Shown here piece by piece: positions 1-64,000 of a stretch of DNA of 64,000 bases (position 1 is its first letter; each line of letters begins with the position of its first letter). The notes beneath the pieces were generated by a model. That model ran no database searches and was not told the DNA's origin. It worked only from the letters and a program-made list of their open reading frames with translations. Origin of the DNA: Lachnospiraceae bacterium (GTDB lineage Bacteria; Bacillota; Clostridia; Lachnospirales; Lachnospiraceae); contig JAAWEK010000007.1 in assembly GCA_022794265.1 (NCBI GenBank), forward strand, positions 1-64,000. The letters are read 5' to 3'. Made by a program: the position numbers and the translations under genes.

Positions 1-101
1 AGTAGTAAGACCCCTTGAAGACGACGAGGTAGATAGGTCAGGGGTGGAAGTGCAGCAATGCATGGAGCTGACTGATACTAATAGGTCGAGGGCTTATCCA
101 T
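1..101 (+). rRNA. 23S ribosomal RNA, 3' end (partial)
   Basis: The first hundred bases match the well-known 3' end of bacterial 23S rRNA: the GACGACGAGGTAGATAGG stretch, the CTGACTGATACTAATAGG stretch of the last helices, and the closing GGCTTATCC that pairs with the 5' end of the molecule. The gene enters from the left edge, so only the tail is present. The exact 3' end is estimated by analogy with E. coli 23S. No 5S rRNA follows before the terminator at 194-230. Confidence 0.93.
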
Positions 102-193
102 TAAGGTCTGGGAACATGTTTTAAGAATATCGGGAACAGACAGGGTCTTGAAAGTTTGAAAATATAATGTGTAGTTTTGAAGGTATAGGGAGG

Positions 194-230
194 AGAACAG
201 AAATCAGGTGACTGGTGTCTGTTCTTTTTT
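194..230 (+). terminator. Intrinsic terminator of the rRNA operon
   Basis: AGAACAGA (194-201) pairs with TCTGTTCT (218-225) and is followed directly by a run of six T. It lies about 90 bases after the end of 23S and 30 bases before the next gene, so it most likely ends the rRNA transcript. Confidence 0.85.
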
Positions 231-262
231 AGTTTATACAAAAACAGGAAAAGAGGCAGATT

Positions 263-985
263 ATGTATAAGAACTATGTATTTGATCTTTATGGAACACT
301 GGTAGACATAAATACCAATGAATGGAAAAGTTATTTATGGAAAAAGATGCAGGAGTTTTATGCTTTTTATGGAGCTGATTATGAATGGAAGGAATTAAAG
401 AATAAATATGAGTATATTTGTAAAACGGAAGAGGAAAAAATGAAGAACTGTGATTATCCGGAAATTAAAGTGGAATATGTTTTTCAAAAATTATTTTTAG
501 ACAAAGGGATACAGGTAAGTATAGAAACAGTAGAAGCCACAGCACGGTTTTTCAGGATTATTTCCACAAATTATATTAGATTGTATGATGGAGTGGAGGG
601 ATTTTTGCAGCTTTTGAAAAGTAAAAATAAAAAAGTATATTTGCTGTCAAATGCACAAAAAGTTTTTACTGACAATGAATTTAGAATGTTAAAACTCGAC
701 CGGTATTTTGATGGTATGGTATATTCATCGGAAGAAGGTTGTAAAAAACCCTCCGTCCATTTTTTTGATGTTGTGACAGAGCGGTACCATTTAAAGAAAA
801 GTGAAACGATTATGATTGGAAATGACTGGATATCAGATATTCAGGGAGCTGCACATGCGGGAATGGACAGTTTATATATTCATACCAATATATCACCGAA
901 GGATACGGATTTAGCTAAAGTGAAAGCAAAGTATATAATTTCTGATGGTGATTTTAATAAAATATCCAAATTGATTCTGAGATGA
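263..985 (+). CDS. HAD-superfamily hydrolase (subfamily IA)
   Basis: A 240-residue cytosolic haloacid-dehalogenase-type hydrolase, probably a phosphatase on a small phosphorylated metabolite. Motif I is DLYGTLVD near residue 8, so the second Asp of the usual DxDxT is Tyr. This DxYGT form is normal in the L-2-haloacid dehalogenase branch and in many HAD-IA proteins of this bacterial group. Motif II is LLSNAQ, motif III the Lys of KKPS, and motif IV GNDWISDIQGA. The segment between motifs I and II is a helical cap of about 90 residues, as in subfamily IA. The start follows AGGAAAAGAGG. The substrate cannot be told from sequence. It stands alone between the rRNA terminator and the starch genes. 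Confidence 0.85.
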   Translation: MYKNYVFDLYGTLVDINTNEWKSYLWKKMQEFYAFYGADYEWKELKNKYEYICKTEEEKMKNCDYPEIKVEYVFQKLFLDKGIQVSIETVEATARFFRIISTNYIRLYDGVEGFLQLLKSKNKKVYLLSNAQKVFTDNEFRMLKLDRYFDGMVYSSEEGCKKPSVHFFDVVTERYHLKKSETIMIGNDWISDIQGAAHAGMDSLYIHTNISPKDTDLAKVKAKYIISDGDFNKISKLILR

Positions 986-1082
986 CATAATTTTCTTTGT
1001 ATAATTTGCTTAAAATCTCTTTTAAAAAAAAGATTATTATGTTACAATATATATCAACCATAAAAAAATTAAGGAGGACAAC

Positions 1083-3845
1083 ATGAAAAAAAGAATTCAA
1101 GCTTTATTTATGGCTTTGGTAATGGTTCTTTCTTCTCTCTTTATATCTGTATCAGACATACAGGTTGTAGAAGCTGACGAAGGTATAACAGTCAGATTCC
1201 ATTATCAGAGAACAGATGGGGATTACACAGATTGGAATATGTGGATTTGGGGTGCTGGAGACGGTACAGCAAATGAGTTTACTGGAACTGATGAGTTTGG
1301 CGCATACTTAGATTATGCAGCTGGAACAGGAACATCTGAACTGGGCTTCATTGTCAGATTAGGTGAATGGCTGGAGAAGGATATTGATTCCGATCGTTTT
1401 ATTGATTTGTCAGCCGTTATATCTGGAAATGTAGAAGTATTTTTGAAATCAGGTGTTGCAGAACCAGAAATTGATTTCAGTGGTGCTGTATTAGGCTGCA
1501 AAGTTAAATCTGCAGCAGCAGCTGACAGAACTACTGTTAAAGTGGAACTGACAGCAGAACCGGAAGTAGATTTAAATACTGCGTTCAAAGTGATGAATAC
1601 TTCAGACGAAGAATTGGAAATTGCTTCCGTATCAGCAGACGGATTGTCTGTAGTACTTACAATGGCAGCTGAGTTGGATTATACAAAGGCATATAAGCTG
1701 ATATTTGATGGAAACACATATGATATTACAATGCCTGACTATTATTCAACAGAGGAATTCGAGTCAGAATATGCTTATGATGGCGACGATTTGGGCGCTG
1801 TATGGTCATCAGCTTCAACAACTTTCAAAGTATGGGCTCCAACAGCGGAAGCTGTTAGTGTAAACCTTTACGAGTCAGGAAAAAAAGGTACAAAGGATTT
1901 AATCAAATCTGTTGAAATGACATTAGGTGAAAAAGGTGTATGGGAAGTTACTGTTGATGGAGACTTAAATGGAACTTATTATACATATACAGCTAATGTT
2001 GGTGGTACTGTTAATGAAACAATTGATCCATACGCAAGAACAGCCGGAGTTAACGGTGACAGAGGTATGGTAATCGACTTGGATTCTACCGATCCGGAAG
2101 GTTGGGATGCAGATAAGAATCCGAATTCAGGAAAGAATTATACAGATGCAGTAATTTATGAGCTGCATGTAAGAGATTTCTCTTATGATACAAGTTCCGG
2201 AATTAAGAATGTTGGTAAGTATCTTGCATTCACAGAGACAGGAACAAAGAATTCAGAAGGCAAAGCAACAGGTGTAGACTATCTGAAAGATTTAGGAGTT
2301 ACACATGTACACATTTTACCGTCATATGATTATGCAACTGTAAATGAGGCAAGTGATGCTGATCAGTTTAACTGGGGATATGATCCTAAAAACTACAATA
2401 TACCAGAAGGTTCTTACTCAACAGATCCTTACAATGGTGCAGTAAGAGTTAATGAGTATAAGCAGATGGTTAAGTCATTACATGATAACGGAATCAGCGT
2501 AGTAATGGACGTTGTATACAACCATACTTATTCTTCTTCTGATTTCAGCTTTAACTTACTTGTACCTGGATATTTCCACAGACCAGGCGGCAATGGTTCA
2601 GGATGTGGTAATGATGTTGCATCTGAGCGTGCAATGGTTAAGAAATATATTGTTGAATCAGTTGTATACTGGGCAAAAGAATATCATATTGATGGTTTCA
2701 GATTTGACTTGGTTGGTTTGATTGATACAGAAACAATTAACGAAATTGTTGAAGAACTTCATGCAATTGATCCTTCAATTCTTTTATATGGTGAAGGATG
2801 GTCAATCGCAACACCTGTGACAAAAGAAGGCTATTCACTTGCAACACAGGGAAGCGCATATTTAACACCAGGATTTGGATATTTTAATGATTCCATGAGA
2901 GATGATGTTAAGGGAAGCGTATTTGGAGAGACAGATGCAGGATATATTAACGGATATCCGACAAAAGCAGGTGCTTTATTAATGAGCCTTATGGGTGGTC
3001 CTGTTTGGGCAGTTGAGCCGACACAGGTAATTAACTATGTATCCTGCCATGATAATCATACATTATTTGATAAATTACAGTTAACCTGTCCGGATGCTTC
3101 AATGGCAGAACTGGTTGCTATGAATAAAATTGCTTCTGCAATAGTTATAACTTCTCAGGGTGTTCCGTTCTTCCAGGCAGGCGAAGAAATACTCAGAACA
3201 AAAGAAAAAGCGGATGGAACATTTGATCACAACAGTTATGCTTCACCAAGTAGCTTAAATGCTATCAAGTGGGATGATTTAAATAAGGCAGAATATGCTG
3301 ATGTACATGATTATTACAAAGGACTGATTGAATTCAGAATGAATCATGCGGCAATGAGAATGTCTTCAAGCTCTGATATCACCAAATACATGAATGTATT
3401 TATGAATGGAAGCAATGATCAGAATGTTATCGCATATGAACTTAGCGGAGATGCAAACGGTGAAATTTCAGATGGTATAATTGTTGTATTTAACCCGAGT
3501 GCTGAGGCTGCAAAGGTTGATTTACCGGAAGGTGAATGGAAGATTTGTGTTAACGGGGAAAAAGCAGGTACAGAAGTTCTTGGTACTGCAACTGGTTCTG
3601 TAGACGTTAATGGTGTATCAACCATGATTCTTGTAAAGGGTGCTGTTAAGTTATCAGATGCTGAAACACCGACTGATACGCCAACAGCAGATAATACAAA
3701 TACTACAACTCCTGCACCAACAGCTTCCAATGAGTCACCTTCAACAGGGGATTCACCATTATCAACAATTTTATTTGTAGTTCTTGCATTATCAGTAATA
3801 AGTGTAATTGCCAGCATGATGTTGGGAAAGAAAAAGACAAACTAA
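1083..3845 (+). CDS. Secreted, wall- or membrane-anchored type I pullulanase with CBM41 (GH13_14)
   Basis: An extracellular debranching enzyme of 920 residues cutting alpha-1,6 links in pullulan, amylopectin or glycogen. A signal peptide (about 1-31, cut near VEA/DEG) is followed by a CBM41 starch-binding module (about 35-130, with the aromatic WNMWIW core), a beta-rich N domain, a CBM48 region (about 235-320, FKVWAPTA) and the GH13 barrel. The pullulanase type I signature FNWGYDPKNYN starts near residue 429. Region I is VVMDVVYNH; the nucleophile is Asp542 (DGFRFD), the acid/base Glu571 (YGEGW), and the third Asp is 657 (SCHDNHT). The C-terminus has a Thr/Pro-rich linker, SPSTGD, a hydrophobic span and a KKK tail. 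This resembles a sortase signal of the (S/P)PxTG type known for clostridial sortase B, but could act only as a membrane anchor. A strong RBS, AAGGAGGACAAC, precedes ATG. A CBM41 protein follows 36 bases later. Confidence 0.95.
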   Translation: MKKRIQALFMALVMVLSSLFISVSDIQVVEADEGITVRFHYQRTDGDYTDWNMWIWGAGDGTANEFTGTDEFGAYLDYAAGTGTSELGFIVRLGEWLEKDIDSDRFIDLSAVISGNVEVFLKSGVAEPEIDFSGAVLGCKVKSAAAADRTTVKVELTAEPEVDLNTAFKVMNTSDEELEIASVSADGLSVVLTMAAELDYTKAYKLIFDGNTYDITMPDYYSTEEFESEYAYDGDDLGAVWSSASTTFKVWAPTAEAVSVNLYESGKKGTKDLIKSVEMTLGEKGVWEVTVDGDLNGTYYTYTANVGGTVNETIDPYARTAGVNGDRGMVIDLDSTDPEGWDADKNPNSGKNYTDAVIYELHVRDFSYDTSSGIKNVGKYLAFTETGTKNSEGKATGVDYLKDLGVTHVHILPSYDYATVNEASDADQFNWGYDPKNYNIPEGSYSTDPYNGAVRVNEYKQMVKSLHDNGISVVMDVVYNHTYSSSDFSFNLLVPGYFHRPGGNGSGCGNDVASERAMVKKYIVESVVYWAKEYHIDGFRFDLVGLIDTETINEIVEELHAIDPSILLYGEGWSIATPVTKEGYSLATQGSAYLTPGFGYFNDSMRDDVKGSVFGETDAGYINGYPTKAGALLMSLMGGPVWAVEPTQVINYVSCHDNHTLFDKLQLTCPDASMAELVAMNKIASAIVITSQGVPFFQAGEEILRTKEKADGTFDHNSYASPSSLNAIKWDDLNKAEYADVHDYYKGLIEFRMNHAAMRMSSSSDITKYMNVFMNGSNDQNVIAYELSGDANGEISDGIIVVFNPSAEAAKVDLPEGEWKICVNGEKAGTEVLGTATGSVDVNGVSTMILVKGAVKLSDAETPTDTPTADNTNTTTPAPTASNESPSTGDSPLSTILFVVLALSVISVIASMMLGKKKTN

Positions 3846-3881
3846 TAAATAGGTAATGGGTTAAAGTTAAAGGAGATAACT

Positions 3882-4529
3882 ATGAAAAGTAGAGTTAAAG
3901 TCATAGTTTTATCATTGGCATTATTGCTGTGTTCCATGATATTAGCTGATGTTAATATGGTTAAGGCCTATGCTGATGGTGAAAAAACAATTCGTTTCCA
4001 TTACATACGTCCAGATAAAGTATATGATGACTGGACGATGTGGGTGTGGAATGAGAATGAAAATGGAAAAGGATATGAATTTCAGGTAGCTGAAGATGGA
4101 AGTGAAGCAGTTTCTGAGTATACCTGCAATGCAGATACACAAAAAGTTGGCTTTATTGTAAAAGGTGCAAACTGGACGAAGGATGTTGACGAAGACAGAG
4201 AAATTGATTTAACTGCAATAACAGGCGATGTTATTGATGTCTATCTTACTTCTGGTGTAAAAGAGTTTGAAACAAAACTTGCAGAAAATAATGAGCCAAC
4301 AACAGCTGCACCGCAGGATGTTGCTTCTTCAGCAACAGAGGCACAGCCTTCTGGTGAACAGCCGGCTGAACCTTCTACTAATACTGCTGATGAAGTAGAA
4401 TCTGATGATCCGAATGCAGATTATTCGGCATCTACTGGAACGGTAATTGTGGCTGATATAGTTGTATTACTTGTAGTTGCTGCATTATGTTTTACGGTTT
4501 TCGGAAAGAAAAAGGATTCATTTGTATAA
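3882..4529 (+). CDS. Stand-alone CBM41 starch-binding protein, membrane-anchored
   Basis: A 215-residue exported protein with no catalytic domain. A signal peptide (about 1-32) leads into one CBM41-like module (about 36-135) whose core (IRFHYIRPD, DDWTMWVWNE, VGFIVKGANW) closely parallels the N-terminal module of the pullulanase just upstream. A low-complexity Thr/Ser/Glu/Pro linker (about 140-180) then leads to a hydrophobic span and a GKKKDSFV tail. SASTG before the span echoes the SPSTG of the pullulanase. The likely role is to hold starch or maltodextrin at the cell surface for the neighbouring enzyme. It is preceded by AAAGGAGATAACT and is probably cotranscribed with the pullulanase; a terminator follows. 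The function is inferred; binding of alpha-glucan is the known property of CBM41. Confidence 0.8.
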   Translation: MKSRVKVIVLSLALLLCSMILADVNMVKAYADGEKTIRFHYIRPDKVYDDWTMWVWNENENGKGYEFQVAEDGSEAVSEYTCNADTQKVGFIVKGANWTKDVDEDREIDLTAITGDVIDVYLTSGVKEFETKLAENNEPTTAAPQDVASSATEAQPSGEQPAEPSTNTADEVESDDPNADYSASTGTVIVADIVVLLVVAALCFTVFGKKKDSFV

Positions 4530-4544
4530 TTTTCCTTATTTTCT

Positions 4545-4581
4545 AAAAAAAGAGAAACAGATTTCTGTTTCTCTTTTTTTT
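4545..4581 (+). terminator. Intrinsic terminator after the CBM41 gene
   Basis: AGAGAAACAG (4551-4560) and CTGTTTCTCT (4565-4574) form a perfect 10-bp stem with a 4-base loop, flanked by A6 and T8. It closes the pullulanase-CBM41 unit. Confidence 0.92.
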
Positions 4582-4607
4582 ATAAAAAATTATATACTTA
4601 TTATGTA

Positions 4608-4636
4608 TTGAAATTATGGGATTGATAAGATATTAT
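4608..4636 (+). promoter_or_regulatory. Sigma-A type promoter of the cytosolic pullulanase
   Basis: TTGAAA (4608-4613) and TATTAT (4631-4636) are separated by exactly 17 bases, about 57 bases upstream of the pullulanase start and just after the preceding terminator. Confidence 0.65.
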
Positions 4637-4695
4637 AGAAGTAATGAATTTGGTAAGTGTATTTGATCATTTAAATAGGAAAGGAAAAGATTGTG

Positions 4696-6729
4696 ATGAA
4701 TATTAATCAATTATATGTAAGTGACTGGCTTGGGAAATATTCCACAAAAGATTTTGAAGAAATGTATACCTATGGAGCGGATGATTTAGGTATGCGGTTG
4801 GAAGGAGAGGAGATTGTATTAAAGTGCTGGTCTCCGTTTGCAGCACAGGTATCATTAAATATCTATTTATCCGGGGAAGAGAGCAGTGCCAGTGTGGAAC
4901 AGATTCAAATGGTTCGTGGAGAAAAGGGAATATGGCAGATTACATTAGGAGCATCTGGATATTTAAACAAATACTATGATTTTACAGTTGTATTTGATAA
5001 TATTCCGAATGAAGATTCTAAGGCCGAATTTACTGCATGCGACCCATATGCAAGGGCAGTTGGTGTAAATGGGAAAAAGGCTATGTTTATAGATTTAATT
5101 GGAACGAATCCAGAGGGCTGGGACACGGACCGGAACCCGAATCAGTCTATGGCATGGAATGAAATGATAATTTATGAGCTGCATACCAGAGATTTATCTG
5201 CAGATTTGAAATCAGGCATAAAAAACAGAGGAAAGTTTTTTGGACTGATTGAAAACGGAACATATATTATAAATGGAAAGGAAAAGATTAAGACAGGTTT
5301 AGATCATATTAAGGATTTGGGAATTACCCATCTTCATCTTCTGCCTTTTTATGATTACGGTTCTATAGATGAGAGCCTGCCATATAATGAGAATAAATAT
5401 AACTGGGGATATGACCCGGTTAATTATAATGTTCCAGAGGGTTCCTATTCTACAAACCCTTTTGATGGAGATGTGAGAATCAGGGAATTAAAGCAGACAA
5501 TCTATCGACTGCATGAAAATGGAATTAGTGTGGTTATGGATGTGGTCTATAATCATACATATAATGAAGGATTTTGTTTTAATAAGATGGTCCCGGGTTA
5601 TTTTTACCGCATAGATGCAGACGGAGTATTATCCAATGGTTCGGAATGCGGAAATGATACTGCATCGGAAAGAAGTATGGTTCGTAAATATATTGTAGAT
5701 TCCGTTTTATATTGGGCAAGAGAATATCATATTGACGGATTTCGTTTTGACTTGCTGGGACTGCTGGATACAGAAACCATGCAGGAAATCAGAAAAGGAC
5801 TGGATACCATCAGACCAAATATTCTGATTTATGGAGAAGGCTGGAAACTGCAGACCGAATTGACAAAGAAAAATGTTGTTCTGGCAACACAGGAACATGT
5901 AAGTGAGATGGACCGGATTGCAATGTTTAGTGATAATCTCAGAGATGCTATTAAAGGAAGTGTATTTGAAGAAGAGGAAAAGGGCTATATATCTGGAAAC
6001 AAGGCTTATGCGGAAGAAATAAAAACGTCTCTGATGGGTTCGTCGGAATGGGCGGAATATCCGGAACAGATTATTAATTATACTTCCTGTCATGATAATT
6101 ATACGTTATTTGATAAAATTGCTCTGTGCAATAAGCAGATTGGCATAGAAGAAAGAATCCGGCAGAACAAGCTGGCAATTGCAATTGTAATGTTGTCTCA
6201 GGGAATTCCGCTGCTTCATGCAGGAGAAGAGTTATTAAGAACGAAGATAAATCGGCAGGGGGAATTTATCAGTGACAGTGTCCGGGAGGGAGACGATGTT
6301 AATTCCATTAAGTGGGAAATGCTGCTAAAACCGGAATATCAGAATGTATACCGTTATTACAAAGGATTGATTGCATTTCGTAAAAATACCGGATTGTTGC
6401 ATATGACTGACCCGGCAGAAATAAAAAAAACATATTTTTTTGCGGAAACAGAAAATGAACTGGTGATTTGCTTTAAAGTAATCCAGAACAATGAAATAAT
6501 GATTGTTGTGCTTAATGCAGATGATAAAATGGTTGAAATAAATTTACATGATATTTTTGTGAAAGAAGGAACGTGGAATGACACGTTAGAAGGAAAGCAA
6601 TTTCAATGCTATGTAAATGAATACGCAGCAGACTGCAAACCGGTATCCGAAACTGTTTATGATGAAAATGACTGTACCATTGCAGTTCAGGCACAGTCAT
6701 GTGTGGTTTTAAAAAATATTCAGTTTTGA
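4696..6729 (+). CDS. Cytosolic type I pullulanase (GH13_14)
   Basis: A debranching enzyme of 677 residues without signal peptide or CBM41, expected to act in the cytosol on imported branched maltodextrins or stored glycogen. After a CBM48-like N region (LKCWSPFAAQVSLNIY, about residues 35-50) comes the pullulanase signature YNWGYDPVNYN at about 235. Region I is VVMDVVYNH (about 279), nucleophile Asp352 in DGFRFD, acid/base Glu381 in YGEGW, and Asp467 in SCHDNYT. It is a shorter paralogue of the secreted enzyme at 1083. I chose ATG at 4696; the GTG immediately before it (4693) is equally possible. Its 3' end overlaps the convergent LacI-type gene by 10 bases. Confidence 0.93.
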   Translation: MNINQLYVSDWLGKYSTKDFEEMYTYGADDLGMRLEGEEIVLKCWSPFAAQVSLNIYLSGEESSASVEQIQMVRGEKGIWQITLGASGYLNKYYDFTVVFDNIPNEDSKAEFTACDPYARAVGVNGKKAMFIDLIGTNPEGWDTDRNPNQSMAWNEMIIYELHTRDLSADLKSGIKNRGKFFGLIENGTYIINGKEKIKTGLDHIKDLGITHLHLLPFYDYGSIDESLPYNENKYNWGYDPVNYNVPEGSYSTNPFDGDVRIRELKQTIYRLHENGISVVMDVVYNHTYNEGFCFNKMVPGYFYRIDADGVLSNGSECGNDTASERSMVRKYIVDSVLYWAREYHIDGFRFDLLGLLDTETMQEIRKGLDTIRPNILIYGEGWKLQTELTKKNVVLATQEHVSEMDRIAMFSDNLRDAIKGSVFEEEEKGYISGNKAYAEEIKTSLMGSSEWAEYPEQIINYTSCHDNYTLFDKIALCNKQIGIEERIRQNKLAIAIVMLSQGIPLLHAGEELLRTKINRQGEFISDSVREGDDVNSIKWEMLLKPEYQNVYRYYKGLIAFRKNTGLLHMTDPAEIKKTYFFAETENELVICFKVIQNNEIMIVVLNADDKMVEINLHDIFVKEGTWNDTLEGKQFQCYVNEYAADCKPVSETVYDENDCTIAVQAQSCVVLKNIQF

Positions 6730-7727
6730 CATCTGCAGGTGCTTTTCCGGATAATCAATTCTGGTCGAAGTAAAAATTTACTCACAGGGATATTATTGAT
6801 CAGGCAGTCCAGCAGGGTGAAAGCGCTACGGCCGAGATTCTGACGGTCCTGCCGGATTGTGGTAAGCGGGGGCGTCAGATTTGCACAGAATGGCAGGTCA
6901 TCAAAGCCGATAATACTGATATCTTCAGGAACGCGAAGTCCCCGCTTTGTAACCTCGGATATGGCACCGGAAGCGATTAAATCACTGGCACATATTATGG
7001 CTGTAGCACCGTTGTCAATAAATTTTGGAACATGGTATTTAGCACAATCCGGTACATAATATCCATATTCAAACAGATTGGGATAAATTTTCAGATTGAA
7101 TTCTTTCATTACGGTTTCATAGGCCTGAGTACGCTCATAAGATACCATACTGTTTTTGGCGCCGTTCAGAAAGGCTATTTTTCGATGACCTAGCTCAAAT
7201 AAATGGGTGACGGCAAGTTTCAGTCCTTCATAACAATCGGTGCCTACATAACCGACTTTGGGATTGGTCTGAACATAATTATCAAACAGAACAGTTGGAA
7301 ACCTAGTTTTGGAAATCTGGACACTGTAATCATTATGCATGGAAAAACCAATCAGAAAAGCGCCACAGTAGCGGTTGGTAAGTAGAAACTTATCATACTG
7401 GCTTGTACTCTGTGCATTGAGATTGGATGGGATGATATCCGTTTGCCAGTTGCGTATGGCAGCTGACTGTCTGAATCCCTGAATCAGGTCATAGCCAAAA
7501 GCATCGCGGTTTTCGTAATCCATATTTTCTATAAAGACACAGACTTTTCGTTCTGCAGTATTATTGATTAAAGTTTTCTTTCTTTTTGGGGTATAACCCA
7601 GTTCTATTGCGGTATCCAGTACCATCTGTCTGGTTTCATCGCTGATGTCACTGGCATTATTCAATCCTTTGGAAACGGTACTGACTGCAATTCCCAGGCG
7701 GTCGGCGATATCTTTAATTGTTGCCAT
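6720..7727 (-). CDS. LacI/GalR-family transcriptional regulator of the alpha-glucan genes
   Basis: A 335-residue regulator. The N-terminal helix-turn-helix (ATIKDIADRLGIAVSTVSKGLNN) is typical of the LacI family, followed by the hinge and a periplasmic-binding-protein-like sugar-sensing domain (VGYVGTDCYEGLKLAVTHL; CASDLIASGAI; IIGFDDLPFCANLTPPLTTIRQ). The start at 7727 is set by AAGGAG seven bases upstream; an in-frame ATG-less extension to 7763 lacks such support. It is divergent from malQ and sits between two pullulanase/amylomaltase units, so it most likely controls them in response to a maltodextrin. Candidate operators lie in the shared intergenic region. The effector is inferred. Confidence 0.9.
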   Translation of the reverse strand: MATIKDIADRLGIAVSTVSKGLNNASDISDETRQMVLDTAIELGYTPKRKKTLINNTAERKVCVFIENMDYENRDAFGYDLIQGFRQSAAIRNWQTDIIPSNLNAQSTSQYDKFLLTNRYCGAFLIGFSMHNDYSVQISKTRFPTVLFDNYVQTNPKVGYVGTDCYEGLKLAVTHLFELGHRKIAFLNGAKNSMVSYERTQAYETVMKEFNLKIYPNLFEYGYYVPDCAKYHVPKFIDNGATAIICASDLIASGAISEVTKRGLRVPEDISIIGFDDLPFCANLTPPLTTIRQDRQNLGRSAFTLLDCLINNIPVSKFLLRPELIIRKSTCRCQN

Positions 7728-7755
7728 AAACAGACTCCTTTCCGGGTAAAAATTA

Positions 7756-7827
7756 TTCGACACTAATATATCAGAAATGTCGAATTATAGCAAGTTGTTT
7801 TTCGTAATTTTTCGAAAATATACGAAA
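7756..7827. promoter_or_regulatory. Two inverted repeats between the LacI-type gene and malQ (candidate operators)
   Basis: An imperfect palindrome spans 7800-7827: TTTCGTA and TACGAAA flank a perfect TTTTCGAAAA-type core (7809-7818) centred on CG. Twelve of 14 paired positions match, and a central CG is typical of LacI-family operators. A second inverted repeat, TTCGACA (7756-7762) and TGTCGAA (7778-7784), lies closer to the regulator start and could serve autoregulation. The half-site ATATACGAAAT recurs inside the malQ promoter at 7884-7894. Confidence 0.6.
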
Positions 7828-7873
7828 TTAAATAAAATAGAGTAAAAAACAAATAAATATCGATTTAAGTTAC

Positions 7874-7902
7874 TTGACGCCATATATACGAAATGGTAAA
7901 AT
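7874..7902 (+). promoter_or_regulatory. malQ promoter with embedded operator half-site
   Basis: TTGACG (7874-7879) and TAAAAT (7897-7902) are 17 bases apart. The spacer carries ATATACGAAAT (7884-7894), identical to the right arm of the palindrome 66 bases upstream, so a repressor bound here would block the polymerase. Confidence 0.7.
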
Positions 7903-7943
7903 GTACTAGTAGTTGGAACTAAATTCGAGGATGAGGTGAAATC

Positions 7944-9455
7944 ATGGCTGACAAGAATCAAACATCAGAGAAAAAGCTCGAACGCGGCGCAGGCTTGTTA
8001 TTACCAATAAGCAGTCTGCCTTCACCATATGGAATTGGCACGTTGGGCGATGCGGCATATAAGTTTGTCGATTTTTTAGTAAAAGCCGGTCAAAAGTATT
8101 GGCAGGTGCTTCCGGTTGGACCGACCAGTTACGGTGACAGTCCATATCAGTCTTTTTCAGCATTTGCAGGAAATCCGTATTTTATTGATTTGGATTATCT
8201 GGTTAAGGAAGGATTGATTACAAAAGCACAGATTAAAAAATTCCCTTGGGGAGATAATGAAGAATATATTGATTATGCTACAGTTTATGAATCAAGATTT
8301 CAAATACTGAGAATTGCATTTGAAAACAGTGATCATAAAAATTCTTCCGGGTATCGTCAGTTTTTGGAAGAGAACCAGTACTGGCTGGATGATTACAGCT
8401 TATATATGGCGGTTAAATTTAGTTTTGAAAGCCGTGGCTGGCAGGAATGGGACAGGGATATCAAACTCCGCGAGCCGGAAGCATTAAAGCGGTATCAGGA
8501 AGAACTGGCCGAGGATATTGAGTTCTGGAAATTCTGTCAGTATAAATTTTTTGAACAGTGGAATAATTTAAGAAGCTATGCCAATGAAAGCGGTATTGAA
8601 ATAATTGGGGATATTCCAATTTATGTTGCTATGGATAGTGCTGATGTTTGGGCACATAAAGAATTATTTGAATTAGATGAAGATTGTGAGCCGATTAATG
8701 TAGCCGGAGTACCACCGGATGCTTTTTCTGCAGATGGACAACTCTGGGGAAATCCTTTATATAGATGGGATAAGATGGAAGAATGCGGATTTGAATGGTG
8801 GAAACAGAGAATGGCCAGCAATTCCAGATTATATGATTATATTCGAATCGATCATTTTATCGGTGTTGTGAATTATTATTCCATAGAAGCAAGCTGTACA
8901 AATGCGAAAGAGGGAGTCTGGAGAACGGGACCAGGTAAGAAACTTACGGATGCCATCGACAGTGCCATTGGAGATGCAAAGATAATTGCAGAAGATCTGG
9001 GGATTGTCAGTCAGCCGGTGAGGGATCTGTTAGCAGAAACAGGATATCCAGGAATGAACATTATAGAATTTGCATTTGACGGAACACCGGAAAACACTCA
9101 TCTTCCGCATAACTATAAACCGAATTCACTGGTATACGGCGGAACCCATGATAATGAAACGGTAGCAGGTTTCTTTATGGGAAAGAAGGCAAAAGAACTG
9201 AAGTATGCATATAAGTATCTGGGTGTTGATAACAAAGCGGATATACCAAAGGCGGTATTGCGTGCGGCTTATGCCAGTGTGGCGGCTATTGCAGTTTTTC
9301 AGGTACAGGATGTTTTGGGACTGGATAATTCTGCCAGAATGAATACACCGTCTACCGTTGGAAATAACTGGAAGTGGAGAATGAAAAAAGGCAGTCTGAC
9401 CAGTGCACATGCAAAAGAGCTAAAAGAATTAGCTGAATTCTATGCCAGAATTTAG
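7944..9455 (+). CDS. malQ: 4-alpha-glucanotransferase (amylomaltase, GH77)
   Basis: A 503-residue cytosolic enzyme that moves alpha-1,4-glucan segments between maltodextrins, lengthening them for phosphorylase and releasing glucose. The N-terminal GAGLLLPISSLPSPYGIGTLGDAAYKF is typical of GH77. Catalytic residues: nucleophile Asp303 in RIDHF, acid/base Glu350 in AEDLG, third acidic Asp403 in THDNET. Length fits the family (about 500). GAGG seven bases before ATG is the ribosome binding site. Its own promoter and operator-like sequence lie upstream, and glgP follows. Confidence 0.97.
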   Translation: MADKNQTSEKKLERGAGLLLPISSLPSPYGIGTLGDAAYKFVDFLVKAGQKYWQVLPVGPTSYGDSPYQSFSAFAGNPYFIDLDYLVKEGLITKAQIKKFPWGDNEEYIDYATVYESRFQILRIAFENSDHKNSSGYRQFLEENQYWLDDYSLYMAVKFSFESRGWQEWDRDIKLREPEALKRYQEELAEDIEFWKFCQYKFFEQWNNLRSYANESGIEIIGDIPIYVAMDSADVWAHKELFELDEDCEPINVAGVPPDAFSADGQLWGNPLYRWDKMEECGFEWWKQRMASNSRLYDYIRIDHFIGVVNYYSIEASCTNAKEGVWRTGPGKKLTDAIDSAIGDAKIIAEDLGIVSQPVRDLLAETGYPGMNIIEFAFDGTPENTHLPHNYKPNSLVYGGTHDNETVAGFFMGKKAKELKYAYKYLGVDNKADIPKAVLRAAYASVAAIAVFQVQDVLGLDNSARMNTPSTVGNNWKWRMKKGSLTSAHAKELKELAEFYARI

Positions 9456-9484
9456 TTGATAATAATGGTACATATTAATAATAT
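9456..9484 (+). promoter_or_regulatory. Candidate glgP promoter
   Basis: TTGATA (9456-9461) and TAATAT (9479-9484) are 17 bases apart, immediately behind the malQ stop codon. glgP may also be read from the malQ promoter, as no terminator is visible between the two. Confidence 0.5.
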
Positions 9485-9532
9485 TTTAATATAATTTTTG
9501 AGCTTAAAAGCGGATAGGAGAAAAAAAGCAAA

Positions 9533-11884
9533 ATGAGTACATTTAAAGAGAACATTGTAACTATTTTAGACCTTGACTATAATAAGACAATTAAAGATGC
9601 TACAACTGTAGAACTTTATAATGCCGTATCAAAGGCAGCAATGAAGAGCATCTCCAATCAGTGGTCATGGGAAACGGAAAGCAAGAAAGTTTGTTATCTT
9701 TCAGCGGAGTTTCTGGTAGGAAGACTGGTATATAATAACCTGATGAATCTGGGATTATTAAATCAGTTGACAGAACTTTTCTGCGAAAACGGCATTGATA
9801 TCAGAATATTTGAAGATATCGAAGATAATGCTTTGGGAAATGGTGGTTTAGGACGTCTTGCAGCATGTTTCCTTGATTCAGCAGCAACTCAGAATGTTAC
9901 ATTAAATGGTTATGGTATCAGATATCGTTATGGTATTTTTAAACAGTACTTTGAAAATGGTTTCCAGAAGGAGACAGCTGATAACTGGACAGAGTTTGGT
10001 GATCCGTGGTCAGTAAGAAGAGAAGAAGATAAGGTGAAAGTTGATTTCAAGGGACAGTCAGTATGGGCAGTTCCATATGACACACCTGTAATCGGATATG
10101 GCGCAGCTAAAATTAATACATTAAGATTATGGCAGGCAGAGCCGATTGAAGAATTTAATTTTGATTTATTTAACGAACAGAAGTATGACAAATCAGTAAA
10201 AGAAAAGAACGATGCAGAAGCTATTACAAGTGTATTATATCCGAATGATTCTACCGATGCAGGTAAGAAGTTAAGATTAAAACAGCAGTATTTCTTCTCA
10301 AGTGCATCTCTGCAGGATGTAATTAAGAAGTATAAAGCTCATTATGGAAATGATTTCTCTCATTTTTCAAAAGAATATGCAATTCAGTTAAATGATACCC
10401 ATCCGGTTGTATCAATTCCTGAATTATGCCGTTTACTGATTGAACAGGAAGGTTTAACTTTTAACAAAGCATTAAAGATATGTAAAGAAGTATTTGCATA
10501 TACCAATCATACCGTTATGTCAGAAGCACTTGAAAAATGGGGCGTTAAACTCTTCAAGGCAGTTCTTCCAAATGTGTACAAGTATGTTGTTAAGATTAAC
10601 AATGTATTATTAAAAGAACTGGAAGAAAAGGGTATTTCTGATGAGGATAAGAAGAAGTACCAGATTATTGATACTCCTTACGGCAATGACTGGGAAGTTA
10701 TTCATATGGCAAGACTTGCGATTTATGCCAGCCATTCTACCAACGGTGTTGCATGGATTCATACAGAAATTCTTAAGAATGATGCATTACATGAATGGTA
10801 TGAATTATATCCGGAACGTTTTAATAATAAGACAAACGGTATTACCCAGAGAAGATGGCTTGCACTGGCAAACATGGAGCTGGCAGGATTCATCAATGAT
10901 AAGATTGGAAACAGCTGGATTACCAATTTAGACGAATTAAAGAAGCTGGAGAAGTTTAAAGATGATAAGGCTGTTATCAAACAGTTTGATGATATTAAGA
11001 AGATTAAGAAACAGCAGCTTGCAGATTATATCAAAGAGAAGGAAGGCGTTGAAATTAATCCGAATTTCATCTTTGATATTCAGGTTAAGAGATTACATGA
11101 GTATAAGCGTCAGTTATTAAATGCATTCTCTATTCTTGATATTTATTATGGTTTAAAAGATGGAAGAATTAAGGACTTTAATCCGACTGTATTTATTTTC
11201 GGTGCTAAAGCAGCTCCTGGATATATGAGAGCAAAAGGTATTATTAAGTTTATCAATGAAATTGCTAAGATGATAGCAAATGATTCGGAAGTAAATGATA
11301 AATTGCAGGTAGTATTTGTGTCAAACTACTGTGTATCTTATGCAGAAAAAATTACTCCGGCAGCAGATGTTTCTGAGCAGATTTCTACGGCAGGTACAGA
11401 AGCATCCGGTACAGGTAACATGAAATTCATGTTAAACGGTGCTGTTACACTTGGAACTTATGATGGTGCAAACGTAGAAATTGTAGAGCAGGCAGGCGAA
11501 GAGAATAATTATATCTTTGGTGACAGAGTAGAAGATATCGAAAGAATTAAGGATACCTATTGTGCAAGAGATTTATATAATTCAAATCCAAGAATTAAGA
11601 AAGTAGTAGATACTTTAGTTGACGGCACATTAAGTGATGATGGAACAGGACTGTTCCAGGAATTATATACCTCTTTACTGGATGGAGCAAGCTGGCATAA
11701 GGCAGACCATTATTTCTTATTAGAAGATTTAATGTCATACTGCGATGCGAAATTACAGGTGAATAAAGATTACTCTGATACATTTGCATTCAGACAGAAA
11801 TGTTTTATGAATACAGCAAATGCTGGTAAGTTCTCAAGTGACAGAACTATCTTGGATTATGCAAAAGAAATCTGGGAAGCATAA
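9533..11884 (+). CDS. glgP: Glycogen/maltodextrin phosphorylase (GT35)
   Basis: A cytosolic PLP enzyme of 783 residues that phosphorolyses terminal alpha-1,4 links to give glucose 1-phosphate. Conserved blocks include CYLSAEFLVGR, LGNGGLGRLAACFLDS, GYGIRYRYGIFKQ, QLNDTHP, TNHTVMSEALE, NGITQRRWL, QVKRLHEYKRQ and the PLP signature TEASGTGNMKFMLNGA, with the cofactor Lys at about residue 631. It is somewhat shorter than the roughly 815-residue E. coli enzymes. It acts downstream of the cytosolic pullulanase and malQ. Sequence alone does not separate glycogen from maltodextrin preference. Confidence 0.96.
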   Translation: MSTFKENIVTILDLDYNKTIKDATTVELYNAVSKAAMKSISNQWSWETESKKVCYLSAEFLVGRLVYNNLMNLGLLNQLTELFCENGIDIRIFEDIEDNALGNGGLGRLAACFLDSAATQNVTLNGYGIRYRYGIFKQYFENGFQKETADNWTEFGDPWSVRREEDKVKVDFKGQSVWAVPYDTPVIGYGAAKINTLRLWQAEPIEEFNFDLFNEQKYDKSVKEKNDAEAITSVLYPNDSTDAGKKLRLKQQYFFSSASLQDVIKKYKAHYGNDFSHFSKEYAIQLNDTHPVVSIPELCRLLIEQEGLTFNKALKICKEVFAYTNHTVMSEALEKWGVKLFKAVLPNVYKYVVKINNVLLKELEEKGISDEDKKKYQIIDTPYGNDWEVIHMARLAIYASHSTNGVAWIHTEILKNDALHEWYELYPERFNNKTNGITQRRWLALANMELAGFINDKIGNSWITNLDELKKLEKFKDDKAVIKQFDDIKKIKKQQLADYIKEKEGVEINPNFIFDIQVKRLHEYKRQLLNAFSILDIYYGLKDGRIKDFNPTVFIFGAKAAPGYMRAKGIIKFINEIAKMIANDSEVNDKLQVVFVSNYCVSYAEKITPAADVSEQISTAGTEASGTGNMKFMLNGAVTLGTYDGANVEIVEQAGEENNYIFGDRVEDIERIKDTYCARDLYNSNPRIKKVVDTLVDGTLSDDGTGLFQELYTSLLDGASWHKADHYFLLEDLMSYCDAKLQVNKDYSDTFAFRQKCFMNTANAGKFSSDRTILDYAKEIWEA

Positions 11885-11915
11885 TATGACTGCTTAAAAT
11901 ATTGATGTTTTAAAG

Positions 11916-11964
11916 AGAGTCGCATTCTTTGCTATTATGAGCAGGAGTGTGACTCTGTTTTTTT
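11916..11964 (+). terminator. Intrinsic terminator after glgP
   Basis: AGAGTC (11916-11921) pairs with GACTCT (11951-11956). The stem continues through CATTC/GAGTG and TGCT/AGCA with small internal mismatches, followed by G and seven T. Confidence 0.85.
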
Positions 11965-12014
11965 GGAGAACAGTAATGATGGATTCGGAAGTTGTAGGTT
12001 AATAAATCATCGAA

Positions 12015-12080
12015 AGAAAGGAAAAATGCAAATTGCCCATCTTTCAACCGGCTATTTGGGCAGGCATGGAAATCAGCATG
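12015..12080 (+). promoter_or_regulatory. Recurrent leader with mini-ORF, copy 1
   Basis: AAAGGAAAA precedes an ATG at 12026 that opens a 25-codon reading frame (MQIAHLSTGYLGRHGNQ..., ending at 12103) out of frame with the membrane-protein gene. The sequence matches the leaders at 41115-41180 and 61031-61100: TGCAAAATNTCC, then TTTCAACCGG, then GGCATGG, ending in ATGAA. The ribosome binding site fits the mini-ORF and not the main start. Confidence 0.55.
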
Positions 12081-12752
12081 AAATCAAAGCAATATATAAA
12101 TGACATGGTGAAGCGGGAAGAAGCGCTGTCAGAAGAGAATAGGGAAAAATTTGATATTCTTTTATTAAAGATTCGGTTCGCCCATATGGATGAAAAAGAT
12201 GGTGAGGAATTCTTAAACAGTTGTATGGATGTATTTTCCGAAGCGGAACAGAAAGGAATTTTGCCGGAAGAACTGTTGGGAACCTGTAATCTTGAGGAGT
12301 TTACTGAGAATTTTATCAGAAAATGCAGAAACGGCTATTCCTTTTTAAAAAGAATATATTGGGAGATTTCTTATATTCCTTTGGTGTTGCTGTTATATTT
12401 AGGGGTTTTTGAAATGGGACCGGAAATGGTACAATATTGGAGGGAATATGGTTTTTCACAATTGGTGCGGGTAAATACCGGTATGCTGATAAATACTCTA
12501 ATCGTTCTGATGCTGATTAATCTGTTACTTTCCCGGTTACCGGCATTATATATAAAAATAAACAGCACAGACAAGGCAGAAAACAGAAAGTGTTTTTTTC
12601 AGCTTTGGCTGTTGCTGGTATTTTTTATATTTGTATCGGTTATTGTGAAACGCTTTATGTCCGTATATATGTTTCAGATAAATTATTTTATTTTCCTGGG
12701 AGTCCTTTTGATTCTCTGCATTCTTCAAAATATTCTGGAACAAAGAAATTAA
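12078..12752 (+). CDS. Membrane protein of unknown function with helical N-terminal domain
   Basis: The cytosolic N-terminal half (about 1-90, KQYINDMVKREEALSEENREKFD...) is charged and helical, recalling the HAAS-type domains of DUF1048/DUF1129 membrane proteins; that resemblance is tentative. Four hydrophobic segments follow, at about 95-115, 135-155, 170-190 and 200-220. The start is uncertain: ATG at 12078 or 12066, or TTG at 12033. I chose 12078 because it aligns with the end of a leader shared by three genes. No good ribosome binding site precedes any of these; the strong one serves the overlapping mini-ORF at 12026. It converges on the PmbA gene. Confidence 0.6.
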   Translation: MKSKQYINDMVKREEALSEENREKFDILLLKIRFAHMDEKDGEEFLNSCMDVFSEAEQKGILPEELLGTCNLEEFTENFIRKCRNGYSFLKRIYWEISYIPLVLLLYLGVFEMGPEMVQYWREYGFSQLVRVNTGMLINTLIVLMLINLLLSRLPALYIKINSTDKAENRKCFFQLWLLLVFFIFVSVIVKRFMSVYMFQINYFIFLGVLLILCILQNILEQRN

Positions 12753-12775
12753 CTGTTCTATCCTGTTTAAAAGTT

Positions 12776-14059
12776 TCAGATGTTTTTGGTGAGATAGCAG
12801 ATGCTCTTTGGTCCCTGATAACCGTTGAGCTCCATGTGTTCTTTAGAAAGTATTAGTGTATCCAGAATATTTCCGCTGACGGAACCTCCGGTAACCGGAA
12901 TATTCTGATACTGTGAATCGCTGTAATAGGCCAGACGGAATTCACCACCAAATTGTCCGGAAAGGGAATCCATCTGAAAATCGGAAAAGTTTACGATTCG
13001 AAGAAAGGAGTCTTTTTGAAATTCTTCCTCTGATTTGGAACCACAGGTAATCCGGAAGTCGCTGAATGTTCCCAAAGGCTGTATTCCTAAATAATAGGAA
13101 AATCGGGAATCTCCGGTTATGGCAGAAATCCGGTTGTTTTGAATCAGGACCGTGTCCTGCAGTTTTATACCTTCCGGCGTATATGGTGCGGAAGCTTTCA
13201 GGGTGACGGTTAAAGTATCGGACTTGAAAGGAAGAATCGTACCCACGGTATAATCAGAATAGTGTGGATAAATCATGGAAGCATCGCAGCGTTCTAAAAA
13301 GAACCGGAATAATTCTGAAACACAGTATCCTTCCAGAATTATTGCAGAAGGTGCAGCATGGTTTGGAAATGGGATTGCCACGGAACGGTCTTTTGCGGTC
13401 TGGAGGACTGAAGCAGCCAGCCGGGCCAGCTGTTCCGGAATATTTGTTTCGTCTCCGCAGGAATCACTGTCGGAAAAATGATAATCCTGATAGATTTCTA
13501 CATCTTCTTTTTCTTTGGATTGTACAATAAATTCACCAGAATATACGGTCTGGGTAAAGGATACATCAATGCCGGAAGAATTAATAATATGATGCTCCAT
13601 TGTGGTAATAAATAATTCTGCGGAGTTTATGAAGGTGGTATCCTCTGTATCAACAGAATATAAAGCCTGAACACATTGTTCCATTGTAACCGGTTTTTTT
13701 AGGCGTTTGGTTTTATCGGCTGGTTCCGGTGGGGCAGAGACCGGCTCCGGCAGAGGAAAATATGGATTTTTGGCATAAGCCGCCGATTCATAAGTATTGG
13801 AAAGAACTGCCGATATTTCCTGATGGCTCATGGATTTTTGCAGTGTACAGCTGGCAAATCCCCGCAGAGCAGAACTGTCATCCTTCGGAGCAGGAAAATC
13901 CCGATATAAGGTAACGGTATACTTTGTAATGTCTTTAGCTCGCTTCATATCAAGGCTACGACGGATAAAAAATAACTCTTCTGAAGTTTCCGTACATTCA
14001 TTAATCAGGAAAACAGAAATTCCCTGTTCTGCCAGTATATTTAGGATTACATCTATCAT
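12776..14059 (-). CDS. PmbA/TldE-like protein, partner of TldD
   Basis: A protein of 427 residues in the metallopeptidase TldD/PmbA family. It follows TldD at once in the same orientation, and such pairs form TldD-TldE heterodimers that cleave unfolded peptides. TldD carries the metal site and this subunit lacks HExxxH, as expected. The C-terminal part (GTFSDFRITCGSKSEEEF; FGGEFRLAYYSDSQYQNIPVTGGSVSGNIL) matches the PmbA C-terminal domain. The start at 14059 is set by AAAGGA ten bases upstream; a 14-residue extension upstream has no such site. The gap to tldD is 25 bases, so the two are cotranscribed. Confidence 0.85.
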   Translation of the reverse strand: MIDVILNILAEQGISVFLINECTETSEELFFIRRSLDMKRAKDITKYTVTLYRDFPAPKDDSSALRGFASCTLQKSMSHQEISAVLSNTYESAAYAKNPYFPLPEPVSAPPEPADKTKRLKKPVTMEQCVQALYSVDTEDTTFINSAELFITTMEHHIINSSGIDVSFTQTVYSGEFIVQSKEKEDVEIYQDYHFSDSDSCGDETNIPEQLARLAASVLQTAKDRSVAIPFPNHAAPSAIILEGYCVSELFRFFLERCDASMIYPHYSDYTVGTILPFKSDTLTVTLKASAPYTPEGIKLQDTVLIQNNRISAITGDSRFSYYLGIQPLGTFSDFRITCGSKSEEEFQKDSFLRIVNFSDFQMDSLSGQFGGEFRLAYYSDSQYQNIPVTGGSVSGNILDTLILSKEHMELNGYQGPKSICYLTKNI

Positions 14060-14084
14060 TTTGAAACATCCTTTCATTAGATTT

Positions 14085-15596
14085 TTATGAAATGGTCGCA
14101 ACCGCTTTGATGGCAGGCCCTCCGTCAGAAACTTTTACCCATTCTTTATATCCTTTTCCGCAGCAGCCGCATCCGCTTATCTGTAACTCGTTGGATATCA
14201 TGGATATGGATGTTAACAAATCAGGAACATAACCGGAGAGACAGACAGGAGAGAATATCTTACCGGTAAGTTTCCCATTTTTGATTTCACGCCCTAGATT
14301 TACCATACACTGAATACCCCAGTTTTTTGGATCCTCCATTCCGCTGGCGGCATTTTCCAGCAAAATTCCATTTTCAATGGAAGCAATCATATCTTCTAAC
14401 CGGTCGGAACCTTGTTCAAAATAGGTGTTGGTCATTCGGGTATAGGCTTTTCGCTCATAGGATTCCCGCCGTCCGTTTCCGGTGGGGATGGTTTTTAGAC
14501 GGTTGGCACTCTGTAAATCACTGATGCCGTTTTTCAGAATCCCGTTTTCAATGATTATGGTATCGCTGGATAAGGTACCTTCGTCATCAAAAAAATAGGA
14601 ACCACATTCCATACAGCTAAGAGCATTGTCATGCATGGTAACGATTGATGAGGCTATAGATTGTCCGATATATTTCCGGGCCAGCGCCCGGTCTTTGACA
14701 AACATATCCATTTCCACACCATGGCCAAACGCTTCATGGGCAATCAGGCCGGTGACATCCGGCATACATATGACATCGTAAGTTCCAGGGGTGGGAACCA
14801 CGCTGTCTAGCAGATCTATGGCACATCTGCAGGCATAGGAAATATGGGAATCCATTTGTTCCAGCAGTTCAGCGCCCCCGGACAGGGAAAATGTCTGCAG
14901 ATAATATCGTTTTTTATCGGAGGTTCCGGCAAGGGGCTGAAGGATTCCGTTTGACCATAATAAATGCTGCTGCAAATCTTTATCAGCAGATAAAAACATT
15001 TTATGTGTGGTCAGATATTGAAACACACAGACACAGTCCAGAATTCGCGCATCAAGCTTCATTGCTTTCCGATACAGTCTTTTGAGAGATTCAATAATAT
15101 CTTTATCTGGCAATTCCGAAGGATTGACCTCAAATTCCGTAGAGCGGTTAAAAGATAAACGTTCAGCTTGCTGTCCGCTTTCCATGTCATTACTGGATAG
15201 TTGGCCGTAATCTGCCGTCTGTATAAAAGAAGTGGTGCAGTTTTCTTCAAAACGGTTTGTAAAACGATGGTCAAAACGGCTGTCTGCGGCGGCATGTTTG
15301 ACTAGAATAGAAGGAACGGTTTCCAAAAACTCCGCAGAAAAATCATTAAAGGAATATTCCAGCAGATTGTCGCTGTCTTTAACAGAATAACGAATAACAG
15401 CTCCAGTGGATGTAAACATATTATCTTTTATGGTAGTACCGCTTTTCGAATGGCGGTAGTTTTTTCCATGGGATGTTTCAACTAAAATGCTGACGTTTTG
15501 GAATATATTGGCAAGGGTATCGTATAATTCAGAAAATAGGGGTTTGATATCATTGAAAATTGTATTGTCAACAGGTCTACGCATATACCTACACAT
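14085..15596 (-). CDS. tldD: TldD-type zinc metallopeptidase
   Basis: A 503-residue catalytic subunit of the TldD/TldE peptidase, which degrades unfolded peptides and in some bacteria matures ribosomal peptides or antitoxins. The metal site HEAFGH starts at His287 (His287, Glu288, His292), and the conserved C-terminal cysteine region is SGCGCCGKGYKEWVKVSDGGPA. The start at 15596 is preceded by GAAAGGAAAA; an in-frame ATG four codons on is possible. No obvious peptide substrate lies next to it; the flanking genes are PmbA and a DegV protein. Confidence 0.92.
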   Translation of the reverse strand: MCRYMRRPVDNTIFNDIKPLFSELYDTLANIFQNVSILVETSHGKNYRHSKSGTTIKDNMFTSTGAVIRYSVKDSDNLLEYSFNDFSAEFLETVPSILVKHAAADSRFDHRFTNRFEENCTTSFIQTADYGQLSSNDMESGQQAERLSFNRSTEFEVNPSELPDKDIIESLKRLYRKAMKLDARILDCVCVFQYLTTHKMFLSADKDLQQHLLWSNGILQPLAGTSDKKRYYLQTFSLSGGAELLEQMDSHISYACRCAIDLLDSVVPTPGTYDVICMPDVTGLIAHEAFGHGVEMDMFVKDRALARKYIGQSIASSIVTMHDNALSCMECGSYFFDDEGTLSSDTIIIENGILKNGISDLQSANRLKTIPTGNGRRESYERKAYTRMTNTYFEQGSDRLEDMIASIENGILLENAASGMEDPKNWGIQCMVNLGREIKNGKLTGKIFSPVCLSGYVPDLLTSISMISNELQISGCGCCGKGYKEWVKVSDGGPAIKAVATIS

Positions 15597-15657
15597 TTTT
15601 CCTTTCTATTAAGTTTTGATAGCAGTCATAAAATTTCTAAGTAGATTCGCCTTAAAA

Positions 15658-16521
15658 TCAACGTTTTTCTCCCATGAAAAACAATGCCAGCGTTCCTGGA
15701 CCGGAGTGTGCTCCTACGGTAGGGCAGACATAATTAATCATAAAGTTTTCTATACCAAACCGTTCACGTATCTGATCCCGTACATATTCCGCATCGGACA
15801 GGCAGTCGCCATGAGATATAAATACAATATCATTTTTATAACCGTTACAGTTTTTTTCCATATTGTCTATCAGGGTGTTCAGGGATTTTTTACGGCCGCG
15901 GACATTGCTCAGAGATATCAGACGCCCTTCGTCATCCACATGAAGAACCGGTTTTACGTTAATCATGGTACCGATAATAGCAGTAGCTTTGGATACCCGT
16001 CCGCCACGATGCAGGTGATTTAAATCGTCTACTGTAAACTGATGGCAGAAATGCAGTTTGTTTTCTTCCATCCACTGGGCATTTTCGGTAATACTCATTC
16101 CCTGTTCTCTGTTCTGTACGGCTTTGTATACCATAAGTCCTTCCCCCATGGAAGCGGCTTTGGAGTCAATGACGATAATTGTCCGGTCCTTATATTCTTC
16201 TGCCAGTTCCCGTCCAACTACGGCGGCGGTGTTATAGCTGCTGCTTAGGGCGGAGGAAAATGCGATATGAAGAATATCCTTTCCGGCATCCAGATGTTTT
16301 CTGAAACATTGTTCCGTATCTTCCGGATTGCATGCCATGGTAGTAGGCATTTTTCCGTTTCGCATCATGTTATAGAATTCTGAAGGATTAATTTTTTTAT
16401 CATTACCATAGATGACATCATCCATGGAGTAAAAAAGAGTAATAATATCAAGATTTTTTTCTGTTACATAACTGTCCGGTAAATCACAGGTTGTATCAGT
16501 GGTTATAATGTATGAATTCAT
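15658..16521 (-). CDS. DegV-family fatty-acid-binding protein
   Basis: A 287-residue DegV protein, known to bind a fatty acid and to hand it to the FakA kinase for phosphorylation before phospholipid synthesis. It opens with YIITTDTTCDLP and contains the typical TTMACNPED, IAFSSALSSSYN, VIDSKAASMGEG and LNHLHRGGRVSK blocks, ending in CPTVGAHSGPGTLALFF. The start at 16521 follows AGGAGG at eight bases; nine upstream in-frame residues have no such support. No fakA lies nearby. Confidence 0.93.
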   Translation of the reverse strand: MNSYIITTDTTCDLPDSYVTEKNLDIITLFYSMDDVIYGNDKKINPSEFYNMMRNGKMPTTMACNPEDTEQCFRKHLDAGKDILHIAFSSALSSSYNTAAVVGRELAEEYKDRTIIVIDSKAASMGEGLMVYKAVQNREQGMSITENAQWMEENKLHFCHQFTVDDLNHLHRGGRVSKATAIIGTMINVKPVLHVDDEGRLISLSNVRGRKKSLNTLIDNMEKNCNGYKNDIVFISHGDCLSDAEYVRDQIRERFGIENFMINYVCPTVGAHSGPGTLALFFMGEKR

Positions 16522-16811
16522 GTATGCTTCCTCCTGTTTCAATTGCAATATTAAAACTATTATGCCAACATTTTAAGTTGATGTCAAACAAATTTCCATA
16601 TTTTGTTTGCCACATTCTGATTCTTCTATTATAATAGAATCTGCAGTAATAAATTCAGTTGTGTAGCGATTCCTTTTGAATGATATTTTTGATTAAGGAT
16701 ATCCTATATAAATATAGTATATTTGGATGAGTTAAATATGTGTATACAAAATTCATTATATCATGGATTTTATATTAAAAGCTCAGGCATAAAAGAAAGG
16801 AATATTAATGA
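16522..16811. promoter_or_regulatory. Divergent intergenic region with a 16-bp palindrome
   Basis: This 290-base AT-rich region separates the divergent DegV and M16 peptidase genes, so promoters for both must lie here. TTCTATTATAATAGAA (16624-16639) is a perfect palindrome that contains a -10-like TATAAT on both strands. No other structure is clear. Confidence 0.4.
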
Positions 16812-19748
16812 ATGAATAAAGAAATCATAACAGGTTACAGTTTAGAGGAAGAAAAGCCATTATCTGATATCGATTCCATAGGATACGTGTTACGTCATGA
16901 AAAGTCAGGAGCCCGTGTCATTCTGATTGAAAATGATGATAACAATAAGACCTTTTGCATCGGATTCCGGACGCCGCCGGCAGACGATACTGGTGTGGCT
17001 CATATTATGGAACACAGTGTGTTATGTGGTTCAAAAAAGTTTCCGGTGAAGGATCCTTTTATGGAACTGGTGAAAGGTTCTTTAAATACCTTTTTAAATG
17101 CCATGACATATCCGGATAAAACATTATATCCGGTGGCCAGTACCAATGATAAAGATTTCTTTAATCTGATGGATGTATATCTGGATTCAGTATTTCACCC
17201 AAAGGTATATGACAGGGAGCAGATATTCTGTCAGGAAGGTGTTACATACAGCCTGGAATCCGAAGACGGAGAATTAAAGTACAACGGAGTGGTATATAAC
17301 GAGATGAAAGGAGCATTTTCGTCTCCGGATGACGTACTGGAGCGGGTAATTACCCATTCCCTGTTCCCGGATACCTGTTATGGAGTGGAATCGGGAGGAA
17401 ATCCGGATTTTATACCAGATTTAACCTATGAAAAGTTTCTGGAGTTTCATAAAACCTATTATCATCCTTCCAACAGTTATATTTATATCTATGGGGATAT
17501 GGATATGAACCAGACGCTGGAATGGCTGGATGAAGAGTATTTAAGTGAATTTGAAAATATATCGGTATCATCCGAAATAGCATTGCAGAAGCCTTTTGAA
17601 ACCATGCAGGAGGTGCGGGAAGCCTATTCCATATCGGAATCGGAACCCTTAGAAAATAATACCTATTTATCGTATAATTTTGTTACAGGGGATATTCTGG
17701 ATAAGGAACTGTATCTGGCATTTCAGATTCTGGAATATGCTATTGTGTCCATGCCTGGTTCTCCGGTTAAGAAAGCGTTGCTGGAAAAAGGTATTGGAAA
17801 GGATATTTCGGGAAGATATAATAATTATATTCTTCAACCCTATTTTACATTTACGGCAAAAAACGCCAACGAAGAAGATAAGGAAGAATTTGTAAGCACC
17901 ATCCGGGCAGTTTTGCAGGATTTATATGAAAACGGAATTGATAAATTTTCTCTTTTGGCGGCGTTAAATAATTATGATTTCCAGTACCGGGAAAATGAAT
18001 TCGGCTCTTATCCGAAGGGGCTGATGTTCAGCTTCCAGGTGTATGACAGCTGGCTGTACGACGACAAAGAGCCGTTCCGTCATCTGGAACAGAATGAACA
18101 GTTTGCCAAGCTGCGTGAGAGGTTGGATACGGATTATTTTGAACAGCTGATTAAAAAATATTTTCTGGAGAATCCACATGCTTCCCTGGTGGTAATCGTG
18201 CCGGAAAAGGGACTGACCGCAAAGAAGGAAGAAGAACTGAGAACAAAACTGGCGGCTGTGAAAGAAAAGATGAGTCCGGAAGAAAGGCGGGCATTAACGC
18301 TTAAAACGGCAGAATTGAAAAGATATCAGGAAACGCCGTCTTCACCGGAAGAACTGGATACCATTCCGGTGTTAAAGAGAGAAGATTTATCTGATGAGGT
18401 AGAACCGTTTTACAATATGGTAGTATCGTTAAACGGTACAACTGTAGTCAGACATGACATATTTACCAATGGAATTGCATATTTTAATTTATCCTTTGAT
18501 ATAACGGAACTTCCGTTTGAGATGATGCCGTATCTCAGCATTTTAAAAGGAATTTTAGGTTACATGGATACCGGATGTCATACTTACAGTGAATTGAGCA
18601 ATGAAATCGGTATCCATACCGGAGGCATTTATCTGGAAAATAATCTTTACCGCAGGGTGGACAATTTTGAAAAATACCGGTTAAGTGTGGATATAAGAGG
18701 TAAAGTATTCTTTGAGAAGATAGATAAGGCGCTGGAACTGGTTGAGGAAATGTTATTTCAGACTAAGGTTGAAGATAAAAAACGTCTGTATGAAATCATT
18801 TGCGAGGGTAAGACCAATCTGCAGGGATTTCTGCTGAGAGCTTCGGATGCGGCAGCGGCAGTACGAAATTTATCGTATCTTTCCAAGGCGGGCGCAATCA
18901 GTGAAAAGATAAAGGGTATTACAAATTATAAATTTATAGAAAAGCTGGAAGCCAATTTTGATTCATATTACGATGAAACCGTTAAAAATCTTCAAAAACT
19001 AATTCATTATGTGTTCCGCCGCAGCAATCTGACTATCGGATATACGGCCAATGACCAGGGATATAAATTGTTTGCGGATAAAGTGCAGGCATTATTAAAC
19101 CGTTTAGAGGAAAATGAAGCCTATGCCGGTTTATTTGCCGGGCAGACTTCAGAAATACCAGTGGAAAAAAAGAATGAAGGGTTTAAGAATTCTGCACAGG
19201 TGCAATATGTTACCAGAGCCGGAAATTTTGCAAAAAAAGGATATTCATATGATGCTTCCCTGCGGGTGTTAAAGACCATACTGGGCAGCGAATATCTGTG
19301 GAAACATATACGGGAGCAGGGTGGTGCTTACGGCTGCAACTGTGTATTCAGCAAATCAGGAGAATCTTATTTTTCTTCTTACCGGGATCCGAATCTGGCA
19401 AAGACCAACGATATATTTCAGCAGGTGCCGGAGTATATCCGGAATTTTGATGCCGACGAACGGAATATGACGAAATACATTATCGGAACTATCAGCCCGA
19501 TGGAGACGCCGTTGACGGCCGTGGGTAAGGGGAACCGTTCCATGTCTGCATATTTCAGCGGAGAAACCGTTGAGAATCTGAAGAAGGAAAAACAGCAGGT
19601 ATTAAATACGAATCAGGAAAAAATCAGAAGTCTGGCAGATACCGTTCAGGCGGTGCTGGAAGATGACAGTATCTGCGTTGTGGGGAATGAAGGCAAAATC
19701 GAAGAAGATAAGGCGTTGTTTATGAATGTGATAAACCTGTTTGAATAA
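16812..19748 (+). CDS. M16C (presequence protease-like) zinc metallopeptidase
   Basis: A 978-residue soluble peptidase of the insulinase/PreP family that degrades short unfolded peptides inside a closed chamber. The inverted zinc motif is HIMEH (His64, Glu67, His68), and the downstream zinc ligand is Glu164 in YNEMKGAF. The SVLCGSKKFPVKDPFMELVKGSLNTFLNAMTYPDKTLYP block is typical of M16C, as is length near 970. There is an M16C-associated middle domain, and the second half has the inactive repeat (GGAYGCNCVFSKSGESYFSSYRDPNL). It opens a run of same-strand genes with era and recO 30-50 bases apart, probably an operon. Confidence 0.94.
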   Translation: MNKEIITGYSLEEEKPLSDIDSIGYVLRHEKSGARVILIENDDNNKTFCIGFRTPPADDTGVAHIMEHSVLCGSKKFPVKDPFMELVKGSLNTFLNAMTYPDKTLYPVASTNDKDFFNLMDVYLDSVFHPKVYDREQIFCQEGVTYSLESEDGELKYNGVVYNEMKGAFSSPDDVLERVITHSLFPDTCYGVESGGNPDFIPDLTYEKFLEFHKTYYHPSNSYIYIYGDMDMNQTLEWLDEEYLSEFENISVSSEIALQKPFETMQEVREAYSISESEPLENNTYLSYNFVTGDILDKELYLAFQILEYAIVSMPGSPVKKALLEKGIGKDISGRYNNYILQPYFTFTAKNANEEDKEEFVSTIRAVLQDLYENGIDKFSLLAALNNYDFQYRENEFGSYPKGLMFSFQVYDSWLYDDKEPFRHLEQNEQFAKLRERLDTDYFEQLIKKYFLENPHASLVVIVPEKGLTAKKEEELRTKLAAVKEKMSPEERRALTLKTAELKRYQETPSSPEELDTIPVLKREDLSDEVEPFYNMVVSLNGTTVVRHDIFTNGIAYFNLSFDITELPFEMMPYLSILKGILGYMDTGCHTYSELSNEIGIHTGGIYLENNLYRRVDNFEKYRLSVDIRGKVFFEKIDKALELVEEMLFQTKVEDKKRLYEIICEGKTNLQGFLLRASDAAAAVRNLSYLSKAGAISEKIKGITNYKFIEKLEANFDSYYDETVKNLQKLIHYVFRRSNLTIGYTANDQGYKLFADKVQALLNRLEENEAYAGLFAGQTSEIPVEKKNEGFKNSAQVQYVTRAGNFAKKGYSYDASLRVLKTILGSEYLWKHIREQGGAYGCNCVFSKSGESYFSSYRDPNLAKTNDIFQQVPEYIRNFDADERNMTKYIIGTISPMETPLTAVGKGNRSMSAYFSGETVENLKKEKQQVLNTNQEKIRSLADTVQAVLEDDSICVVGNEGKIEEDKALFMNVINLFE

Positions 19749-19778
19749 GTGTAACAGTAGAAAGGAACGTACATCAGA

Positions 19779-20708
19779 ATGAATAATGATAGTTTAATAA
19801 ATCAGCCCCAGAAGAAATCCGGGTTCGTTACACTGATTGGAAGACCAAATGTGGGAAAATCCACATTGATGAACCGGATTATAGGACAAAAAATAGCGAT
19901 TACTTCCAATAAACCCCAGACTACAAGAAACAGAATTCAGACGGTGTATACCGATGAGCGGGGACAGATTGTGTTTCTGGATACGCCGGGAATTCACAAG
20001 GCAAAAAACAAACTGGGAGAATATATGGTGAATATAGCCGAGCGGACCCTGAAAGAAGTGGATGTGATACTGTGGCTGGTGGAGCCTGCAAATTTCATTG
20101 GAGCCGGTGAGCGCCATATCATCGAACAGCTGAAAAAAACAAAACTTCCGGTTTTTCTGATTATCAATAAAACGGATACCGTAAAGAAAGAAAAGATTTT
20201 GGAATTTATTGAAACATACAGGCATGAATATGATTTTGCCGAAATCATTCCGGCATCTGCCGTGAAAGGTGATAATGTGGATACCATAATTGAGATGATT
20301 TATAAGTATCTGCCTTACGGGCCGGAATTTTACGATGAAGATACTGTGACGGACCAGCCAATACGTCAGATTGTATCAGAACTGATACGGGAAAAGGCGT
20401 TAAAATGTCTGGATGATGAAATACCTCATGGAATTGCGGTTTCCATCGACCGGATGGAATACCGGAAAGATGGCAGTCTGGTGAATATTGATGCTACCAT
20501 TATCTGTGAACGGGAATCCCATAAAGGAATTATTATAGGGAAAGGCGGCGCCATGCTGAAAAAGATAGGAAGCGCAGCCCGTTATGAAATCGAGAAACTG
20601 GTGGAGACTCAGGCAAATCTGAAATTATGGGTAAAAGTTAAGAAGGAATGGAGAGACAGTGATTTCTTTTTGAAGAATTTTGGATATAATAAAAATGATG
20701 TGAAATAA
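19779..20708 (+). CDS. era: GTPase Era
   Basis: A 309-residue ribosome-assembly GTPase that binds the 3' end of 16S rRNA. G1 is GRPNVGKST from residue 21, G2 lies in KPQTTRNRI, G3 is DTPGIH, G4 is NKTD and G5 is ASAVKG. The C-terminal KH domain includes IIIGKGGAMLKKIGSAAR. Normal length. AAAGGA precedes the start. Era followed by recO is a conserved order in Firmicutes. Confidence 0.98.
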   Translation: MNNDSLINQPQKKSGFVTLIGRPNVGKSTLMNRIIGQKIAITSNKPQTTRNRIQTVYTDERGQIVFLDTPGIHKAKNKLGEYMVNIAERTLKEVDVILWLVEPANFIGAGERHIIEQLKKTKLPVFLIINKTDTVKKEKILEFIETYRHEYDFAEIIPASAVKGDNVDTIIEMIYKYLPYGPEFYDEDTVTDQPIRQIVSELIREKALKCLDDEIPHGIAVSIDRMEYRKDGSLVNIDATIICERESHKGIIIGKGGAMLKKIGSAARYEIEKLVETQANLKLWVKVKKEWRDSDFFLKNFGYNKNDVK

Positions 20709-20757
20709 AATGACAGGGTAACATAAGAAATAATAAAGGAAATGGATATAGGATAAA

Positions 20758-21501
20758 ATGACAGATCAGGTGGTTTTGCACGGGATGGTATTGTCGGCAG
20801 CAGCCGCAGGGGAATACGATAAACGGCTGGTCATTCTCACCAGAGAGCGGGGAAAAATCGTTGCATTTGCAAAAGGGGCAAGGCGGCCCAAAAGTATGCT
20901 GATGGGTGGCAGCAGGCCCTTTGTATATGGAGAATTCACATTATATGAAGGAAGAGAAGCATATAATCTGATAAGAACGGATATAGATAATTATTTCAGT
21001 GAGATATCGGAAGATATAGAAGCAACCTGTTACGGCTGTTATTTTCTGGAACTGGCGGATTATTATACCAGAGAAAATATAGAGTCTTCAGAAACCATTA
21101 AGCTATTGTATATGACCCTTCGGGCGCTGATGAATCAGAAGATATCAAACCGTCTGGTAAAATGTATTTTTGAGCTGAAACTTCTGACGATTAATGGTGA
21201 ATATCCCCAGATGTTTGAATGTGTATCCTGTGGCGCCAATTTTCCCGCATATTTCAGTGCGGTTAAAGGCGGATTGTTGTGTGAAAATTGTGCAGGAAAA
21301 GCAGGAGATGCTGCAATGATGGATACTTCAACCATTTATGCCATGCAGTATACCATTACTGCAGGAATGGAAAAATTATATACATTTATAGTAAAGGATA
21401 AAGTGCTGGAAGAGATGGAATTTATAATGAAACGGTATTTTAATCGCTACGTTGAGAAAGAGTTTAAATCATTAGAAATTCTGACCAGTATATTGAAATA
21501 A
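20758..21501 (+). CDS. recO: DNA repair protein RecO
   Basis: A 247-residue recombination mediator that works with RecF/RecR to load RecA onto SSB-coated single strands. The N-terminal OB fold includes DKRLVILTRERGKIVAFAKGARRPKS. The C-terminal helical domain holds a zinc-finger-like set, CVSCG and CENC, as in many Firmicute RecO proteins. The spacing of 49 bases from era and the shared strand point to one operon. Confidence 0.96.
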   Translation: MTDQVVLHGMVLSAAAAGEYDKRLVILTRERGKIVAFAKGARRPKSMLMGGSRPFVYGEFTLYEGREAYNLIRTDIDNYFSEISEDIEATCYGCYFLELADYYTRENIESSETIKLLYMTLRALMNQKISNRLVKCIFELKLLTINGEYPQMFECVSCGANFPAYFSAVKGGLLCENCAGKAGDAAMMDTSTIYAMQYTITAGMEKLYTFIVKDKVLEEMEFIMKRYFNRYVEKEFKSLEILTSILK

Positions 21502-21558
21502 ATAAATCAGTAGAGTATAATATCAAAATGTATGTAAATTGGTAAAGGAGGACGATTC

Positions 21559-22209
21559 ATGAATAACATCAGAAAAACGGCAGGATTGCTGCTCATGGTA
21601 ATGGCAGCGGCTTTACTGGCAGCCGGGTGTTCCAGAAAGGATAAAGAGGCATCGGAACCGGATACGAAACGGAATGCCACATTAACCGTTGATGAACAGG
21701 AAGCGATTGTTATTACATATACAGAATCATTTGATAAAAGTTATTATGACAAAGAAGAATTAGAGTCAAGGACAGCGGAAGAGCTGGCTGAGTTTAACAA
21801 AACCGCTTCCGGTGATGGAAGTGCGGTTATGGAGTCGCTGAATGTCAAAGACGGAACAGCGGTGATGAAGATTAAATTCGCAGATGAGAAGGTTTATGTG
21901 GATTATGTAAAGAAATATGTGAAACCGGACAAAGAAGCAAAGCTTTTTGTGGGGACGTATAAAGATGCAGTTTCTGCCGGGTATAAATTTTCAGGGAAAT
22001 TTACCTGCGGTGAAGATTTATCCACAGTGGAAGCAAAGGATTTTAAAGAAACAGACGGTCTGACAGTGGTTTATACAAATGAAGAACAAAAGATACTGGT
22101 ACCAGGAGATATTATTTATTTCAGTGAAAACGTATCTCTGGAGAAAGGGCTGGCTGTAACGTCGGAAGGGAAAGAAAATTATATTATTTATAAATCGGAT
22201 GAGAAGTAA
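21559..22209 (+). CDS. Lipoprotein of unknown function
   Basis: A 216-residue exported lipoprotein. The signal peptide ends in the lipobox LAAGC (Cys at residue 24), followed by a charged, Ser/Lys/Glu-rich stretch and a beta-rich domain with no motif I recognise. AAAGGAGG lies seven to nine bases upstream of ATG. It sits between recO and glyQS; close spacing (57 and 34 bases) suggests it belongs to the same transcript. Confidence 0.75.
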   Translation: MNNIRKTAGLLLMVMAAALLAAGCSRKDKEASEPDTKRNATLTVDEQEAIVITYTESFDKSYYDKEELESRTAEELAEFNKTASGDGSAVMESLNVKDGTAVMKIKFADEKVYVDYVKKYVKPDKEAKLFVGTYKDAVSAGYKFSGKFTCGEDLSTVEAKDFKETDGLTVVYTNEEQKILVPGDIIYFSENVSLEKGLAVTSEGKENYIIYKSDEK

Positions 22210-22243
22210 CAGAAAAAATTCAATTTTACGGATAGAAAGGTAA

Positions 22244-23653
22244 ATGGTGTATTATATGGAAAAGACAATGGACAAAATAGTGGCTTTGGCAAAGGCGAGA
22301 GGATTTGTTTATCCGGGTTCGGAAATTTACGGCGGACTGGCTAATACATGGGATTATGGTAATCTCGGTGTGGAACTTAAAAATAATGTAAAAAAAGCAT
22401 GGTGGCAGAAGTTCATTCAGGAGAATCCATATAATGTAGGAGTGGACTGTGCGATACTGATGAATCCTCAGACATGGGTTGCTTCCGGACATCTGGGAGG
22501 CTTTGCAGACCCGCTTATGGACTGTAAGGAGTGCCATGAGAGATTCCGTGCGGATAAGCTGATTGAGGACTGGTCGGAGGAAAATGGTTTTGCCGTTGAA
22601 GGTTCAGTGGATGCCTGGTCCCAGGAGGAAATGAAAAATTTTATTGAAGAAAAGAATATTGCATGTCCATCCTGCGGAAAGCATAATTTTACGGATATCC
22701 GTCAGTTTAACCTGATGTTTAAGACTTTTCAGGGAGTAACGGAAGATGCGAAAAATACGGTTTATTTAAGACCGGAAACCGCACAGGGTATCTTTGTGAA
22801 TTTCAAGAATGTGCAGAGGACTTCCAGAAAGAAAGTTCCGTTTGGTATCGGACAGATTGGAAAGTCTTTCAGAAATGAGATTACACCGGGTAACTTTACG
22901 TTCCGTACCAGAGAATTTGAGCAGATGGAACTGGAATTCTTCTGTAAACCGGGAACGGACCTGGATTGGTTTAAATATTGGAGAGAGTTTTGTATCAACT
23001 GGCTGAAGGCTCTGGGAATGAAAGAGGATGAAATGAGGGCCAGGGATCATTCGCCAGAGGAATTGTGTTTCTACAGCAAAGGTACTACGGATATTGAATT
23101 TCTGTTTCCGTTTGGCTGGGGAGAACTCTGGGGTATTGCGGACCGGACGGATTATGACCTGACACAGCATCAGAATACCTCTGGAGAGGATATGGCTTAT
23201 TTTGATGATGAGTCAAAGGAGAAATACGTTCCGTATGTTATTGAGCCGTCTCTGGGCGCCGACCGGGTAACACTGGCATTTTTATGTTCCGCATATGATG
23301 AAGAGAATATCGGAACTGAAGAGAAACCGGATATGAGAACCGTTCTTCATTTTCATCCTGCGCTTGCTCCGGTTAAGATTGGTGTCCTGCCGTTATCAAA
23401 GAAACTGAATGAAGGAGCAGAGAAGATATATGCGGAATTGAGCAGATACTATAATTGCGAATTCGATGACAGAGGAAATATCGGCAAGCGATACAGAAGA
23501 CAGGATGAAATCGGAACTCCGTTCTGTGTGACCTACGATTTTGAATCGGAGACGGACGGATGTGTTACCGTACGCGACAGGGACTCTATGGAACAGGAAA
23601 GAGTTAAGATAACGGAGTTGAAGAATTATTTTGAATCAAAGTTTGAATTTTAA
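22244..23653 (+). CDS. glyQS: Glycine--tRNA ligase (dimeric, eukaryote-type)
   Basis: A class II aminoacyl-tRNA synthetase charging tRNA-Gly, 469 residues. The N-terminal [29 protein letters not shown], motif 2 ([33 protein letters not shown]) and motif 3 ([14 protein letters not shown]) are typical of the alpha-2 enzyme, as is the C-terminal anticodon-binding domain ([32 protein letters not shown]). The start is uncertain: ATG 22244 lies only three bases from AGAAAGG, and MEKTMDK at 22256 is a good alternative. No glycine T-box fits into the 34-base gap upstream. Confidence 0.96.
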
Positions 23654-23688
23654 ATGGAAAATTATGCTTTTATTCATTGAATTTTGAA

Positions 23689-23717
23689 TTGACGAATCTT
23701 ATTTCAATTGTTATAAT
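23689..23717 (+). promoter_or_regulatory. Strong sigma-A promoter of ppdK
   Basis: TTGACG (23689-23694) and the perfect TATAAT (23712-23717) are separated by 17 bases. The leader to the start codon is about 100 bases. Confidence 0.85.
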
Positions 23718-23827
23718 GACTAGTGAATGACAAAGTGCGTTCTTTTTGTGCGCGTTTCTGTCCGGGTTTTAAATATAAGGACAATCCTTATACTATAAAA
23801 AGATATATTATTAGGAGGAATTACAAA

Positions 23828-26455
23828 ATGGCAAACAAATGGGTATACCTCTTTAGTGAAGGTAATGCTAACATGCGTGAACTTCTTGGCGGTAAAGGTG
23901 CTAACTTAGCAGAGATGACCAATATCGGTCTTCCGGTTCCACAGGGATTCACAATTACAACAGAAGCTTGTACTCAGTATTATGAAGACGGTCGTGAAAT
24001 CAATGATGAGATTCAGGGACAGATTAACGAGTACATTGTAAAGATGGAAGAAATCACAGGAAAGAAATTCGGTGATAAGGAAAATCCACTTTTAGTGTCT
24101 GTTCGTTCCGGAGCAAGAGCTTCTATGCCGGGTATGATGGATACCATTCTTAACCTTGGTCTCAACGAAACGGTTGTTAATACTATCGCTGAAAAATCAG
24201 GAAATGCTCGTTGGGCATGGGACTGCTATAGAAGATTTATTCAGATGTATTCTGACGTAGTTATGGAAGTTGGTAAGAAGTATTTTGAAGAGCTTATCGA
24301 CAAGATGAAAGCAGACAGAGGCGTTACACAGGACGTTGACCTTACTGCTGATGATTTAAAGGAACTGGCAGGACAGTTCAAGGCTGAATACAAAGCTAAG
24401 ATTGGTTCTGATTTCCCGGATGATCCGAAGGAACAGTTAATGGGAGCTGTTAAGGCTGTATTCCGTTCATGGGACAACCCTCGTGCGAACGTATACCGTC
24501 GTGATAATGATATCCCATATTCATGGGGAACTGCTGTAAATGTACAGTCAATGGCATTTGGTAACATGGGTGATGACTGTGGTACAGGTGTTGCATTTAC
24601 AAGAGATCCGGCTACAGGTGAGAAGAAGCTTATGGGTGAATTCCTTACCAATGCTCAGGGTGAAGACGTTGTTGCAGGTGTTCGTACTCCGATGCCTATC
24701 GCTCAGATGGAAGAGAAATTCCCGGAAGCATTTGCTCAGTTTAAAGATGTTTGTAAGACTCTGGAAGATCACTATAGAGATATGCAGGATATGGAGTTTA
24801 CTGTTGAGAATAAGAAACTCTATATGCTTCAGACCAGAAACGGAAAGAGAACCGCTCAGGCTGCTCTTAAGATTGCATGTGATTTAGTTGACGAAGGAAT
24901 GAGAACAGAAGAAGAAGCTGTTGCAATGATTGATCCTCGTAACTTAGATACACTGCTTCATCCGCAGTTTGACGCTGCTGCATTAAAGGCTGCAACTCCG
25001 GTTGGCAAAGGTCTTGGTGCTTCTCCTGGTGCAGCTTGTGGTAAAGTTGTATTTACCGCTGATGATGCTGTTGCATGGGCAGACAGAGGAGAAAAGGTAG
25101 TTCTTGTTCGTCTTGAGACTTCACCGGAAGATATTACAGGTATGAAGGCTGCTCAGGGTATTCTTACCGTTCGTGGTGGTATGACATCCCATGCAGCAGT
25201 TGTTGCCCGTGGTATGGGTACATGCTGTGTATCCGGTTGCGGCGAAATTGCAATGGATGAAGAAAATAAGAAGTTTACATTAGCTGGTAAGGAATATCAT
25301 GAGGGAGACAGTATCTCTATCGATGGTTCCACTGGTAATATTTATGATGGTCTTATCCCGACTGTTGATGCTACTATCGCAGGTGAATTCGGAAGAATCA
25401 TGGATTGGGCAGACAAGTATAGAAGACTTAAGGTTAGAACAAATGCTGATACACCGGCAGATGCAAAGAAAGCTCGTGAGCTTGGTGCAGAAGGTATCGG
25501 TCTTTGCCGTACAGAGCATATGTTCTTTGAAGAAGATAGAATTGCAGCATTCAGAGAGATGATTTGTGCTGATACAGTAGAAGAAAGAGAAGCAGCTCTT
25601 GATAAGATTCTTCCATATCAGCAGGGAGATTTCGAGAAGTTATATGAAGCATTGGAAGGAAATCCTGTTACAATCAGATTCCTGGATCCTCCTCTTCATG
25701 AGTTTGTTCCAACAGATGAAGCTGATATCAAGAAGCTTGCAGATGCACAGGGTAAATCCGTGGAAGATATTAAAAACCTTATCAATTCATTACATGAGTT
25801 TAACCCGATGATGGGTCACAGAGGTTGCCGTCTTGCCGTAACATATCCTGAAATTGCCAAGATGCAGACTAAGGCTGTTATCCGTGCAGCTATCAACGTA
25901 CAGAAGGCTCATTCTGACTGGAAGGTTAAGCCTGAAATTATGATTCCGCTTATTTGTGAAATCAAAGAGTTAAAGTATGTTAAGAAGGTTGTAGTTGAGA
26001 CCGCTGATGCAGAAATCGCAGCGGCAGGTATTAACCTGGAATATGAAGTAGGTACCATGATTGAGATTCCTAGAGCAGCTCTTACTGCTGATGAAATTGC
26101 ATCAGAAGCTGACTTCTTCTGCTTTGGTACTAACGATTTAACTCAGATGACATTTGGTTTCTCAAGAGATGATGCCGGTAAGTTCTTAAATGCTTACTAT
26201 GATGCTAAGATTTTTGAGAATGATCCGTTTGCAAAACTTGACCAGACAGGTGTTGGTAAGTTAATGGAAACAGCAATCAAGCTTGGTAAGCCGGTAAATG
26301 ATAAGTTACACATCGGTATCTGTGGAGAACATGGCGGAGATCCATCTTCCGTAGAGTTCTGTCATAAGATTGGTCTTGATTATGTATCTTGTTCACCGTT
26401 CCGTGTACCGATTGCAAGACTGGCAGCAGCACAGGCAGCTATTGCACAGAAGTGA
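23828..26455 (+). CDS. ppdK: Pyruvate, phosphate dikinase
   Basis: An 875-residue cytosolic enzyme interconverting pyruvate, ATP and Pi with phosphoenolpyruvate, AMP and PPi; in anaerobes it can run in the glycolytic direction. Order: N-terminal ATP-grasp domain (LGGKGANLAEMTNIGLPVPQGFTI; VSVRSGARASMPGMMDTILNLG), a phosphohistidine domain with the active His in GGMTSHAAVVARGMG, and a C-terminal PEP-binding barrel (GLCRTEHMFFE, MMGHRGCRL, FFCFGTNDLTQMTFGFSRDD, CGEHGGDP). The start is set by AGGAGG eight bases before ATG; a 35-residue upstream extension runs into the promoter leader and is rejected. Confidence 0.98.
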   Translation: MANKWVYLFSEGNANMRELLGGKGANLAEMTNIGLPVPQGFTITTEACTQYYEDGREINDEIQGQINEYIVKMEEITGKKFGDKENPLLVSVRSGARASMPGMMDTILNLGLNETVVNTIAEKSGNARWAWDCYRRFIQMYSDVVMEVGKKYFEELIDKMKADRGVTQDVDLTADDLKELAGQFKAEYKAKIGSDFPDDPKEQLMGAVKAVFRSWDNPRANVYRRDNDIPYSWGTAVNVQSMAFGNMGDDCGTGVAFTRDPATGEKKLMGEFLTNAQGEDVVAGVRTPMPIAQMEEKFPEAFAQFKDVCKTLEDHYRDMQDMEFTVENKKLYMLQTRNGKRTAQAALKIACDLVDEGMRTEEEAVAMIDPRNLDTLLHPQFDAAALKAATPVGKGLGASPGAACGKVVFTADDAVAWADRGEKVVLVRLETSPEDITGMKAAQGILTVRGGMTSHAAVVARGMGTCCVSGCGEIAMDEENKKFTLAGKEYHEGDSISIDGSTGNIYDGLIPTVDATIAGEFGRIMDWADKYRRLKVRTNADTPADAKKARELGAEGIGLCRTEHMFFEEDRIAAFREMICADTVEEREAALDKILPYQQGDFEKLYEALEGNPVTIRFLDPPLHEFVPTDEADIKKLADAQGKSVEDIKNLINSLHEFNPMMGHRGCRLAVTYPEIAKMQTKAVIRAAINVQKAHSDWKVKPEIMIPLICEIKELKYVKKVVVETADAEIAAAGINLEYEVGTMIEIPRAALTADEIASEADFFCFGTNDLTQMTFGFSRDDAGKFLNAYYDAKIFENDPFAKLDQTGVGKLMETAIKLGKPVNDKLHIGICGEHGGDPSSVEFCHKIGLDYVSCSPFRVPIARLAAAQAAIAQK

Positions 26456-26507
26456 GCAAAGGAAAACCACTAAATAAAAAAGCATAAAATATTTTAGAAA
26501 TAAGAAA

Positions 26508-26547
26508 GTACCACATTTGGTTTCGGCTGAATGTGGTGCTTTTTTTA
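26508..26547 (+). terminator. Intrinsic terminator after ppdK
   Basis: GTACCACATT (26508-26517) pairs with AATGTGGTGC (26530-26539) with one G-T pair, followed by eight T. Confidence 0.9.
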
Positions 26548-26878
26548 ATAAGAAATGCCTATTTTATGCGGAGTTTAAAGTGTGGTGCGATTGTAGAACA
26601 AACATATATTCTGAAAAGATATTCGGCAAGGCATCAGAAGATTCGGCAAAGATACAGGCGGCTCTTGAAGAGGTTTTGCTCCTTTCGGAGGGCAGCGATG
26701 AAGAGTGATCAAAAGTACTGGAAAGGGCTTCCTTTTGTTTCTTGTTCATGATATGATATTGAAGAAAGTTTCTTGTTCGCCGGAATAGGGAATTCGATGG
26801 AGGAACTGCCGGAGAGTTAAGTGGGTTTTTGCTATGTTTGCTGACAAAGAAATGTTGAGAAAAAGGAGTGATGTGTAC
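26548..26878. other. Gap between ppdK and the chemoreceptor, no supported gene
   Basis: About 330 bases between the ppdK terminator and the chemoreceptor start. A short open stretch (to 26708, ending SEKIFGKASEDSAKIQAALEEVLLLSEGSDEE) has no ribosome binding site of its own and begins inside the terminator, so I do not call it a gene; it may be the remnant of one. The rise in GC content that marks the chemoreceptor pair begins here. Confidence 0.4.
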
Positions 26879-28903
26879 ATGGTAACGAAAAAGTCAGACT
26901 TCCACTCTGACCGCAGGATGAGGAGGAGTCTCAATGGAAGAATATTGAGGAATAACACACTTAATATTTTGATATTGGTGGCAGTATGTTGTGTGATTAT
27001 GGTGCTTTCCATGCAGTCACTTGCCAACAGCATTTTGCTGGACAGTCTGCAGCCTATGGCCAGACAGTCGGCGAAGACTGTGGAGGCCAATATCCATATG
27101 CTTGCTGACCGGATGATTATGCTGGCAAGTGATTCAAGAATGAGCATAGTCAGTCATGTTGATGGTGCCGGGGAGACCTCTGAAACGGCAGCAGACAGTT
27201 GGGAGGCTGTTTTGACGGAGGCGGCAGAAATTTATGAATTTCATACGATTGCTTTGTATAATCTGAATGGCGTTCTTGTACAGGGAATAGGCAGCGCGCC
27301 TGATAAGTTGGAGGACAGTTTTTTTGCGCTGCTGCAGGAGACGGACAATCTGACTACCTATACAAAAACGGTCTTTCAGGATACGCTTGGCATTACGATG
27401 GGTATGCCGGTGAAAGAAGAAGGCGAGACAGTTTTTTATATGGTAGGCGTCTATAAATACGACGTCCTGAATGATGTGTTAAGCAGCATTAATATTGGTA
27501 AAAACGGTATGGCTTATATGGTTAACCGTGAGGGGATTGTAACGGGACATCCGGATCAGGAAAAGGTAAAATCAGGAGCCACGCTGCTTTCGCTGAGCGA
27601 GGGCAATGAGAAAGCCATAAAGAGAGTGACGACAGGGGAGACGGGAGCGACGGAATTTGACATTGACGGGCAGAAGATGCTGGTAGCGTTTTCACCTATC
27701 CGCGGCACGCAGTGGGCGCTTGTTATTCAAGTGCCAAAAGCAGACTATAATAATCTGATTAACCAGGCGATGGTAGTGGCGGGCGTATGTACGCTGGCGG
27801 TACTGATTATTTCCATTTTGGTGATTCTGCGGCTGGCGCGGTCCATTTCAAAGCCGGTGAAGAATGTGACGAGCCGGATGGTATCTCTCGCCGATGGCGA
27901 TCTGCACACAGAGGTGACGAATGTCAGATCCGGGGATGAACTGGAAGTGATGACCAGGACGCTTTCCGATACGGTAGAGAGCGTTAACCGGTACATATTG
28001 GATATCCATCAGGTATTGAGCGGGGTTGCGGACGGAAATCTGCAGATTGAACCGCAGGTGGAATACAAAGGGGACTTTACGCAGATTCATAACAGCCTCG
28101 GCAACATTCTACATTCCATGAATGAGACGATAACGGGCTTCCGCTCAGCGGCGACCCGGCTTGCAAGTATGGCGGACCAACTGAGCGGACAGTCAGGGCA
28201 GCTCCACGAGGCGTCTATGGAACAGAATCAGGCAACAGCGGCGCTGGTTGATGAGGTGACGCATGTGAAGGAGCAGCTTGCCGGCGTTACTGAGAGCAGC
28301 GGACAGACTCATACCATGACCGTTGAAATTATCAGAAAGGTGCAGGAAGCGAACAACCAGATGACCTCACTTTCCGAGGCCATGGATGACATTAGCGCCC
28401 ATGCACAGGAGATTACATCTATTGCCAAGTCGATTGATGACATCGCGTTCCAGACCAGTATTCTGGCCCTGAATGCGTCTGTGGAGGCGGCGCATGCCGG
28501 AAGCGCCGGCAAAGGATTTGCCGTTGTGGCGGAAGAGGTGAAAGATCTGGCAGGCAAAAGTGCGAAAGCGGCTCAAAGCGCGATGGAGATTGTGGAAAAT
28601 ACCAGAGCCGTTATTCAGACGGGCGTGGAGCTGAATGCCAGCACAGCGCAGTCCTTGCGGGCGATTTATGGTGTTTCTGCCGAGATTAGCGAAATCACAG
28701 ACCGGCTTGTGGATGCAGTACAGGGGCAGGAAAATGCGCTGATTATCATGGAGGAGCGGATTGCGACCATTTCCGATATTGCTGACAGGAATCTGCAGAA
28801 CGCAGGGGGAACCAGTCAGTCCAGCGGACTTCTGGCAAAAGAGGCTGAGGAACTTCAGGCGCAGGTGCACAAATTTGCTTTAAAGGAGGATTATGACATA
28901 TGA
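26879..28903 (+). CDS. Methyl-accepting chemotaxis protein with extracellular Cache-type sensor
   Basis: A transmembrane chemoreceptor of 674 residues. A positively charged N-tail, TM1 (NILILVAVCCVIMVLSM), an extracellular double-Cache-like sensor of about 250 residues (YMVNREGIVTGHPDQEKVKSGATL; FDIDGQKMLVAFSPIRGTQWALVIQVP), TM2 (VVAGVCTLAVLIISILVILRL), HAMP (ARSISKPVKNVTSRMVSLADGDL), then the signalling hairpin with the conserved tip DIAFQTSILALNASVEAAHAG and KGFAVVAEEVKDLA. The start at 26879 follows AAGGAG by ten bases; an in-frame ATG at 26834 has none. GC content and codon use are clearly higher than in flanking genes, suggesting transfer. No che or flagellar genes lie in the window. Its stop overlaps the next start by 4 bases. 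Confidence 0.92.
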   Translation: MVTKKSDFHSDRRMRRSLNGRILRNNTLNILILVAVCCVIMVLSMQSLANSILLDSLQPMARQSAKTVEANIHMLADRMIMLASDSRMSIVSHVDGAGETSETAADSWEAVLTEAAEIYEFHTIALYNLNGVLVQGIGSAPDKLEDSFFALLQETDNLTTYTKTVFQDTLGITMGMPVKEEGETVFYMVGVYKYDVLNDVLSSINIGKNGMAYMVNREGIVTGHPDQEKVKSGATLLSLSEGNEKAIKRVTTGETGATEFDIDGQKMLVAFSPIRGTQWALVIQVPKADYNNLINQAMVVAGVCTLAVLIISILVILRLARSISKPVKNVTSRMVSLADGDLHTEVTNVRSGDELEVMTRTLSDTVESVNRYILDIHQVLSGVADGNLQIEPQVEYKGDFTQIHNSLGNILHSMNETITGFRSAATRLASMADQLSGQSGQLHEASMEQNQATAALVDEVTHVKEQLAGVTESSGQTHTMTVEIIRKVQEANNQMTSLSEAMDDISAHAQEITSIAKSIDDIAFQTSILALNASVEAAHAGSAGKGFAVVAEEVKDLAGKSAKAAQSAMEIVENTRAVIQTGVELNASTAQSLRAIYGVSAEISEITDRLVDAVQGQENALIIMEERIATISDIADRNLQNAGGTSQSSGLLAKEAEELQAQVHKFALKEDYDI

Positions 28904-29340
28904 AACGGATGTTAAGCGTAGCGTTTATTCTGGCAGGTATGATGCTGCTGACGGCCTGCGGGGAACAGACAGGGCTTCAGGATGGCTATTACACTGCGCA
29001 GGCGAAAGAATTTCATCACGGCTGGAAAGAATATATTACGATTATGGTCAAAGGCGGCAACATTGTTTCTGTGGAATACAACGCAGAAAATGCCAGCGGT
29101 TTTATCAAGAGCTGGGATAGTTCATATATGCAGACAATGCTGCACAACACCGGTACATATCCGAACCAGTACACCCGCTATTACGCAGGACAGCTTTTAG
29201 ATGGACAGGGAGAGGAAGAGATTGACGCGCTGACAGGGGCAACTACCTCTTACGGATCTTTTCAGAAACTGGAGACCGCTGTCATAGAACAGGCAATGCA
29301 GGGAGATTCAAACATTGTCATTGTAGACACGGCGGATTGA
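28900..29340 (+). CDS. FMN-binding-domain lipoprotein, probably covalently flavinylated
   Basis: A 146-residue lipoprotein. The signal peptide ends in LTAC (Cys20). The mature part is a single FMN_bind-type domain: DGYYTAQAKEFHHGWKEYITIMVKGGNIVSVEYNAENASG and, near the end, DALTGATTS. TGATTS fits the motif in which a Thr receives FMN from an ApbE transferase in other proteins. ATG overlaps the stop of the chemoreceptor gene (ATGA) and AAGGAGG lies just upstream, so the two are translationally coupled. Extracellular electron transfer lipoproteins have this domain; here the pairing suggests a redox-sensing partner of the receptor. That role is inferred. It shares the higher GC content of the receptor gene. 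Confidence 0.82.
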   Translation: MKRMLSVAFILAGMMLLTACGEQTGLQDGYYTAQAKEFHHGWKEYITIMVKGGNIVSVEYNAENASGFIKSWDSSYMQTMLHNTGTYPNQYTRYYAGQLLDGQGEEEIDALTGATTSYGSFQKLETAVIEQAMQGDSNIVIVDTAD

Positions 29341-29414
29341 GTATCGGATTCGGTATGCCGGAGGGAACATGGAGAAACCGGATAGTTGTATGATATAAAG
29401 AAATCATAATGAAA

Positions 29415-29455
29415 AGAGTACAGGCTGGATTTACGCAACTGCCTGTACTTTTTTT
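29415..29455 (+). terminator. Intrinsic terminator after the chemoreceptor pair
   Basis: AGTACAGGC (29417-29425) and GCCTGTACT (29441-29449) form a perfect 9-bp stem followed by seven T. It closes the GC-rich pair. The remaining bases up to 29626 show nothing clear. Confidence 0.92.
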
Positions 29456-29626
29456 GTGTGCTGGAAAGTATGTGATTTGTAGATGCTGGCGGTATGTAAG
29501 TGTGGATAAATTTGAAAGTGAGATGTTTCCAGTATATCTGTTGAATTTGAAAACACAGAGTACAATAACAGTACGATATCAATTGAAGATTTATATGGTT
29601 TTGATACATAGGTTATGTGCCAAAAT

Positions 29627-30841
29627 CTATGGCTTCTGTATTTCATTGGCAAGTTCAAATCCTTTTTTTGATGCAACGACAGCGATAAACTCATTAATAA
29701 TCGCAGCAGCAATGGTACCCTGTACGATTTGCACAAGCTCTGGGACAGAAACCAGTGTTGAACAGATAATTCCGGTAAATACAAGAGAAACACCGGAGTG
29801 AGGCAATAGTGTAAGACCAAGATATTTGCAGACGGTATCCGGCATATGGGTAAACATTGCACCGCTTCTGGCACCAAAGTATTTTCCAATGGCTCTTGCT
29901 GCAATATAAATGAATGTATATAAGCCAGCCCCAAGTATCAGATGATAATCTAAAGGCGCGCCAAGATCGACGATAGCGGTGAGAAGGGCCAGGCCGAGAA
30001 TAGGGGAAAAGTAAAGATTGACCTTATCCAATTGTTCGGGTGTGAGCATGTTGGAAAACACAGCTGAAAAAGAAACGCCCATCAGCATATAATTCAGTGT
30101 GATGCCAGAAAAAAAACGGGTGTTTAATAACCATCCAATCATCATGGTAACTGTGATTCCACTGAGCAGTATTGCCAGTGTTCTGGCTTTTTCTCCAGAT
30201 TTCTGCAAGAGCAGTCCAACAGGAAAACCCACCGCAGTTCCAATCAGAACAGGCAGAAAGATCATGAAGGGAATCATGTACAGTGGGACTGCACCACTGG
30301 AAACCTCACGGGCAATCAGGGAATTTATGGTAAAAAAGATAACAATCCCCACTACATCATCTAATATGGTCATGGGAAGCAGCGTGTCGGTGACAGGCCC
30401 TTTCGCATGAAATTCATTGACAATGGACAGGGCAGGAGCTGGTGCGGTAGCAAGCGCAATTCCGCCAAAAACAAATGCAAGGTAAACAGGTACATTTGTC
30501 ACGGCAAAGAGAATGCCGAAGGCAAGGGAGACAATTGCAAAGGTACCAAGAGACTGTGTTAGCGTTGTGATGACAAGTGCTCTTCCAAAATGTTTCATCT
30601 TTTTCCATATCAGTTCGGAGCCGAGCATCAAGCCAAAGGCACACTGCATCCACATAAGGATTATTTTATACCAGCCTGTATCCAGAATACTCTGAGGCAG
30701 CAGTTTTATAGCGTGAGGGCCTAGCAGCATCCCAATGATTAGCCAGCCCAGTATAGAGGGCATTTTCAGTTTCGTCATCAGCTTTCCAGCTGCAAATGCC
30801 AGGACCAGAACTGTAATCCAACGTAAGATATCAATCGTCAT
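29627..30841 (-). CDS. Cation:proton antiporter (CPA2/KefB-like)
   Basis: A 404-residue integral membrane protein of the Na_H_Exchanger family with about 12 hydrophobic segments. The segment TILDDVVGIVIFF carries the paired Asp of the ion-binding site, and KMPSILGWLIIGMLLGPHAI is the typical N-terminal repeat. There is no cytosolic TrkA-N domain, so it is a short antiporter that would exchange Na+ or K+ for H+. The start at 30841 has AAAGGAG upstream within the end of the TetR gene; the stop of that gene lies one base before this ATG, so translation is coupled. It is expected to be repressed by the TetR protein. Confidence 0.87.
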   Translation of the reverse strand: MTIDILRWITVLVLAFAAGKLMTKLKMPSILGWLIIGMLLGPHAIKLLPQSILDTGWYKIILMWMQCAFGLMLGSELIWKKMKHFGRALVITTLTQSLGTFAIVSLAFGILFAVTNVPVYLAFVFGGIALATAPAPALSIVNEFHAKGPVTDTLLPMTILDDVVGIVIFFTINSLIAREVSSGAVPLYMIPFMIFLPVLIGTAVGFPVGLLLQKSGEKARTLAILLSGITVTMMIGWLLNTRFFSGITLNYMLMGVSFSAVFSNMLTPEQLDKVNLYFSPILGLALLTAIVDLGAPLDYHLILGAGLYTFIYIAARAIGKYFGARSGAMFTHMPDTVCKYLGLTLLPHSGVSLVFTGIICSTLVSVPELVQIVQGTIAAAIINEFIAVVASKKGFELANEIQKP

Positions 30842-30842
30842 T

Positions 30843-31448
30843 TTAATGGTCTCCTTTCGCAATCCCATACAACATGAAGTCTAATAGTTGTGGGAGTATT
30901 TTTTCATGCAATTCCATTTTTTCTTCCAGTGCAGTATTGTAGAAAGCTGGGCTGCTGAAATAACCGTTGAGCATTGTCTGTATCATGTGAAAATAAGAAA
31001 CAGCATCATCTCTTGCGACTGTATCCCGCAGAGTAACGGCATCCAGCATTTTGCTGACCATCTGCTCATTCAGTATGGTGAATTCCGAAATGGCCGGAAT
31101 GATTTCTTCAATTAAATGGGCGGGAGGACTGAGCAGCGCCTCAAAGAAAATATGTGCTTCATCAGGATAAAGGGAAAAAGTATCCATACGGGCAGTCAGG
31201 TAGATTTCCGGATGTTCTGTAACGCCTTGTTCACGGATATGTTGTATCAGCTTTTTACAACTGAGGTTCAGGCATGTCAGGTACAGATCATCTTTCCCTT
31301 TGAAATTGTGGTAGATAAGTCCCTTATTGATGCCGGTTTTACAGATATTGTTTATGGTTCCGCCGGTGTATCCATTTTTACCGAATTCGTTTAGGGCAGT
31401 TTCGATAATCTTTGTAACTGTAAGCTCTGTTTTATCACTTTTCTTCAT
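30843..31448 (-). CDS. TetR/AcrR-family transcriptional regulator
   Basis: A 201-residue repressor. The N-terminal helix-turn-helix is typical of TetR (KIIETALNEFGKNGYTGGTINNICKTGINKGLIYHNFKGKDDLYLTCL); the C-terminal half is a helical ligand-binding region with no assignable ligand. It is the first gene of an operon with the antiporter and has its own palindromic operator over the promoter (31491-31523), which points to autoregulation with release by a stress or ligand. Confidence 0.92.
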   Translation of the reverse strand: MKKSDKTELTVTKIIETALNEFGKNGYTGGTINNICKTGINKGLIYHNFKGKDDLYLTCLNLSCKKLIQHIREQGVTEHPEIYLTARMDTFSLYPDEAHIFFEALLSPPAHLIEEIIPAISEFTILNEQMVSKMLDAVTLRDTVARDDAVSYFHMIQTMLNGYFSSPAFYNTALEEKMELHEKILPQLLDFMLYGIAKGDH

Positions 31449-31490
31449 AATGATATCTCCATGTTTATTATTAACTAATTAATTTATAAT

Positions 31491-31523
31491 ATTATAACTA
31501 TTATTGACTGGTTAGTCAATAAT
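31491..31523 (-). promoter_or_regulatory. Promoter and TetR-type operator of the TetR-antiporter operon
   Basis: On the minus strand TTGACT (31519-31514) and a perfect TATAAT (31496-31491) are 17 bases apart. The -35 box sits inside a perfect inverted repeat, ATTATTGACT (31500-31509) and AGTCAATAAT (31514-31523), with a 4-base centre. The size and placement fit a TetR-family operator that blocks RNA polymerase. Confidence 0.88.
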
Positions 31524-31601
31524 ATATTTATTTTTAAAGGGAGGTGTCTCACAGACTGTCATATACCATTCAGGTGACGATTGCTCAGAAAAAAAGCGGC
31601 G

Positions 31602-31630
31602 TTGACAATGGAGGACATTGAATTTAAAAT
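31602..31630 (+). promoter_or_regulatory. Promoter upstream of the MATE-like gene
   Basis: TTGACA (31602-31607) and TAAAAT (31625-31630) are 17 bases apart, leaving a leader of about 90 bases before the start at 31725. Confidence 0.7.
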
Positions 31631-31724
31631 ACATTAGTACAATAAAATAGCCGGGACCGTATGGAAATATTTAGTACAAAAATATAAAAAGGAGATATAA
31701 TTAAGGTAAAAAGCGAGGGATATT

Positions 31725-32981
31725 ATGCAGAAAAAAAGAGATATAAAAGTTTTTTTGAGTTTGGTTTTATGGATGATACTACCATCTGTCTATTTATTGC
31801 TCCGGATGAATATTGTATCAGTAAATAATGTAGATATTAATATATTGGGTCAGATGGAATGGTTTGATTTGATGGACGAGATTATTACGACTGCTTTTAT
31901 TACGCCATTGTATTTTCTTCTTAAAAACAAAGAATCCGGGAAAAATGGTTTTACATTCCTATTGTCATTTGGGGTGTACTTTCTTTTTACATTAATAATT
32001 TCAATATATATCGGTAACATATCAGCTTTTATGAATGCGGAAGCGGCGGAGAAATATCTCTTGCTGCAGTCAATATCTATGCTGATAGCCTTTATCGGGG
32101 GATTTGCAAATTTATTATTTATACTGTATGGTCAATATAATTACATAGTATTATTTACCATGATTAAATTACTTTTATTGTCATTATTTGATTATTTAAT
32201 GATACCGGTATTTAAAGATTTAGGTGCATCCTATTCAGAAATTATTGTCAATACGTGTATAGCAATCTTATCACTGTACATCATTCTGAAAAAGAAATAT
32301 ATTACATTTACTGTCTGTGGCAAAGGTTTTTTACGCTCATGGTCAAAAATAGGTTTCTTTTCCGGATTACAGATATTTTTAGATAATTTTATCTATGGTT
32401 TTATTGTCTGCCGCATGGTGAATGCGGTTTTGGAATCGGGAAACTATTGGATTGCAAATAATTTTGTATGGGGCTGGTTATTGGTACCGGTTACCTGTCT
32501 GGCACAGATTATTCAGAAGAATTCGCTGACCGATATTAAATTTCATAATGTCTGGAAATATGTCTGTGTGATTTTATCTGTATGGGGTATTACAATACCT
32601 TTTTGGAGATTTTTTATACATGATATTATGGGAATCAGCAATGACAAAGATATTTTGAATATACTATATGTTTTGGTACCATATTATGTATGCTATATCA
32701 TTGCTGCTATGATAGATGGGTGGTTTGTTTCCAAAGGAAAAACTGTTTATATATTTATTAATTCGGTCATTGTCAACATTGTATATTATGGAATTATGTA
32801 TGGTTTATTTAAAAGAGATGTATTTGTTTTAAATATACATTTTATCATTCATTTGTTTGGACTGGGTATGGTGGTTCATATGATAATTTCAATCCTGTTG
32901 TATTTTAGCGAAACACATTTCTATTTATTTTCGCATGGGGAAGGGGGGAGTGGACAGAATATACATAAAAAGGATATGTAA
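31725..32981 (+). CDS. MATE-family-like membrane transporter
   Basis: A 418-residue integral membrane protein with about 12 hydrophobic segments. Its layout and the segment around FSGLQIFLDNFIYGFIVCRMVNAVLESGNYWIANNFVWGW resemble Na+-driven multidrug efflux (MATE) proteins, though the family match is only moderate. It would export cationic or amphipathic compounds. GCGAGGG lies five bases before ATG. It is followed by a separate XRE regulator gene with its own upstream repeats. Confidence 0.65.
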   Translation: MQKKRDIKVFLSLVLWMILPSVYLLLRMNIVSVNNVDINILGQMEWFDLMDEIITTAFITPLYFLLKNKESGKNGFTFLLSFGVYFLFTLIISIYIGNISAFMNAEAAEKYLLLQSISMLIAFIGGFANLLFILYGQYNYIVLFTMIKLLLLSLFDYLMIPVFKDLGASYSEIIVNTCIAILSLYIILKKKYITFTVCGKGFLRSWSKIGFFSGLQIFLDNFIYGFIVCRMVNAVLESGNYWIANNFVWGWLLVPVTCLAQIIQKNSLTDIKFHNVWKYVCVILSVWGITIPFWRFFIHDIMGISNDKDILNILYVLVPYYVCYIIAAMIDGWFVSKGKTVYIFINSVIVNIVYYGIMYGLFKRDVFVLNIHFIIHLFGLGMVVHMIISILLYFSETHFYLFSHGEGGSGQNIHKKDM

Positions 32982-33041
32982 TATTTATGTTAAAAAATCG
33001 TAAAATATATAAAATTAATCAATATACAGGCGTTAATAATA

Positions 33042-33085
33042 GGACATTGTATCTTTTTCAACTATACATCGTATAGACAATGTCC
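33042..33085. promoter_or_regulatory. Nested inverted repeats before the XRE regulator
   Basis: GGACATTGT (33042-33050) and ACAATGTCC (33077-33085) form a perfect 9-bp inverted repeat. Inside lies a second, CTATAC (33062-33067) and GTATAG (33071-33076). They are placed 27 bases before the regulator start and suit an autoregulatory operator or an RNA stem in the 5' leader. Confidence 0.55.
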
Positions 33086-33111
33086 GAACCAGAAAAAGAG
33101 AAAGGTGTATA

Positions 33112-33522
33112 TTGAGATTAATTATGGAAAGAACAATAGCAAAATGGGAAACAGGAAAACGTTTGAGGAAACTGAGGGAAGCACTGGAATACACACAGGA
33201 AGAAATGGCAGAACTGTTGGAAATATCTGTTACATTGTACAAAAAGATGGAAAACGGAAATTATAACATATCAATTCGAACCATGCGTCGTCTGAAAAAA
33301 GTAACCGGTGTCTCTATTGACCATTTAATGTTTGGAGACAGGAAATCCTTTGATGAGATTTGGAGGTTGTTGCAGGATTCCAATAATGAAGTCAAAATGA
33401 AACTTTTGTTACGCTTAATCGTATACTTTGGAAATGACAGTCGGGAGTGCTTTGTGGAACAAAAGAGTGAAGAGAATTATTCAAAGATGCTGGATGAGTG
33501 GGTAACAGATATATTTAAATAA
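33112..33522 (+). CDS. XRE-family helix-turn-helix regulator
   Basis: A 136-residue DNA-binding protein. The HTH_3 domain runs from about residue 15 to 70 (RLRKLREALEYTQEEMAELLEISVTLYKKMENGNYNISIRTMRRLKKVTGVSIDHLMFG); the C-terminal half is helical and unassigned. The start is TTG at 33112: AAAGG lies six bases upstream, whereas the in-frame ATG at 33124 is too far from it. Inverted repeats directly upstream suggest autoregulation. The target genes are unknown; the MATE-like gene upstream is a candidate. Confidence 0.85.
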   Translation: MRLIMERTIAKWETGKRLRKLREALEYTQEEMAELLEISVTLYKKMENGNYNISIRTMRRLKKVTGVSIDHLMFGDRKSFDEIWRLLQDSNNEVKMKLLLRLIVYFGNDSRECFVEQKSEENYSKMLDEWVTDIFK

Positions 33523-33542
33523 AGTGAGAAGGTATAAAAATA

Positions 33543-33582
33543 ACGGGACAGTTCGTTGGATAGAACTGTTCCGTTTCTTTTT
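33543..33582 (+). terminator. Intrinsic terminator between convergent genes, possibly bidirectional
   Basis: ACGGGACAGTTC (33543-33554) pairs with GAACTGTTCCGT (33563-33574) with one G-T pair, followed by TTCTTTTT. The upstream side is A-rich (ATAAAAATAACGGG), so on the minus strand the same stem is followed by a T-rich tract and could also end the gene at 33588. Confidence 0.88.
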
Positions 33583-33587
33583 ATGTA

Positions 33588-34121
33588 TTAACGTTCTTTG
33601 GAAAAAGGGTCTTCTTTTGCAGGTTTTACCTGTACCTCAAAGCCTTCTTTTATTGAGCCGCTGATTTTTACAAAGAAATCAGTATCTGTTTTTTTTACAA
33701 AAAAGACTATTTTATCGTTGTCTTCCACAATTTGTGCAGGCAAATTGCTGTAAACCTGATATTCCCAGGAAAGCTTATCGGTTACATCTTTTTTTGCAGC
33801 AGCCAGAATGTCATTGGCATAAATATAATTTACTATTTCATTTTCATCTGTAACAGATGTTATCATATTCGGATTTTCACTGGATGACGCTTCTGATGAG
33901 ACAGGGTTTTTAGCAGATACATAATCATTTAGTGCGGTTGAAATTGCATGTTCAATAGTTGCTGCATTTGAAATATCTACATCTTTTGTTCGTGAAGCGT
34001 TATTCGCATCGCCATAGACAATCCATAAAGTGAAAAATAGGATAAATAATATAGCTTCAAATGTAAAAATTATTACAATGCTTTTTTTTCGGGTAATAAA
34101 TTCTTTAAAGTTCATACTCAT
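33588..34121 (-). CDS. Single-pass membrane-anchored extracytoplasmic protein, unknown function
   Basis: A 177-residue protein with a short basic N-terminus, one membrane span (about 14-36, SIVIIFTFEAILFILFFTLWIVYG) and an extracytoplasmic domain with a Ser-rich loop (SSEASSSENP). I recognise no family. GAGG four bases upstream supports the start at 34121; MNFKEF two codons on is equally plausible. It lies between the XRE gene and the SleB-domain gene, divergent from the latter. Confidence 0.7.
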   Translation of the reverse strand: MSMNFKEFITRKKSIVIIFTFEAILFILFFTLWIVYGDANNASRTKDVDISNAATIEHAISTALNDYVSAKNPVSSEASSSENPNMITSVTDENEIVNYIYANDILAAAKKDVTDKLSWEYQVYSNLPAQIVEDNDKIVFFVKKTDTDFFVKISGSIKEGFEVQVKPAKEDPFSKER

Positions 34122-34251
34122 TATACCTCATCTTGCGTCCAAAGTTTGTTTAAACATATTATGCCACATAATTAACATAATTTCAATAGCATTGAAATTA
34201 TCAGGAGCCGATATACCCTGTATTGAAATTTTTACCGATTAAAATTTTTTC

Positions 34252-34280
34252 TTGCAAACCGGCCGTATAATTGATAGAAT
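34252..34280 (+). promoter_or_regulatory. Promoter of the coiled-coil hydrolase gene
   Basis: TTGCAA (34252-34257) and TAGAAT (34275-34280) are 17 bases apart, 50 bases before the start codon. Confidence 0.6.
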
Positions 34281-34330
34281 AAACAGGAAAATTGCAGACA
34301 GGCTGTTAATGAAAGAAAGAGAATGATTGT

Positions 34331-35617
34331 ATGAAAAAAAAATACATAAGCACGATACTTTTTTCCTTCATTATTATAATATTTGTAATATTATATTCAC
34401 AGGTAGGGAAAGCATCCGGAAATATATCGGATTTGGAGAGCGAAAAAGAAGCAAATGAACAAAGTCAGTCCATGTATGAAGAGCAGGCTTCCAATCTGCA
34501 GGAATCCAAAACGGCATTGGAAAATCTTGTATCAGGTCTGAATTCCGAACTGGCAGTTATTAATGAAAAGCTGTCAGGAATCCGAAACCGGATAGCGGAG
34601 AAAGAGGCGGAGCTGGTACAGACCCGGCAGGAGCTGGATGAGGCAAAAGAACAGGAATCCCAGCAGTATCAGGATATGAAAAAGCGAATCCAGTATATGT
34701 TTGAAATGGGAGATACTTCTTATATAGAGATATTGTTATCCAAGGGAAGCATTGCGGATAATCTTAACCGGGCAGAGTTTGTTTCGGAACTGGTAAAATA
34801 TGACAGGCGTATGCTGCAGGAATATAAGAATACGAAACAATCCATAACCGAGAAAGAGTCCAAATGTCTGACCGATCAGGCTGAACTGGAAAAATTACAG
34901 AGTGAAGCACAGGAGCAGCAGATGCTGATTTCGGCAAAAATTTCGGATACCAATGAGCGTATTAAAGCTTATGCGGCAGATATTGCAGAAGCTGAGAGGG
35001 CGGCGCTGGAATATGAGAAGCAGGTGGAAAGAAATCAGCAGGCCATTGATGATGAGTCCAGACGGATTGAGGAATCCAGCATTCTGGAGGCAGAAAGTAT
35101 TGAGCGGGCCAGAAAGGAACGGGAAAGCAGAGAGCAGGCCAGCAGGGAACAAGCCAGCAGGGAGCAGAACCAGACCAGAGAGACGGTTACCGATGAAAAC
35201 GGAAATATAGTGACTGAAGAGACCACGGAACCTTATGAGGAAACCACCAGTCCATATGAAAATAATTATGTTGCAGGTGAAAAAGATCTGGATATGCTGG
35301 CAGCATTGATTGAATGTGAAGCCGGAGACCAGAGCTATTACGGAATGCTGTGTGTGGGCGCAGTGGTAATGAACCGGATTAACAGCACCAGATTTCCGAA
35401 TACATTATATGAAGTGATATATCAGCCGTATCAGTTTACGCCGGTAACGGTCAGCAATCGTTTTTCACTGGTTCTTGCCAGAGGAGCCAATGAAACCTGT
35501 TACAGAGCGGCCAGAGAAGTTCTGGAAGAAGGAAAGATTGTCGGCAGCTGGTTATTCTTCCGGATGAATGACGGTTCCAGAGAAGGAGAGATTATTGGAG
35601 ACCATGTGTTTTATTAA
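34331..35617 (+). CDS. Exported coiled-coil cell-wall hydrolase with SleB-type C-terminal domain
   Basis: A 428-residue secreted or anchored protein. A hydrophobic signal (about 6-24) is followed by a long coiled coil (about 35-275) of PcsB/CwlO type, with the hallmark turn YIEILLSKGSIADNLNRAEFVSELVKYDRRML, then a Glu/Ser/Arg-rich hinge, a Thr/Glu linker and a C-terminal Hydrolase_2 (SleB) domain: LAALIECEAGDQSYYGMLCVGAVVMNRINSTRFPNTLYEVIYQPYQF, in which the Glu of ECEA is the likely catalytic acid. In CwlO and PcsB the coiled coil is the regulatory arm contacted by FtsEX; here the hydrolase is a lytic-transglycosylase-like SleB domain in place of NlpC/P60 or CHAP. The start at 34331 has a weak GAAAGAGAATG-type site. 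No terminator is obvious downstream. Confidence 0.83.
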   Translation: MKKKYISTILFSFIIIIFVILYSQVGKASGNISDLESEKEANEQSQSMYEEQASNLQESKTALENLVSGLNSELAVINEKLSGIRNRIAEKEAELVQTRQELDEAKEQESQQYQDMKKRIQYMFEMGDTSYIEILLSKGSIADNLNRAEFVSELVKYDRRMLQEYKNTKQSITEKESKCLTDQAELEKLQSEAQEQQMLISAKISDTNERIKAYAADIAEAERAALEYEKQVERNQQAIDDESRRIEESSILEAESIERARKERESREQASREQASREQNQTRETVTDENGNIVTEETTEPYEETTSPYENNYVAGEKDLDMLAALIECEAGDQSYYGMLCVGAVVMNRINSTRFPNTLYEVIYQPYQFTPVTVSNRFSLVLARGANETCYRAAREVLEEGKIVGSWLFFRMNDGSREGEIIGDHVFY

Positions 35618-35669
35618 TAATTGATTATGGAAAAGAATTGGACAGAGCATTTCTTTGTTAAAAAAAAGG

Positions 35670-35698
35670 TTGAAATATAGGGCTATATACTGTATAAT
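35670..35698 (+). promoter_or_regulatory. Promoter of carAB
   Basis: TTGAAA (35670-35675) and TATAAT (35693-35698) are 17 bases apart, 58 bases before the carA start. The leader is too short for a PyrR attenuator. Confidence 0.8.
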
Positions 35699-35755
35699 CT
35701 TTACAATTTGAGAAAAATTAAGAACACACATTCCATACAGAAAGGACGTTACAGA

Positions 35756-36835
35756 ATGAAAGCTTTTCTAATACTTGAAGATGGTACTGTTTTTACGGGA
35801 ACCTCCATTGGTTCACAGAGAGAAATCATCAGTGAAATCGTATTTAATACCTCTATGACAGGGTATTTGGAGGTACTTACCGATCCGTCTTATGCGGGAC
35901 AGGCAGTGGTTATGACATATCCTTTGATTGGAAATTACGGAATCTGCCATGCGGATAAGGAATCTTTAAAACCGTGGCCGGATGGATATATAGTAAGAGA
36001 ATTATCAAGACTGCCAAGTAATTTCAGAAGTGAAGATACCATTCAGCATTTTCTGGAGGAAAATGATATACCCGGCATTGCAGGTATTGATACCAGGGCC
36101 CTGACCAAGATTTTGAGAGAAAAGGGAACCATGAACGGTATGATTACTACGAATGAAAATTATGATTTGGATAAAATTCTTCCGGCATTAAAAGCGTACA
36201 AGCCGGAAGGTGTGGTTAAAAAAGTAACATGTACAGAAAAATCCGTTTTGAAAGGAGACGGCTATAAGGTTGCACTTATGGATTTTGGTGCAAAAAATAA
36301 TATAGCAAAGTCCCTGAATGAGCGTGGCTGCGATGTAACAATCTATCCTGCATTTACATCAGCAGAAGAAATTCTGGCATCAAAGCCGGACGGAATTATG
36401 CTTTCAAACGGACCAGGAGATCCAAAGGAATGTGTATCAATTATAGAAGAACTTAAAAAATTATATGAATCGGATGTACCGATTTTTGCCATCTGCCTGG
36501 GGCATCAGCTAATGGCTTTAGCAACAGGAGCTGATACTCACAAGATGAAGTACGGTCACAGAGGTGGAAATCATCCGGTTAAGGATTTAAAGAGCGGAAA
36601 GGTATATATATCATCACAGAATCATGGTTATGTGGTTGACAGTGAAACCATTTCTCCGGATATTGCAGAGGTTGGCTTTATTAATGTTAATGATAAGACT
36701 GTGGAAGGACTGCGGTACAAAAATAAAGATATATTTACCGTACAATTCCATCCGGAAGCCTGCCCTGGTCCTCAGGATTCCAGCTTATTGTTTAACGAAT
36801 TTTTAGATATGATGGGAGGAAAAAAGAATGCCTAA
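35756..36835 (+). CDS. carA: Carbamoyl-phosphate synthase small subunit
   Basis: A 359-residue glutaminase subunit that feeds ammonia to CarB for carbamoyl phosphate, used for pyrimidines and arginine. The N-terminal CPSase small-chain domain (ILEDGTVFTGTSIG; TSMTGYLEVLTDPSYAGQ; IPGIAGIDTRALTKILREKG) is followed by a class I glutamine amidotransferase with Cys247 in AICLGHQ and the His-Glu pair in FHPEA. The start at 35756 follows AAAGGA; an extension to 35708 would overlap the promoter leader. It overlaps carB by 8 bases. No pyr or arg genes are nearby. Confidence 0.98.
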   Translation: MKAFLILEDGTVFTGTSIGSQREIISEIVFNTSMTGYLEVLTDPSYAGQAVVMTYPLIGNYGICHADKESLKPWPDGYIVRELSRLPSNFRSEDTIQHFLEENDIPGIAGIDTRALTKILREKGTMNGMITTNENYDLDKILPALKAYKPEGVVKKVTCTEKSVLKGDGYKVALMDFGAKNNIAKSLNERGCDVTIYPAFTSAEEILASKPDGIMLSNGPGDPKECVSIIEELKKLYESDVPIFAICLGHQLMALATGADTHKMKYGHRGGNHPVKDLKSGKVYISSQNHGYVVDSETISPDIAEVGFINVNDKTVEGLRYKNKDIFTVQFHPEACPGPQDSSLLFNEFLDMMGGKKNA

Positions 36836-39800
36836 GAATCCGAATATTAAAAAAGTATTAGTAATTGGTTCAGGTCCGATTGTAATCGGACAGGCGGCAG
36901 AGTTTGATTATGCCGGAACGCAGGCATGCCGTTCCCTGAAAGAAGAAGGTATTGAGGTTGTTCTTGTGAACTCCAATCCTGCCACCATTATGACGGATAA
37001 AGATATTGCGGATAAAGTATATATAGAGCCATTGACCGTAAAAGTTCTGGAGAAGCTGATAGAGATTGAAAAACCGGACAGCGTACTGCCTACACTGGGC
37101 GGACAGGCGGCATTGAACCTTGCCATGGAGCTGGACGAGACCGGCTTTTTACAGACTCACAATGTGAAATTAATCGGAACCACACCAGAGACAATAAAGA
37201 AGGCGGAAGACCGCCAGGAATTTAAAGATACCATGGAGAAAATTGGTGAGCCTTGTGCGCCATCCAAGGTAGTGGAATCTGTAGAAGAAGGTATTGAATT
37301 TACTAACCAGATCGGATATCCGGTGGTGCTTCGTCCTGCTTATACACTGGGCGGAAGCGGCGGCGGAATTGCTCATAACCTGGATGAACTGGTAGATATT
37401 CTGTCCAACGGTCTCCGCCTCAGCCGTGTGGGACAGGTTCTGGTAGAACGCTGTATTGCAGGCTGGAAAGAAATTGAATATGAAGTGATGCGGGACAGTG
37501 CCGGAAACTGCATTACCGTATGTAATATGGAAAATATCGACCCGGTTGGTGTGCATACCGGTGACAGTATTGTTGTAGCGCCTTCCCAGACTTTGGGAGA
37601 TAAGGAATATCAGATGCTTCGTACTTCTGCATTGAATATTATCAGCGAGTTGAATATTACCGGCGGATGTAACGTTCAGTATGCTTTACATCCTACCAGT
37701 TTTGAATATTGTGTGATTGAGGTTAACCCGCGTGTCAGCCGTTCTTCGGCACTGGCTTCTAAAGCAACGGGGTATCCGATTGCAAAGGTTGCTGCAAAGA
37801 TTGCACTGGGTTATACATTGGATGAGATTAAAAATGCCATAACCGGAAAAACATATGCCAGTTTTGAACCGACACTGGATTACTGTGTTGTGAAGATTCC
37901 AAGACTTCCGTTTGACAAGTTTATTACTGCCAAAAGAACCCTTACCACACAGATGAAGGCAACCGGAGAAGTTATGAGTATCTGCACAAACTTTGAGGGT
38001 GCATTGATGAAAGCCATCCGTTCCCTGGAACAGCATGTGGAAAGTTTATTGGATTATGATTTCTCAGAATTAAATGATGAAGAATTAACCGAACAGCTTG
38101 CCATTGTAGATGACAGAAGAATCTGGGTGATTGCGGAAGCTTTGAGAAGAAAGTTTGATTATGAAAAGATTCATGATATTACGAAAATTGATATCTGGTT
38201 CATAGATAAGATTGCAATAATTGTAGAGATGGAAGAATCTCTGAGAGAGAAAGAGCTGACTCCGGAATTACTGGCAGAGGCAAAGCGGATTGAATTTCCG
38301 GATAAACTGATTGCCGCATTATCCGGCAGGACAGAAGAAGAGATACATGCCATGAGAATGGAACATGGTATCACTGCGGCATTTAAGATGGTGGATACTT
38401 GTGCCGCAGAATTTGAGGCCACTACACCATACTATTATTCCTGCTTTGGAAGCATAAATGAAGTCATTGAAACAAAGCCGGAAAAGAAAATTCTGGTTCT
38501 GGGTTCCGGTCCGATTCGTATCGGTCAGGGTATCGAGTTTGATTTCTGTTCCGTTCACAGTACCTGGGCATTTAAAGAAGAGGGATATGAGACCATTATT
38601 GTTAACAATAATCCGGAAACCGTCAGCACGGACTTTGATATTGCGGATAAACTGTATTTTGAACCGTTGACACCGGAGGATGTAAGAAATATCGTAGATT
38701 TGGAAAAGCCGGATGGAGCCGTAGTTCAGTTTGGCGGACAGACAGCCATTAAGCTGACGGAAAGCCTTATGAAAATGGGTGTGCCAATTCTGGGAACAAA
38801 GGCAGAAGATGTGGATGCGGCAGAAGACAGGGAATTGTTCGATGCCATTCTGGAGGAATGTGAGATACCAAGACCATCCGGAAAGACCGTATTTACCTGT
38901 GAGGAGGCGGTTGCCGCAGCAAATGAACTGGGATATCCGGTATTGGTCAGACCGTCTTATGTATTAGGCGGTCAGGGTATGCAGATTGCCACCGATGATA
39001 ATGAAATTGTGGAATTTATGAATATTATCAACCGGATTGCACAGGATCACCCAATTTTGGTTGATAAATACCTGATTGGTAAGGAAATTGAAGTAGATGC
39101 CGTATGTGACGGAACCGATATTCTGATTCCGGGTATTATGGAGCATATTGAGAGAGCCGGTGTACATTCCGGTGACAGTATTTCCGTCTATCCGGCACAG
39201 TCTTTAACACAGAAGACCATAGATACCTTAGAAGAATATACCAGACGGCTGGCCCGTTCCCTGCATGTAAAGGGTATGATTAATATACAGTTTATCGTAT
39301 GTGGAGAAGAGGTATATGTTATCGAAGTAAATCCGCGTTCCAGCCGTACCGTTCCGTATATCAGCAAGGTTACGGGAATTCCGATTGTAAAGCTGGCAAC
39401 CAAGGCGATTGTGGGTAAAACCATTCGGGAACTGGGCTATGAACCGGGCTTACAGAAGAAAGCGGATTATATTGCCATCAAGATGCCAGTATTCTCTTTT
39501 GAGAAGATTCGCGGTGCGGAAATCAGCCTTGGACCGGAAATGAAGTCGACCGGTGAATGTCTCGGTATTGCCAGAACATTTGATGAAGCGCTGTATAAGG
39601 CGTTCCTTGGAGCCGGTGTTAACCTTCCAAAGCATAAGAAAGTGATTATTACGGTAAATGATGCGGATAAGAAGGATGCCATTTTCATCGGACAGCGATT
39701 TGAAAAGCTGGGGTATGAGGTTTATGCTACCAGAAGTACCGCAAAGGTATTACAGGCCAATGGTGTCAATGCTATTAAGGTCAATAAGCTGTCTCAGGAA

Positions 39801-40028
39801 TCACCAACGGTCATCGATTTATTGCTGGAGCATAAGATTGATATTGTGGTGGATACTCCCACACAAGGAAGGGATAAGACCAGAGACGGTTTCTTAATCC
39901 GCCGTATTTCTATTGAAACCGGTGTAAACTGCTTTACATCGCTGGATACAGTAAACGCGCTGCTGACCAGTCTGGAGAGCAATGCGGGAGACAATCTGAC
40001 ACTGATTGATATTGCTACAGTGAAATAG
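36828..40028 (+). CDS. carB: Carbamoyl-phosphate synthase large subunit
   Basis: A 1066-residue subunit making carbamoyl phosphate from bicarbonate, ammonia and two ATP. Two homologous ATP-grasp halves are visible: KKVLVIGSGPIVIGQAAEFDYAGTQACRSLKEEG near the N-terminus and KKILVLGSGPIRIGQGIEFDFCSVHSTWAFKEEGYE at about 545, each followed by the glycine-rich ATP loops. The C-terminal MGS-type allosteric domain (about 930-1066) includes VDTPTQGRDKTRDGFLIRRISIETGVNCFTSLDTVNALL. Full length. Translationally coupled to carA. Confidence 0.99.
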   Translation: MPKNPNIKKVLVIGSGPIVIGQAAEFDYAGTQACRSLKEEGIEVVLVNSNPATIMTDKDIADKVYIEPLTVKVLEKLIEIEKPDSVLPTLGGQAALNLAMELDETGFLQTHNVKLIGTTPETIKKAEDRQEFKDTMEKIGEPCAPSKVVESVEEGIEFTNQIGYPVVLRPAYTLGGSGGGIAHNLDELVDILSNGLRLSRVGQVLVERCIAGWKEIEYEVMRDSAGNCITVCNMENIDPVGVHTGDSIVVAPSQTLGDKEYQMLRTSALNIISELNITGGCNVQYALHPTSFEYCVIEVNPRVSRSSALASKATGYPIAKVAAKIALGYTLDEIKNAITGKTYASFEPTLDYCVVKIPRLPFDKFITAKRTLTTQMKATGEVMSICTNFEGALMKAIRSLEQHVESLLDYDFSELNDEELTEQLAIVDDRRIWVIAEALRRKFDYEKIHDITKIDIWFIDKIAIIVEMEESLREKELTPELLAEAKRIEFPDKLIAALSGRTEEEIHAMRMEHGITAAFKMVDTCAAEFEATTPYYYSCFGSINEVIETKPEKKILVLGSGPIRIGQGIEFDFCSVHSTWAFKEEGYETIIVNNNPETVSTDFDIADKLYFEPLTPEDVRNIVDLEKPDGAVVQFGGQTAIKLTESLMKMGVPILGTKAEDVDAAEDRELFDAILEECEIPRPSGKTVFTCEEAVAAANELGYPVLVRPSYVLGGQGMQIATDDNEIVEFMNIINRIAQDHPILVDKYLIGKEIEVDAVCDGTDILIPGIMEHIERAGVHSGDSISVYPAQSLTQKTIDTLEEYTRRLARSLHVKGMINIQFIVCGEEVYVIEVNPRSSRTVPYISKVTGIPIVKLATKAIVGKTIRELGYEPGLQKKADYIAIKMPVFSFEKIRGAEISLGPEMKSTGECLGIARTFDEALYKAFLGAGVNLPKHKKVIITVNDADKKDAIFIGQRFEKLGYEVYATRSTAKVLQANGVNAIKVNKLSQESPTVIDLLLEHKIDIVVDTPTQGRDKTRDGFLIRRISIETGVNCFTSLDTVNALLTSLESNAGDNLTLIDIATVK

Positions 40029-40044
40029 AAAAACAGAACATGAA

Positions 40045-40092
40045 ATGCCTGTATGCAGAACCGAAATTAGGTAATGCATATGGGTATTTTTT
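40045..40092 (+). terminator. Terminator after carB
   Basis: ATGCCTGTATGCA (40045-40057) pairs with TGCATATGGGTAT (40075-40087) using several G-T pairs, followed by six T; flanking CAGAAC and GTTCTG can extend the structure. Confidence 0.65.
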
Positions 40093-40142
40093 GTTCTGGA
40101 TGAAATAGCGGAATAAGAAACGGAGATATTTCATTATAATAA

Positions 40143-40298
40143 TTGACAGAATAAAAAATAAATGGTAAAATATGGATACTTAATTGGGAAATTGGGTTTA
40201 CGAGTATAAATAAGTGGATAATGGACAAAAGAGAACAGAGGAAATAATAGAAGTTTATGTGTCACAGGTATACATTTAATATACTTGTGGCATTTTTT
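40143..40298 (+). promoter_or_regulatory. Leader with promoter and internal terminator (diverged attenuator copy)
   Basis: TTGACA (40143-40148) and an extended -10 TGGTAAAAT (TAAAAT at 40166-40171) are 17 bases apart. About 90 bases on, GTCACAGGTATA (40261-40272) pairs with TATACTTGTGGC (40280-40291) with two G-T pairs, followed by A and six T. A terminator so placed between promoter and gene suggests attenuation. The layout parallels the four leaders at 55.2-62.2 kb, but the conserved box is degenerate here (GGGTTTACGAGTATAAAT, 40195-40212). The 490-base gap between carB and 40519 is thus taken up by a terminator, this leader and a 43-codon gene. Confidence 0.6.
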
Positions 40299-40340
40299 GG
40301 TTAAGAATAATTAAGATAAGCGATTATGGAGGAAAAGAAC

Positions 40341-40472
40341 ATGAGAAAAAAGATTCAGAAAGTACTGGCGTTAGGAATGACATTAACAGCGCTGATGAGA
40401 AATGTGGTATATGGGTATAATGGTCAAGGCACAGCAGATAATGCCATAAAAATAAATATTATATACCATTAA
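40341..40472 (+). CDS. Short exported peptide or truncated secreted protein (43 aa)
   Basis: GGAGGAAAAGAAC precedes an ATG that opens a 43-codon frame: MRKKIQKVLALGMTLTALM, a basic and hydrophobic export signal, then VVYGYNGQGTADNAIKINIIYH. The segment after the signal, with YN and a following Ala/Asn pattern, recalls the beginning of the mature Amidase_6 protein at 55893 (SYDANAAVDYAN). It occupies the equivalent place behind the leader and before the single-pass protein, so it may be the stump of such a hydrolase. It could also be a real small peptide exported by the adjacent transporter. Both readings are inference. Confidence 0.5.
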   Translation: MRKKIQKVLALGMTLTALMRNVVYGYNGQGTADNAIKINIIYH

Positions 40473-40518
40473 AAATTGTAACATGTTAACTTAAATATTA
40501 TTTGCAAAGGAGAAACAA

Positions 40519-41103
40519 TTGAAAAAATATCTTAAAAAAACTATTGTAATTTTGCTTATATTAAGTGTGATATCAGTTTTATATTATTATCAGATACATG
40601 CACCCATTAAAATTGAAGGAGTAAAAGTAACTGTAATGCCATTGGATGATTCTGATCTTGATTCAATGAGACATCGTTATAATGAAGTTTATAATGGTGG
40701 GTTTGCAGCAGAATATTCTACATTATTGCGTTTAAATGGAAAATTTCCGGAAGGAGATGAAAATGATTTTCGGGTAATAAGTATTGATTTAAAAATAAAT
40801 AACAGAAGTATATTTTCTCAAAATGATATCCGGGGATATATTACAACTGGAAGTGAAGATTCAAGAATGTTGACTTGTACAGACAATCTGACTACTGATT
40901 TTGTCCGGTCATTTAAAAACGGGGAGGCTTGTCCGGTGTTTATGCATATGTATACCGGGGGACTGACAGATGAGGAAATTGTGGACTATGTACTCCAGCA
41001 GGAAATTAAACTATACTACAATAATGCATTGGGAAGCAAAACAGAAATCATTTCGTTAAAGGATATTCGACCGGTAGAAACAGATATCAGAAAAAAAGAA
41101 TGA
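40519..41103 (+). CDS. Single-pass exported protein linked to the ABC exporter
   Basis: A 194-residue protein with a basic start, one membrane span (about 8-25, TIVILLILSVISVLYYYQI) and an extracytoplasmic beta-rich domain I do not recognise. The start codon is TTG at 40519, fixed by AAAGGAG six bases upstream. The position before an ABC ATPase and FtsX-type permease is the same as for the 217-residue protein at 56655, and both end in a related motif (LKDIRPVE and LIDVRPYYDE). They are probably distant relatives serving the exporter, perhaps as substrate-binding or accessory protein. Confidence 0.7.
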   Translation: MKKYLKKTIVILLILSVISVLYYYQIHAPIKIEGVKVTVMPLDDSDLDSMRHRYNEVYNGGFAAEYSTLLRLNGKFPEGDENDFRVISIDLKINNRSIFSQNDIRGYITTGSEDSRMLTCTDNLTTDFVRSFKNGEACPVFMHMYTGGLTDEEIVDYVLQQEIKLYYNNALGSKTEIISLKDIRPVETDIRKKE

Positions 41104-41114
41104 AAAAAATAACA

Positions 41115-41180
41115 GGAAAGGAAAAATGCAGAATGTCCGTTGTTTCACTGGCGGGTCTGTGATTGGCATGGGTATGACAA
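41115..41180 (+). promoter_or_regulatory. Recurrent leader with mini-ORF, copy 2
   Basis: AGGAAAGGAAAA precedes ATG 41126, and the following bases repeat those at 12026 and 61043: TGCAGAATGTCC, TTTCACTGG, GGCATGGGTATGA, ATGAA. In this copy the mini-ORF ([17 protein letters not shown]) runs in frame into the ABC ATPase, so the peptide becomes an N-terminal extension. Confidence 0.55.
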
Positions 41181-41854
41181 TGAATCATAATATAATAGTT
41201 GCAAAAGATATCAGTAAATCCTATCAAAACGGTCAGGATAAAATTTCCGTTATTCATAGTTTAAGCCTGGAAGTTGCGGAGAAAGAGGTTATAGCTGTCG
41301 TAGGCCCTTCCGGTTCCGGAAAAAGCACATTATTAAATATCCTAAGCGGTATTGATACAGTGGATTCCGGCACCATATTTATGGAGGGGAAAGAGATTAC
41401 TGCCATGAAAAAGACACAATTAGCGGATTTACGGCTAAGCAGAATGGGATTTGTTTTTCAGACTTTTAATCTGCTTCATTCGTTAAATGTGTTTGAAAAT
41501 ATTATTTTGCCTGCGGTGGTTAAACATAAAAGCTATGACAGGGAGTATGTGGAGGAACTGATTCAGGTTTTGAATATTGGTCACAGAACTCGTTTTTTTC
41601 CGGAGCAGTTATCCATTGGGGAGCAGCAGCGGGTTGCCATTGCCAGGGCATTGATTAATAAGCCGGGAATCATTTTTGCAGATGAGCCTACAGGAAGTCT
41701 GGATTATGAGAACAGTAAAGCGGTAATGGAATTGTTGCGTAAGTGCAGTGAAAAGTTTTCCAATACTTTGATTTATGTGACACACGATATGGAAGTTGCC
41801 GGCATGGCAGATAAAATACTGGAGATTAACAGAGGAAAATATCTATGGAAATAA
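41126..41854 (+). CDS. ABC transporter ATPase (MacB/LolD type)
   Basis: A 242-residue ATPase for the adjacent FtsX-type permease. Walker A is GPSGSGKST, the Q-loop is in FVFQTFNLL, the signature is [15 protein letters not shown] (Ile in place of the usual Gly), Walker B is IIFADEPTG, and the H-loop is in VTHD. The best ribosome binding site is in front of ATG 41126, which adds about 17 residues ([17 protein letters not shown]) not seen in related ATPases; the family start is [17 protein letters not shown] at about 41177. The stop overlaps the permease start by 10 bases. Confidence 0.93.
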
Positions 41855-44250
41855 AAAAGAGTTCTATCCTGATGATAATGAAAAGCTATCTTCGCAAAAA
41901 TAAAATATGCAAAGCAATGGCAGCACTTTTTCTGCTATGCGGGCTGCTGGTTATGAGTCTTGCGGGTATGGTTTGCTTGAATATTTCCGTAAAGGTTGAA
42001 AACAGCAAAGCTATGTATGGGGAATATCAGATTGGATTTGAGGGATTATCGGCCGAAAAAACAGAGCAGATTAAGCAGGAGAAAGATTGCAAATCATACG
42101 CAGTATATTCTGAAAACGCATTTTGGAAGGAATCAGAATTTACCATTATCATTTCTTCGGATGAATCCTATCTTACACTGGGTGCTGTTCAACTCACAGA
42201 AGGAAGATTTCCATCAGACGGAGAAGAAATATTGTGCCAAAGAGAATATATCTATCGTAATGGATTTTCAGATGGAAATTATCTGGGACAGAGCGTGGAA
42301 GTAAACGGTAAAACATATAAAATCTGTGGTTTGATTGAGAACAACCTGACAGGGGATATGTCGGATACGATTATTAATATATTTATCCGAAAAATGCGAA
42401 AAGATGAGACATCTTTTTCAATGTTGATTAATACCGGTTCCCTGTCGTATAAAAGTAAAATGAATCGCATGATAGAAAAATATAATATCAAAGATTATTT
42501 TGAGAACCGGGCAGCAATGGGGCAGGCGGAGATTAGTAATCAGGGAAGATTGAAAGATACAAACGGTTTTCTGGTAATCATGCTTGTATGTGTACTGATA
42601 CTGATTTTGTTTATTACCTATATAATGCTGCGGTTTTATTATATGGGGCTGCAGAAACAAATGGCTGTTTATGAAAAGATAGGAATATCCTGGAAACAGA
42701 GTAATACAGGTTATGTAATGAGTGTCATACTGATACTGTCAGTTAGCGGACTGATTGATTTCCTTGGTTCGGCAGGTGTAATATCTTTTTTGATGCGGAG
42801 TTATGATACATCGGGACATATGGGGCTGTGTCTGACAGGAGCGGTAATCTGTGGTTTGCTGTTTATTATTCTGAATATTCTATCGTCTGTTATTGTTACA
42901 AAGAGAGCAAATCAGACACAAAAGAAAAAATGGATTGAAAATGCTTCTTCCAAATTGGATGCAGATGCAAATATATATATATATCTGGCAAAAAGAAATC
43001 GGAATATGAGCCATTGGAAGTACATTGTAATGTGTCTGATGGTAATTATCAGCAGTATTATTTGTGTTACCACCATTTATTTTATGAAATTAATCAGACA
43101 ATTGCAGGAGGTACCAAAGGACTATGAATATCTGGTAGAATTTATTCAGTATCAATATGATGCTGAAGTACAGGACGAATATAATGTAAAAAGTTTTGCA
43201 CAATTGAAGGAGGCCGGGGGAATGTCTGTTTTTCCTTCTTATGTGTACCATCGTAGCGTAAAGATAGAGAAAGCAGCTATTAGGGGAGAATTCAAAGAAT
43301 ATCTGTGTGAAAACAGTTCTTATAATAAAATGGAACTTGATAAAAACAGTCATTTAAAGTTTGACATGGAGGTTGTTTTTGTAGGGGTAGAGGAAGAGTC
43401 TGCAAAACTGCTAGGATTGAATTCGCAGAGTGTGGAGAATCTGGCAGATAACGAATGCATATTGATTCGTCAGGTTCGTGCATTTGAAGGAACTGGTTTT
43501 GATTGTGGATTTCAGAAAAATGATGAATTTACAGTAAGTGTAAAAAAGGATGATTTAACAGAAACAGGTGATTTAATATATGAAGATATGCCTATTAAAA
43601 TAAAAGAGGAAATAGAAAAATTGACCTTTGATTTTTATGATGAGGATATATATTATAAGCCGATTGTTCTTGTTAATTTAAATACATATAAAAAACTGGC
43701 ATTAAAATGGTATCCGATGAAAGTATATATTCAGCCTTTTGATATTACAGAAATGGAGTTATTCTCAATTCTTGGAAGAAATAATAATTATACAGTGAAA
43801 AATCTCAGACAGTGGAATGAAAGCGTACAGGAAATTATAAATACTTATACAGTAACCAGTATTCTGACAGCAGTATTGTTTATCGGACTGGTGATTTTAA
43901 ATACCGTTATTATGGTCTGTGTAAATTATCATCAGTTGAAAAATGAGATTACAATGCTGAGAGTAATTGGAATCAGGGATAAAAAAGCCTCGCTGGTACT
44001 AACCTATCATATAATAAAAATGATTTTCATCTGTCTGCCGACGGTATTTGTATGCTCTGTGATTACGACATTTCTTGCGAATCTGTATATGCGGGGGAGT
44101 ATTAGCGGTTTATATTATAAAATTCCATGGGGATTGCTGGGAGGAATAACAGCGGTTGTTTTCCTTTCAATTGTAAGTGTCATTCTGGTTATTACCAGGT
44201 TTACCGGCAGGAAGAATATACCAGGCTCATTAAGGCAATGGAATCAGTAG
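41845..44250 (+). CDS. ABC transporter permease (FtsX/MacB type, two FtsX domains)
   Basis: An 801-residue permease. TM1 is near residues 22-46, followed by an extracytoplasmic domain of about 190 residues, a first FtsX domain with three spans (about 240-355), a further span at about 393-415 (WKYIVMCLMVIISSIICVTTIYFM), a second large extracytoplasmic domain and a C-terminal FtsX domain with three spans (about 670-790). Such two-FtsX permeases with a MacB-type ATPase export peptides or act as mechanotransmitters for antimicrobial peptide sensing, rather than import. A paralogue is encoded at 58155 (compare LTEGRFPSDGEEI and LCDGRFPAGDNEI). No two-component system is next to it. Confidence 0.88.
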   Translation: MEIKKSSILMIMKSYLRKNKICKAMAALFLLCGLLVMSLAGMVCLNISVKVENSKAMYGEYQIGFEGLSAEKTEQIKQEKDCKSYAVYSENAFWKESEFTIIISSDESYLTLGAVQLTEGRFPSDGEEILCQREYIYRNGFSDGNYLGQSVEVNGKTYKICGLIENNLTGDMSDTIINIFIRKMRKDETSFSMLINTGSLSYKSKMNRMIEKYNIKDYFENRAAMGQAEISNQGRLKDTNGFLVIMLVCVLILILFITYIMLRFYYMGLQKQMAVYEKIGISWKQSNTGYVMSVILILSVSGLIDFLGSAGVISFLMRSYDTSGHMGLCLTGAVICGLLFIILNILSSVIVTKRANQTQKKKWIENASSKLDADANIYIYLAKRNRNMSHWKYIVMCLMVIISSIICVTTIYFMKLIRQLQEVPKDYEYLVEFIQYQYDAEVQDEYNVKSFAQLKEAGGMSVFPSYVYHRSVKIEKAAIRGEFKEYLCENSSYNKMELDKNSHLKFDMEVVFVGVEEESAKLLGLNSQSVENLADNECILIRQVRAFEGTGFDCGFQKNDEFTVSVKKDDLTETGDLIYEDMPIKIKEEIEKLTFDFYDEDIYYKPIVLVNLNTYKKLALKWYPMKVYIQPFDITEMELFSILGRNNNYTVKNLRQWNESVQEIINTYTVTSILTAVLFIGLVILNTVIMVCVNYHQLKNEITMLRVIGIRDKKASLVLTYHIIKMIFICLPTVFVCSVITTFLANLYMRGSISGLYYKIPWGLLGGITAVVFLSIVSVILVITRFTGRKNIPGSLRQWNQ

Positions 44251-44257
44251 CGGACGA

Positions 44258-44316
44258 TTGACATTTTTCGCAGTTATGGTACACTATAAACAAGCATATA
44301 CATATGTATATGCTTG
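44258..44316 (+). promoter_or_regulatory. Promoter with a 26-bp perfect palindrome at the start site
   Basis: TTGACA (44258-44263) and extended -10 TGGTACACT (TACACT at 44280-44285) are 16 bases apart. Directly downstream, 44291-44316 is a perfect palindrome of 26 bases, CAAGCATATACAT followed by its complement ATGTATATGCTTG, covering the expected transcription start. It may be an operator or a 5' RNA hairpin for the L,D-transpeptidase gene. Confidence 0.7.
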
Positions 44317-44341
44317 TAGAAAATGTGTATTGGAGTTTTGG

Positions 44342-45601
44342 ATGAATAAACGAGTTGAAGTTTTAAAAAAGATTGCAATGTTCTGCAGAAAATTTAAAAT
44401 GCCGGATCGGTTGATTACACTGATTTTAGCAGTCGCTTTGGCATTTTTGCATATTATTCATTTTTTCATGGTTCTGCCGAAACGAATCCTTATGTTTCTG
44501 TTTCCAAACCGGAGAGTTGTTCTGACCTATTCTGCATTAATTATGTTTGTAATGGTAATGGTTACCGTTATTATTAAAGTTAACGGAACGGGTCAGGTGG
44601 TTTATGGGGAATCAGCCGGTTCTCATGGAACGGCTGATAACAGTCACCGGGTACCCATTGGAAGCAGCGGGAATATCCATAATACCCAGGGAGAACTCTC
44701 TCCGAATCAACATACCCCTGGAGAAACCAACCCGGAACACAGTTCCGGAGAACTCTCAAATAATGGTTTGGATATTTCTCTTCCAGAAGGAGTTGCCAGT
44801 GCTGGAGAGTTATGGTATCAGAATGTAGCTACTTCTGGTGAACTGGTAGACGGAAATCTCACAAGAGAACAGATTAACAGAATGAGATTTCTGCTGAAGG
44901 TTAACCGGCTGAAAAATTGTATTACCGTATACATACCGGATGAAGACGGAGAATTTACCATCCCGGTAAAGGCAATGCGGTGTTCCACCGGCGGAGATAA
45001 TACACCGTTGGGTGTTTATAAGACCACACATAAATATGAGTTTCGAAAACTGTTGTTTGATGTATATGGTCAGTATGCCACCAGAATTGTGGGACAGATA
45101 TTGTTCCATTCTTCTTCTTATGAATCCGATCAGAAAGACACGCTGATTGCGGAAGAATTCAACAAACTGGGAGAACCGGTCTCCCATGGCTGTATCCGCC
45201 TTACCGTAGAGGATGCAAAATGGATATATGAATACTGCCGGCTTGGAACCACAGTAGAAATTTATGAAGACGAAAATCCCGGACCGCTGGGAATTCCGGA
45301 AGTTATCAAATTGCCGGAAGATACGGTATGGGATCCTACAGACCCGTCGGAAGAAAATCCCTGGAATGATAAAGAACCGGAAATCATAGCCGACGATACT
45401 ATTTATGTGATACAGGGACATAAAGTGGATTTACTGGAAAAAGTGACTGCTCTTGATACCTGTGGCAATGATATTACAGAAGATTTAAAGATAACAGGAA
45501 GTGTTAATTGCAATGTAACCGGAACCTATGAGGTGACATATGCCGTTACGGATTTGCTGGGACGTTCTGCCAGGAAAACGATTCGTTATATTGTGAGGTA
45601 A
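44342..45601 (+). CDS. L,D-transpeptidase (YkuD) with C-terminal Ig-like domain
   Basis: A 419-residue membrane-anchored cell-wall enzyme that would make 3-3 cross-links in peptidoglycan. Two hydrophobic segments lie at about 20-45 and 58-80, then a Gly/Ser/His-rich linker, the YkuD domain (about 190-310) with the catalytic SHGCIRL (Cys284), and a C-terminal Ig-like DUF5011-type domain (about 345-419, IYVIQGHKVDLLEKVTALDTCGNDIT...). The start at 44342 follows GGAG; an upstream in-frame extension from 44258 would cross the promoter and palindrome and is rejected. The stop is eight bases before the next gene, which has no strong RBS, so the two are probably coupled. Confidence 0.92.
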   Translation: MNKRVEVLKKIAMFCRKFKMPDRLITLILAVALAFLHIIHFFMVLPKRILMFLFPNRRVVLTYSALIMFVMVMVTVIIKVNGTGQVVYGESAGSHGTADNSHRVPIGSSGNIHNTQGELSPNQHTPGETNPEHSSGELSNNGLDISLPEGVASAGELWYQNVATSGELVDGNLTREQINRMRFLLKVNRLKNCITVYIPDEDGEFTIPVKAMRCSTGGDNTPLGVYKTTHKYEFRKLLFDVYGQYATRIVGQILFHSSSYESDQKDTLIAEEFNKLGEPVSHGCIRLTVEDAKWIYEYCRLGTTVEIYEDENPGPLGIPEVIKLPEDTVWDPTDPSEENPWNDKEPEIIADDTIYVIQGHKVDLLEKVTALDTCGNDITEDLKITGSVNCNVTGTYEVTYAVTDLLGRSARKTIRYIVR

Positions 45602-45609
45602 CGATTAAA

Positions 45610-46761
45610 ATGGAACGTATTTTTGAGTTTTTTCATTCGATTTTATTTGTTTTTTATGCCGAACCCCATCCTTCCGGTTCTGATGCAATGATTTATCTGA
45701 CGCTGACAATATCTGCTGTTTTTACGTTTCAGACTGTCTATATTATTTTGAAAAAGGATTCGAAGATTGAAACGGTTTTAGTGATGCTGGTTCCGGGAAT
45801 ACTGATTCTTACTGGCGGGATGATGGACGCTTTTGTGTCTGATACTATTTTCTCCGCACCGCTGAATCAGTCTTTGAGATATATGATTTCCTGGAACACT
45901 TATGCCTTGCCCTTGTTTTTGTTTGTACTCTTTTATTTTGCTCTGATGACTGTCTGTTATTTGCTGATTCGCAGAAAAACCAGGAAGCGGACAGTATTCA
46001 TTCATTTATGCGGGATAGAAGGAGTGCTTGCCCTGGGATTGGCAGGAGTCTTAGGATATACCGTCTGGGTGAGCAGAGATTTTCTGCTTCACGCAGACGA
46101 TTTTTTGATAAAGCTTATTACATATGGACTTCTGCTTATATTGTATAAGATGTTTATTGTTTCCGTTGCTCTTTTATTATCATTGATTACAATGAAAATA
46201 AAAATTCCGAAATGGAATGATGAGAAAAATCATAAATGTTTTTTACTGAAAATACTGTTGCTATATCAGAATAGCATTGCCAGAGTCTGTGTCATATATT
46301 GCGGAGCCATGATTGTTTATTTACTGGCAGCAGTGATACCTTCTTTTTATGCCCTTTCCTCACCAAATCTCAAAGAAGATAAAACGGTACTGATAGAACT
46401 CTCCGTTTTGCTTCTGGTGTGCTGCATTGTTGTTCCGGCTCATATCATCTGGCGGATTACAGCTCCGTATCGCGTTCTGGCGGCAGATACGGAAAATAAA
46501 GACAGTATTCGGAGATTTCTGTACGAGTATACCGGTTCAGAGGCAGGGGTAGACGGGAAACGGATAGCGCTGACACAAAATTATCTGGTTCTGAATCAGG
46601 TTATCATGCAGGTTTATAAAATTGCAGATATAAAGAGAATTGCCAGAAAAGCAGACGGTATCAGCATTTCTGTTGGTTCAAAGATTGTGGAAGTAAAAGA
46701 ACCCGATGCAGAGGAAATAAAGAAATTAAGATATTTACAGCAAATACGCCGTGTAAGATAG
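45610..46761 (+). CDS. Multi-pass membrane protein, unknown function
   Basis: A 383-residue protein with about seven hydrophobic segments (for example 27-47, 55-72, 93-115, 130-150, 165-190, 222-250, 270-290) and a cytosolic C-terminal region of about 90 residues (RVLAADTENKDSIRRFLYEYTG...). I recognise no family. It begins eight bases after the transpeptidase stop with only a weak AGG, so it is likely translated by coupling and may serve the same envelope process. Confidence 0.75.
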   Translation: MERIFEFFHSILFVFYAEPHPSGSDAMIYLTLTISAVFTFQTVYIILKKDSKIETVLVMLVPGILILTGGMMDAFVSDTIFSAPLNQSLRYMISWNTYALPLFLFVLFYFALMTVCYLLIRRKTRKRTVFIHLCGIEGVLALGLAGVLGYTVWVSRDFLLHADDFLIKLITYGLLLILYKMFIVSVALLLSLITMKIKIPKWNDEKNHKCFLLKILLLYQNSIARVCVIYCGAMIVYLLAAVIPSFYALSSPNLKEDKTVLIELSVLLLVCCIVVPAHIIWRITAPYRVLAADTENKDSIRRFLYEYTGSEAGVDGKRIALTQNYLVLNQVIMQVYKIADIKRIARKADGISISVGSKIVEVKEPDAEEIKKLRYLQQIRRVR

Positions 46762-46768
46762 AAATTAA

Positions 46769-46797
46769 TTGACAAATCCCTGAAATATAATTAAAGT
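46769..46797 (+). promoter_or_regulatory. Candidate trpS promoter
   Basis: TTGACA (46769-46774) and TAAAGT (46792-46797) are 17 bases apart. The 75-base leader to the trpS start is too short for a T-box. Confidence 0.5.
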
Positions 46798-46872
46798 ATA
46801 TGGTAAACAGATTATTTTTATTGCAGGAATAATCAAATAAGTAATAGTCACAGAAGGCGGAAAAGAGGAACT

Positions 46873-47877
46873 ATGTTAGACGGAAAAAAGACGTTATTTA
46901 GCGGAATGCAGGCAACCGGAACTCTGACTCTTGGAAATTATCTGGGAGCATTAAAGAACTGGGTAGATATTGCAGATGAATATATGACATTTTATTGCGT
47001 TGTGGATTTACATTCCATTACGGTCAGACAGGACCCGGCGGTACTCAGAAAGAGAGCAAGGGATTTGCTTACGTTATATATTGCGGCGGGGCTGGATCCG
47101 GAGAAAAATTGTATCTATTATCAGTCCCATGTATCGGGCCATGCAGAACTGAGCTGGATTCTGAATTGCTTTACCTATATGGGGGAACTGAACCGTATGA
47201 CACAGTTTAAAGACAAGGCGGCTAAACATGCGGACAATATAAATGCCGGTCTGTTTACCTATCCGGTACTGATGGCGGCGGATATTCTGCTGTTTCAGTC
47301 GGATGTGGTGCCGGTGGGAATGGACCAGATGCAGCATTTGGAAATTACCAGAGACATTGCACAGCGGTTTAACGGAATTTACGGAGATGTGTTTACCATA
47401 CCGGAGGCGTATCTCGGCAAGACCGGAAAGAAGATTATGAGTCTTCAGGACCCGGCAAAGAAGATGTCCAAATCCGATGAGAACCCGAATGCCAGTATAT
47501 ATCTGATGGATGAACCGGATGCCATTATCCGGAAATTTAAGCGTGCCGTTACGGATTCAGAGGCTTGTGTCAGATATTCGGAAGACCAGCCGGGAATTAA
47601 GAATCTGATAGATATTTATTCTTCCGTAACCGGAAAAACACCGGAAGAAACGGAGAAAGAATTTGACGGAAAAGGATACGGAGAGTTTAAGATGGCAGTC
47701 GGAGAATCTGTGGCCGCCCTGTTAAAACCGGTTCAGGATAAATTTAACGAACTATCAAAGGAAAAGAGTTATATTGACGGTATCATTAAGGCAAATGATG
47801 AAAAAGCCAATTATTATGCATTAAAAACACTGCGGAAAGTACAGAAAAAAGTGGGATTTCCGGAGAGAATCCGGTAA
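46873..47877 (+). CDS. trpS: Tryptophan--tRNA ligase
   Basis: A class I aminoacyl-tRNA synthetase of 334 residues that charges tRNA-Trp. The HIGH-like motif is TLGNYLGA near residue 17, KMSKS is KKMSKSDENP at about 196, and PVGMDQMQHLEITRDIAQRFN is typical of bacterial TrpRS. Full length. A terminator follows within a few bases. Confidence 0.97.
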   Translation: MLDGKKTLFSGMQATGTLTLGNYLGALKNWVDIADEYMTFYCVVDLHSITVRQDPAVLRKRARDLLTLYIAAGLDPEKNCIYYQSHVSGHAELSWILNCFTYMGELNRMTQFKDKAAKHADNINAGLFTYPVLMAADILLFQSDVVPVGMDQMQHLEITRDIAQRFNGIYGDVFTIPEAYLGKTGKKIMSLQDPAKKMSKSDENPNASIYLMDEPDAIIRKFKRAVTDSEACVRYSEDQPGIKNLIDIYSSVTGKTPEETEKEFDGKGYGEFKMAVGESVAALLKPVQDKFNELSKEKSYIDGIIKANDEKANYYALKTLRKVQKKVGFPERIR

Positions 47878-47915
47878 AAAAAATGAGCCTCTGTTCAATA
47901 GGGGGCTCATTTTTT
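47878..47915 (+). terminator. Intrinsic terminator after trpS
   Basis: AAATGAGCC (47881-47889) pairs with GGCTCATTT (47904-47912), within a run of T. Its left arm and loop (GCCTCTGTTCAATAG) recur in inverted form at 48247-48264 (compare CTGTTGAATAGAGGC), so the terminator forms the outer edge of the palindromic element that follows. Confidence 0.88.
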
Positions 47916-48266
47916 GTAGTTGTTCGGGCAGAATTGCTGTGGGTGGATTGTAAATTGGCTAAACGGACGCAGCTATGTCCGGGAAAGGCGGTTCGAACGT
48001 TCCACTACAGGCAGATGGAAGTTCTAAGTGTTCTGCGGGAAGTGTTCGCAGACAGACGCTACCGGCGGATATTCGGCATCCTGCCTCAAATCCGCCTTCA
48101 ACTGACATCGTGTCAGTTGATAGCTGAAATCAAAACAGAATACTAAGAACTTCCAATCTGCCTTCCGTAGTCACATTCGAACCGCCTTTCCCGGACATAA
48201 CTGCTGTACGTTGGATAAATTTACAATACCGGATTGCAGTATTTTGTCTGTTGAATAGAGGCTGAA
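47884..48266. repeat. Giant palindromic element, unit I
   Basis: The arms 47966-48035 and 48136-48207 are near-perfect inverted repeats of about 70 bases (for example ATGTCCGGGAAAGGCGGTTC and its complement), and weaker complementarity reaches out to the trpS terminator on one side and 48266 on the other. The central 100 bases hold two smaller stems: GGCGGAT/ATCCGCC (48064-48070, 48090-48096) and CAACTGACA/TGTCAGTTG (48099-48107, 48111-48119). No coding frame is convincing. Unit II is a related structure in the opposite orientation. Confidence 0.85.
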
Positions 48267-48280
48267 AAATTACTTATTCT

Positions 48281-48590
48281 GTAAATTTGGCAGAGAACAG
48301 CAGAAGCGGAAACCTTCGGGCGCAAGCTGGCGACTTTCGGAAAAAGTCTGAAAGTTCTTAGTGTTCTGCTATAATAAACAGCCATTGCCTGACACGAGGT
48401 CAGGCAAAGTCAGAAGTGAGGCATGGACGCCGAATTTCTGACGGTAGCGTCCGCCTTCCGATATCTGTCGCAGAACACTTAGAACTTTCCGGCTTTTGAA
48501 GAGGAGCCGGCTTGTGCCCGAAGGTTTCCGATTCTGCGTCCTGCTGGCCAAATAAACAGCAATCCACCTGCAGCAATTCCGCCCGAATTG
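48281..48590. repeat. Giant palindromic element, unit II (inverted relative to unit I)
   Basis: The arms 48281-48369 and 48469-48557 are inverted repeats of nearly 90 bases with scattered mismatches (shared GCGGAAACCTTCGGGC-type blocks). The centre, read on the minus strand, aligns with the centre of unit I: GTTCTAAGTGTTCTG, GACGCTACCG, a TGCCTCA stretch, then a 9-bp stem around CTCGT (TTGCCTGAC/GTCAGGCAA, 48385-48393 and 48399-48407). Outer sequence at 48558-48590 is an inverted copy of 47926-47950 (TTCGGGC, AATTGCTG, GGTGGATTG). This and unit I fill the 713-base gap between trpS and 48591. Confidence 0.85.
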
Positions 48591-49295
48591 TTACATTCTT
48601 TTTTTCCTGTGTGCCAATATCAAATCAAATCCCACAATTATATACCCCAAAAATAAAGAAATAACAGTAAATGCCAATATTATAGCTGTCACGTTAAAGA
48701 TTCCCAGCTGGTTAAGATTTAAAAAGGCGTATGGGTAATCATTTGAGAATACCTCACACCGGATAATGGTCATGAAAAAATAGGTTAACGTTGGTATTAG
48801 CCATAAAATCGGATCATATTTTTTGAATTTTCCCTTTGGTTCAAACAGGAGCCAGTCTGTGAGAGTAAGCGCCGGTATCAGATAATGTACATATATATCC
48901 CGTTCGCTGGGAGGCGGAATCAGAACCGAAGATTCCTGTGTAACTGTTTTCAGGATAGTTGCGCTTGTATCTTCTGTCATGGAGAAGCCGGAACCGCTTA
49001 ACACAAAATGGTATGTTAAAAAAGTTATGATAATGGAAAGAAGTGCCATTCCATTTAAATGGGTAAAGTACATTTTAACACTTTCATTGGGATACTGGAT
49101 AGAAAGCAGGGAACTTAAAAAAAGTATAAAAAAAACGATAAAGCAAAAAATATTACACTGGACTGTAAAGTAAGAAAACATATGTGTTGTATGCGCCGGA
49201 TCATCCGGAGAGAAGTGAAGAAATATTCCATATCCGCACATACACAAATAAAAAAAGCGATAGCCTAACGAATAGTAGGGATTTTTGATATACAA
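48591..49295 (-). CDS. Pr6Pr-family membrane protein
   Basis: A 234-residue protein with about six membrane segments, resembling the Pr6Pr/FAR-17a-AIG1-like group: a YFTVQCNIFC motif in the second span, an HYLIPALTLTDWLLFEPKG block and a C-terminal FLGYIIVGFDLILAH. No biochemical role is established for bacterial members. The start appears to be TTG at 49295 with AAAGG nearby. Its 3' end touches the palindromic element. Confidence 0.7.
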   Translation of the reverse strand: MYIKNPYYSLGYRFFYLCMCGYGIFLHFSPDDPAHTTHMFSYFTVQCNIFCFIVFFILFLSSLLSIQYPNESVKMYFTHLNGMALLSIIITFLTYHFVLSGSGFSMTEDTSATILKTVTQESSVLIPPPSERDIYVHYLIPALTLTDWLLFEPKGKFKKYDPILWLIPTLTYFFMTIIRCEVFSNDYPYAFLNLNQLGIFNVTAIILAFTVISLFLGYIIVGFDLILAHRKKRM

Positions 49296-49485
49296 GGAAA
49301 CACCGCCTTTAAACCAAGGATATTTTTTGTTATTTATTTTTCCGGATTTACAAAGGATTTATAATAAGAAAAAATGGAATTATTTCATAAATTATGATAT
49401 ACTAGCAATATTAGTTTGAAAAATTAAGAATTTTTCAAACATTTTTTAGGTGAAACAGGAATATCACCGGAAAGGTTGATAACCA

Positions 49486-49911
49486 ATGATAGAGTTAAAA
49501 GAAAACCGTCTGGATGTCAAAACATATCTTGAACTTCGGGATTCTGTTAATTGGAAAAAAATAACAAAGGAGCAGGCACAGACTGCGTTAAGCCGGAGCC
49601 TGTTTACCGTTTGTGCATATAAGGACGGGGTGCCGGTGGGAATGGGAAGGATTGTAGGCGACGGAGTTATTATAGATTACATACAGGATCTGGTGGTACG
49701 GCCGGAGGTTCAGTCCTGTGGCGTGGGAAGAATGATTATTCAGAGTCTGATTGGGTATGTGAAGAAGAGTAAATTACCGGATTCAGAAATTATGCTCTGT
49801 CTGATGTGTGCTAAAGGAAGAGAAAAATTTTATGAGAAGTTTGATTTTATTCCAAGACCTACAACAGATTTAGGACCCGGAATGATACAGTATATACGGG
49901 AGGAATCATAG
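49486..49911 (+). CDS. GNAT-family N-acetyltransferase
   Basis: A 141-residue acetyltransferase. The acetyl-CoA-binding region is IQDLVVRPEVQSCGVGRMIIQSLIGYV, with the Q/R-x-x-G-x-G/A type loop QSCGVGR, and the C-terminal CAKGREKFYEKFDFIPRP is usual for small GNATs. The substrate is unknown. It lies 47 bases before the histidine phosphatase gene and may share its transcript. Confidence 0.9.
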   Translation: MIELKENRLDVKTYLELRDSVNWKKITKEQAQTALSRSLFTVCAYKDGVPVGMGRIVGDGVIIDYIQDLVVRPEVQSCGVGRMIIQSLIGYVKKSKLPDSEIMLCLMCAKGREKFYEKFDFIPRPTTDLGPGMIQYIREES

Positions 49912-49958
49912 AGCAGCGTGCGGTAGAATTATTATTTTTAGAAACAGGAGAGTGGAAC

Positions 49959-50621
49959 ATGGAAGATATCAGACTGTTTTTAATCCGTCATGGGCGTCAG
50001 TCCAGCAGCGATTGCAATGTGAATGTTTCCCTGGCACCGGAAGGATGGAGACAGGCAGAGTTACTGGGAAAACGTTTAAAAGAATATCAGATTGACCGGG
50101 TATATTCCAGCAATCTGATCAGGGCTGTTGAAACCGCTGAAGGGATACGCAGGGAACTGGGTCTGGAGCCGGATCTGGGAGAGTATCAAAGGATTGGACT
50201 TCGGGAAATGGATTATGGAGAGCTTACCGGATTGACCAATGCGGAGCTGAACCGGCAATATGGCAAATATTTTGAAGAACGGGATAAGATGGAGCAGGAT
50301 ATTTGCATTCCCGGAGGTGAAAATGGAGCGCAGGTATGTCACCGGATGACAGCAGCTATTAATGAGATTCTGGAACATGCAGGAAAAATGAAGGAGCGGA
50401 ATCTGGCGGTAGTCAGCCACGGAGGAGCCATTCGCTGCTATCTGGCAGGTCTTTTACATATACCCCAGCCTAAGCGGTTTCTGATAGCAAAACATTTTGA
50501 AAACTGTTCCATAACGGAATTATTATATCACGGGGATACCGGAATCATAACTCTGGAGCGGCTAAACGATTATGCTCACTTGGAGTCCTGTGATGAATTA
50601 TTGCGGAAGCATTTTGTATAA
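49959..50621 (+). CDS. Histidine phosphatase (phosphoglycerate-mutase-like)
   Basis: A 220-residue cytosolic phosphatase of the RHG branch. FLIRHGRQ holds the phosphorylated His (about residue 11), YSSNLIRAVETAEGI carries the second Arg, REMDYGELTGLT the acid, and VVSHGGAIRCYL the second His. Length and motifs fit the broad-specificity phosphatases, not a dedicated glycolytic mutase. The ribosome binding site is AGGAG. The topoisomerase B gene starts 16 bases after its stop. Confidence 0.92.
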   Translation: MEDIRLFLIRHGRQSSSDCNVNVSLAPEGWRQAELLGKRLKEYQIDRVYSSNLIRAVETAEGIRRELGLEPDLGEYQRIGLREMDYGELTGLTNAELNRQYGKYFEERDKMEQDICIPGGENGAQVCHRMTAAINEILEHAGKMKERNLAVVSHGGAIRCYLAGLLHIPQPKRFLIAKHFENCSITELLYHGDTGIITLERLNDYAHLESCDELLRKHFV

Positions 50622-50637
50622 AGGAAGGTTAGCAGTT

Positions 50638-52557
50638 ATGTCAGCAAAGGTAACAAAAACATATGATGCCAATAGTATTTCCATACTGGAAGGACTGGAA
50701 GCCGTCAGGAAACGTCCCGGAATGTATATCGGAAGTGTTTCTACCAAAGGACTGAATCATTTGATTTACGAAATTGTGGATAATTCCGTGGATGAGCATT
50801 TGGCAGGATATTGCAGTGAGATTCGTGTAATATTGGAGAAAGACGGTACAGCTACGATAATGGACAATGGCCGGGGAATTCCGGTAGGAATTAATGAAAA
50901 AGCGGGAATTCCTGCGGTTGAGGTAGTATTTACCATACTGCACGCCGGAGGAAAATTCGGGGACGGCGGTTATAAAATATCGGGAGGCCTTCATGGCGTA
51001 GGTGCTTCGGTGGTAAACGCCCTTTCTGAATGGCTGGAGGTAACCATTAAGAAAGATGGAAAGGTTTATAACCAACGGTATGAGCGGGGAAAGGTAATGT
51101 ATGACCTGAAAGAAACCGGTACCTGCCGGAAAAATGATTCCGGTACCATGGTGCGTTTTTTGCCGGATAAAGAAATATTTGAGAAAACATATTTTAAGGC
51201 AGAGGCTATTAAAAGCAGACTTCATGAAACTGCTTATCTGAATCCCAATCTGACTATACATTTTGAAAATAAAAGATTTGATGAAGAAGAAACGATTATC
51301 TTTCATGAGGAAGAGGGGCTGAAAGCCTATGTTAAGGATTTGAATACCGGTAAGGAAGCGTTGCATGATGTGGTGTATTTTAAAAGAGATTCCGAAGGGA
51401 TTGAAGTGGAAGTGGCATTTCAGTTTGTAGACGAGTTTCAGGAAAATATTTTGGGATTCTGTAACAATATTTATACCCAGGAAGGCGGTACCCATATTAC
51501 CGGCTATAAAACAAAGTTTACCACAATTATCAACCAATATGCCAGAGAACTGGGCATTTTAAAGGAAAAGGATAATAACTTTACCGGTCTGGATGTAAGA
51601 AACGGTATGACGGCAGTCATTGCCGTGAAACACCCGGATCCAAGATTTGAAGGACAGACCAAGACAAAACTGGATAATCCCGATGCCGGAAAGGTAACTG
51701 CCGAGATGACAGGAGAAGAGCTGGAACTGTATTTCGATAAAAATCTTGAAGATTTAAAAGTTGTAATCAGCTGTGCGGAAAAATCCGCTAAAATCAGAAA
51801 AGCCGAGGAAAAAGCCAAGACCAATCTGCTTGTAAAGCAGAAATTTTCCATAGACAGCAATGGAAAACTGGCAAACTGTGAAAGCAGAAAGCCGGAAGAA
51901 TGTGAAGTTTTTATTGTGGAGGGCGATTCTGCCGGAGGTTCCGCAAAGATGGCCAGAAACCGGAGAACCCAGGCGATTCTGCCAATCCGTGGCAAGATTC
52001 TGAACGTGGAAAAGGCTACTATGGACAAGGTACTGGCAAATGCGGAAATCAAAACGATGATTAACGCATTTGGCTGCGGTTTTTCTGAAGGGTATGGAAA
52101 TGATTTTGATATCGGAAAACTGCGGTATCATAAAATCATCATTATGACCGATGCCGATGTGGACGGCGCTCATATTGCCACGCTGTTACTGACATTTTTT
52201 TATCGGTTTATGCCGGAATTGATTAGTCATGGCCATGTCTATCTGGCAATGCCACCATTATATAAGGCGGTTCCGAAAAGGGGACAGGGTGAATATCTGT
52301 ATGACGACAAGGCGTTGGAAAAATACCGGAAAAGTCATACCGGGTTTACTCTGCAACGGTATAAAGGTCTGGGTGAGATGGATGCGGACCAGTTATGGGA
52401 AACCACACTGAATCCGGAAACACGTCTGTTAAAACTGGTGGAAATAGAGGACGGAAAAATGGCATCGGAGGTGACCGGTATGCTGATGGGCAATGATGTG
52501 GCGCCAAGACGTCAGTTTATTCATGACCATGCCCATGATGCGGAACTGGATGTATAA
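50638..52557 (+). CDS. Type IIA DNA topoisomerase subunit B (ParE/GyrB family)
   Basis: A 639-residue ATPase subunit. The GHKL ATP site shows EIVDNSVDEHLAGYC, DNGRGIPVG and GGLHGVGASVVNALSEW; the TOPRIM domain shows EGDSAGGSAK and DADVDGAHI; and the C-terminus ends with RRQFIHDHAHDAELDV. The start at 50638 follows AAGGAAGG. It stands directly before the A subunit and away from any dnaA-recF context, so it is probably topoisomerase IV (parE), but motifs do not exclude a second gyrase. Confidence 0.93.
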   Translation: MSAKVTKTYDANSISILEGLEAVRKRPGMYIGSVSTKGLNHLIYEIVDNSVDEHLAGYCSEIRVILEKDGTATIMDNGRGIPVGINEKAGIPAVEVVFTILHAGGKFGDGGYKISGGLHGVGASVVNALSEWLEVTIKKDGKVYNQRYERGKVMYDLKETGTCRKNDSGTMVRFLPDKEIFEKTYFKAEAIKSRLHETAYLNPNLTIHFENKRFDEEETIIFHEEEGLKAYVKDLNTGKEALHDVVYFKRDSEGIEVEVAFQFVDEFQENILGFCNNIYTQEGGTHITGYKTKFTTIINQYARELGILKEKDNNFTGLDVRNGMTAVIAVKHPDPRFEGQTKTKLDNPDAGKVTAEMTGEELELYFDKNLEDLKVVISCAEKSAKIRKAEEKAKTNLLVKQKFSIDSNGKLANCESRKPEECEVFIVEGDSAGGSAKMARNRRTQAILPIRGKILNVEKATMDKVLANAEIKTMINAFGCGFSEGYGNDFDIGKLRYHKIIIMTDADVDGAHIATLLLTFFYRFMPELISHGHVYLAMPPLYKAVPKRGQGEYLYDDKALEKYRKSHTGFTLQRYKGLGEMDADQLWETTLNPETRLLKLVEIEDGKMASEVTGMLMGNDVAPRRQFIHDHAHDAELDV

Positions 52558-52615
52558 GAGATGTACCGGGTAAGTTCCATAACTATCCGGTTTAAAATAA
52601 ATATGGAGGAGAACA

Positions 52616-55120
52616 ATGGCTGAGAATAATGTGAAAACGGCGGAGGACAGCATAATCAGTACAGAGTATTCGGAATTAATGCAGAAATCCTATATTGACT
52701 ATGCCATGAGCGTTATCTGTCAGAGAGCGGTTCCGGATGTGCGGGACGGATTAAAGCCGGTACAGCGGCGGGTGCTTTATGCCATGAACCAGTTAGGGCT
52801 GAATTATGATAAACCCCATCGGAAGTCTGCACGTATTGTAGGCGATACCATGGGTAAGTTTCATCCCCATGGTGACAGTTCCATTTATGATGCACTGGTG
52901 GTACTGGAACAGGATTTTAAAAAAGGAATGGCACTGGTGGATGGCCACGGTAATTTCGGCTCTATCGAGGGAGATGGTGCTGCCGCCATGCGTTATACCG
53001 AAGCGAAACTTAAGAAGTTTACTCAGGAAGTTTATCTGGCGGATTTAGATAAAAATGTGGTGGATTTTGTTCCGAATTTTGATGAAACAGAGAAGGAACC
53101 GGCAGTATTGCCAGTACGGATTCCCAATATTCTTGTTAACGGTGCGGAAGGAATCGCAGTAGGTATGACGACCAGTATACCGACCCATAATCTGGCGGAA
53201 GTATGTGATGCGGTGATTGCTTATATGGACAGTGGAAACATTTCCACGGAAGAACTGCTGCAGTATATAAAGGGACCGGATTTCCCTACCGGAGGTCTGG
53301 TAGTCAATAAAAGCGACCTGACGGAGATATACAAAACCGGAACCGGTAAGATTAAACTGAGAGGGAAAGTGGTATTTGAACCGGGAGAAAAGAAATCGGA
53401 CAAGGATAAACTGGTTATCACGGAGATTCCTTATACGATGATTGGAGCCAATATCGGAAAATTTATTTCGGACGTCTGTGATTTGATTGAAACAAGAAAA
53501 ACCCAGGATATTGTTGATATTTCCAACCAGTCTTCCAAAGAGGGCATCCGTATTGTTCTGGAACTGAAGAAAAATGCAGATGTGGAAAAATTAAAAAACA
53601 TGCTTTATAAAAAAACAAAGCTGGAGGATACTTTTGGCGTCAATATGCTTGCCATCGTAGAGGGCAGACCGGAGGTACTGGGATTAAAAGCCATTATTGA
53701 AAACTGCGTAAATTTCCAGTATGAGCTGCAGACAAGAAAGTACACCATGCTACTGGAAAAGGAACTGGAGCAGAAAGAAATCAAGGAGGGTCTGATTCGG
53801 GCCTGTGATATTATCGATTTGATTATTGAGATTCTCCGGGGTAGCAATAGTTTAAAGGAAGCAAAGAATTGTCTGATGAACGGCGTTACGGAGAATATCC
53901 GGTTTAAGAGCAGGGAATCCGAATTGTATGCCGGTAATTTAAACTTTACGGAAAAACAGGCTCAGGCAATTTTGGATTTGCGGTTGTATAAGTTAATCGG
54001 CCTGGAAATTCTGGCATTGCAGAAGGATTATGAAAATATTGTAAACCGTATTGCAGACTATGAAGAAATTTTAAACAGCCGGAAAGCCATGGCAAAAGTT
54101 ATAAAAAAAGAACTGCTGGCCATTAAAAAGGAATATGCGGTAGAACGCAGAACGGTCATTGAAGATGGCAAGGAAGCAGTATTTGAAGAAAATAAGATTG
54201 AGGAACAGGAAGTTGTATTTTTAATGGATCGTTTCGGCTATTCCAAGACTATTGATACTGCGTTGTTTGAAAAGAACCGGGACACGGTCGTTGCAGAAAA
54301 CAGGTATGTATTTACCTGTATGAATACGGATAAAATCTGTGTATTTACGGATAAAGGTATTCTGCATCAGGTGAAGGTTCTGGAGGTTCCGTATGTAAAA
54401 CTGAAGGATAAGGGCACGCCGATTGACAATCTGTGTAATTATAGCAGCAGGGATGAGAATATTGTATTTGCTGCCGCTAAAGGCAGTCTGTTAAATAAAA
54501 AGCTGTTATTTACCAGCGCTCTTGGCATGATGAAACTGGTATCGGGAAATGAGTTTGATGTCAGCAAAAAAACGGTTGCCGCCACGAAGTTAAACGAAGG
54601 AGATTTATTGGCAAGCGTGTGTCTGACCGATATTGCTGCCGGGGATATTGGATTGCAGAATGAGCCGGCTGCTGGCGGAGTTCTCGGAATGGAAATGCCG
54701 GTATTGTTATCCGGCGGTTCGGATGACTTCTCTGATGATATGATTTCCGGCGGAGTCATACCGGAAGACGGATTTTCGGAGGATATGGCTGGCATGCAGT
54801 TAGGGTTTGATGATTTAGGAATGTTTGGTGCAGAGCCGGAAGGAAGTTATAATCTGGCAGCAACGGATTCCGCCGATATGGTGGTGGTTTTGCAGACGGA
54901 GCATGGCATATTTTTGAGATTTCAATTGAAAGAAATACCGGATAAGAAAAAGGGAGCGGTAGGAGTTAGAGGAATTAAGCTGACTGGGGAGGATTTTATT
55001 ACTCATGTATATCTTTTAGATGCAGGGGATAATGTGACAGTGGAATATAAAGGCAAAGAGATAGCATTGCGGAAGCTAAAAACTGCAAAACGGGATACAA
55101 AGGGGACGAAGGTGAGATAA
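52616..55120 (+). CDS. Type IIA DNA topoisomerase subunit A (ParC/GyrA family)
   Basis: An 834-residue cleavage subunit. The N-terminal winged-helix domain has IDYAMSVICQRAVPDVRDGLKPVQRRVLYAM and the active tyrosine in AAMRYTEAKL (about residue 127); a coiled-coil and beta-pinwheel region follow. I see no canonical GyrA box (QRRGGRG-like), which favours ParC. The C-terminal domain contains an unusual Gly/Asp/Met-rich insert at about 690-745 (GGSDDFSDDMISGG..., GFDDLGMFGAEPEGS) before the last blade KKKGAVGVRGIKL. RBS: GGAGGAGAACA. It forms an operon with the B subunit. Confidence 0.93.
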   Translation: MAENNVKTAEDSIISTEYSELMQKSYIDYAMSVICQRAVPDVRDGLKPVQRRVLYAMNQLGLNYDKPHRKSARIVGDTMGKFHPHGDSSIYDALVVLEQDFKKGMALVDGHGNFGSIEGDGAAAMRYTEAKLKKFTQEVYLADLDKNVVDFVPNFDETEKEPAVLPVRIPNILVNGAEGIAVGMTTSIPTHNLAEVCDAVIAYMDSGNISTEELLQYIKGPDFPTGGLVVNKSDLTEIYKTGTGKIKLRGKVVFEPGEKKSDKDKLVITEIPYTMIGANIGKFISDVCDLIETRKTQDIVDISNQSSKEGIRIVLELKKNADVEKLKNMLYKKTKLEDTFGVNMLAIVEGRPEVLGLKAIIENCVNFQYELQTRKYTMLLEKELEQKEIKEGLIRACDIIDLIIEILRGSNSLKEAKNCLMNGVTENIRFKSRESELYAGNLNFTEKQAQAILDLRLYKLIGLEILALQKDYENIVNRIADYEEILNSRKAMAKVIKKELLAIKKEYAVERRTVIEDGKEAVFEENKIEEQEVVFLMDRFGYSKTIDTALFEKNRDTVVAENRYVFTCMNTDKICVFTDKGILHQVKVLEVPYVKLKDKGTPIDNLCNYSSRDENIVFAAAKGSLLNKKLLFTSALGMMKLVSGNEFDVSKKTVAATKLNEGDLLASVCLTDIAAGDIGLQNEPAAGGVLGMEMPVLLSGGSDDFSDDMISGGVIPEDGFSEDMAGMQLGFDDLGMFGAEPEGSYNLAATDSADMVVVLQTEHGIFLRFQLKEIPDKKKGAVGVRGIKLTGEDFITHVYLLDAGDNVTVEYKGKEIALRKLKTAKRDTKGTKVR

Positions 55121-55189
55121 GGGCTGGTTTTGGAACAGTTACAGACCAAAAGTGTGATTCAGAAATTAATAGTAATCTGCGGAAGTATA

Positions 55190-55338
55190 AGAAATAGGAT
55201 TAGATGGGTTATACATAAGATAAGGTATAAATAGAAGGAATAGGGTTAAAAAATAGAATTTATAATAGAAAAATGCCTGTGTTTGTATGATTTCATATTT
55301 GTAAGAAATGAATTGTTCAAATGCAGGCGTTTTTATTT
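55190..55338 (+). promoter_or_regulatory. Attenuator-like leader, copy 1 of 4
   Basis: The conserved box GATGGGTTATACATAAGAT (55203-55221, followed by AAGGT) is followed by a terminator hairpin: GCCTGTGTTTG (55275-55285) pairs with CAAATGCAGGC (55318-55328), then G and a T-rich run. The box can pair with GTATGAT (55286 region) in the 5' arm of the hairpin using two G-T pairs, so terminator and box-hairpin pairing exclude each other. No -35/-10 pair of the type seen in the other copies is present, so this copy may have lost its promoter. Behind it lies a decayed gene. Confidence 0.7.
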
Positions 55339-55379
55339 TGAGAAATATTGGTGGTAGGTGGAGAGATGGAGGAAAAGAG

Positions 55380-55477
55380 ATGAGTAAAGTAATATTTAAA
55401 AAAAGGATTTTGAAATTGAAGTGGGTCCGTATGGTGATGAAAGTTATTTGGATGAGTATATTGTGAAAAAAAATTAG
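55380..55477 (+). pseudogene. Remnant of a single-pass protein gene (internal deletion and frameshift)
   Basis: GGAGGAAAAGAG precedes ATG and a start, MSKVIFKKRIL, that parallels the gene at 56655 (MHKVILKKRIL). After about 12 codons the frame is lost, and in another frame the sequence continues as EVGPYGDESYLDEYIVKKN and stop, matching the C-terminus of the same protein (DVRPYYDESYLSDYIVKKN). So about 190 codons of the middle are missing. The first frame stops at 55466. Confidence 0.75.
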
Positions 55478-55529
55478 AATATTATATTACAGACAGGTTA
55501 TATGCATTTTTTAAAATTTCCAAATAATA

Positions 55530-55741
55530 TTGACAGGTTATGGTAAAATATGGTAATGTTAACTTACTTAATAATGATTTGTGGAAGTTTAATTAATAAG
55601 ACCAAATGGGTTATACAAAAGATAAGGTGTGTAAATAGAAGAAATGGGTTTACATAAAAGAGTTTTATAAGATGAATATGCCTACATTTGTATAATTTCG
55701 GGTAAAGTTAATGGAATATACAAATGCAGGCGTTTTTATTT
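55530..55741 (+). promoter_or_regulatory. Attenuator-like leader with promoter, copy 2 of 4
   Basis: TTGACA (55530-55535) and TGGTAATGT (-10 TAATGT at 55554-55559) are 18 bases apart; AAAATTTCCAA lies just upstream of the -35. The box AAATGGGTTATACAAAAGAT (55604-55623) is followed by the hairpin GCCTACATTTG (55680-55690) / CAAATGCAGGC (55721-55731) with a T-rich tail. TTATACAAA in the box is complementary to TTTGTATAA in the hairpin's 5' arm. It heads the Amidase_6-exporter operon. With copy 1 and the remnant it accounts for the 772 bases between 55121 and 55892. Confidence 0.8.
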
Positions 55742-55892
55742 TGAATTACATTGGTCTTAGAGAAATCATTAGGAAGAATTTATGGGAAAGGAGGAAAAAT
55801 AGAAAGACTAAAAAAGAAATGGATTCAAATAAAATCATAAAGGGAAATAAGGTAAAACACAAAAGAAAAATGAACAAAGAAAGAGGGAAAAT

Positions 55893-56519
55893 ATGAATTA
55901 TAAAAAAATAATGGCAATGGGATTAATTGTCTCAACCATAACTATGACCAGTCATATGAAGCTATATGCTTCTTATGATGCAAATGCGGCAGTAGATTAT
56001 GCGAATAGATATGCAGAAACACCTAATAATTGGGATTATCATTATTTTTCGGGTGTAGATTGTACTAATTTTGTTTCTCAATGTGCAATAGCAGGCGGTG
56101 CGACCATGAGAAACAAAGCGCCAAACTGTTATTTAAAGCGTATTGTAATTAAAGATGATGAAGCATGGTATCATTTATATGATGGATATCATTATCTGGC
56201 TACGCAGTCATGGACGGTTGTGGATGAGTTTTATCAATATTGGAAAAAACATTCCGGTGCTACATATAGTGCAAATTGTACAATTGAACAGTTAAAATTA
56301 ATTGTTAAAAAAGGTGATATAATTCAATGCGCACGGGGCAGTAAGTTTTCGCATAGTGTTATTTGTACAGGGAATAGTAATTCAAAGAATTCTTATGACT
56401 TGAGCAAAATAACTTTGGCATATCATAGTAATAATAAGAAAAATATAACATTATCTGAATTTAATAATAATTTTGATAAAACAAACGCCGTAACTTATAG
56501 AATAATAAGATTTAAATAA
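55893..56519 (+). CDS. Secreted Amidase_6-domain hydrolase
   Basis: A 208-residue exported protein. The signal peptide (about 1-26) is followed at once by the domain: YDANAAVDYANRYAETPNNWDYHYFSGVDCTNFVSQCAIAGGA, with the presumed catalytic Cys57 in DCTNFVSQC and His154 in KFSHSVIC, and AYHSNN near the end. This is the pattern of Pfam Amidase_6, a putative NlpC/P60-like thiol amidase acting outside the cell, probably on peptides or peptidoglycan. GAGGG lies shortly before ATG 55893. It is the first gene after leader copy 2 and is followed by a single-pass protein and an ABC exporter. Confidence 0.8.
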   Translation: MNYKKIMAMGLIVSTITMTSHMKLYASYDANAAVDYANRYAETPNNWDYHYFSGVDCTNFVSQCAIAGGATMRNKAPNCYLKRIVIKDDEAWYHLYDGYHYLATQSWTVVDEFYQYWKKHSGATYSANCTIEQLKLIVKKGDIIQCARGSKFSHSVICTGNSNSKNSYDLSKITLAYHSNNKKNITLSEFNNNFDKTNAVTYRIIRFK

Positions 56520-56589
56520 GATAAGTATGACGATTATTGTACAAGGATAATCAAAAAAAGTTTTGTGTTGATTATTAGGTCATAGTTCT

Positions 56590-56631
56590 AAATGATTGAA
56601 TAAATTGTTTTAACAATTTATTCAATCATTT
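56590..56631. repeat. 42-bp perfect palindrome between two operon genes
   Basis: The 20-base arm AAATGATTGAATAAATTGTT (56590-56609) and its exact complement (56612-56631) are separated by two T. No T-run follows, so it is not a standard terminator. As RNA it would form a long stem just upstream of the ribosome binding site of the 56655 gene and could set message stability or differential expression. Confidence 0.85.
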
Positions 56632-56654
56632 AAGATAGAGAAAAGGAGGAAAAG

Positions 56655-57308
56655 ATGCATAAAGTAATATTAAAAAAAAGAATTTTAGTAACAGGAATTT
56701 TGTTAATAACATTATTTGTATTTTATTATAGCTTTTATAGGAAAAAAGAAAAGGAGGATATTTATCCTGATATAATTAATTTTAATATTGCAGAATGTGA
56801 GATTGATTTGGAAAGACTGGCCGATTTAGAAAGTGACACATTTTGGCAGAATAAGTCTGATTATATCAAATGTCCAGAATTTGATTATAAAGATACAAAA
56901 GAATTGGGGGATTTTTTTACGGCATGCTGTAGTGTTGGTTTTAATAAGAAATTACATGGGAAGATTACAGAAGTAAGTATGGAGTGGGATATTCCAGAAG
57001 AGGGAAAAAATAATTTTATATATTATTGGATTTGTAATGATCAACCGTTTGAGGGTATGTATTTAGAAGAGAACGGAGATGGAAACTGCAGGATGATTTG
57101 GAAAGGAGTAACCCGTAACAAAACATATGAAGAAATAAGACAATTGGCAAAGAAAGTAGTTGTTCATCTGAATATTCAATATGTTGATGGAACAAAAGAG
57201 ACAAAGAAAATAACTTTTGGAGATGAGCTGATTGATGTTAGACCGTATTATGATGAAAGTTATTTGTCTGATTATATTGTAAAAAAGAATAACACAACAG
57301 AGGAATAA
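56655..57308 (+). CDS. Single-pass exported protein linked to the ABC exporter
   Basis: A 217-residue protein with a basic N-terminus, one membrane span (about 9-27, ILVTGILLITLFVFYYSFY) and an extracytoplasmic beta-rich domain without known motif. AAAAGGAGG is upstream of ATG. Two decayed relatives flank it (55380-55477 and 57318-57440), which shows the gene has been duplicated locally. It sits between the Amidase_6 gene and the ABC ATPase, like the 194-residue protein at 40519 in the distant cassette. A substrate-delivery, immunity or accessory role for the exporter is inference only. Confidence 0.7.
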   Translation: MHKVILKKRILVTGILLITLFVFYYSFYRKKEKEDIYPDIINFNIAECEIDLERLADLESDTFWQNKSDYIKCPEFDYKDTKELGDFFTACCSVGFNKKLHGKITEVSMEWDIPEEGKNNFIYYWICNDQPFEGMYLEENGDGNCRMIWKGVTRNKTYEEIRQLAKKVVVHLNIQYVDGTKETKKITFGDELIDVRPYYDESYLSDYIVKKNNTTEE

Positions 57309-57317
57309 CATAGATAC

Positions 57318-57440
57318 AATTATTCCATTGATGTAGAAAAACTGCTGGATTTAGACAGTGATTAGATTTAGATAGAAGATGAACATTTTGTAAAAACAGA
57401 AGAACAGGAAAATGGTATTTCAGAAACAGGTATAGATTGA
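57318..57440 (+). pseudogene. Fragment of a second single-pass protein gene
   Basis: Reading from 57318, NYSIDVEKLLDLDSD then stop parallels EIDLERLADLESD in the intact gene just upstream; after two stops the same frame continues IEDEHFVKTEEQENGISETGID to 57440. No start or ribosome binding site is present. It looks like the leftover of a tandem copy. Confidence 0.5.
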
Positions 57441-57469
57441 AATAAGAATAAATAAGGAGCTTAAGAGGA

Positions 57470-58150
57470 ATGGCAGACACGTTTATTTTAACAGCAAAAG
57501 ATTTACATAAAGAATATGACATGGGAAAATCAAAAGAGCAGGCATTGGTACAGGTATCATTGGAAATACGGGAAGGAGAAATTATTTCCATTATTGGAGA
57601 ATCCGGCTCCGGAAAGTCTACATTACTGAATCTGTTAAGTACAATCGACAGACCGACTGCAGGGACAGTAGAATACAATGGACGCAGGATTGATAATCTG
57701 AATCAGAAAAAGGCATCACGATTACGGTTAGAGGAATTTGGCTTTGTATTTCAAAAGTATAATCTCATGCCATCTTTAAATATATATGACAATATCATAC
57801 TGCCCGTAGCATTAATGAACCAAAAACCGGACAAAGAGCATTTAACGGAAATCTGTAAAAGACTTGGCATCGAAGAACAATTGAGAAAAATGCCAGGACA
57901 GCTTTCCGGTGGGGAGCAGCAGAGGGTGGCAATTGCAAGAGCATTAGTAAACCGGCCGAAAGTAGTTTTTGCGGATGAGCCTACCGGGAATCTTGACAGC
58001 AAAAACGGAAACGAAGTATTTCGGATTCTGCTGGATTGTGCCAGAACAGAAGGAAAGACGGTTATTTTTGTTACACATAATATGGAACTGGCAGGAATGG
58101 CAGACCGACAATATACATTACAGGACGGTGAAATAGTTGATAAGATATAA
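57470..58150 (+). CDS. ABC transporter ATPase (MacB/LolD type)
   Basis: A 226-residue ATPase. Walker A is GESGSGKST, the Q-loop is in FVFQKYNLMPS, the signature is [15 protein letters not shown], Walker B is VVFADEPTG, and the H-loop is in VTHN. It energises the FtsX-type permease that starts a few bases after its stop. It is a paralogue of the ATPase at 41126, but with the regular LSGGE signature. Confidence 0.95.
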   Translation: MADTFILTAKDLHKEYDMGKSKEQALVQVSLEIREGEIISIIGESGSGKSTLLNLLSTIDRPTAGTVEYNGRRIDNLNQKKASRLRLEEFGFVFQKYNLMPSLNIYDNIILPVALMNQKPDKEHLTEICKRLGIEEQLRKMPGQLSGGEQQRVAIARALVNRPKVVFADEPTGNLDSKNGNEVFRILLDCARTEGKTVIFVTHNMELAGMADRQYTLQDGEIVDKI

Positions 58151-58154
58151 TAGG

Positions 58155-60686
58155 ATGATAATTCAGACCCTGAAGGGGAAAAAACGTTTTTTATATGTGT
58201 GTTTCTTTATTTCCATGATAGCATTTTCATTATTTTCTGCATATTCCATGTTTTATGAAACAAAAGAACAGAACCGGGTGGATTTTGTCAGGCAGGAATT
58301 TGGGGATTATCATGCAGCTTTTTATTCCGTCGATTCTGTGGAAAAAGATTTGATAGCCGAAAATGATAATATAGATTTCATAATTGAAACACCAATGGAT
58401 GCCTGTATGCTGGGAGAGAATACTTCCATATTGATACAGTATATGCTGGAAGATGAACTGAAGCATACCGGGAGCCAGTTATGTGATGGAAGATTTCCGG
58501 CCGGTGACAATGAAATTGCCGTTGAAAAATGGTTTATGCTGCAGCAGGGATATACCAGTGATAAAATGCTGGGAGCGGAATTAGTTTGCACGGATTCAAA
58601 GGGAAATCAGAAAACGTATCGGGTTACAGGACTGATTTGTGAAAAAATGTCCTATAATGCCTCCATGTCCAGTCATTTTTCTTATCCTCTGATGATAATG
58701 AATAAAGCCTCTGGTGTGACGGACACTTTGGAATATCGAAATCTTTATATTAAATATAAAGATACGGAACGATTATTAAATGAAATTGAATGGGATATCC
58801 GGCCGTTAGAGCGTTATCGTGATAAAAAATATGGCGGGGAATCTTTCGGACAGGGTGTGCAGAACAATGGTGAAGACTCGAATTATGTGATGGAAGAGAA
58901 TACGGCAAATAAGATTGATTATACTGTGAATGAAACATATACTTATGTATTGGGCAGTGATCCTCTGGCAAGGGCGGAAATTCGAAACAGGCAAAAGATA
59001 AATCATATTTTATGGATTGTGTTATTAGTTTTTTTGCTGTTTTCTATGAATAATGTTATTAATATATGTATATCCAAATGGAGTGGAGTTATTAAAATAC
59101 ATAAACAGATTGGTACAGATATGATATCAATAATATGGCATATGATTTCTCTGATTACCTTGTATGCGGTATTAGGTGAAATACTGGGGATTGCTTTTGG
59201 TTATGGATTTATCCGGATTATAAAAGATATATTTATGAATACGGCTGTAACCACCGGGGTACAGATTCCGTGGAAGATACTGCTGGCATTTATGGCAGTC
59301 AGCATAGCAATAATAGTAGTTATTATGAATTTAAAACTTCATGCGCTATACAGGAAAACATCATATGAGATACAGAATTCTTCCAGTGGAACATTCCATA
59401 AAGGAAAAAGAGTAAAAATGTATGAAGATTTGTTTGGAAGAATAGTACCTAATTCTGTTCGAATGGCATTACGGAATATGTGGTTTTATAAAATACGAAA
59501 AGTTATGATGATTCTGTGTATTTCCATATCGCTGGTATTACTTTATTTAATTTATTTTCAGATGAAAACGGAAAATAGAGGGGAAGTGGATAACAATTAC
59601 AATTATACGTACAGAATTCGAATGCAGAGTCGGTTTTCCATCCAGGATGAGGAAGAACGGGATATTGTATTCCGTCTTTATCACCAGGTATTAGATTTAT
59701 GTGAAAGCTATGATTGTAACCCTCAGTTTGCCGATTTTGTTTTTGAGGAAATTCCGTTGGATAAATCATTGATTTCCGATTCTTATAGAAAGCAGATGGA
59801 ACAGAGTGTTACCGGGCATACGAATCTGGCGGACAGCCGTTCATTTATATTGATTCATGCCGGGGTTATGGCATGCTCTCAGGAGGTGATTCAGGAATTA
59901 TGCCGGGAAAACAATCTGGATATCGATTATTTAGAAGACAATCAGTGTCTGATGCTGGGACGAACGGTAAACCGGGAAGGAACTTACTCCGGAATCTTGA
60001 ATTCTGCCGTAGGAAATAAATATAAGTTTGCGCCTTTTGATTTGGAGAAGGAATATGAACTGGAAGTGGTGGGGATGGTAAAAGATATACCAGTGTATCC
60101 AGAAGTAATGGAGAATTGTGTTTGTATGATTATTTCTAAGGAGGCATATCTGAAATTCCATGAAGAGGATTATTTTGAGATGTTTTTTCTAAAAGATGTT
60201 CCGAAGGAGCTGATTGAGGAGATTGAACATGTGATAAGCGGTACAAAATATATGATTTTAACCAATCAGGAGGACGAAATAGCCGTTGCCAAACGGAATC
60301 GTCAGGTCAATAATATAATGTATCTGGTATTTTTCCTGATGTGCAATGTAGCAATGTTCTTGAATATAATTCTTATACATTATTATGAATCCATTCTGCG
60401 GGATTATGAGTTTTCACTTCATGGAGCGGTGGGAATCAGTAAAGGTGTCAGTTACAGAATATGTATATATGAGATGGTTATTCTGTATGCACTGGGAATT
60501 CTGTTGGGAATTACAGGTATATCCGCATGGAAAGAGCATGTCAGCGATTCTGTCGTGACAGTAGCAGGAAATAGTATGGCGAATGGCATTTGGTTAGGAA
60601 TGTTGGGAATCTGCCTTTTCATATCTTTGATTATCAGCTATATCAGGATAAGAAAGGCCTCAATATTGGAATATTATTTGGATTAA
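58155..60686 (+). CDS. ABC transporter permease (FtsX/MacB type, two FtsX domains)
   Basis: An 843-residue permease. TM1 lies near 13-33 (FLYVCFFISMIAFSLFSAYSM), followed by a large extracytoplasmic domain, a first FtsX domain with spans around 285-400, a span at about 450-470 (VMMILCISISLVLLYLIYF), a second extracytoplasmic domain and a C-terminal FtsX domain with three spans (about 715-835). It is the paralogue of the permease at 41845. I took ATG 58155, four bases after the ATPase stop; TTG 58137 inside the ATPase gene is the alternative. It probably exports a peptide or moves envelope-active molecules; substrate unknown. Confidence 0.87.
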   Translation: MIIQTLKGKKRFLYVCFFISMIAFSLFSAYSMFYETKEQNRVDFVRQEFGDYHAAFYSVDSVEKDLIAENDNIDFIIETPMDACMLGENTSILIQYMLEDELKHTGSQLCDGRFPAGDNEIAVEKWFMLQQGYTSDKMLGAELVCTDSKGNQKTYRVTGLICEKMSYNASMSSHFSYPLMIMNKASGVTDTLEYRNLYIKYKDTERLLNEIEWDIRPLERYRDKKYGGESFGQGVQNNGEDSNYVMEENTANKIDYTVNETYTYVLGSDPLARAEIRNRQKINHILWIVLLVFLLFSMNNVINICISKWSGVIKIHKQIGTDMISIIWHMISLITLYAVLGEILGIAFGYGFIRIIKDIFMNTAVTTGVQIPWKILLAFMAVSIAIIVVIMNLKLHALYRKTSYEIQNSSSGTFHKGKRVKMYEDLFGRIVPNSVRMALRNMWFYKIRKVMMILCISISLVLLYLIYFQMKTENRGEVDNNYNYTYRIRMQSRFSIQDEEERDIVFRLYHQVLDLCESYDCNPQFADFVFEEIPLDKSLISDSYRKQMEQSVTGHTNLADSRSFILIHAGVMACSQEVIQELCRENNLDIDYLEDNQCLMLGRTVNREGTYSGILNSAVGNKYKFAPFDLEKEYELEVVGMVKDIPVYPEVMENCVCMIISKEAYLKFHEEDYFEMFFLKDVPKELIEEIEHVISGTKYMILTNQEDEIAVAKRNRQVNNIMYLVFFLMCNVAMFLNIILIHYYESILRDYEFSLHGAVGISKGVSYRICIYEMVILYALGILLGITGISAWKEHVSDSVVTVAGNSMANGIWLGMLGICLFISLIISYIRIRKASILEYYLD

Positions 60687-60784
60687 ATCTGTCTGATTTA
60701 CAGGTGTTGCAAATATGAGTTGTGTAGAAAATATAAGAAAAATCTATACGGATTAACTTTATGGTAAAAATTTCCAAAAAAATA

Positions 60785-61008
60785 TTGACAATATAAAGTT
60801 TTGTATGGTAATATTGAACTAGATTAAAAATAATCTGTGGATTGTGGTAGTTTAATTGATAAGATTAAATGGGTTATACAAAAGATAAGGTGAGAAAAAA
60901 GTACATAGAGAAATAAAGGGTACAAAAGATAAAAATATAGTATTAGTGGGCCTACATTTGTATAATTTCAGGTTTTATAAATGAAATATACAAATGTAGG
61001 CTTTTTTT
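60785..61008 (+). promoter_or_regulatory. Attenuator-like leader with promoter, copy 3 of 4
   Basis: TTGACA (60785-60790) and TGGTAATAT (-10 TAATAT at 60809-60814) are 18 bases apart, with AAAATTTCCAA upstream. The box AAATGGGTTATACAAAAGAT (60867-60886, then AAGGT) is followed by the hairpin GCCTACATTTGTATA (60950-60964) / ATACAAATGTAGGC (60988-61001) and seven T. TTATACAAA of the box is fully complementary to TTTGTATAA in the hairpin's 5' arm. This is the most perfect copy. It takes up the 398-base gap before 61085. Confidence 0.82.
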
Positions 61009-61030
61009 GTTGATTGGTTTTTAATTATAA

Positions 61031-61100
61031 AAGGAAGGAAGTTTGCAAAATATCCCTTTTTCAACCGGATGATTAGCGATATGCATGGGTATAAAAATGA
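61031..61100 (+). promoter_or_regulatory. Recurrent leader with mini-ORF, copy 3
   Basis: AAGGAAGG precedes TTG 61043, which opens a nine-codon frame (MQNIPFSTG, stop at 61072). The sequence follows the same order as at 12026 and 41126: TGCAAAATATCC, TTTCAACCGG, GCATGGGTAT, ATGAA. The main gene begins 12 to 24 bases after the mini-ORF stop without a site of its own, which suggests reinitiation. Confidence 0.55.
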
Positions 61101-61693
61101 AAAAGAAAAAAATAGTGTTGGCGGTAGCAGGTATAGTTATAGTACTTATTATATCAGTCATTATATATTTTAAAATTGTGGAAAAAAAACAAACTGGCTA
61201 TGTATGGGTAGGAGATAGTTATGATGAAGCAGTACAGATTCTGACAGAAAACTTTAGTACAGACATAGTTTTATATGGTGAAAAGCTGGAATTTAGGGAA
61301 AATGTAGTATACAGACACATCAATACTCTTAGTAATGAGACATTAACTACAGATAAGGAATATGAATTTATTATAATTAATGATTTGGATGGTACAGTGG
61401 AACTGACAGAAAAAGATATAGAAGTGTTAAAAAAGTATGTATTAAATGGAAATGCAAATCTATACTATATAGGTACAAATAATTATGGATTATTGAAAGA
61501 CCATGGGTTTACCATATATGACAGCTCCACGGGGGAATGGGGATTCACATGTGAGCATTTATATGGAGAACTGATATACGGAGGAGGTCTTTGGAGCAGT
61601 TATGATAGAAGACAATCGGGTGAAAAAGAGGCAAGGAACTTATGTATGGTGATATTATTAAATTTTGTTCATTACTTAGAAGAATGCAATTAA
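61085..61693 (+). CDS. Single-pass exported protein of the third cassette
   Basis: A 202-residue protein with a Lys-rich N-terminus, one membrane span (about 9-29, VLAVAGIVIVLIISVIIYFKI) and an extracytoplasmic domain (YVWVGDSYDEAVQILTENF... EFIIINDLDGTVELTEKDIEVLKKYVLNGNANLYYIGTN). That part alternates beta strands and helices, as in a Rossmann-like or GATase-like fold, and suggests a sugar- or peptide-binding domain; no family is certain. ATG 61085 or 61097 may be the start; neither has its own ribosome binding site. It lies behind attenuator copy 3 and before the remains of an ABC ATPase. Confidence 0.65.
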   Translation: MGIKMKKKKIVLAVAGIVIVLIISVIIYFKIVEKKQTGYVWVGDSYDEAVQILTENFSTDIVLYGEKLEFRENVVYRHINTLSNETLTTDKEYEFIIINDLDGTVELTEKDIEVLKKYVLNGNANLYYIGTNNYGLLKDHGFTIYDSSTGEWGFTCEHLYGELIYGGGLWSSYDRRQSGEKEARNLCMVILLNFVHYLEECN

Positions 61694-61748
61694 CATAATA
61701 ATTGGGAGACGGAAATGAAGAAAAGTAATAATTACTCTAAAATATTTT

Positions 61749-61845
61749 GGTATTGAAAAGTTAGCCAATAATAAGTTATGAGGCGGACAAAGAGTTGCTA
61801 TTGCAAGAACAATTGTGAAGTATCACTGTAAGCCGGATAAACAAA
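61749..61845 (+). pseudogene. Remnant of an ABC transporter ATPase
   Basis: Reading from 61749: GIEKLANNKL, stop, GGQRVAIARTIVKYHCKPDK. This is the signature region of a MacB-type ATPase (compare [33 protein letters not shown] at 57470), with the Ser of LSGGQ changed to a stop and two residues lost. Walker A, Walker B and the permease are absent. A 13-codon frame (MKKSNNYSKIFWY) precedes it at 61715. The remaining bases to 62000 show nothing else. Confidence 0.7.
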
Positions 61846-62000
61846 ATTTATATGATTCAATTACTTGAAAATAAATTTCGGCTGTTATTTATTAATTGTT
61901 ATGTGTCTAAAAACTATATGGTCAGTATTCTAAATTTTTTAAAAATTATAAGAACAATATTAAAACGATTAAATTTTTTGGTAAAAATATCCAAGTATTA

Positions 62001-62221
62001 TTGACAATATATGGTTTTGCATGGTAACATTTAACTATATAAAAATAAATATGTATTGTGGTAGTTTAAATTATAAGATAAGCTGGGTTATACAAAGAAT
62101 TAAGATGGGTAAAAGTACATACAAAAATAAAAGGTACTGAAGAGAAAAATATAAAATAAGTAGGCCTGTGGTTGTATAATTTCATCTTTCTAAGTGAAAT
62201 GTGCAAGCGCAGGCATTTTTT
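62001..62221 (+). promoter_or_regulatory. Attenuator-like leader with promoter, copy 4 of 4
   Basis: TTGACA (62001-62006) and TGGTAACAT (-10 TAACAT at 62025-62030) are 18 bases apart, with AAAATATCCAA upstream. The box CTGGGTTATACAAAG (62083-62097) is followed by the hairpin GCCTGTGGTTG (62164-62174) / CAAGCGCAGGC (62204-62214), then A and six T. TTATACAA of the box is complementary to TTGTATAA in the 5' arm. Arm sequences differ from copies 2 and 3, yet pairing is kept by changes on both sides and G-T pairs. It heads the C39-like hydrolase gene. Confidence 0.8.
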
Positions 62222-62308
62222 GTTTATGTAATTTACTTTAGCGATATCTTTAGAAGGATGGCTTATAGAAGTAATTGTATTAAAAAATATAGTAAAGAGG
62301 TAAAAACT

Positions 62309-63361
62309 ATGAAAAAAATTTATAAACGAATTGTTGCTACAATAATAATAATTTGTCTTAGCAATTGGTGTATATTACAAAATTATACCTTAAATTATGC
62401 AAATGAAGATGATATAAAACAATTAGAAGATGAAATGGAAGACATAGTAGAATATTTTTATCCCTATATAACACTTAAAGTTGAAAAAATTACTCCAATT
62501 TACAAGTTGGATAAAATATGCGAATATGCAATTGATATATCTGCTGATAATGTAAATTATGGTTATTTTATAGTAAATGATAGTTATGATATTACTCGGT
62601 TTATAATTAAACAAAATAGTGATGGATTTATAGAATCAAATTTTGATATTTTATTGGATAAGAAAATATTAAAAGTAGACATTTTTGAGTATCAATATAG
62701 TGATGAAGATATTGTACTGGGTTCTTATGATGATATATTTAATATTTGTTATGATGATTTATCTATGATGGATGCTGATCATAATTTAAAATGTCAAAAA
62801 ACGCTAAAAAAATATTATGCATTTGGGGAAAATTTTATTACTGATAAACTTGGAATGGATTATGGCTGTGCAATAGTTGCTATGTTAAATGTCGCTGCAC
62901 AAAATCAGTTATTTAGAGTTCGAAATGCTAGTACGAGTTCATATGATATTAGTAATATTAAAAGTGAATATAAAAGAATATGGGATATAGCAAGACCAAT
63001 AGATGGATTTATTGCAGCTGATAAAATGGGAAGTATTATGTCTGCATATGTAAAAAAATATCATAATAATTTTACTTTGACATATAAAAATTATAGTAAT
63101 CCACCAATTGGTTTTTTTACAAATGCAATTGATGCCAATTATTCAGCTATTCTTGGCGTGGTAGGAGATGTAAGCGGAGCTAAATCAGGACATGCCTTTA
63201 GTGTTATTGGATATTTAAATTATCAACATAGATATAAAAATCACAATAAGACATTTTTAAAAGTAACTACTGGTTGGGGGTATGATAATGAAATAGGATA
63301 TATAGATTATAATAATCTTAATGTACGTTCAACTTATGGGGTTAAATATATTTTCAAATAA
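62309..63361 (+). CDS. Secreted papain/C39-like cysteine hydrolase
   Basis: A 350-residue exported protein. The signal peptide (about 1-28) is followed by an N-terminal region of about 150 residues, acidic and beta-rich, which may be a propeptide, and a C-terminal thiol-peptidase-like domain: Cys187 in MDYGCAIVAMLNVAAQ, His295 in SGHAFSVIGYLN, and TTGWGYDNEIGYIDY in the place of the third residue. The layout resembles the C39_2/papain-like group, also streptopain-like zymogens. Target unknown. The start at 62309 follows AAAGAGG; upstream in-frame codons would run into the leader terminator. It is strikingly AT-rich. It parallels the Amidase_6 gene of the second cassette. Confidence 0.7.
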   Translation: MKKIYKRIVATIIIICLSNWCILQNYTLNYANEDDIKQLEDEMEDIVEYFYPYITLKVEKITPIYKLDKICEYAIDISADNVNYGYFIVNDSYDITRFIIKQNSDGFIESNFDILLDKKILKVDIFEYQYSDEDIVLGSYDDIFNICYDDLSMMDADHNLKCQKTLKKYYAFGENFITDKLGMDYGCAIVAMLNVAAQNQLFRVRNASTSSYDISNIKSEYKRIWDIARPIDGFIAADKMGSIMSAYVKKYHNNFTLTYKNYSNPPIGFFTNAIDANYSAILGVVGDVSGAKSGHAFSVIGYLNYQHRYKNHNKTFLKVTTGWGYDNEIGYIDYNNLNVRSTYGVKYIFK

Positions 63362-63401
63362 TAGAATAAATTTTTTTAAAATTATTAAGGAGCGAGAAGG
63401 T

Positions 63402-63845
63402 ATGAAAAAAAAAGTTTTATTCACGGGTTTGATTTTAATCTCAATCATAATAGTAATCGGAATTATCCTGATTCCAACAAAAACAAAACTGAATCTGAAA
63501 TCTGAAAAAATTGTATGTATACGGATAGAAAATTACAACAAAAGCATTGATATTACAGAACCATCGGAAATAGAGAAAATCATTGGTTCACTCAATACAC
63601 TTTCGTATAAGAAAAAGCATCCGTATAAAAAATATTTAGATATCCTGACCGGTAAAGATAATGGCTTTATCAGCGAAAATATATATAGGATTTCATTGTT
63701 TACGGAAAAACGGGAACACTATGTTTATCGGGATGGATGGAAACGTATTTTACTAAGTATGAATGGAACGGAGCTTTGTATCGATTCTGTGGATTATCGA
63801 CTGACAAGAAAAAATACATTAAATTTTCGAAGCTATTTGAAATAA
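63402..63845 (+). CDS. Single-pass exported protein of the fourth cassette
   Basis: A 147-residue protein with a Lys-rich start, a membrane span (about 5-25, VLFTGLILISIIIVIGIILI) and a small extracytoplasmic domain (KIVCIRIENYNKSIDITEPSEIEKIIGSLNTLSYKK...) of a kind often seen in anchored or lipoprotein-like proteins of this group; no known function. AAGGAGCGAGAAGG precedes ATG 63402, which fixes the start against longer upstream frames. It occupies the same place behind a secreted thiol hydrolase as the protein at 56655. Confidence 0.7.
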   Translation: MKKKVLFTGLILISIIIVIGIILIPTKTKLNLKSEKIVCIRIENYNKSIDITEPSEIEKIIGSLNTLSYKKKHPYKKYLDILTGKDNGFISENIYRISLFTEKREHYVYRDGWKRILLSMNGTELCIDSVDYRLTRKNTLNFRSYLK

Positions 63846-63875
63846 TAATTAACAAAAGAGAAAGGGTTATAAATT

Positions 63876-64000
63876 ATGGATTCATTAACCAAAATCATAA
63901 GTCATGCGTACAAAAATTCGCTGTTGTATCAGCAAAAGAAACCGGAGTGGTATGAGGAATCAAGAGAGCCGGATATTACGGAATTTCCGATTATTCAGAA
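63876..64000 (+). CDS. Start of a possible adenylate-forming (PaaK/CapK-like) enzyme, partial
   Basis: Only the first 41 codons are in the window, so the frame runs off the right edge. MDSLTKIISHAYKNSLLYQQKKPEWYEES...DITEFPIIQ has the rhythm of the N-terminus of phenylacetate-CoA ligase/CapK-like proteins (HAYKNSPFY..., then a D-I-x-x-x-P-I/L stretch). AAAGGG is nine bases before ATG. If right, it would activate a carboxylic acid, and may belong to the fourth cassette. The call rests on a short sequence. Confidence 0.45.
   Translation, partial: MDSLTKIISHAYKNSLLYQQKKPEWYEESREPDITEFPIIQ

What the first reader, a model, noticed from the sequence alone, without database searches (positions are those of the whole stretch)
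55190..62221. Family of four RNA attenuator-like leaders with a built-in antiterminator box
Seen: at 55.2, 55.6, 60.9 and 62.1 kb a box containing GGGTTATACA is followed 50-80 bases later by an intrinsic terminator that begins GCCT and ends AGGC. In each copy the box (TTATACAAA) is complementary to the 5' arm of the terminator (TTTGTATAA). In copy 1 the hairpin differs (GTATGAT) and the box still pairs with G-T pairs; in copy 4 the stem bases differ on both sides yet pair. Three copies have the promoter TTGACA-18-TGGTAAnnT. Inference: mutually exclusive terminator and antiterminator, hence a shared signal controlling secretion/export genes. It does not carry T-box, RAT/LicT or known riboswitch hallmarks that I can recognise.
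Basis: partly seen in the sequence, partly recalled or inferred. Interest (0 to 1): 0.85.

Follow-up and report, generated by a model that had tools for sequence, protein, structure and literature searches.

The report
Peptide-coding leaders with built-in attenuator
Four related copies of a short bacterial leader sit in one gene cluster, three of them before secretion- or biosynthesis-type genes; each can fold into a stop signal or a competing shape, and the supposed RNA box lies inside a tiny conserved reading frame, which points to control by the ribosome rather than to a new riboswitch.

Summary
The four leaders are real: box GGGTTATACA at 55206, 55608, 60871, 62085, and a GCCT...AGGC terminator starting 69-79 nt further on. 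They are homologous. Copies 2-4 have a TTGACA-18-TGGTAA promoter and unrelated downstream genes; copy 1 has no promoter and a decayed gene. The box is the most arm-complementary and (tied) most conserved of 98 12-mers, but single-copy complementarity is weak and covariation is not beyond chance. No relative was found: 0 of 8 other genus genomes, 0 of 298 other family genomes, one chance hit in 391 other order genomes.

pN/pS is 0.22-0.59 in all six pairs; conservative substitution beats a random-placement null (p 0.0005-0.017, box excluded). No Shine-Dalgarno is visible.

Best reading: leader-peptide attenuator whose codons double as antiterminator strand (0.40). Main rival: small cationic-peptide genes with leaky terminators (0.30). 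New member of a known kind; signal unknown.

The parts
55166..55338 (+). leader copy 1: no promoter like the others, GTA where copies 2-4 have a start codon, box 55206, hairpin 55275-55328; probably a decayed copy
55361..55474 (+). internally deleted remnant of the 56655 gene behind copy 1
   Evidence: blastn 55361-55411/56638-56686 (84%) and 55415-55474/57231-57290 (82%); stops
55530..55559 (+). copy 2 promoter TTGACA-18-TAATGT with TGG before the -10
55574..55657 (+). copy 2 short ORF, 27 aa, MICGSLINKTKWVIQKIRCVNRRNGFT
55608..55619 (+). copy 2 box core GGGTTATACAAA = antiterminator strand, inside the ORF
55680..55741 (+). copy 2 intrinsic terminator
55893..56519 (+). first gene after copy 2, Amidase_6 protein with an N-terminal hydrophobic stretch
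   Evidence: Pfam PF12671 5e-23
57470..60686 (+). ABC ATPase and FtsX-type permease further downstream of copy 2
60785..60814 (+). copy 3 promoter TTGACA-18-TAATAT with TGG before the -10
60837..60893 (+). copy 3 short ORF (GTG start), 18 aa, (M/V)DCGSLIDKIKWVIQKIR
60871..60882 (+). copy 3 box core
60950..61008 (+). copy 3 intrinsic terminator
61097..61693 (+). gene after copy 3, small protein with an N-terminal hydrophobic stretch, no family (an ATG at 61085 is also in frame)
   Evidence: distant homologues in 3 of 143 other relatives
62001..62030 (+). copy 4 promoter TTGACA-18-TAACAT with TGG before the -10
62051..62140 (+). copy 4 short ORF, 29 aa, MYCGSLNYKISWVIQRIKMGKSTYKNKRY
62085..62096 (+). 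copy 4 box core
62164..62221 (+). copy 4 intrinsic terminator
62309..63361 (+). gene after copy 4, protein with an N-terminal hydrophobic stretch and no Pfam family over its cut-off (peptidase-like only from recall), head of a carrier-protein cluster that continues past the window

Best explanation
Each intact copy (2, 3, 4) is a promoter followed by a leader-peptide transcription attenuator. A short ORF of 18-29 codons begins just behind the transcription start. Its codons W-V-I-Q (box GGGUUAUACAAA) are also the antiterminator strand and can pair with the 5' arm of an intrinsic terminator (UUUGUAUAAUUU); a second short helix (AGG with CCU) extends the pairing in copies 1-3. When ribosomes run through codons 8 to about 20 they cover the box, the terminator folds and transcription stops before the gene. 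When translation does not start, or stalls in about the first seven codons, the box, 34 nt from the start codon, is free, pairs with the arm, and RNA polymerase reads on into the export or biosynthesis genes. Shown by computation: the cassettes, the two alternative pairings, the conserved open frame, the 34-nt spacing. Inferred: that the ORF is translated, that the ribosome is the switch, the direction of the response. The signal is unknown.
For: Frame open over 16 shared codons in 4 of 4 copies, start codon at the same place in 3 of 4. pN/pS 0.22-0.59 in all six pairs; conservative-substitution null p 0.0005-0.0167 with the box core excluded, 0.0011-0.0097 without (four reference copies). Start to box 34 nt in all three. 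Box core: 1 change against 8.8 expected from the rest of the upstream leader, gap columns counted as a change (Poisson 0.0015). Against the ORF's own rate outside the core (19 changes in 36 nt; my arithmetic) 6.3 are expected, p about 0.013. Most complementary and tied most conserved 12-mer of 98. Pre-terminator folds hold the antiterminator in 4 of 4. In copies 1-3 the terminator overtakes only 0, 0 and 5 nt before the hairpin is complete. 5' arm more constrained than 3' arm in the dual-use segment. One cassette before unrelated genes, homology ending at or within about 15 nt behind the terminator.
Against: No Shine-Dalgarno sequence before the ORF; the 5' UTR is only 11-19 nt with the starts assumed, and copy 3 starts with GTG. 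No run of regulatory codons. Stop codon not conserved (36, 9 and 42 nt behind the box core in c2, c3, c4); in c2 and c4 a ribosome on the last codons is already past the box. Codon positions changed 3, 8 and 9 times, not the classic pattern; one reverse-strand frame scores 311 against 358 with only 1 stop. Absence of stops alone is not telling (p 0.06-0.30 with the box excluded). The column-permutation test (0 of 5000) is inflated because it breaks runs of identical columns. No covariation in the antiterminator (0 both-side changes in 15 pairs). Arm pairing upstream is matched by 15, 1, 4 and 62 of 100 shuffles, take-over as late by 27, 3, 9 and 41 of 100 (c1-c4), so c1 and c4 give no support. 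W-V-I-Q may be kept for the peptide's sake. Four paralogues, one genome, no expression data.
Confidence: 0.4

Rival explanations
1. The short ORF is the product: a family of small cationic peptides (signal, antimicrobial or similar), each gene with its own promoter and terminator. The terminator is merely leaky so that peptide exceeds the downstream exporter, amidase or biosynthetic genes. The box-arm complementarity is incidental.
For: Peptide-level selection, K and R exchanged for each other, net charge +2 to +7. Terminator starts 22 and 23 nt behind the stop codon in copies 2 and 4 (56 in copy 3). An ABC exporter lies in the copy 2 operon and a carrier-protein/AMP-ligase cluster behind copy 4. 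Single-copy complementarity is weak.
Against: No Shine-Dalgarno sequence; no export signal or double-glycine leader seen by eye; helical moment not above shuffles (p 0.21-0.32). Does not explain why the most complementary 12-mer is among the most conserved nor the arm asymmetry. No homologous peptide: 0 plasmid records for the copy 4 peptide; for the copy 2 peptide 30 phage records at E 2 or worse, taken as noise.
Confidence: 0.3
2. A pure RNA attenuator: a protein, a metabolite or another RNA binds the upstream block and box and decides between antiterminator and terminator; the open frame is incidental.
For: All structural evidence of the best explanation; the conserved GGG pairs only by three G-U pairs, so it may be read by something else; no SD for the ORF.
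Against: Coding signal and in-phase start codons. No Rfam match in these leaders at gathering; at E up to 10 the best are microRNA hairpin models at E 0.008 and 0.019, far under their gathering scores. The upstream block plus box has no consensus fold (0 pairs).
Confidence: 0.17
3. Sibling small RNAs: promoter, about 180-190 nt, strong terminator; the box is a seed for trans targets and read-through into the next gene is minor.
For: Four related units with strong terminators in one region.
Against: Outside the leaders the 12-nt box core occurs once in the genome, in contig C8, on what looks by eye like the coding strand, so no perfect sense target. Coding signal. No promoter between terminator and gene in copies 2-4 among the 60 of 61 sites listed, in a scan that finds no more than chance.
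Confidence: 0.07

Closest known systems
vmlR leader of Bacillus subtilis (PMC9226507; abstract start in a listing and passages seen)
   Same: Short upstream ORF, antiterminator and intrinsic terminator that exclude each other; ribosome stalling on the ORF decides.
   Different: There the ORF is three codons in an anti-antiterminator hairpin and has a Shine-Dalgarno sequence; here the ORF is 18-29 codons, has none, and its own codons are the antiterminator strand. Sequence relation not tested.
Attenuator regulons before non-homologous genes (Naville and Gautheret 2010, PMC2965389; abstract, passages and one section seen)
   Same: Related 5' terminator regions before non-orthologous genes, taken there as possible regulons with a common signal.
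   Different: The regulon clusters described there occur in several species, or derive from insertion sequences; here four copies in one region of one genome. Transposases were not searched for; none is among the families.
LoaP-dependent leaders (dfn/mln of Bacillus velezensis, PMC12691694; search listing and passages)
   Same: Leader terminator controlling natural-product operons in a Gram-positive.
   Different: LoaP needs a UNCG hairpin and the LoaP protein; neither found here.
T-box, RAT/LicT and Rfam riboswitches (recalled)
   Same: Terminator/antiterminator switching.
   Different: No Rfam match in these leaders at gathering and nothing of meaning below it.

Membership tests
intrinsic-terminator transcription attenuator (general kind) | intrinsic terminator between promoter and gene | tested here: met
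   by sequence, copies 2-4; copy 1 has no such promoter
intrinsic-terminator transcription attenuator (general kind) | mutually exclusive antiterminator that uses a terminator arm | tested here: inconclusive
   predicted in 4 of 4, conserved, but no covariation and single-copy strength near chance for c1 and c4
ribosome-controlled leader-peptide attenuator | short translated ORF overlapping the switch strand | tested here: inconclusive
   ORF with signs of purifying selection; translation itself not testable here; no SD
ribosome-controlled leader-peptide attenuator | regulated read-through when the ribosome stalls | not testable with these tools
   needs experiment
T-box / Rfam-catalogued riboswitch | match to the family covariance model | tested here: not met
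   window at gathering: only two TwoAYGGAY and one LSU rRNA end, none in the leaders; two leader stretches at E up to 10: 12 matches, all under their gathering scores
LoaP leader | LoaP protein in the genome | tested here: not met
   1 match, 102 bits, under the cut-off of 125; its neighbours look like secE, rplK and rplA (recalled), so it is taken as nusG; genome 91% complete
LoaP leader | UNCG tetraloop hairpin in the leader | tested here: not met
   TNCG string in 2 of 4 copies, no such tetraloop hairpin in the folds, by eye
RAT/LicT, ANTAR, PyrR, TRAP-type protein antitermination | binding element and protein | not tested
   elements not recognised by eye; proteins not searched

The most novel reading that the evidence does not exclude
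The conserved M.CGSL..K..WVIQ.I peptide is a new sensor (arrest) peptide: the product of the neighbouring carrier-protein cluster, or a similar translation inhibitor, stalls ribosomes in its first codons, frees the dual-coded box and switches on the export and biosynthesis operons together as a self-protection regulon.
Probability: 0.07. Interest if true: 0.75.

Novelty: new member of a known kind. Interest (0 to 1): 0.4.

Why it matters
It would be a compact attenuator in which one 12-nt stretch serves as codons and as antiterminator, reused before three unrelated operons in one genome. If right it predicts which genes form one regulon and offers a handle on an uncharacterised carrier-protein biosynthetic cluster. 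It also shows that an apparent RNA box can be part of a conserved peptide, a check worth making before calling orphan riboswitches.

Tried and rejected
Rejected: Rfam riboswitch or T-box; LoaP leader; a consensus hairpin in the upstream block (0 pairs); a perfect sense target for the box elsewhere in the genome.

Searches for relatives that led nowhere. Box with up to 2 mismatches in 60 genomes: 10 places, 3 own; the 7 others lack the box-hairpin layout, judged by eye. Box plus arm pattern: 5 hits in GTDB contigs and 2 in viral contigs, none with the hairpin by eye. Exact 20-mer in viral contigs: 0. Leader c2 DNA against plasmids and phages: no match. Model R1 in genus, family and order; the one foreign hit (G572, E 2.8e-4 in one genome of 392) is GC-rich sequence without such a leader, by eye. 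Model R2 in 397 family genomes at E up to 0.05: 37 foreign matches in 36 genomes, about 20 being expected. 29 of the 37 were given to and 27 were long enough to display; 6 of 27 have some terminator-like hairpin within 200 nt, but none has the layout by eye (closest is L063, a box-like string directly followed by a short unrelated hairpin). R1 on loci around homologues of downstream genes: best E 0.16; R2 on five stretches: none. The copy 4 gene has homologues in 3 of 8 other genus genomes, without this leader by eye and by R1. The 56655 gene has none in 143 other relatives. Peptide against plasmids and phages: none beyond noise. PAM30 tblastn over held loci: 26 hits printed, nearly all in loci that R2 had picked on the same DNA, the rest noise.

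In the own genome one search lists 13 R1 matches at E up to 10: the 4 leaders, 4 on the opposite strand of the same hairpins, and 5 weak ones elsewhere (E 0.05-4.2) that I did not inspect; one search lists 6 weak R2 matches (E 0.28 and worse), not inspected.

Literature: searches brought no paper that, by listing, describes this leader; 63 looked for the box string itself and listed 20 papers, none with a title on this subject.
Full report
What is there. Four leaders lie on the + strand: 55166-55338 (c1), 55530-55741 (c2), 60785-61008 (c3) and 62001-62221 (c4). c2-c4 have TTGACA, 18 nt and TG-G-TAATGT/TAATAT/TAACAT. For folding, transcription was assumed to start 4 nt behind the -10 hexamer (55563, 60818, 62034); c1's start (55160) is arbitrary. 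Each copy has the box GGGTTATACA (12-nt core GGGTTATACAAA in c2-c4) and, 69-79 nt from box start, a long hairpin GCCT...AGGC with a T-tract. c1 has no such promoter; it begins about 45 nt behind the stop of what looks like gyrA (recalled, no call) and is followed by an internally deleted remnant of the 56655 gene.

More than chance? The copies are clearly homologous (blastn E 4e-55, 8e-33, 6e-28), and the homology ends at or within about 15 nt behind the terminators: c2, c3 and c4 stand before an Amidase_6 gene, a small protein of no family and a protein that heads a carrier-protein cluster. The cassette is therefore a reused control region rather than part of one gene family. Between the c1/c2 and c3/c4 pairs the spacer is 0.48-0.52 and the loop 0.38-0.67 identical, the 24-column box 0.67-0.96, the 5' arm 0.76-0.95, the 3' arm with T-tract 0.71-0.83; the upstream leader as a whole is only 0.48-0.61, with one well-kept stretch (alignment columns 71-80: 0.83 over all copies).

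Antiterminator. Transcripts ending behind the 5' arm fold with the box on that arm in 4 of 4. RNAalifold on the truncated alignment gives the 12 pairs, AGG-CCU and one more pair, with a covariation term of +0.12, that is none. Partition functions put the take-over by the terminator 0, 0, 5 and 8 nt before hairpin completion in c1-c4. Controls are mixed. Duplex energy is reached by 219, 61, 84 and 170 of 1000 shuffles and the Watson-Crick run by 737, 38, 31 and 111 of 1000. Upstream pairing of the arm is reached by 15, 1, 4 and 62 of 100, a take-over as late by 27, 3, 9 and 41 of 100. So c2 and c3 are better than most shuffles, c1 and c4 are not. Across copies the box is the single most complementary of 98 12-mers and one of three tied for most conserved, with 1 change where 8.8 are expected (Poisson 0.0015, gap columns counted as a change). 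The dual-use part of the 5' arm changed 2 times against 7 on the 3' arm, the reverse (6 against 2) in the stem base (Fisher 0.057). Covariation gives no support: 0 both-side changes in 15 antiterminator pairs; 2 of 19 terminator pairs, a level reached by 140 of 500 shuffles. The copies are related by duplication, so these tests are not independent.

The missed part. Listing short frames over the box showed that upstream block and box are one reading frame: MICGSLINKTKWVIQKIRCVNRRNGFT (c2), (M/V)DCGSLIDKIKWVIQKIR (c3, GTG), MYCGSLNYKISWVIQRIKMGKSTYKNKRY (c4), and in c1 the same frame with GTA at the start position...CGSIRNRIRWVIHKIRYK; c1's frame is open back to 55121, so another start there is possible. 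The frame is open over all 16 shared codons in the four copies; the other two forward frames hold 8 and 12 stops over the four copies, and one reverse frame scores 311 against 358 with 1 stop. pN/pS is 0.22-0.59 in all six pairs. Placing the observed substitutions at random gives as conservative a peptide in 0.05-1.7% of trials when the box core is excluded and 0.1-1.0% otherwise, depending on the reference copy; the mere absence of stops is expected in 6-30% with the box excluded. Changes by codon position are 3, 8 and 9, so much of the signal is conservative exchange (K/R, I/L) rather than third positions. No Shine-Dalgarno sequence precedes the starts. The box core begins at the second base of the W codon and runs through V, I and Q into the next codon; its distance from the start codon is 34 nt in c2-c4.

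How it most likely works. A box inside the ORF, complementary to the terminator arm, is the layout of ribosome-controlled attenuation: a ribosome on codons 8 to about 20 hides the box (15 nt either side assumed), so the terminator folds; no initiation, or a stall in codons 1-7, leaves it free. In c2 and c4, but not c3, a ribosome on the last codons is already past the box. I put this reading at 0.40. The nearest rival (0.30) is that the peptide itself is the product and the terminator is leaky; the coding evidence supports both, the box-arm coincidence only the first. A pure RNA switch (0.17) and sibling small RNAs (0.07) remain possible.

Distribution. In the own genome only the four copies match strongly. 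None in 8 other genomes of the genus, none in 298 others of the family with R1, and in 391 others of the order one chance hit. These sets overlap, and the larger searches used strict filters and scored 5-14 candidates per genome, so diverged relatives can have been missed. R2 over 397 family genomes gave 37 weak foreign matches in 36 genomes, about 20 being expected; of 29 given to, 27 could be displayed and none has the layout by eye. Three of 8 other genus genomes have a homologue of the c4 gene with no such leader. The peptide was searched by protein comparison only in plasmids, phages and held loci, not in whole relatives.

Known or new. Related attenuators before non-homologous genes are a known kind (PMC2965389), and short-ORF control of a terminator is documented (vmlR, PMC9226507). 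No Rfam family matches the leaders at gathering; LoaP was not found. The listed literature searches brought no description of this leader; the library lacks most subscription papers.

Noticed in passing
48003-48169 (-) and 48335-48504 (+): Two TwoAYGGAY RNAs (Rfam RF01731, 112 and 111 bits) in opposite orientation 165 nt apart.
   Followed up: no
61743-61832: Stretch resembling the ABC ATPase signature region (GGQRVAIAR) with a stop, between copies 3 and 4; may be a remnant of a decayed operon copy.
   Followed up: partly
62309-64000 and L024:1-5639: Cluster behind copy 4: protein with N-terminal hydrophobic stretch, small protein of no family, AMP-ligase (PaaK-like; ATG at 63876, in frame with L024:36), acyl carrier protein, BtrH_N protein, class II synthetase-like amino acid:carrier-protein ligase (the NCBIfam ligase names are under their cut-offs). 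In G004 and G006 the copy 4 homologue is followed by a similar small protein, in G006 also by an AMP-ligase-like gene, by eye.
   Followed up: partly
40519-44250: A second ATPase plus permease pair with a preceding small protein, similar in layout to 56655-60686 (by eye); no leader of this family found there.
   Followed up: no
55275-55328: The copy 1 hairpin may serve as terminator of the gene ending at 55120, an old attenuator reused as a 3' terminator (inference).
   Followed up: no
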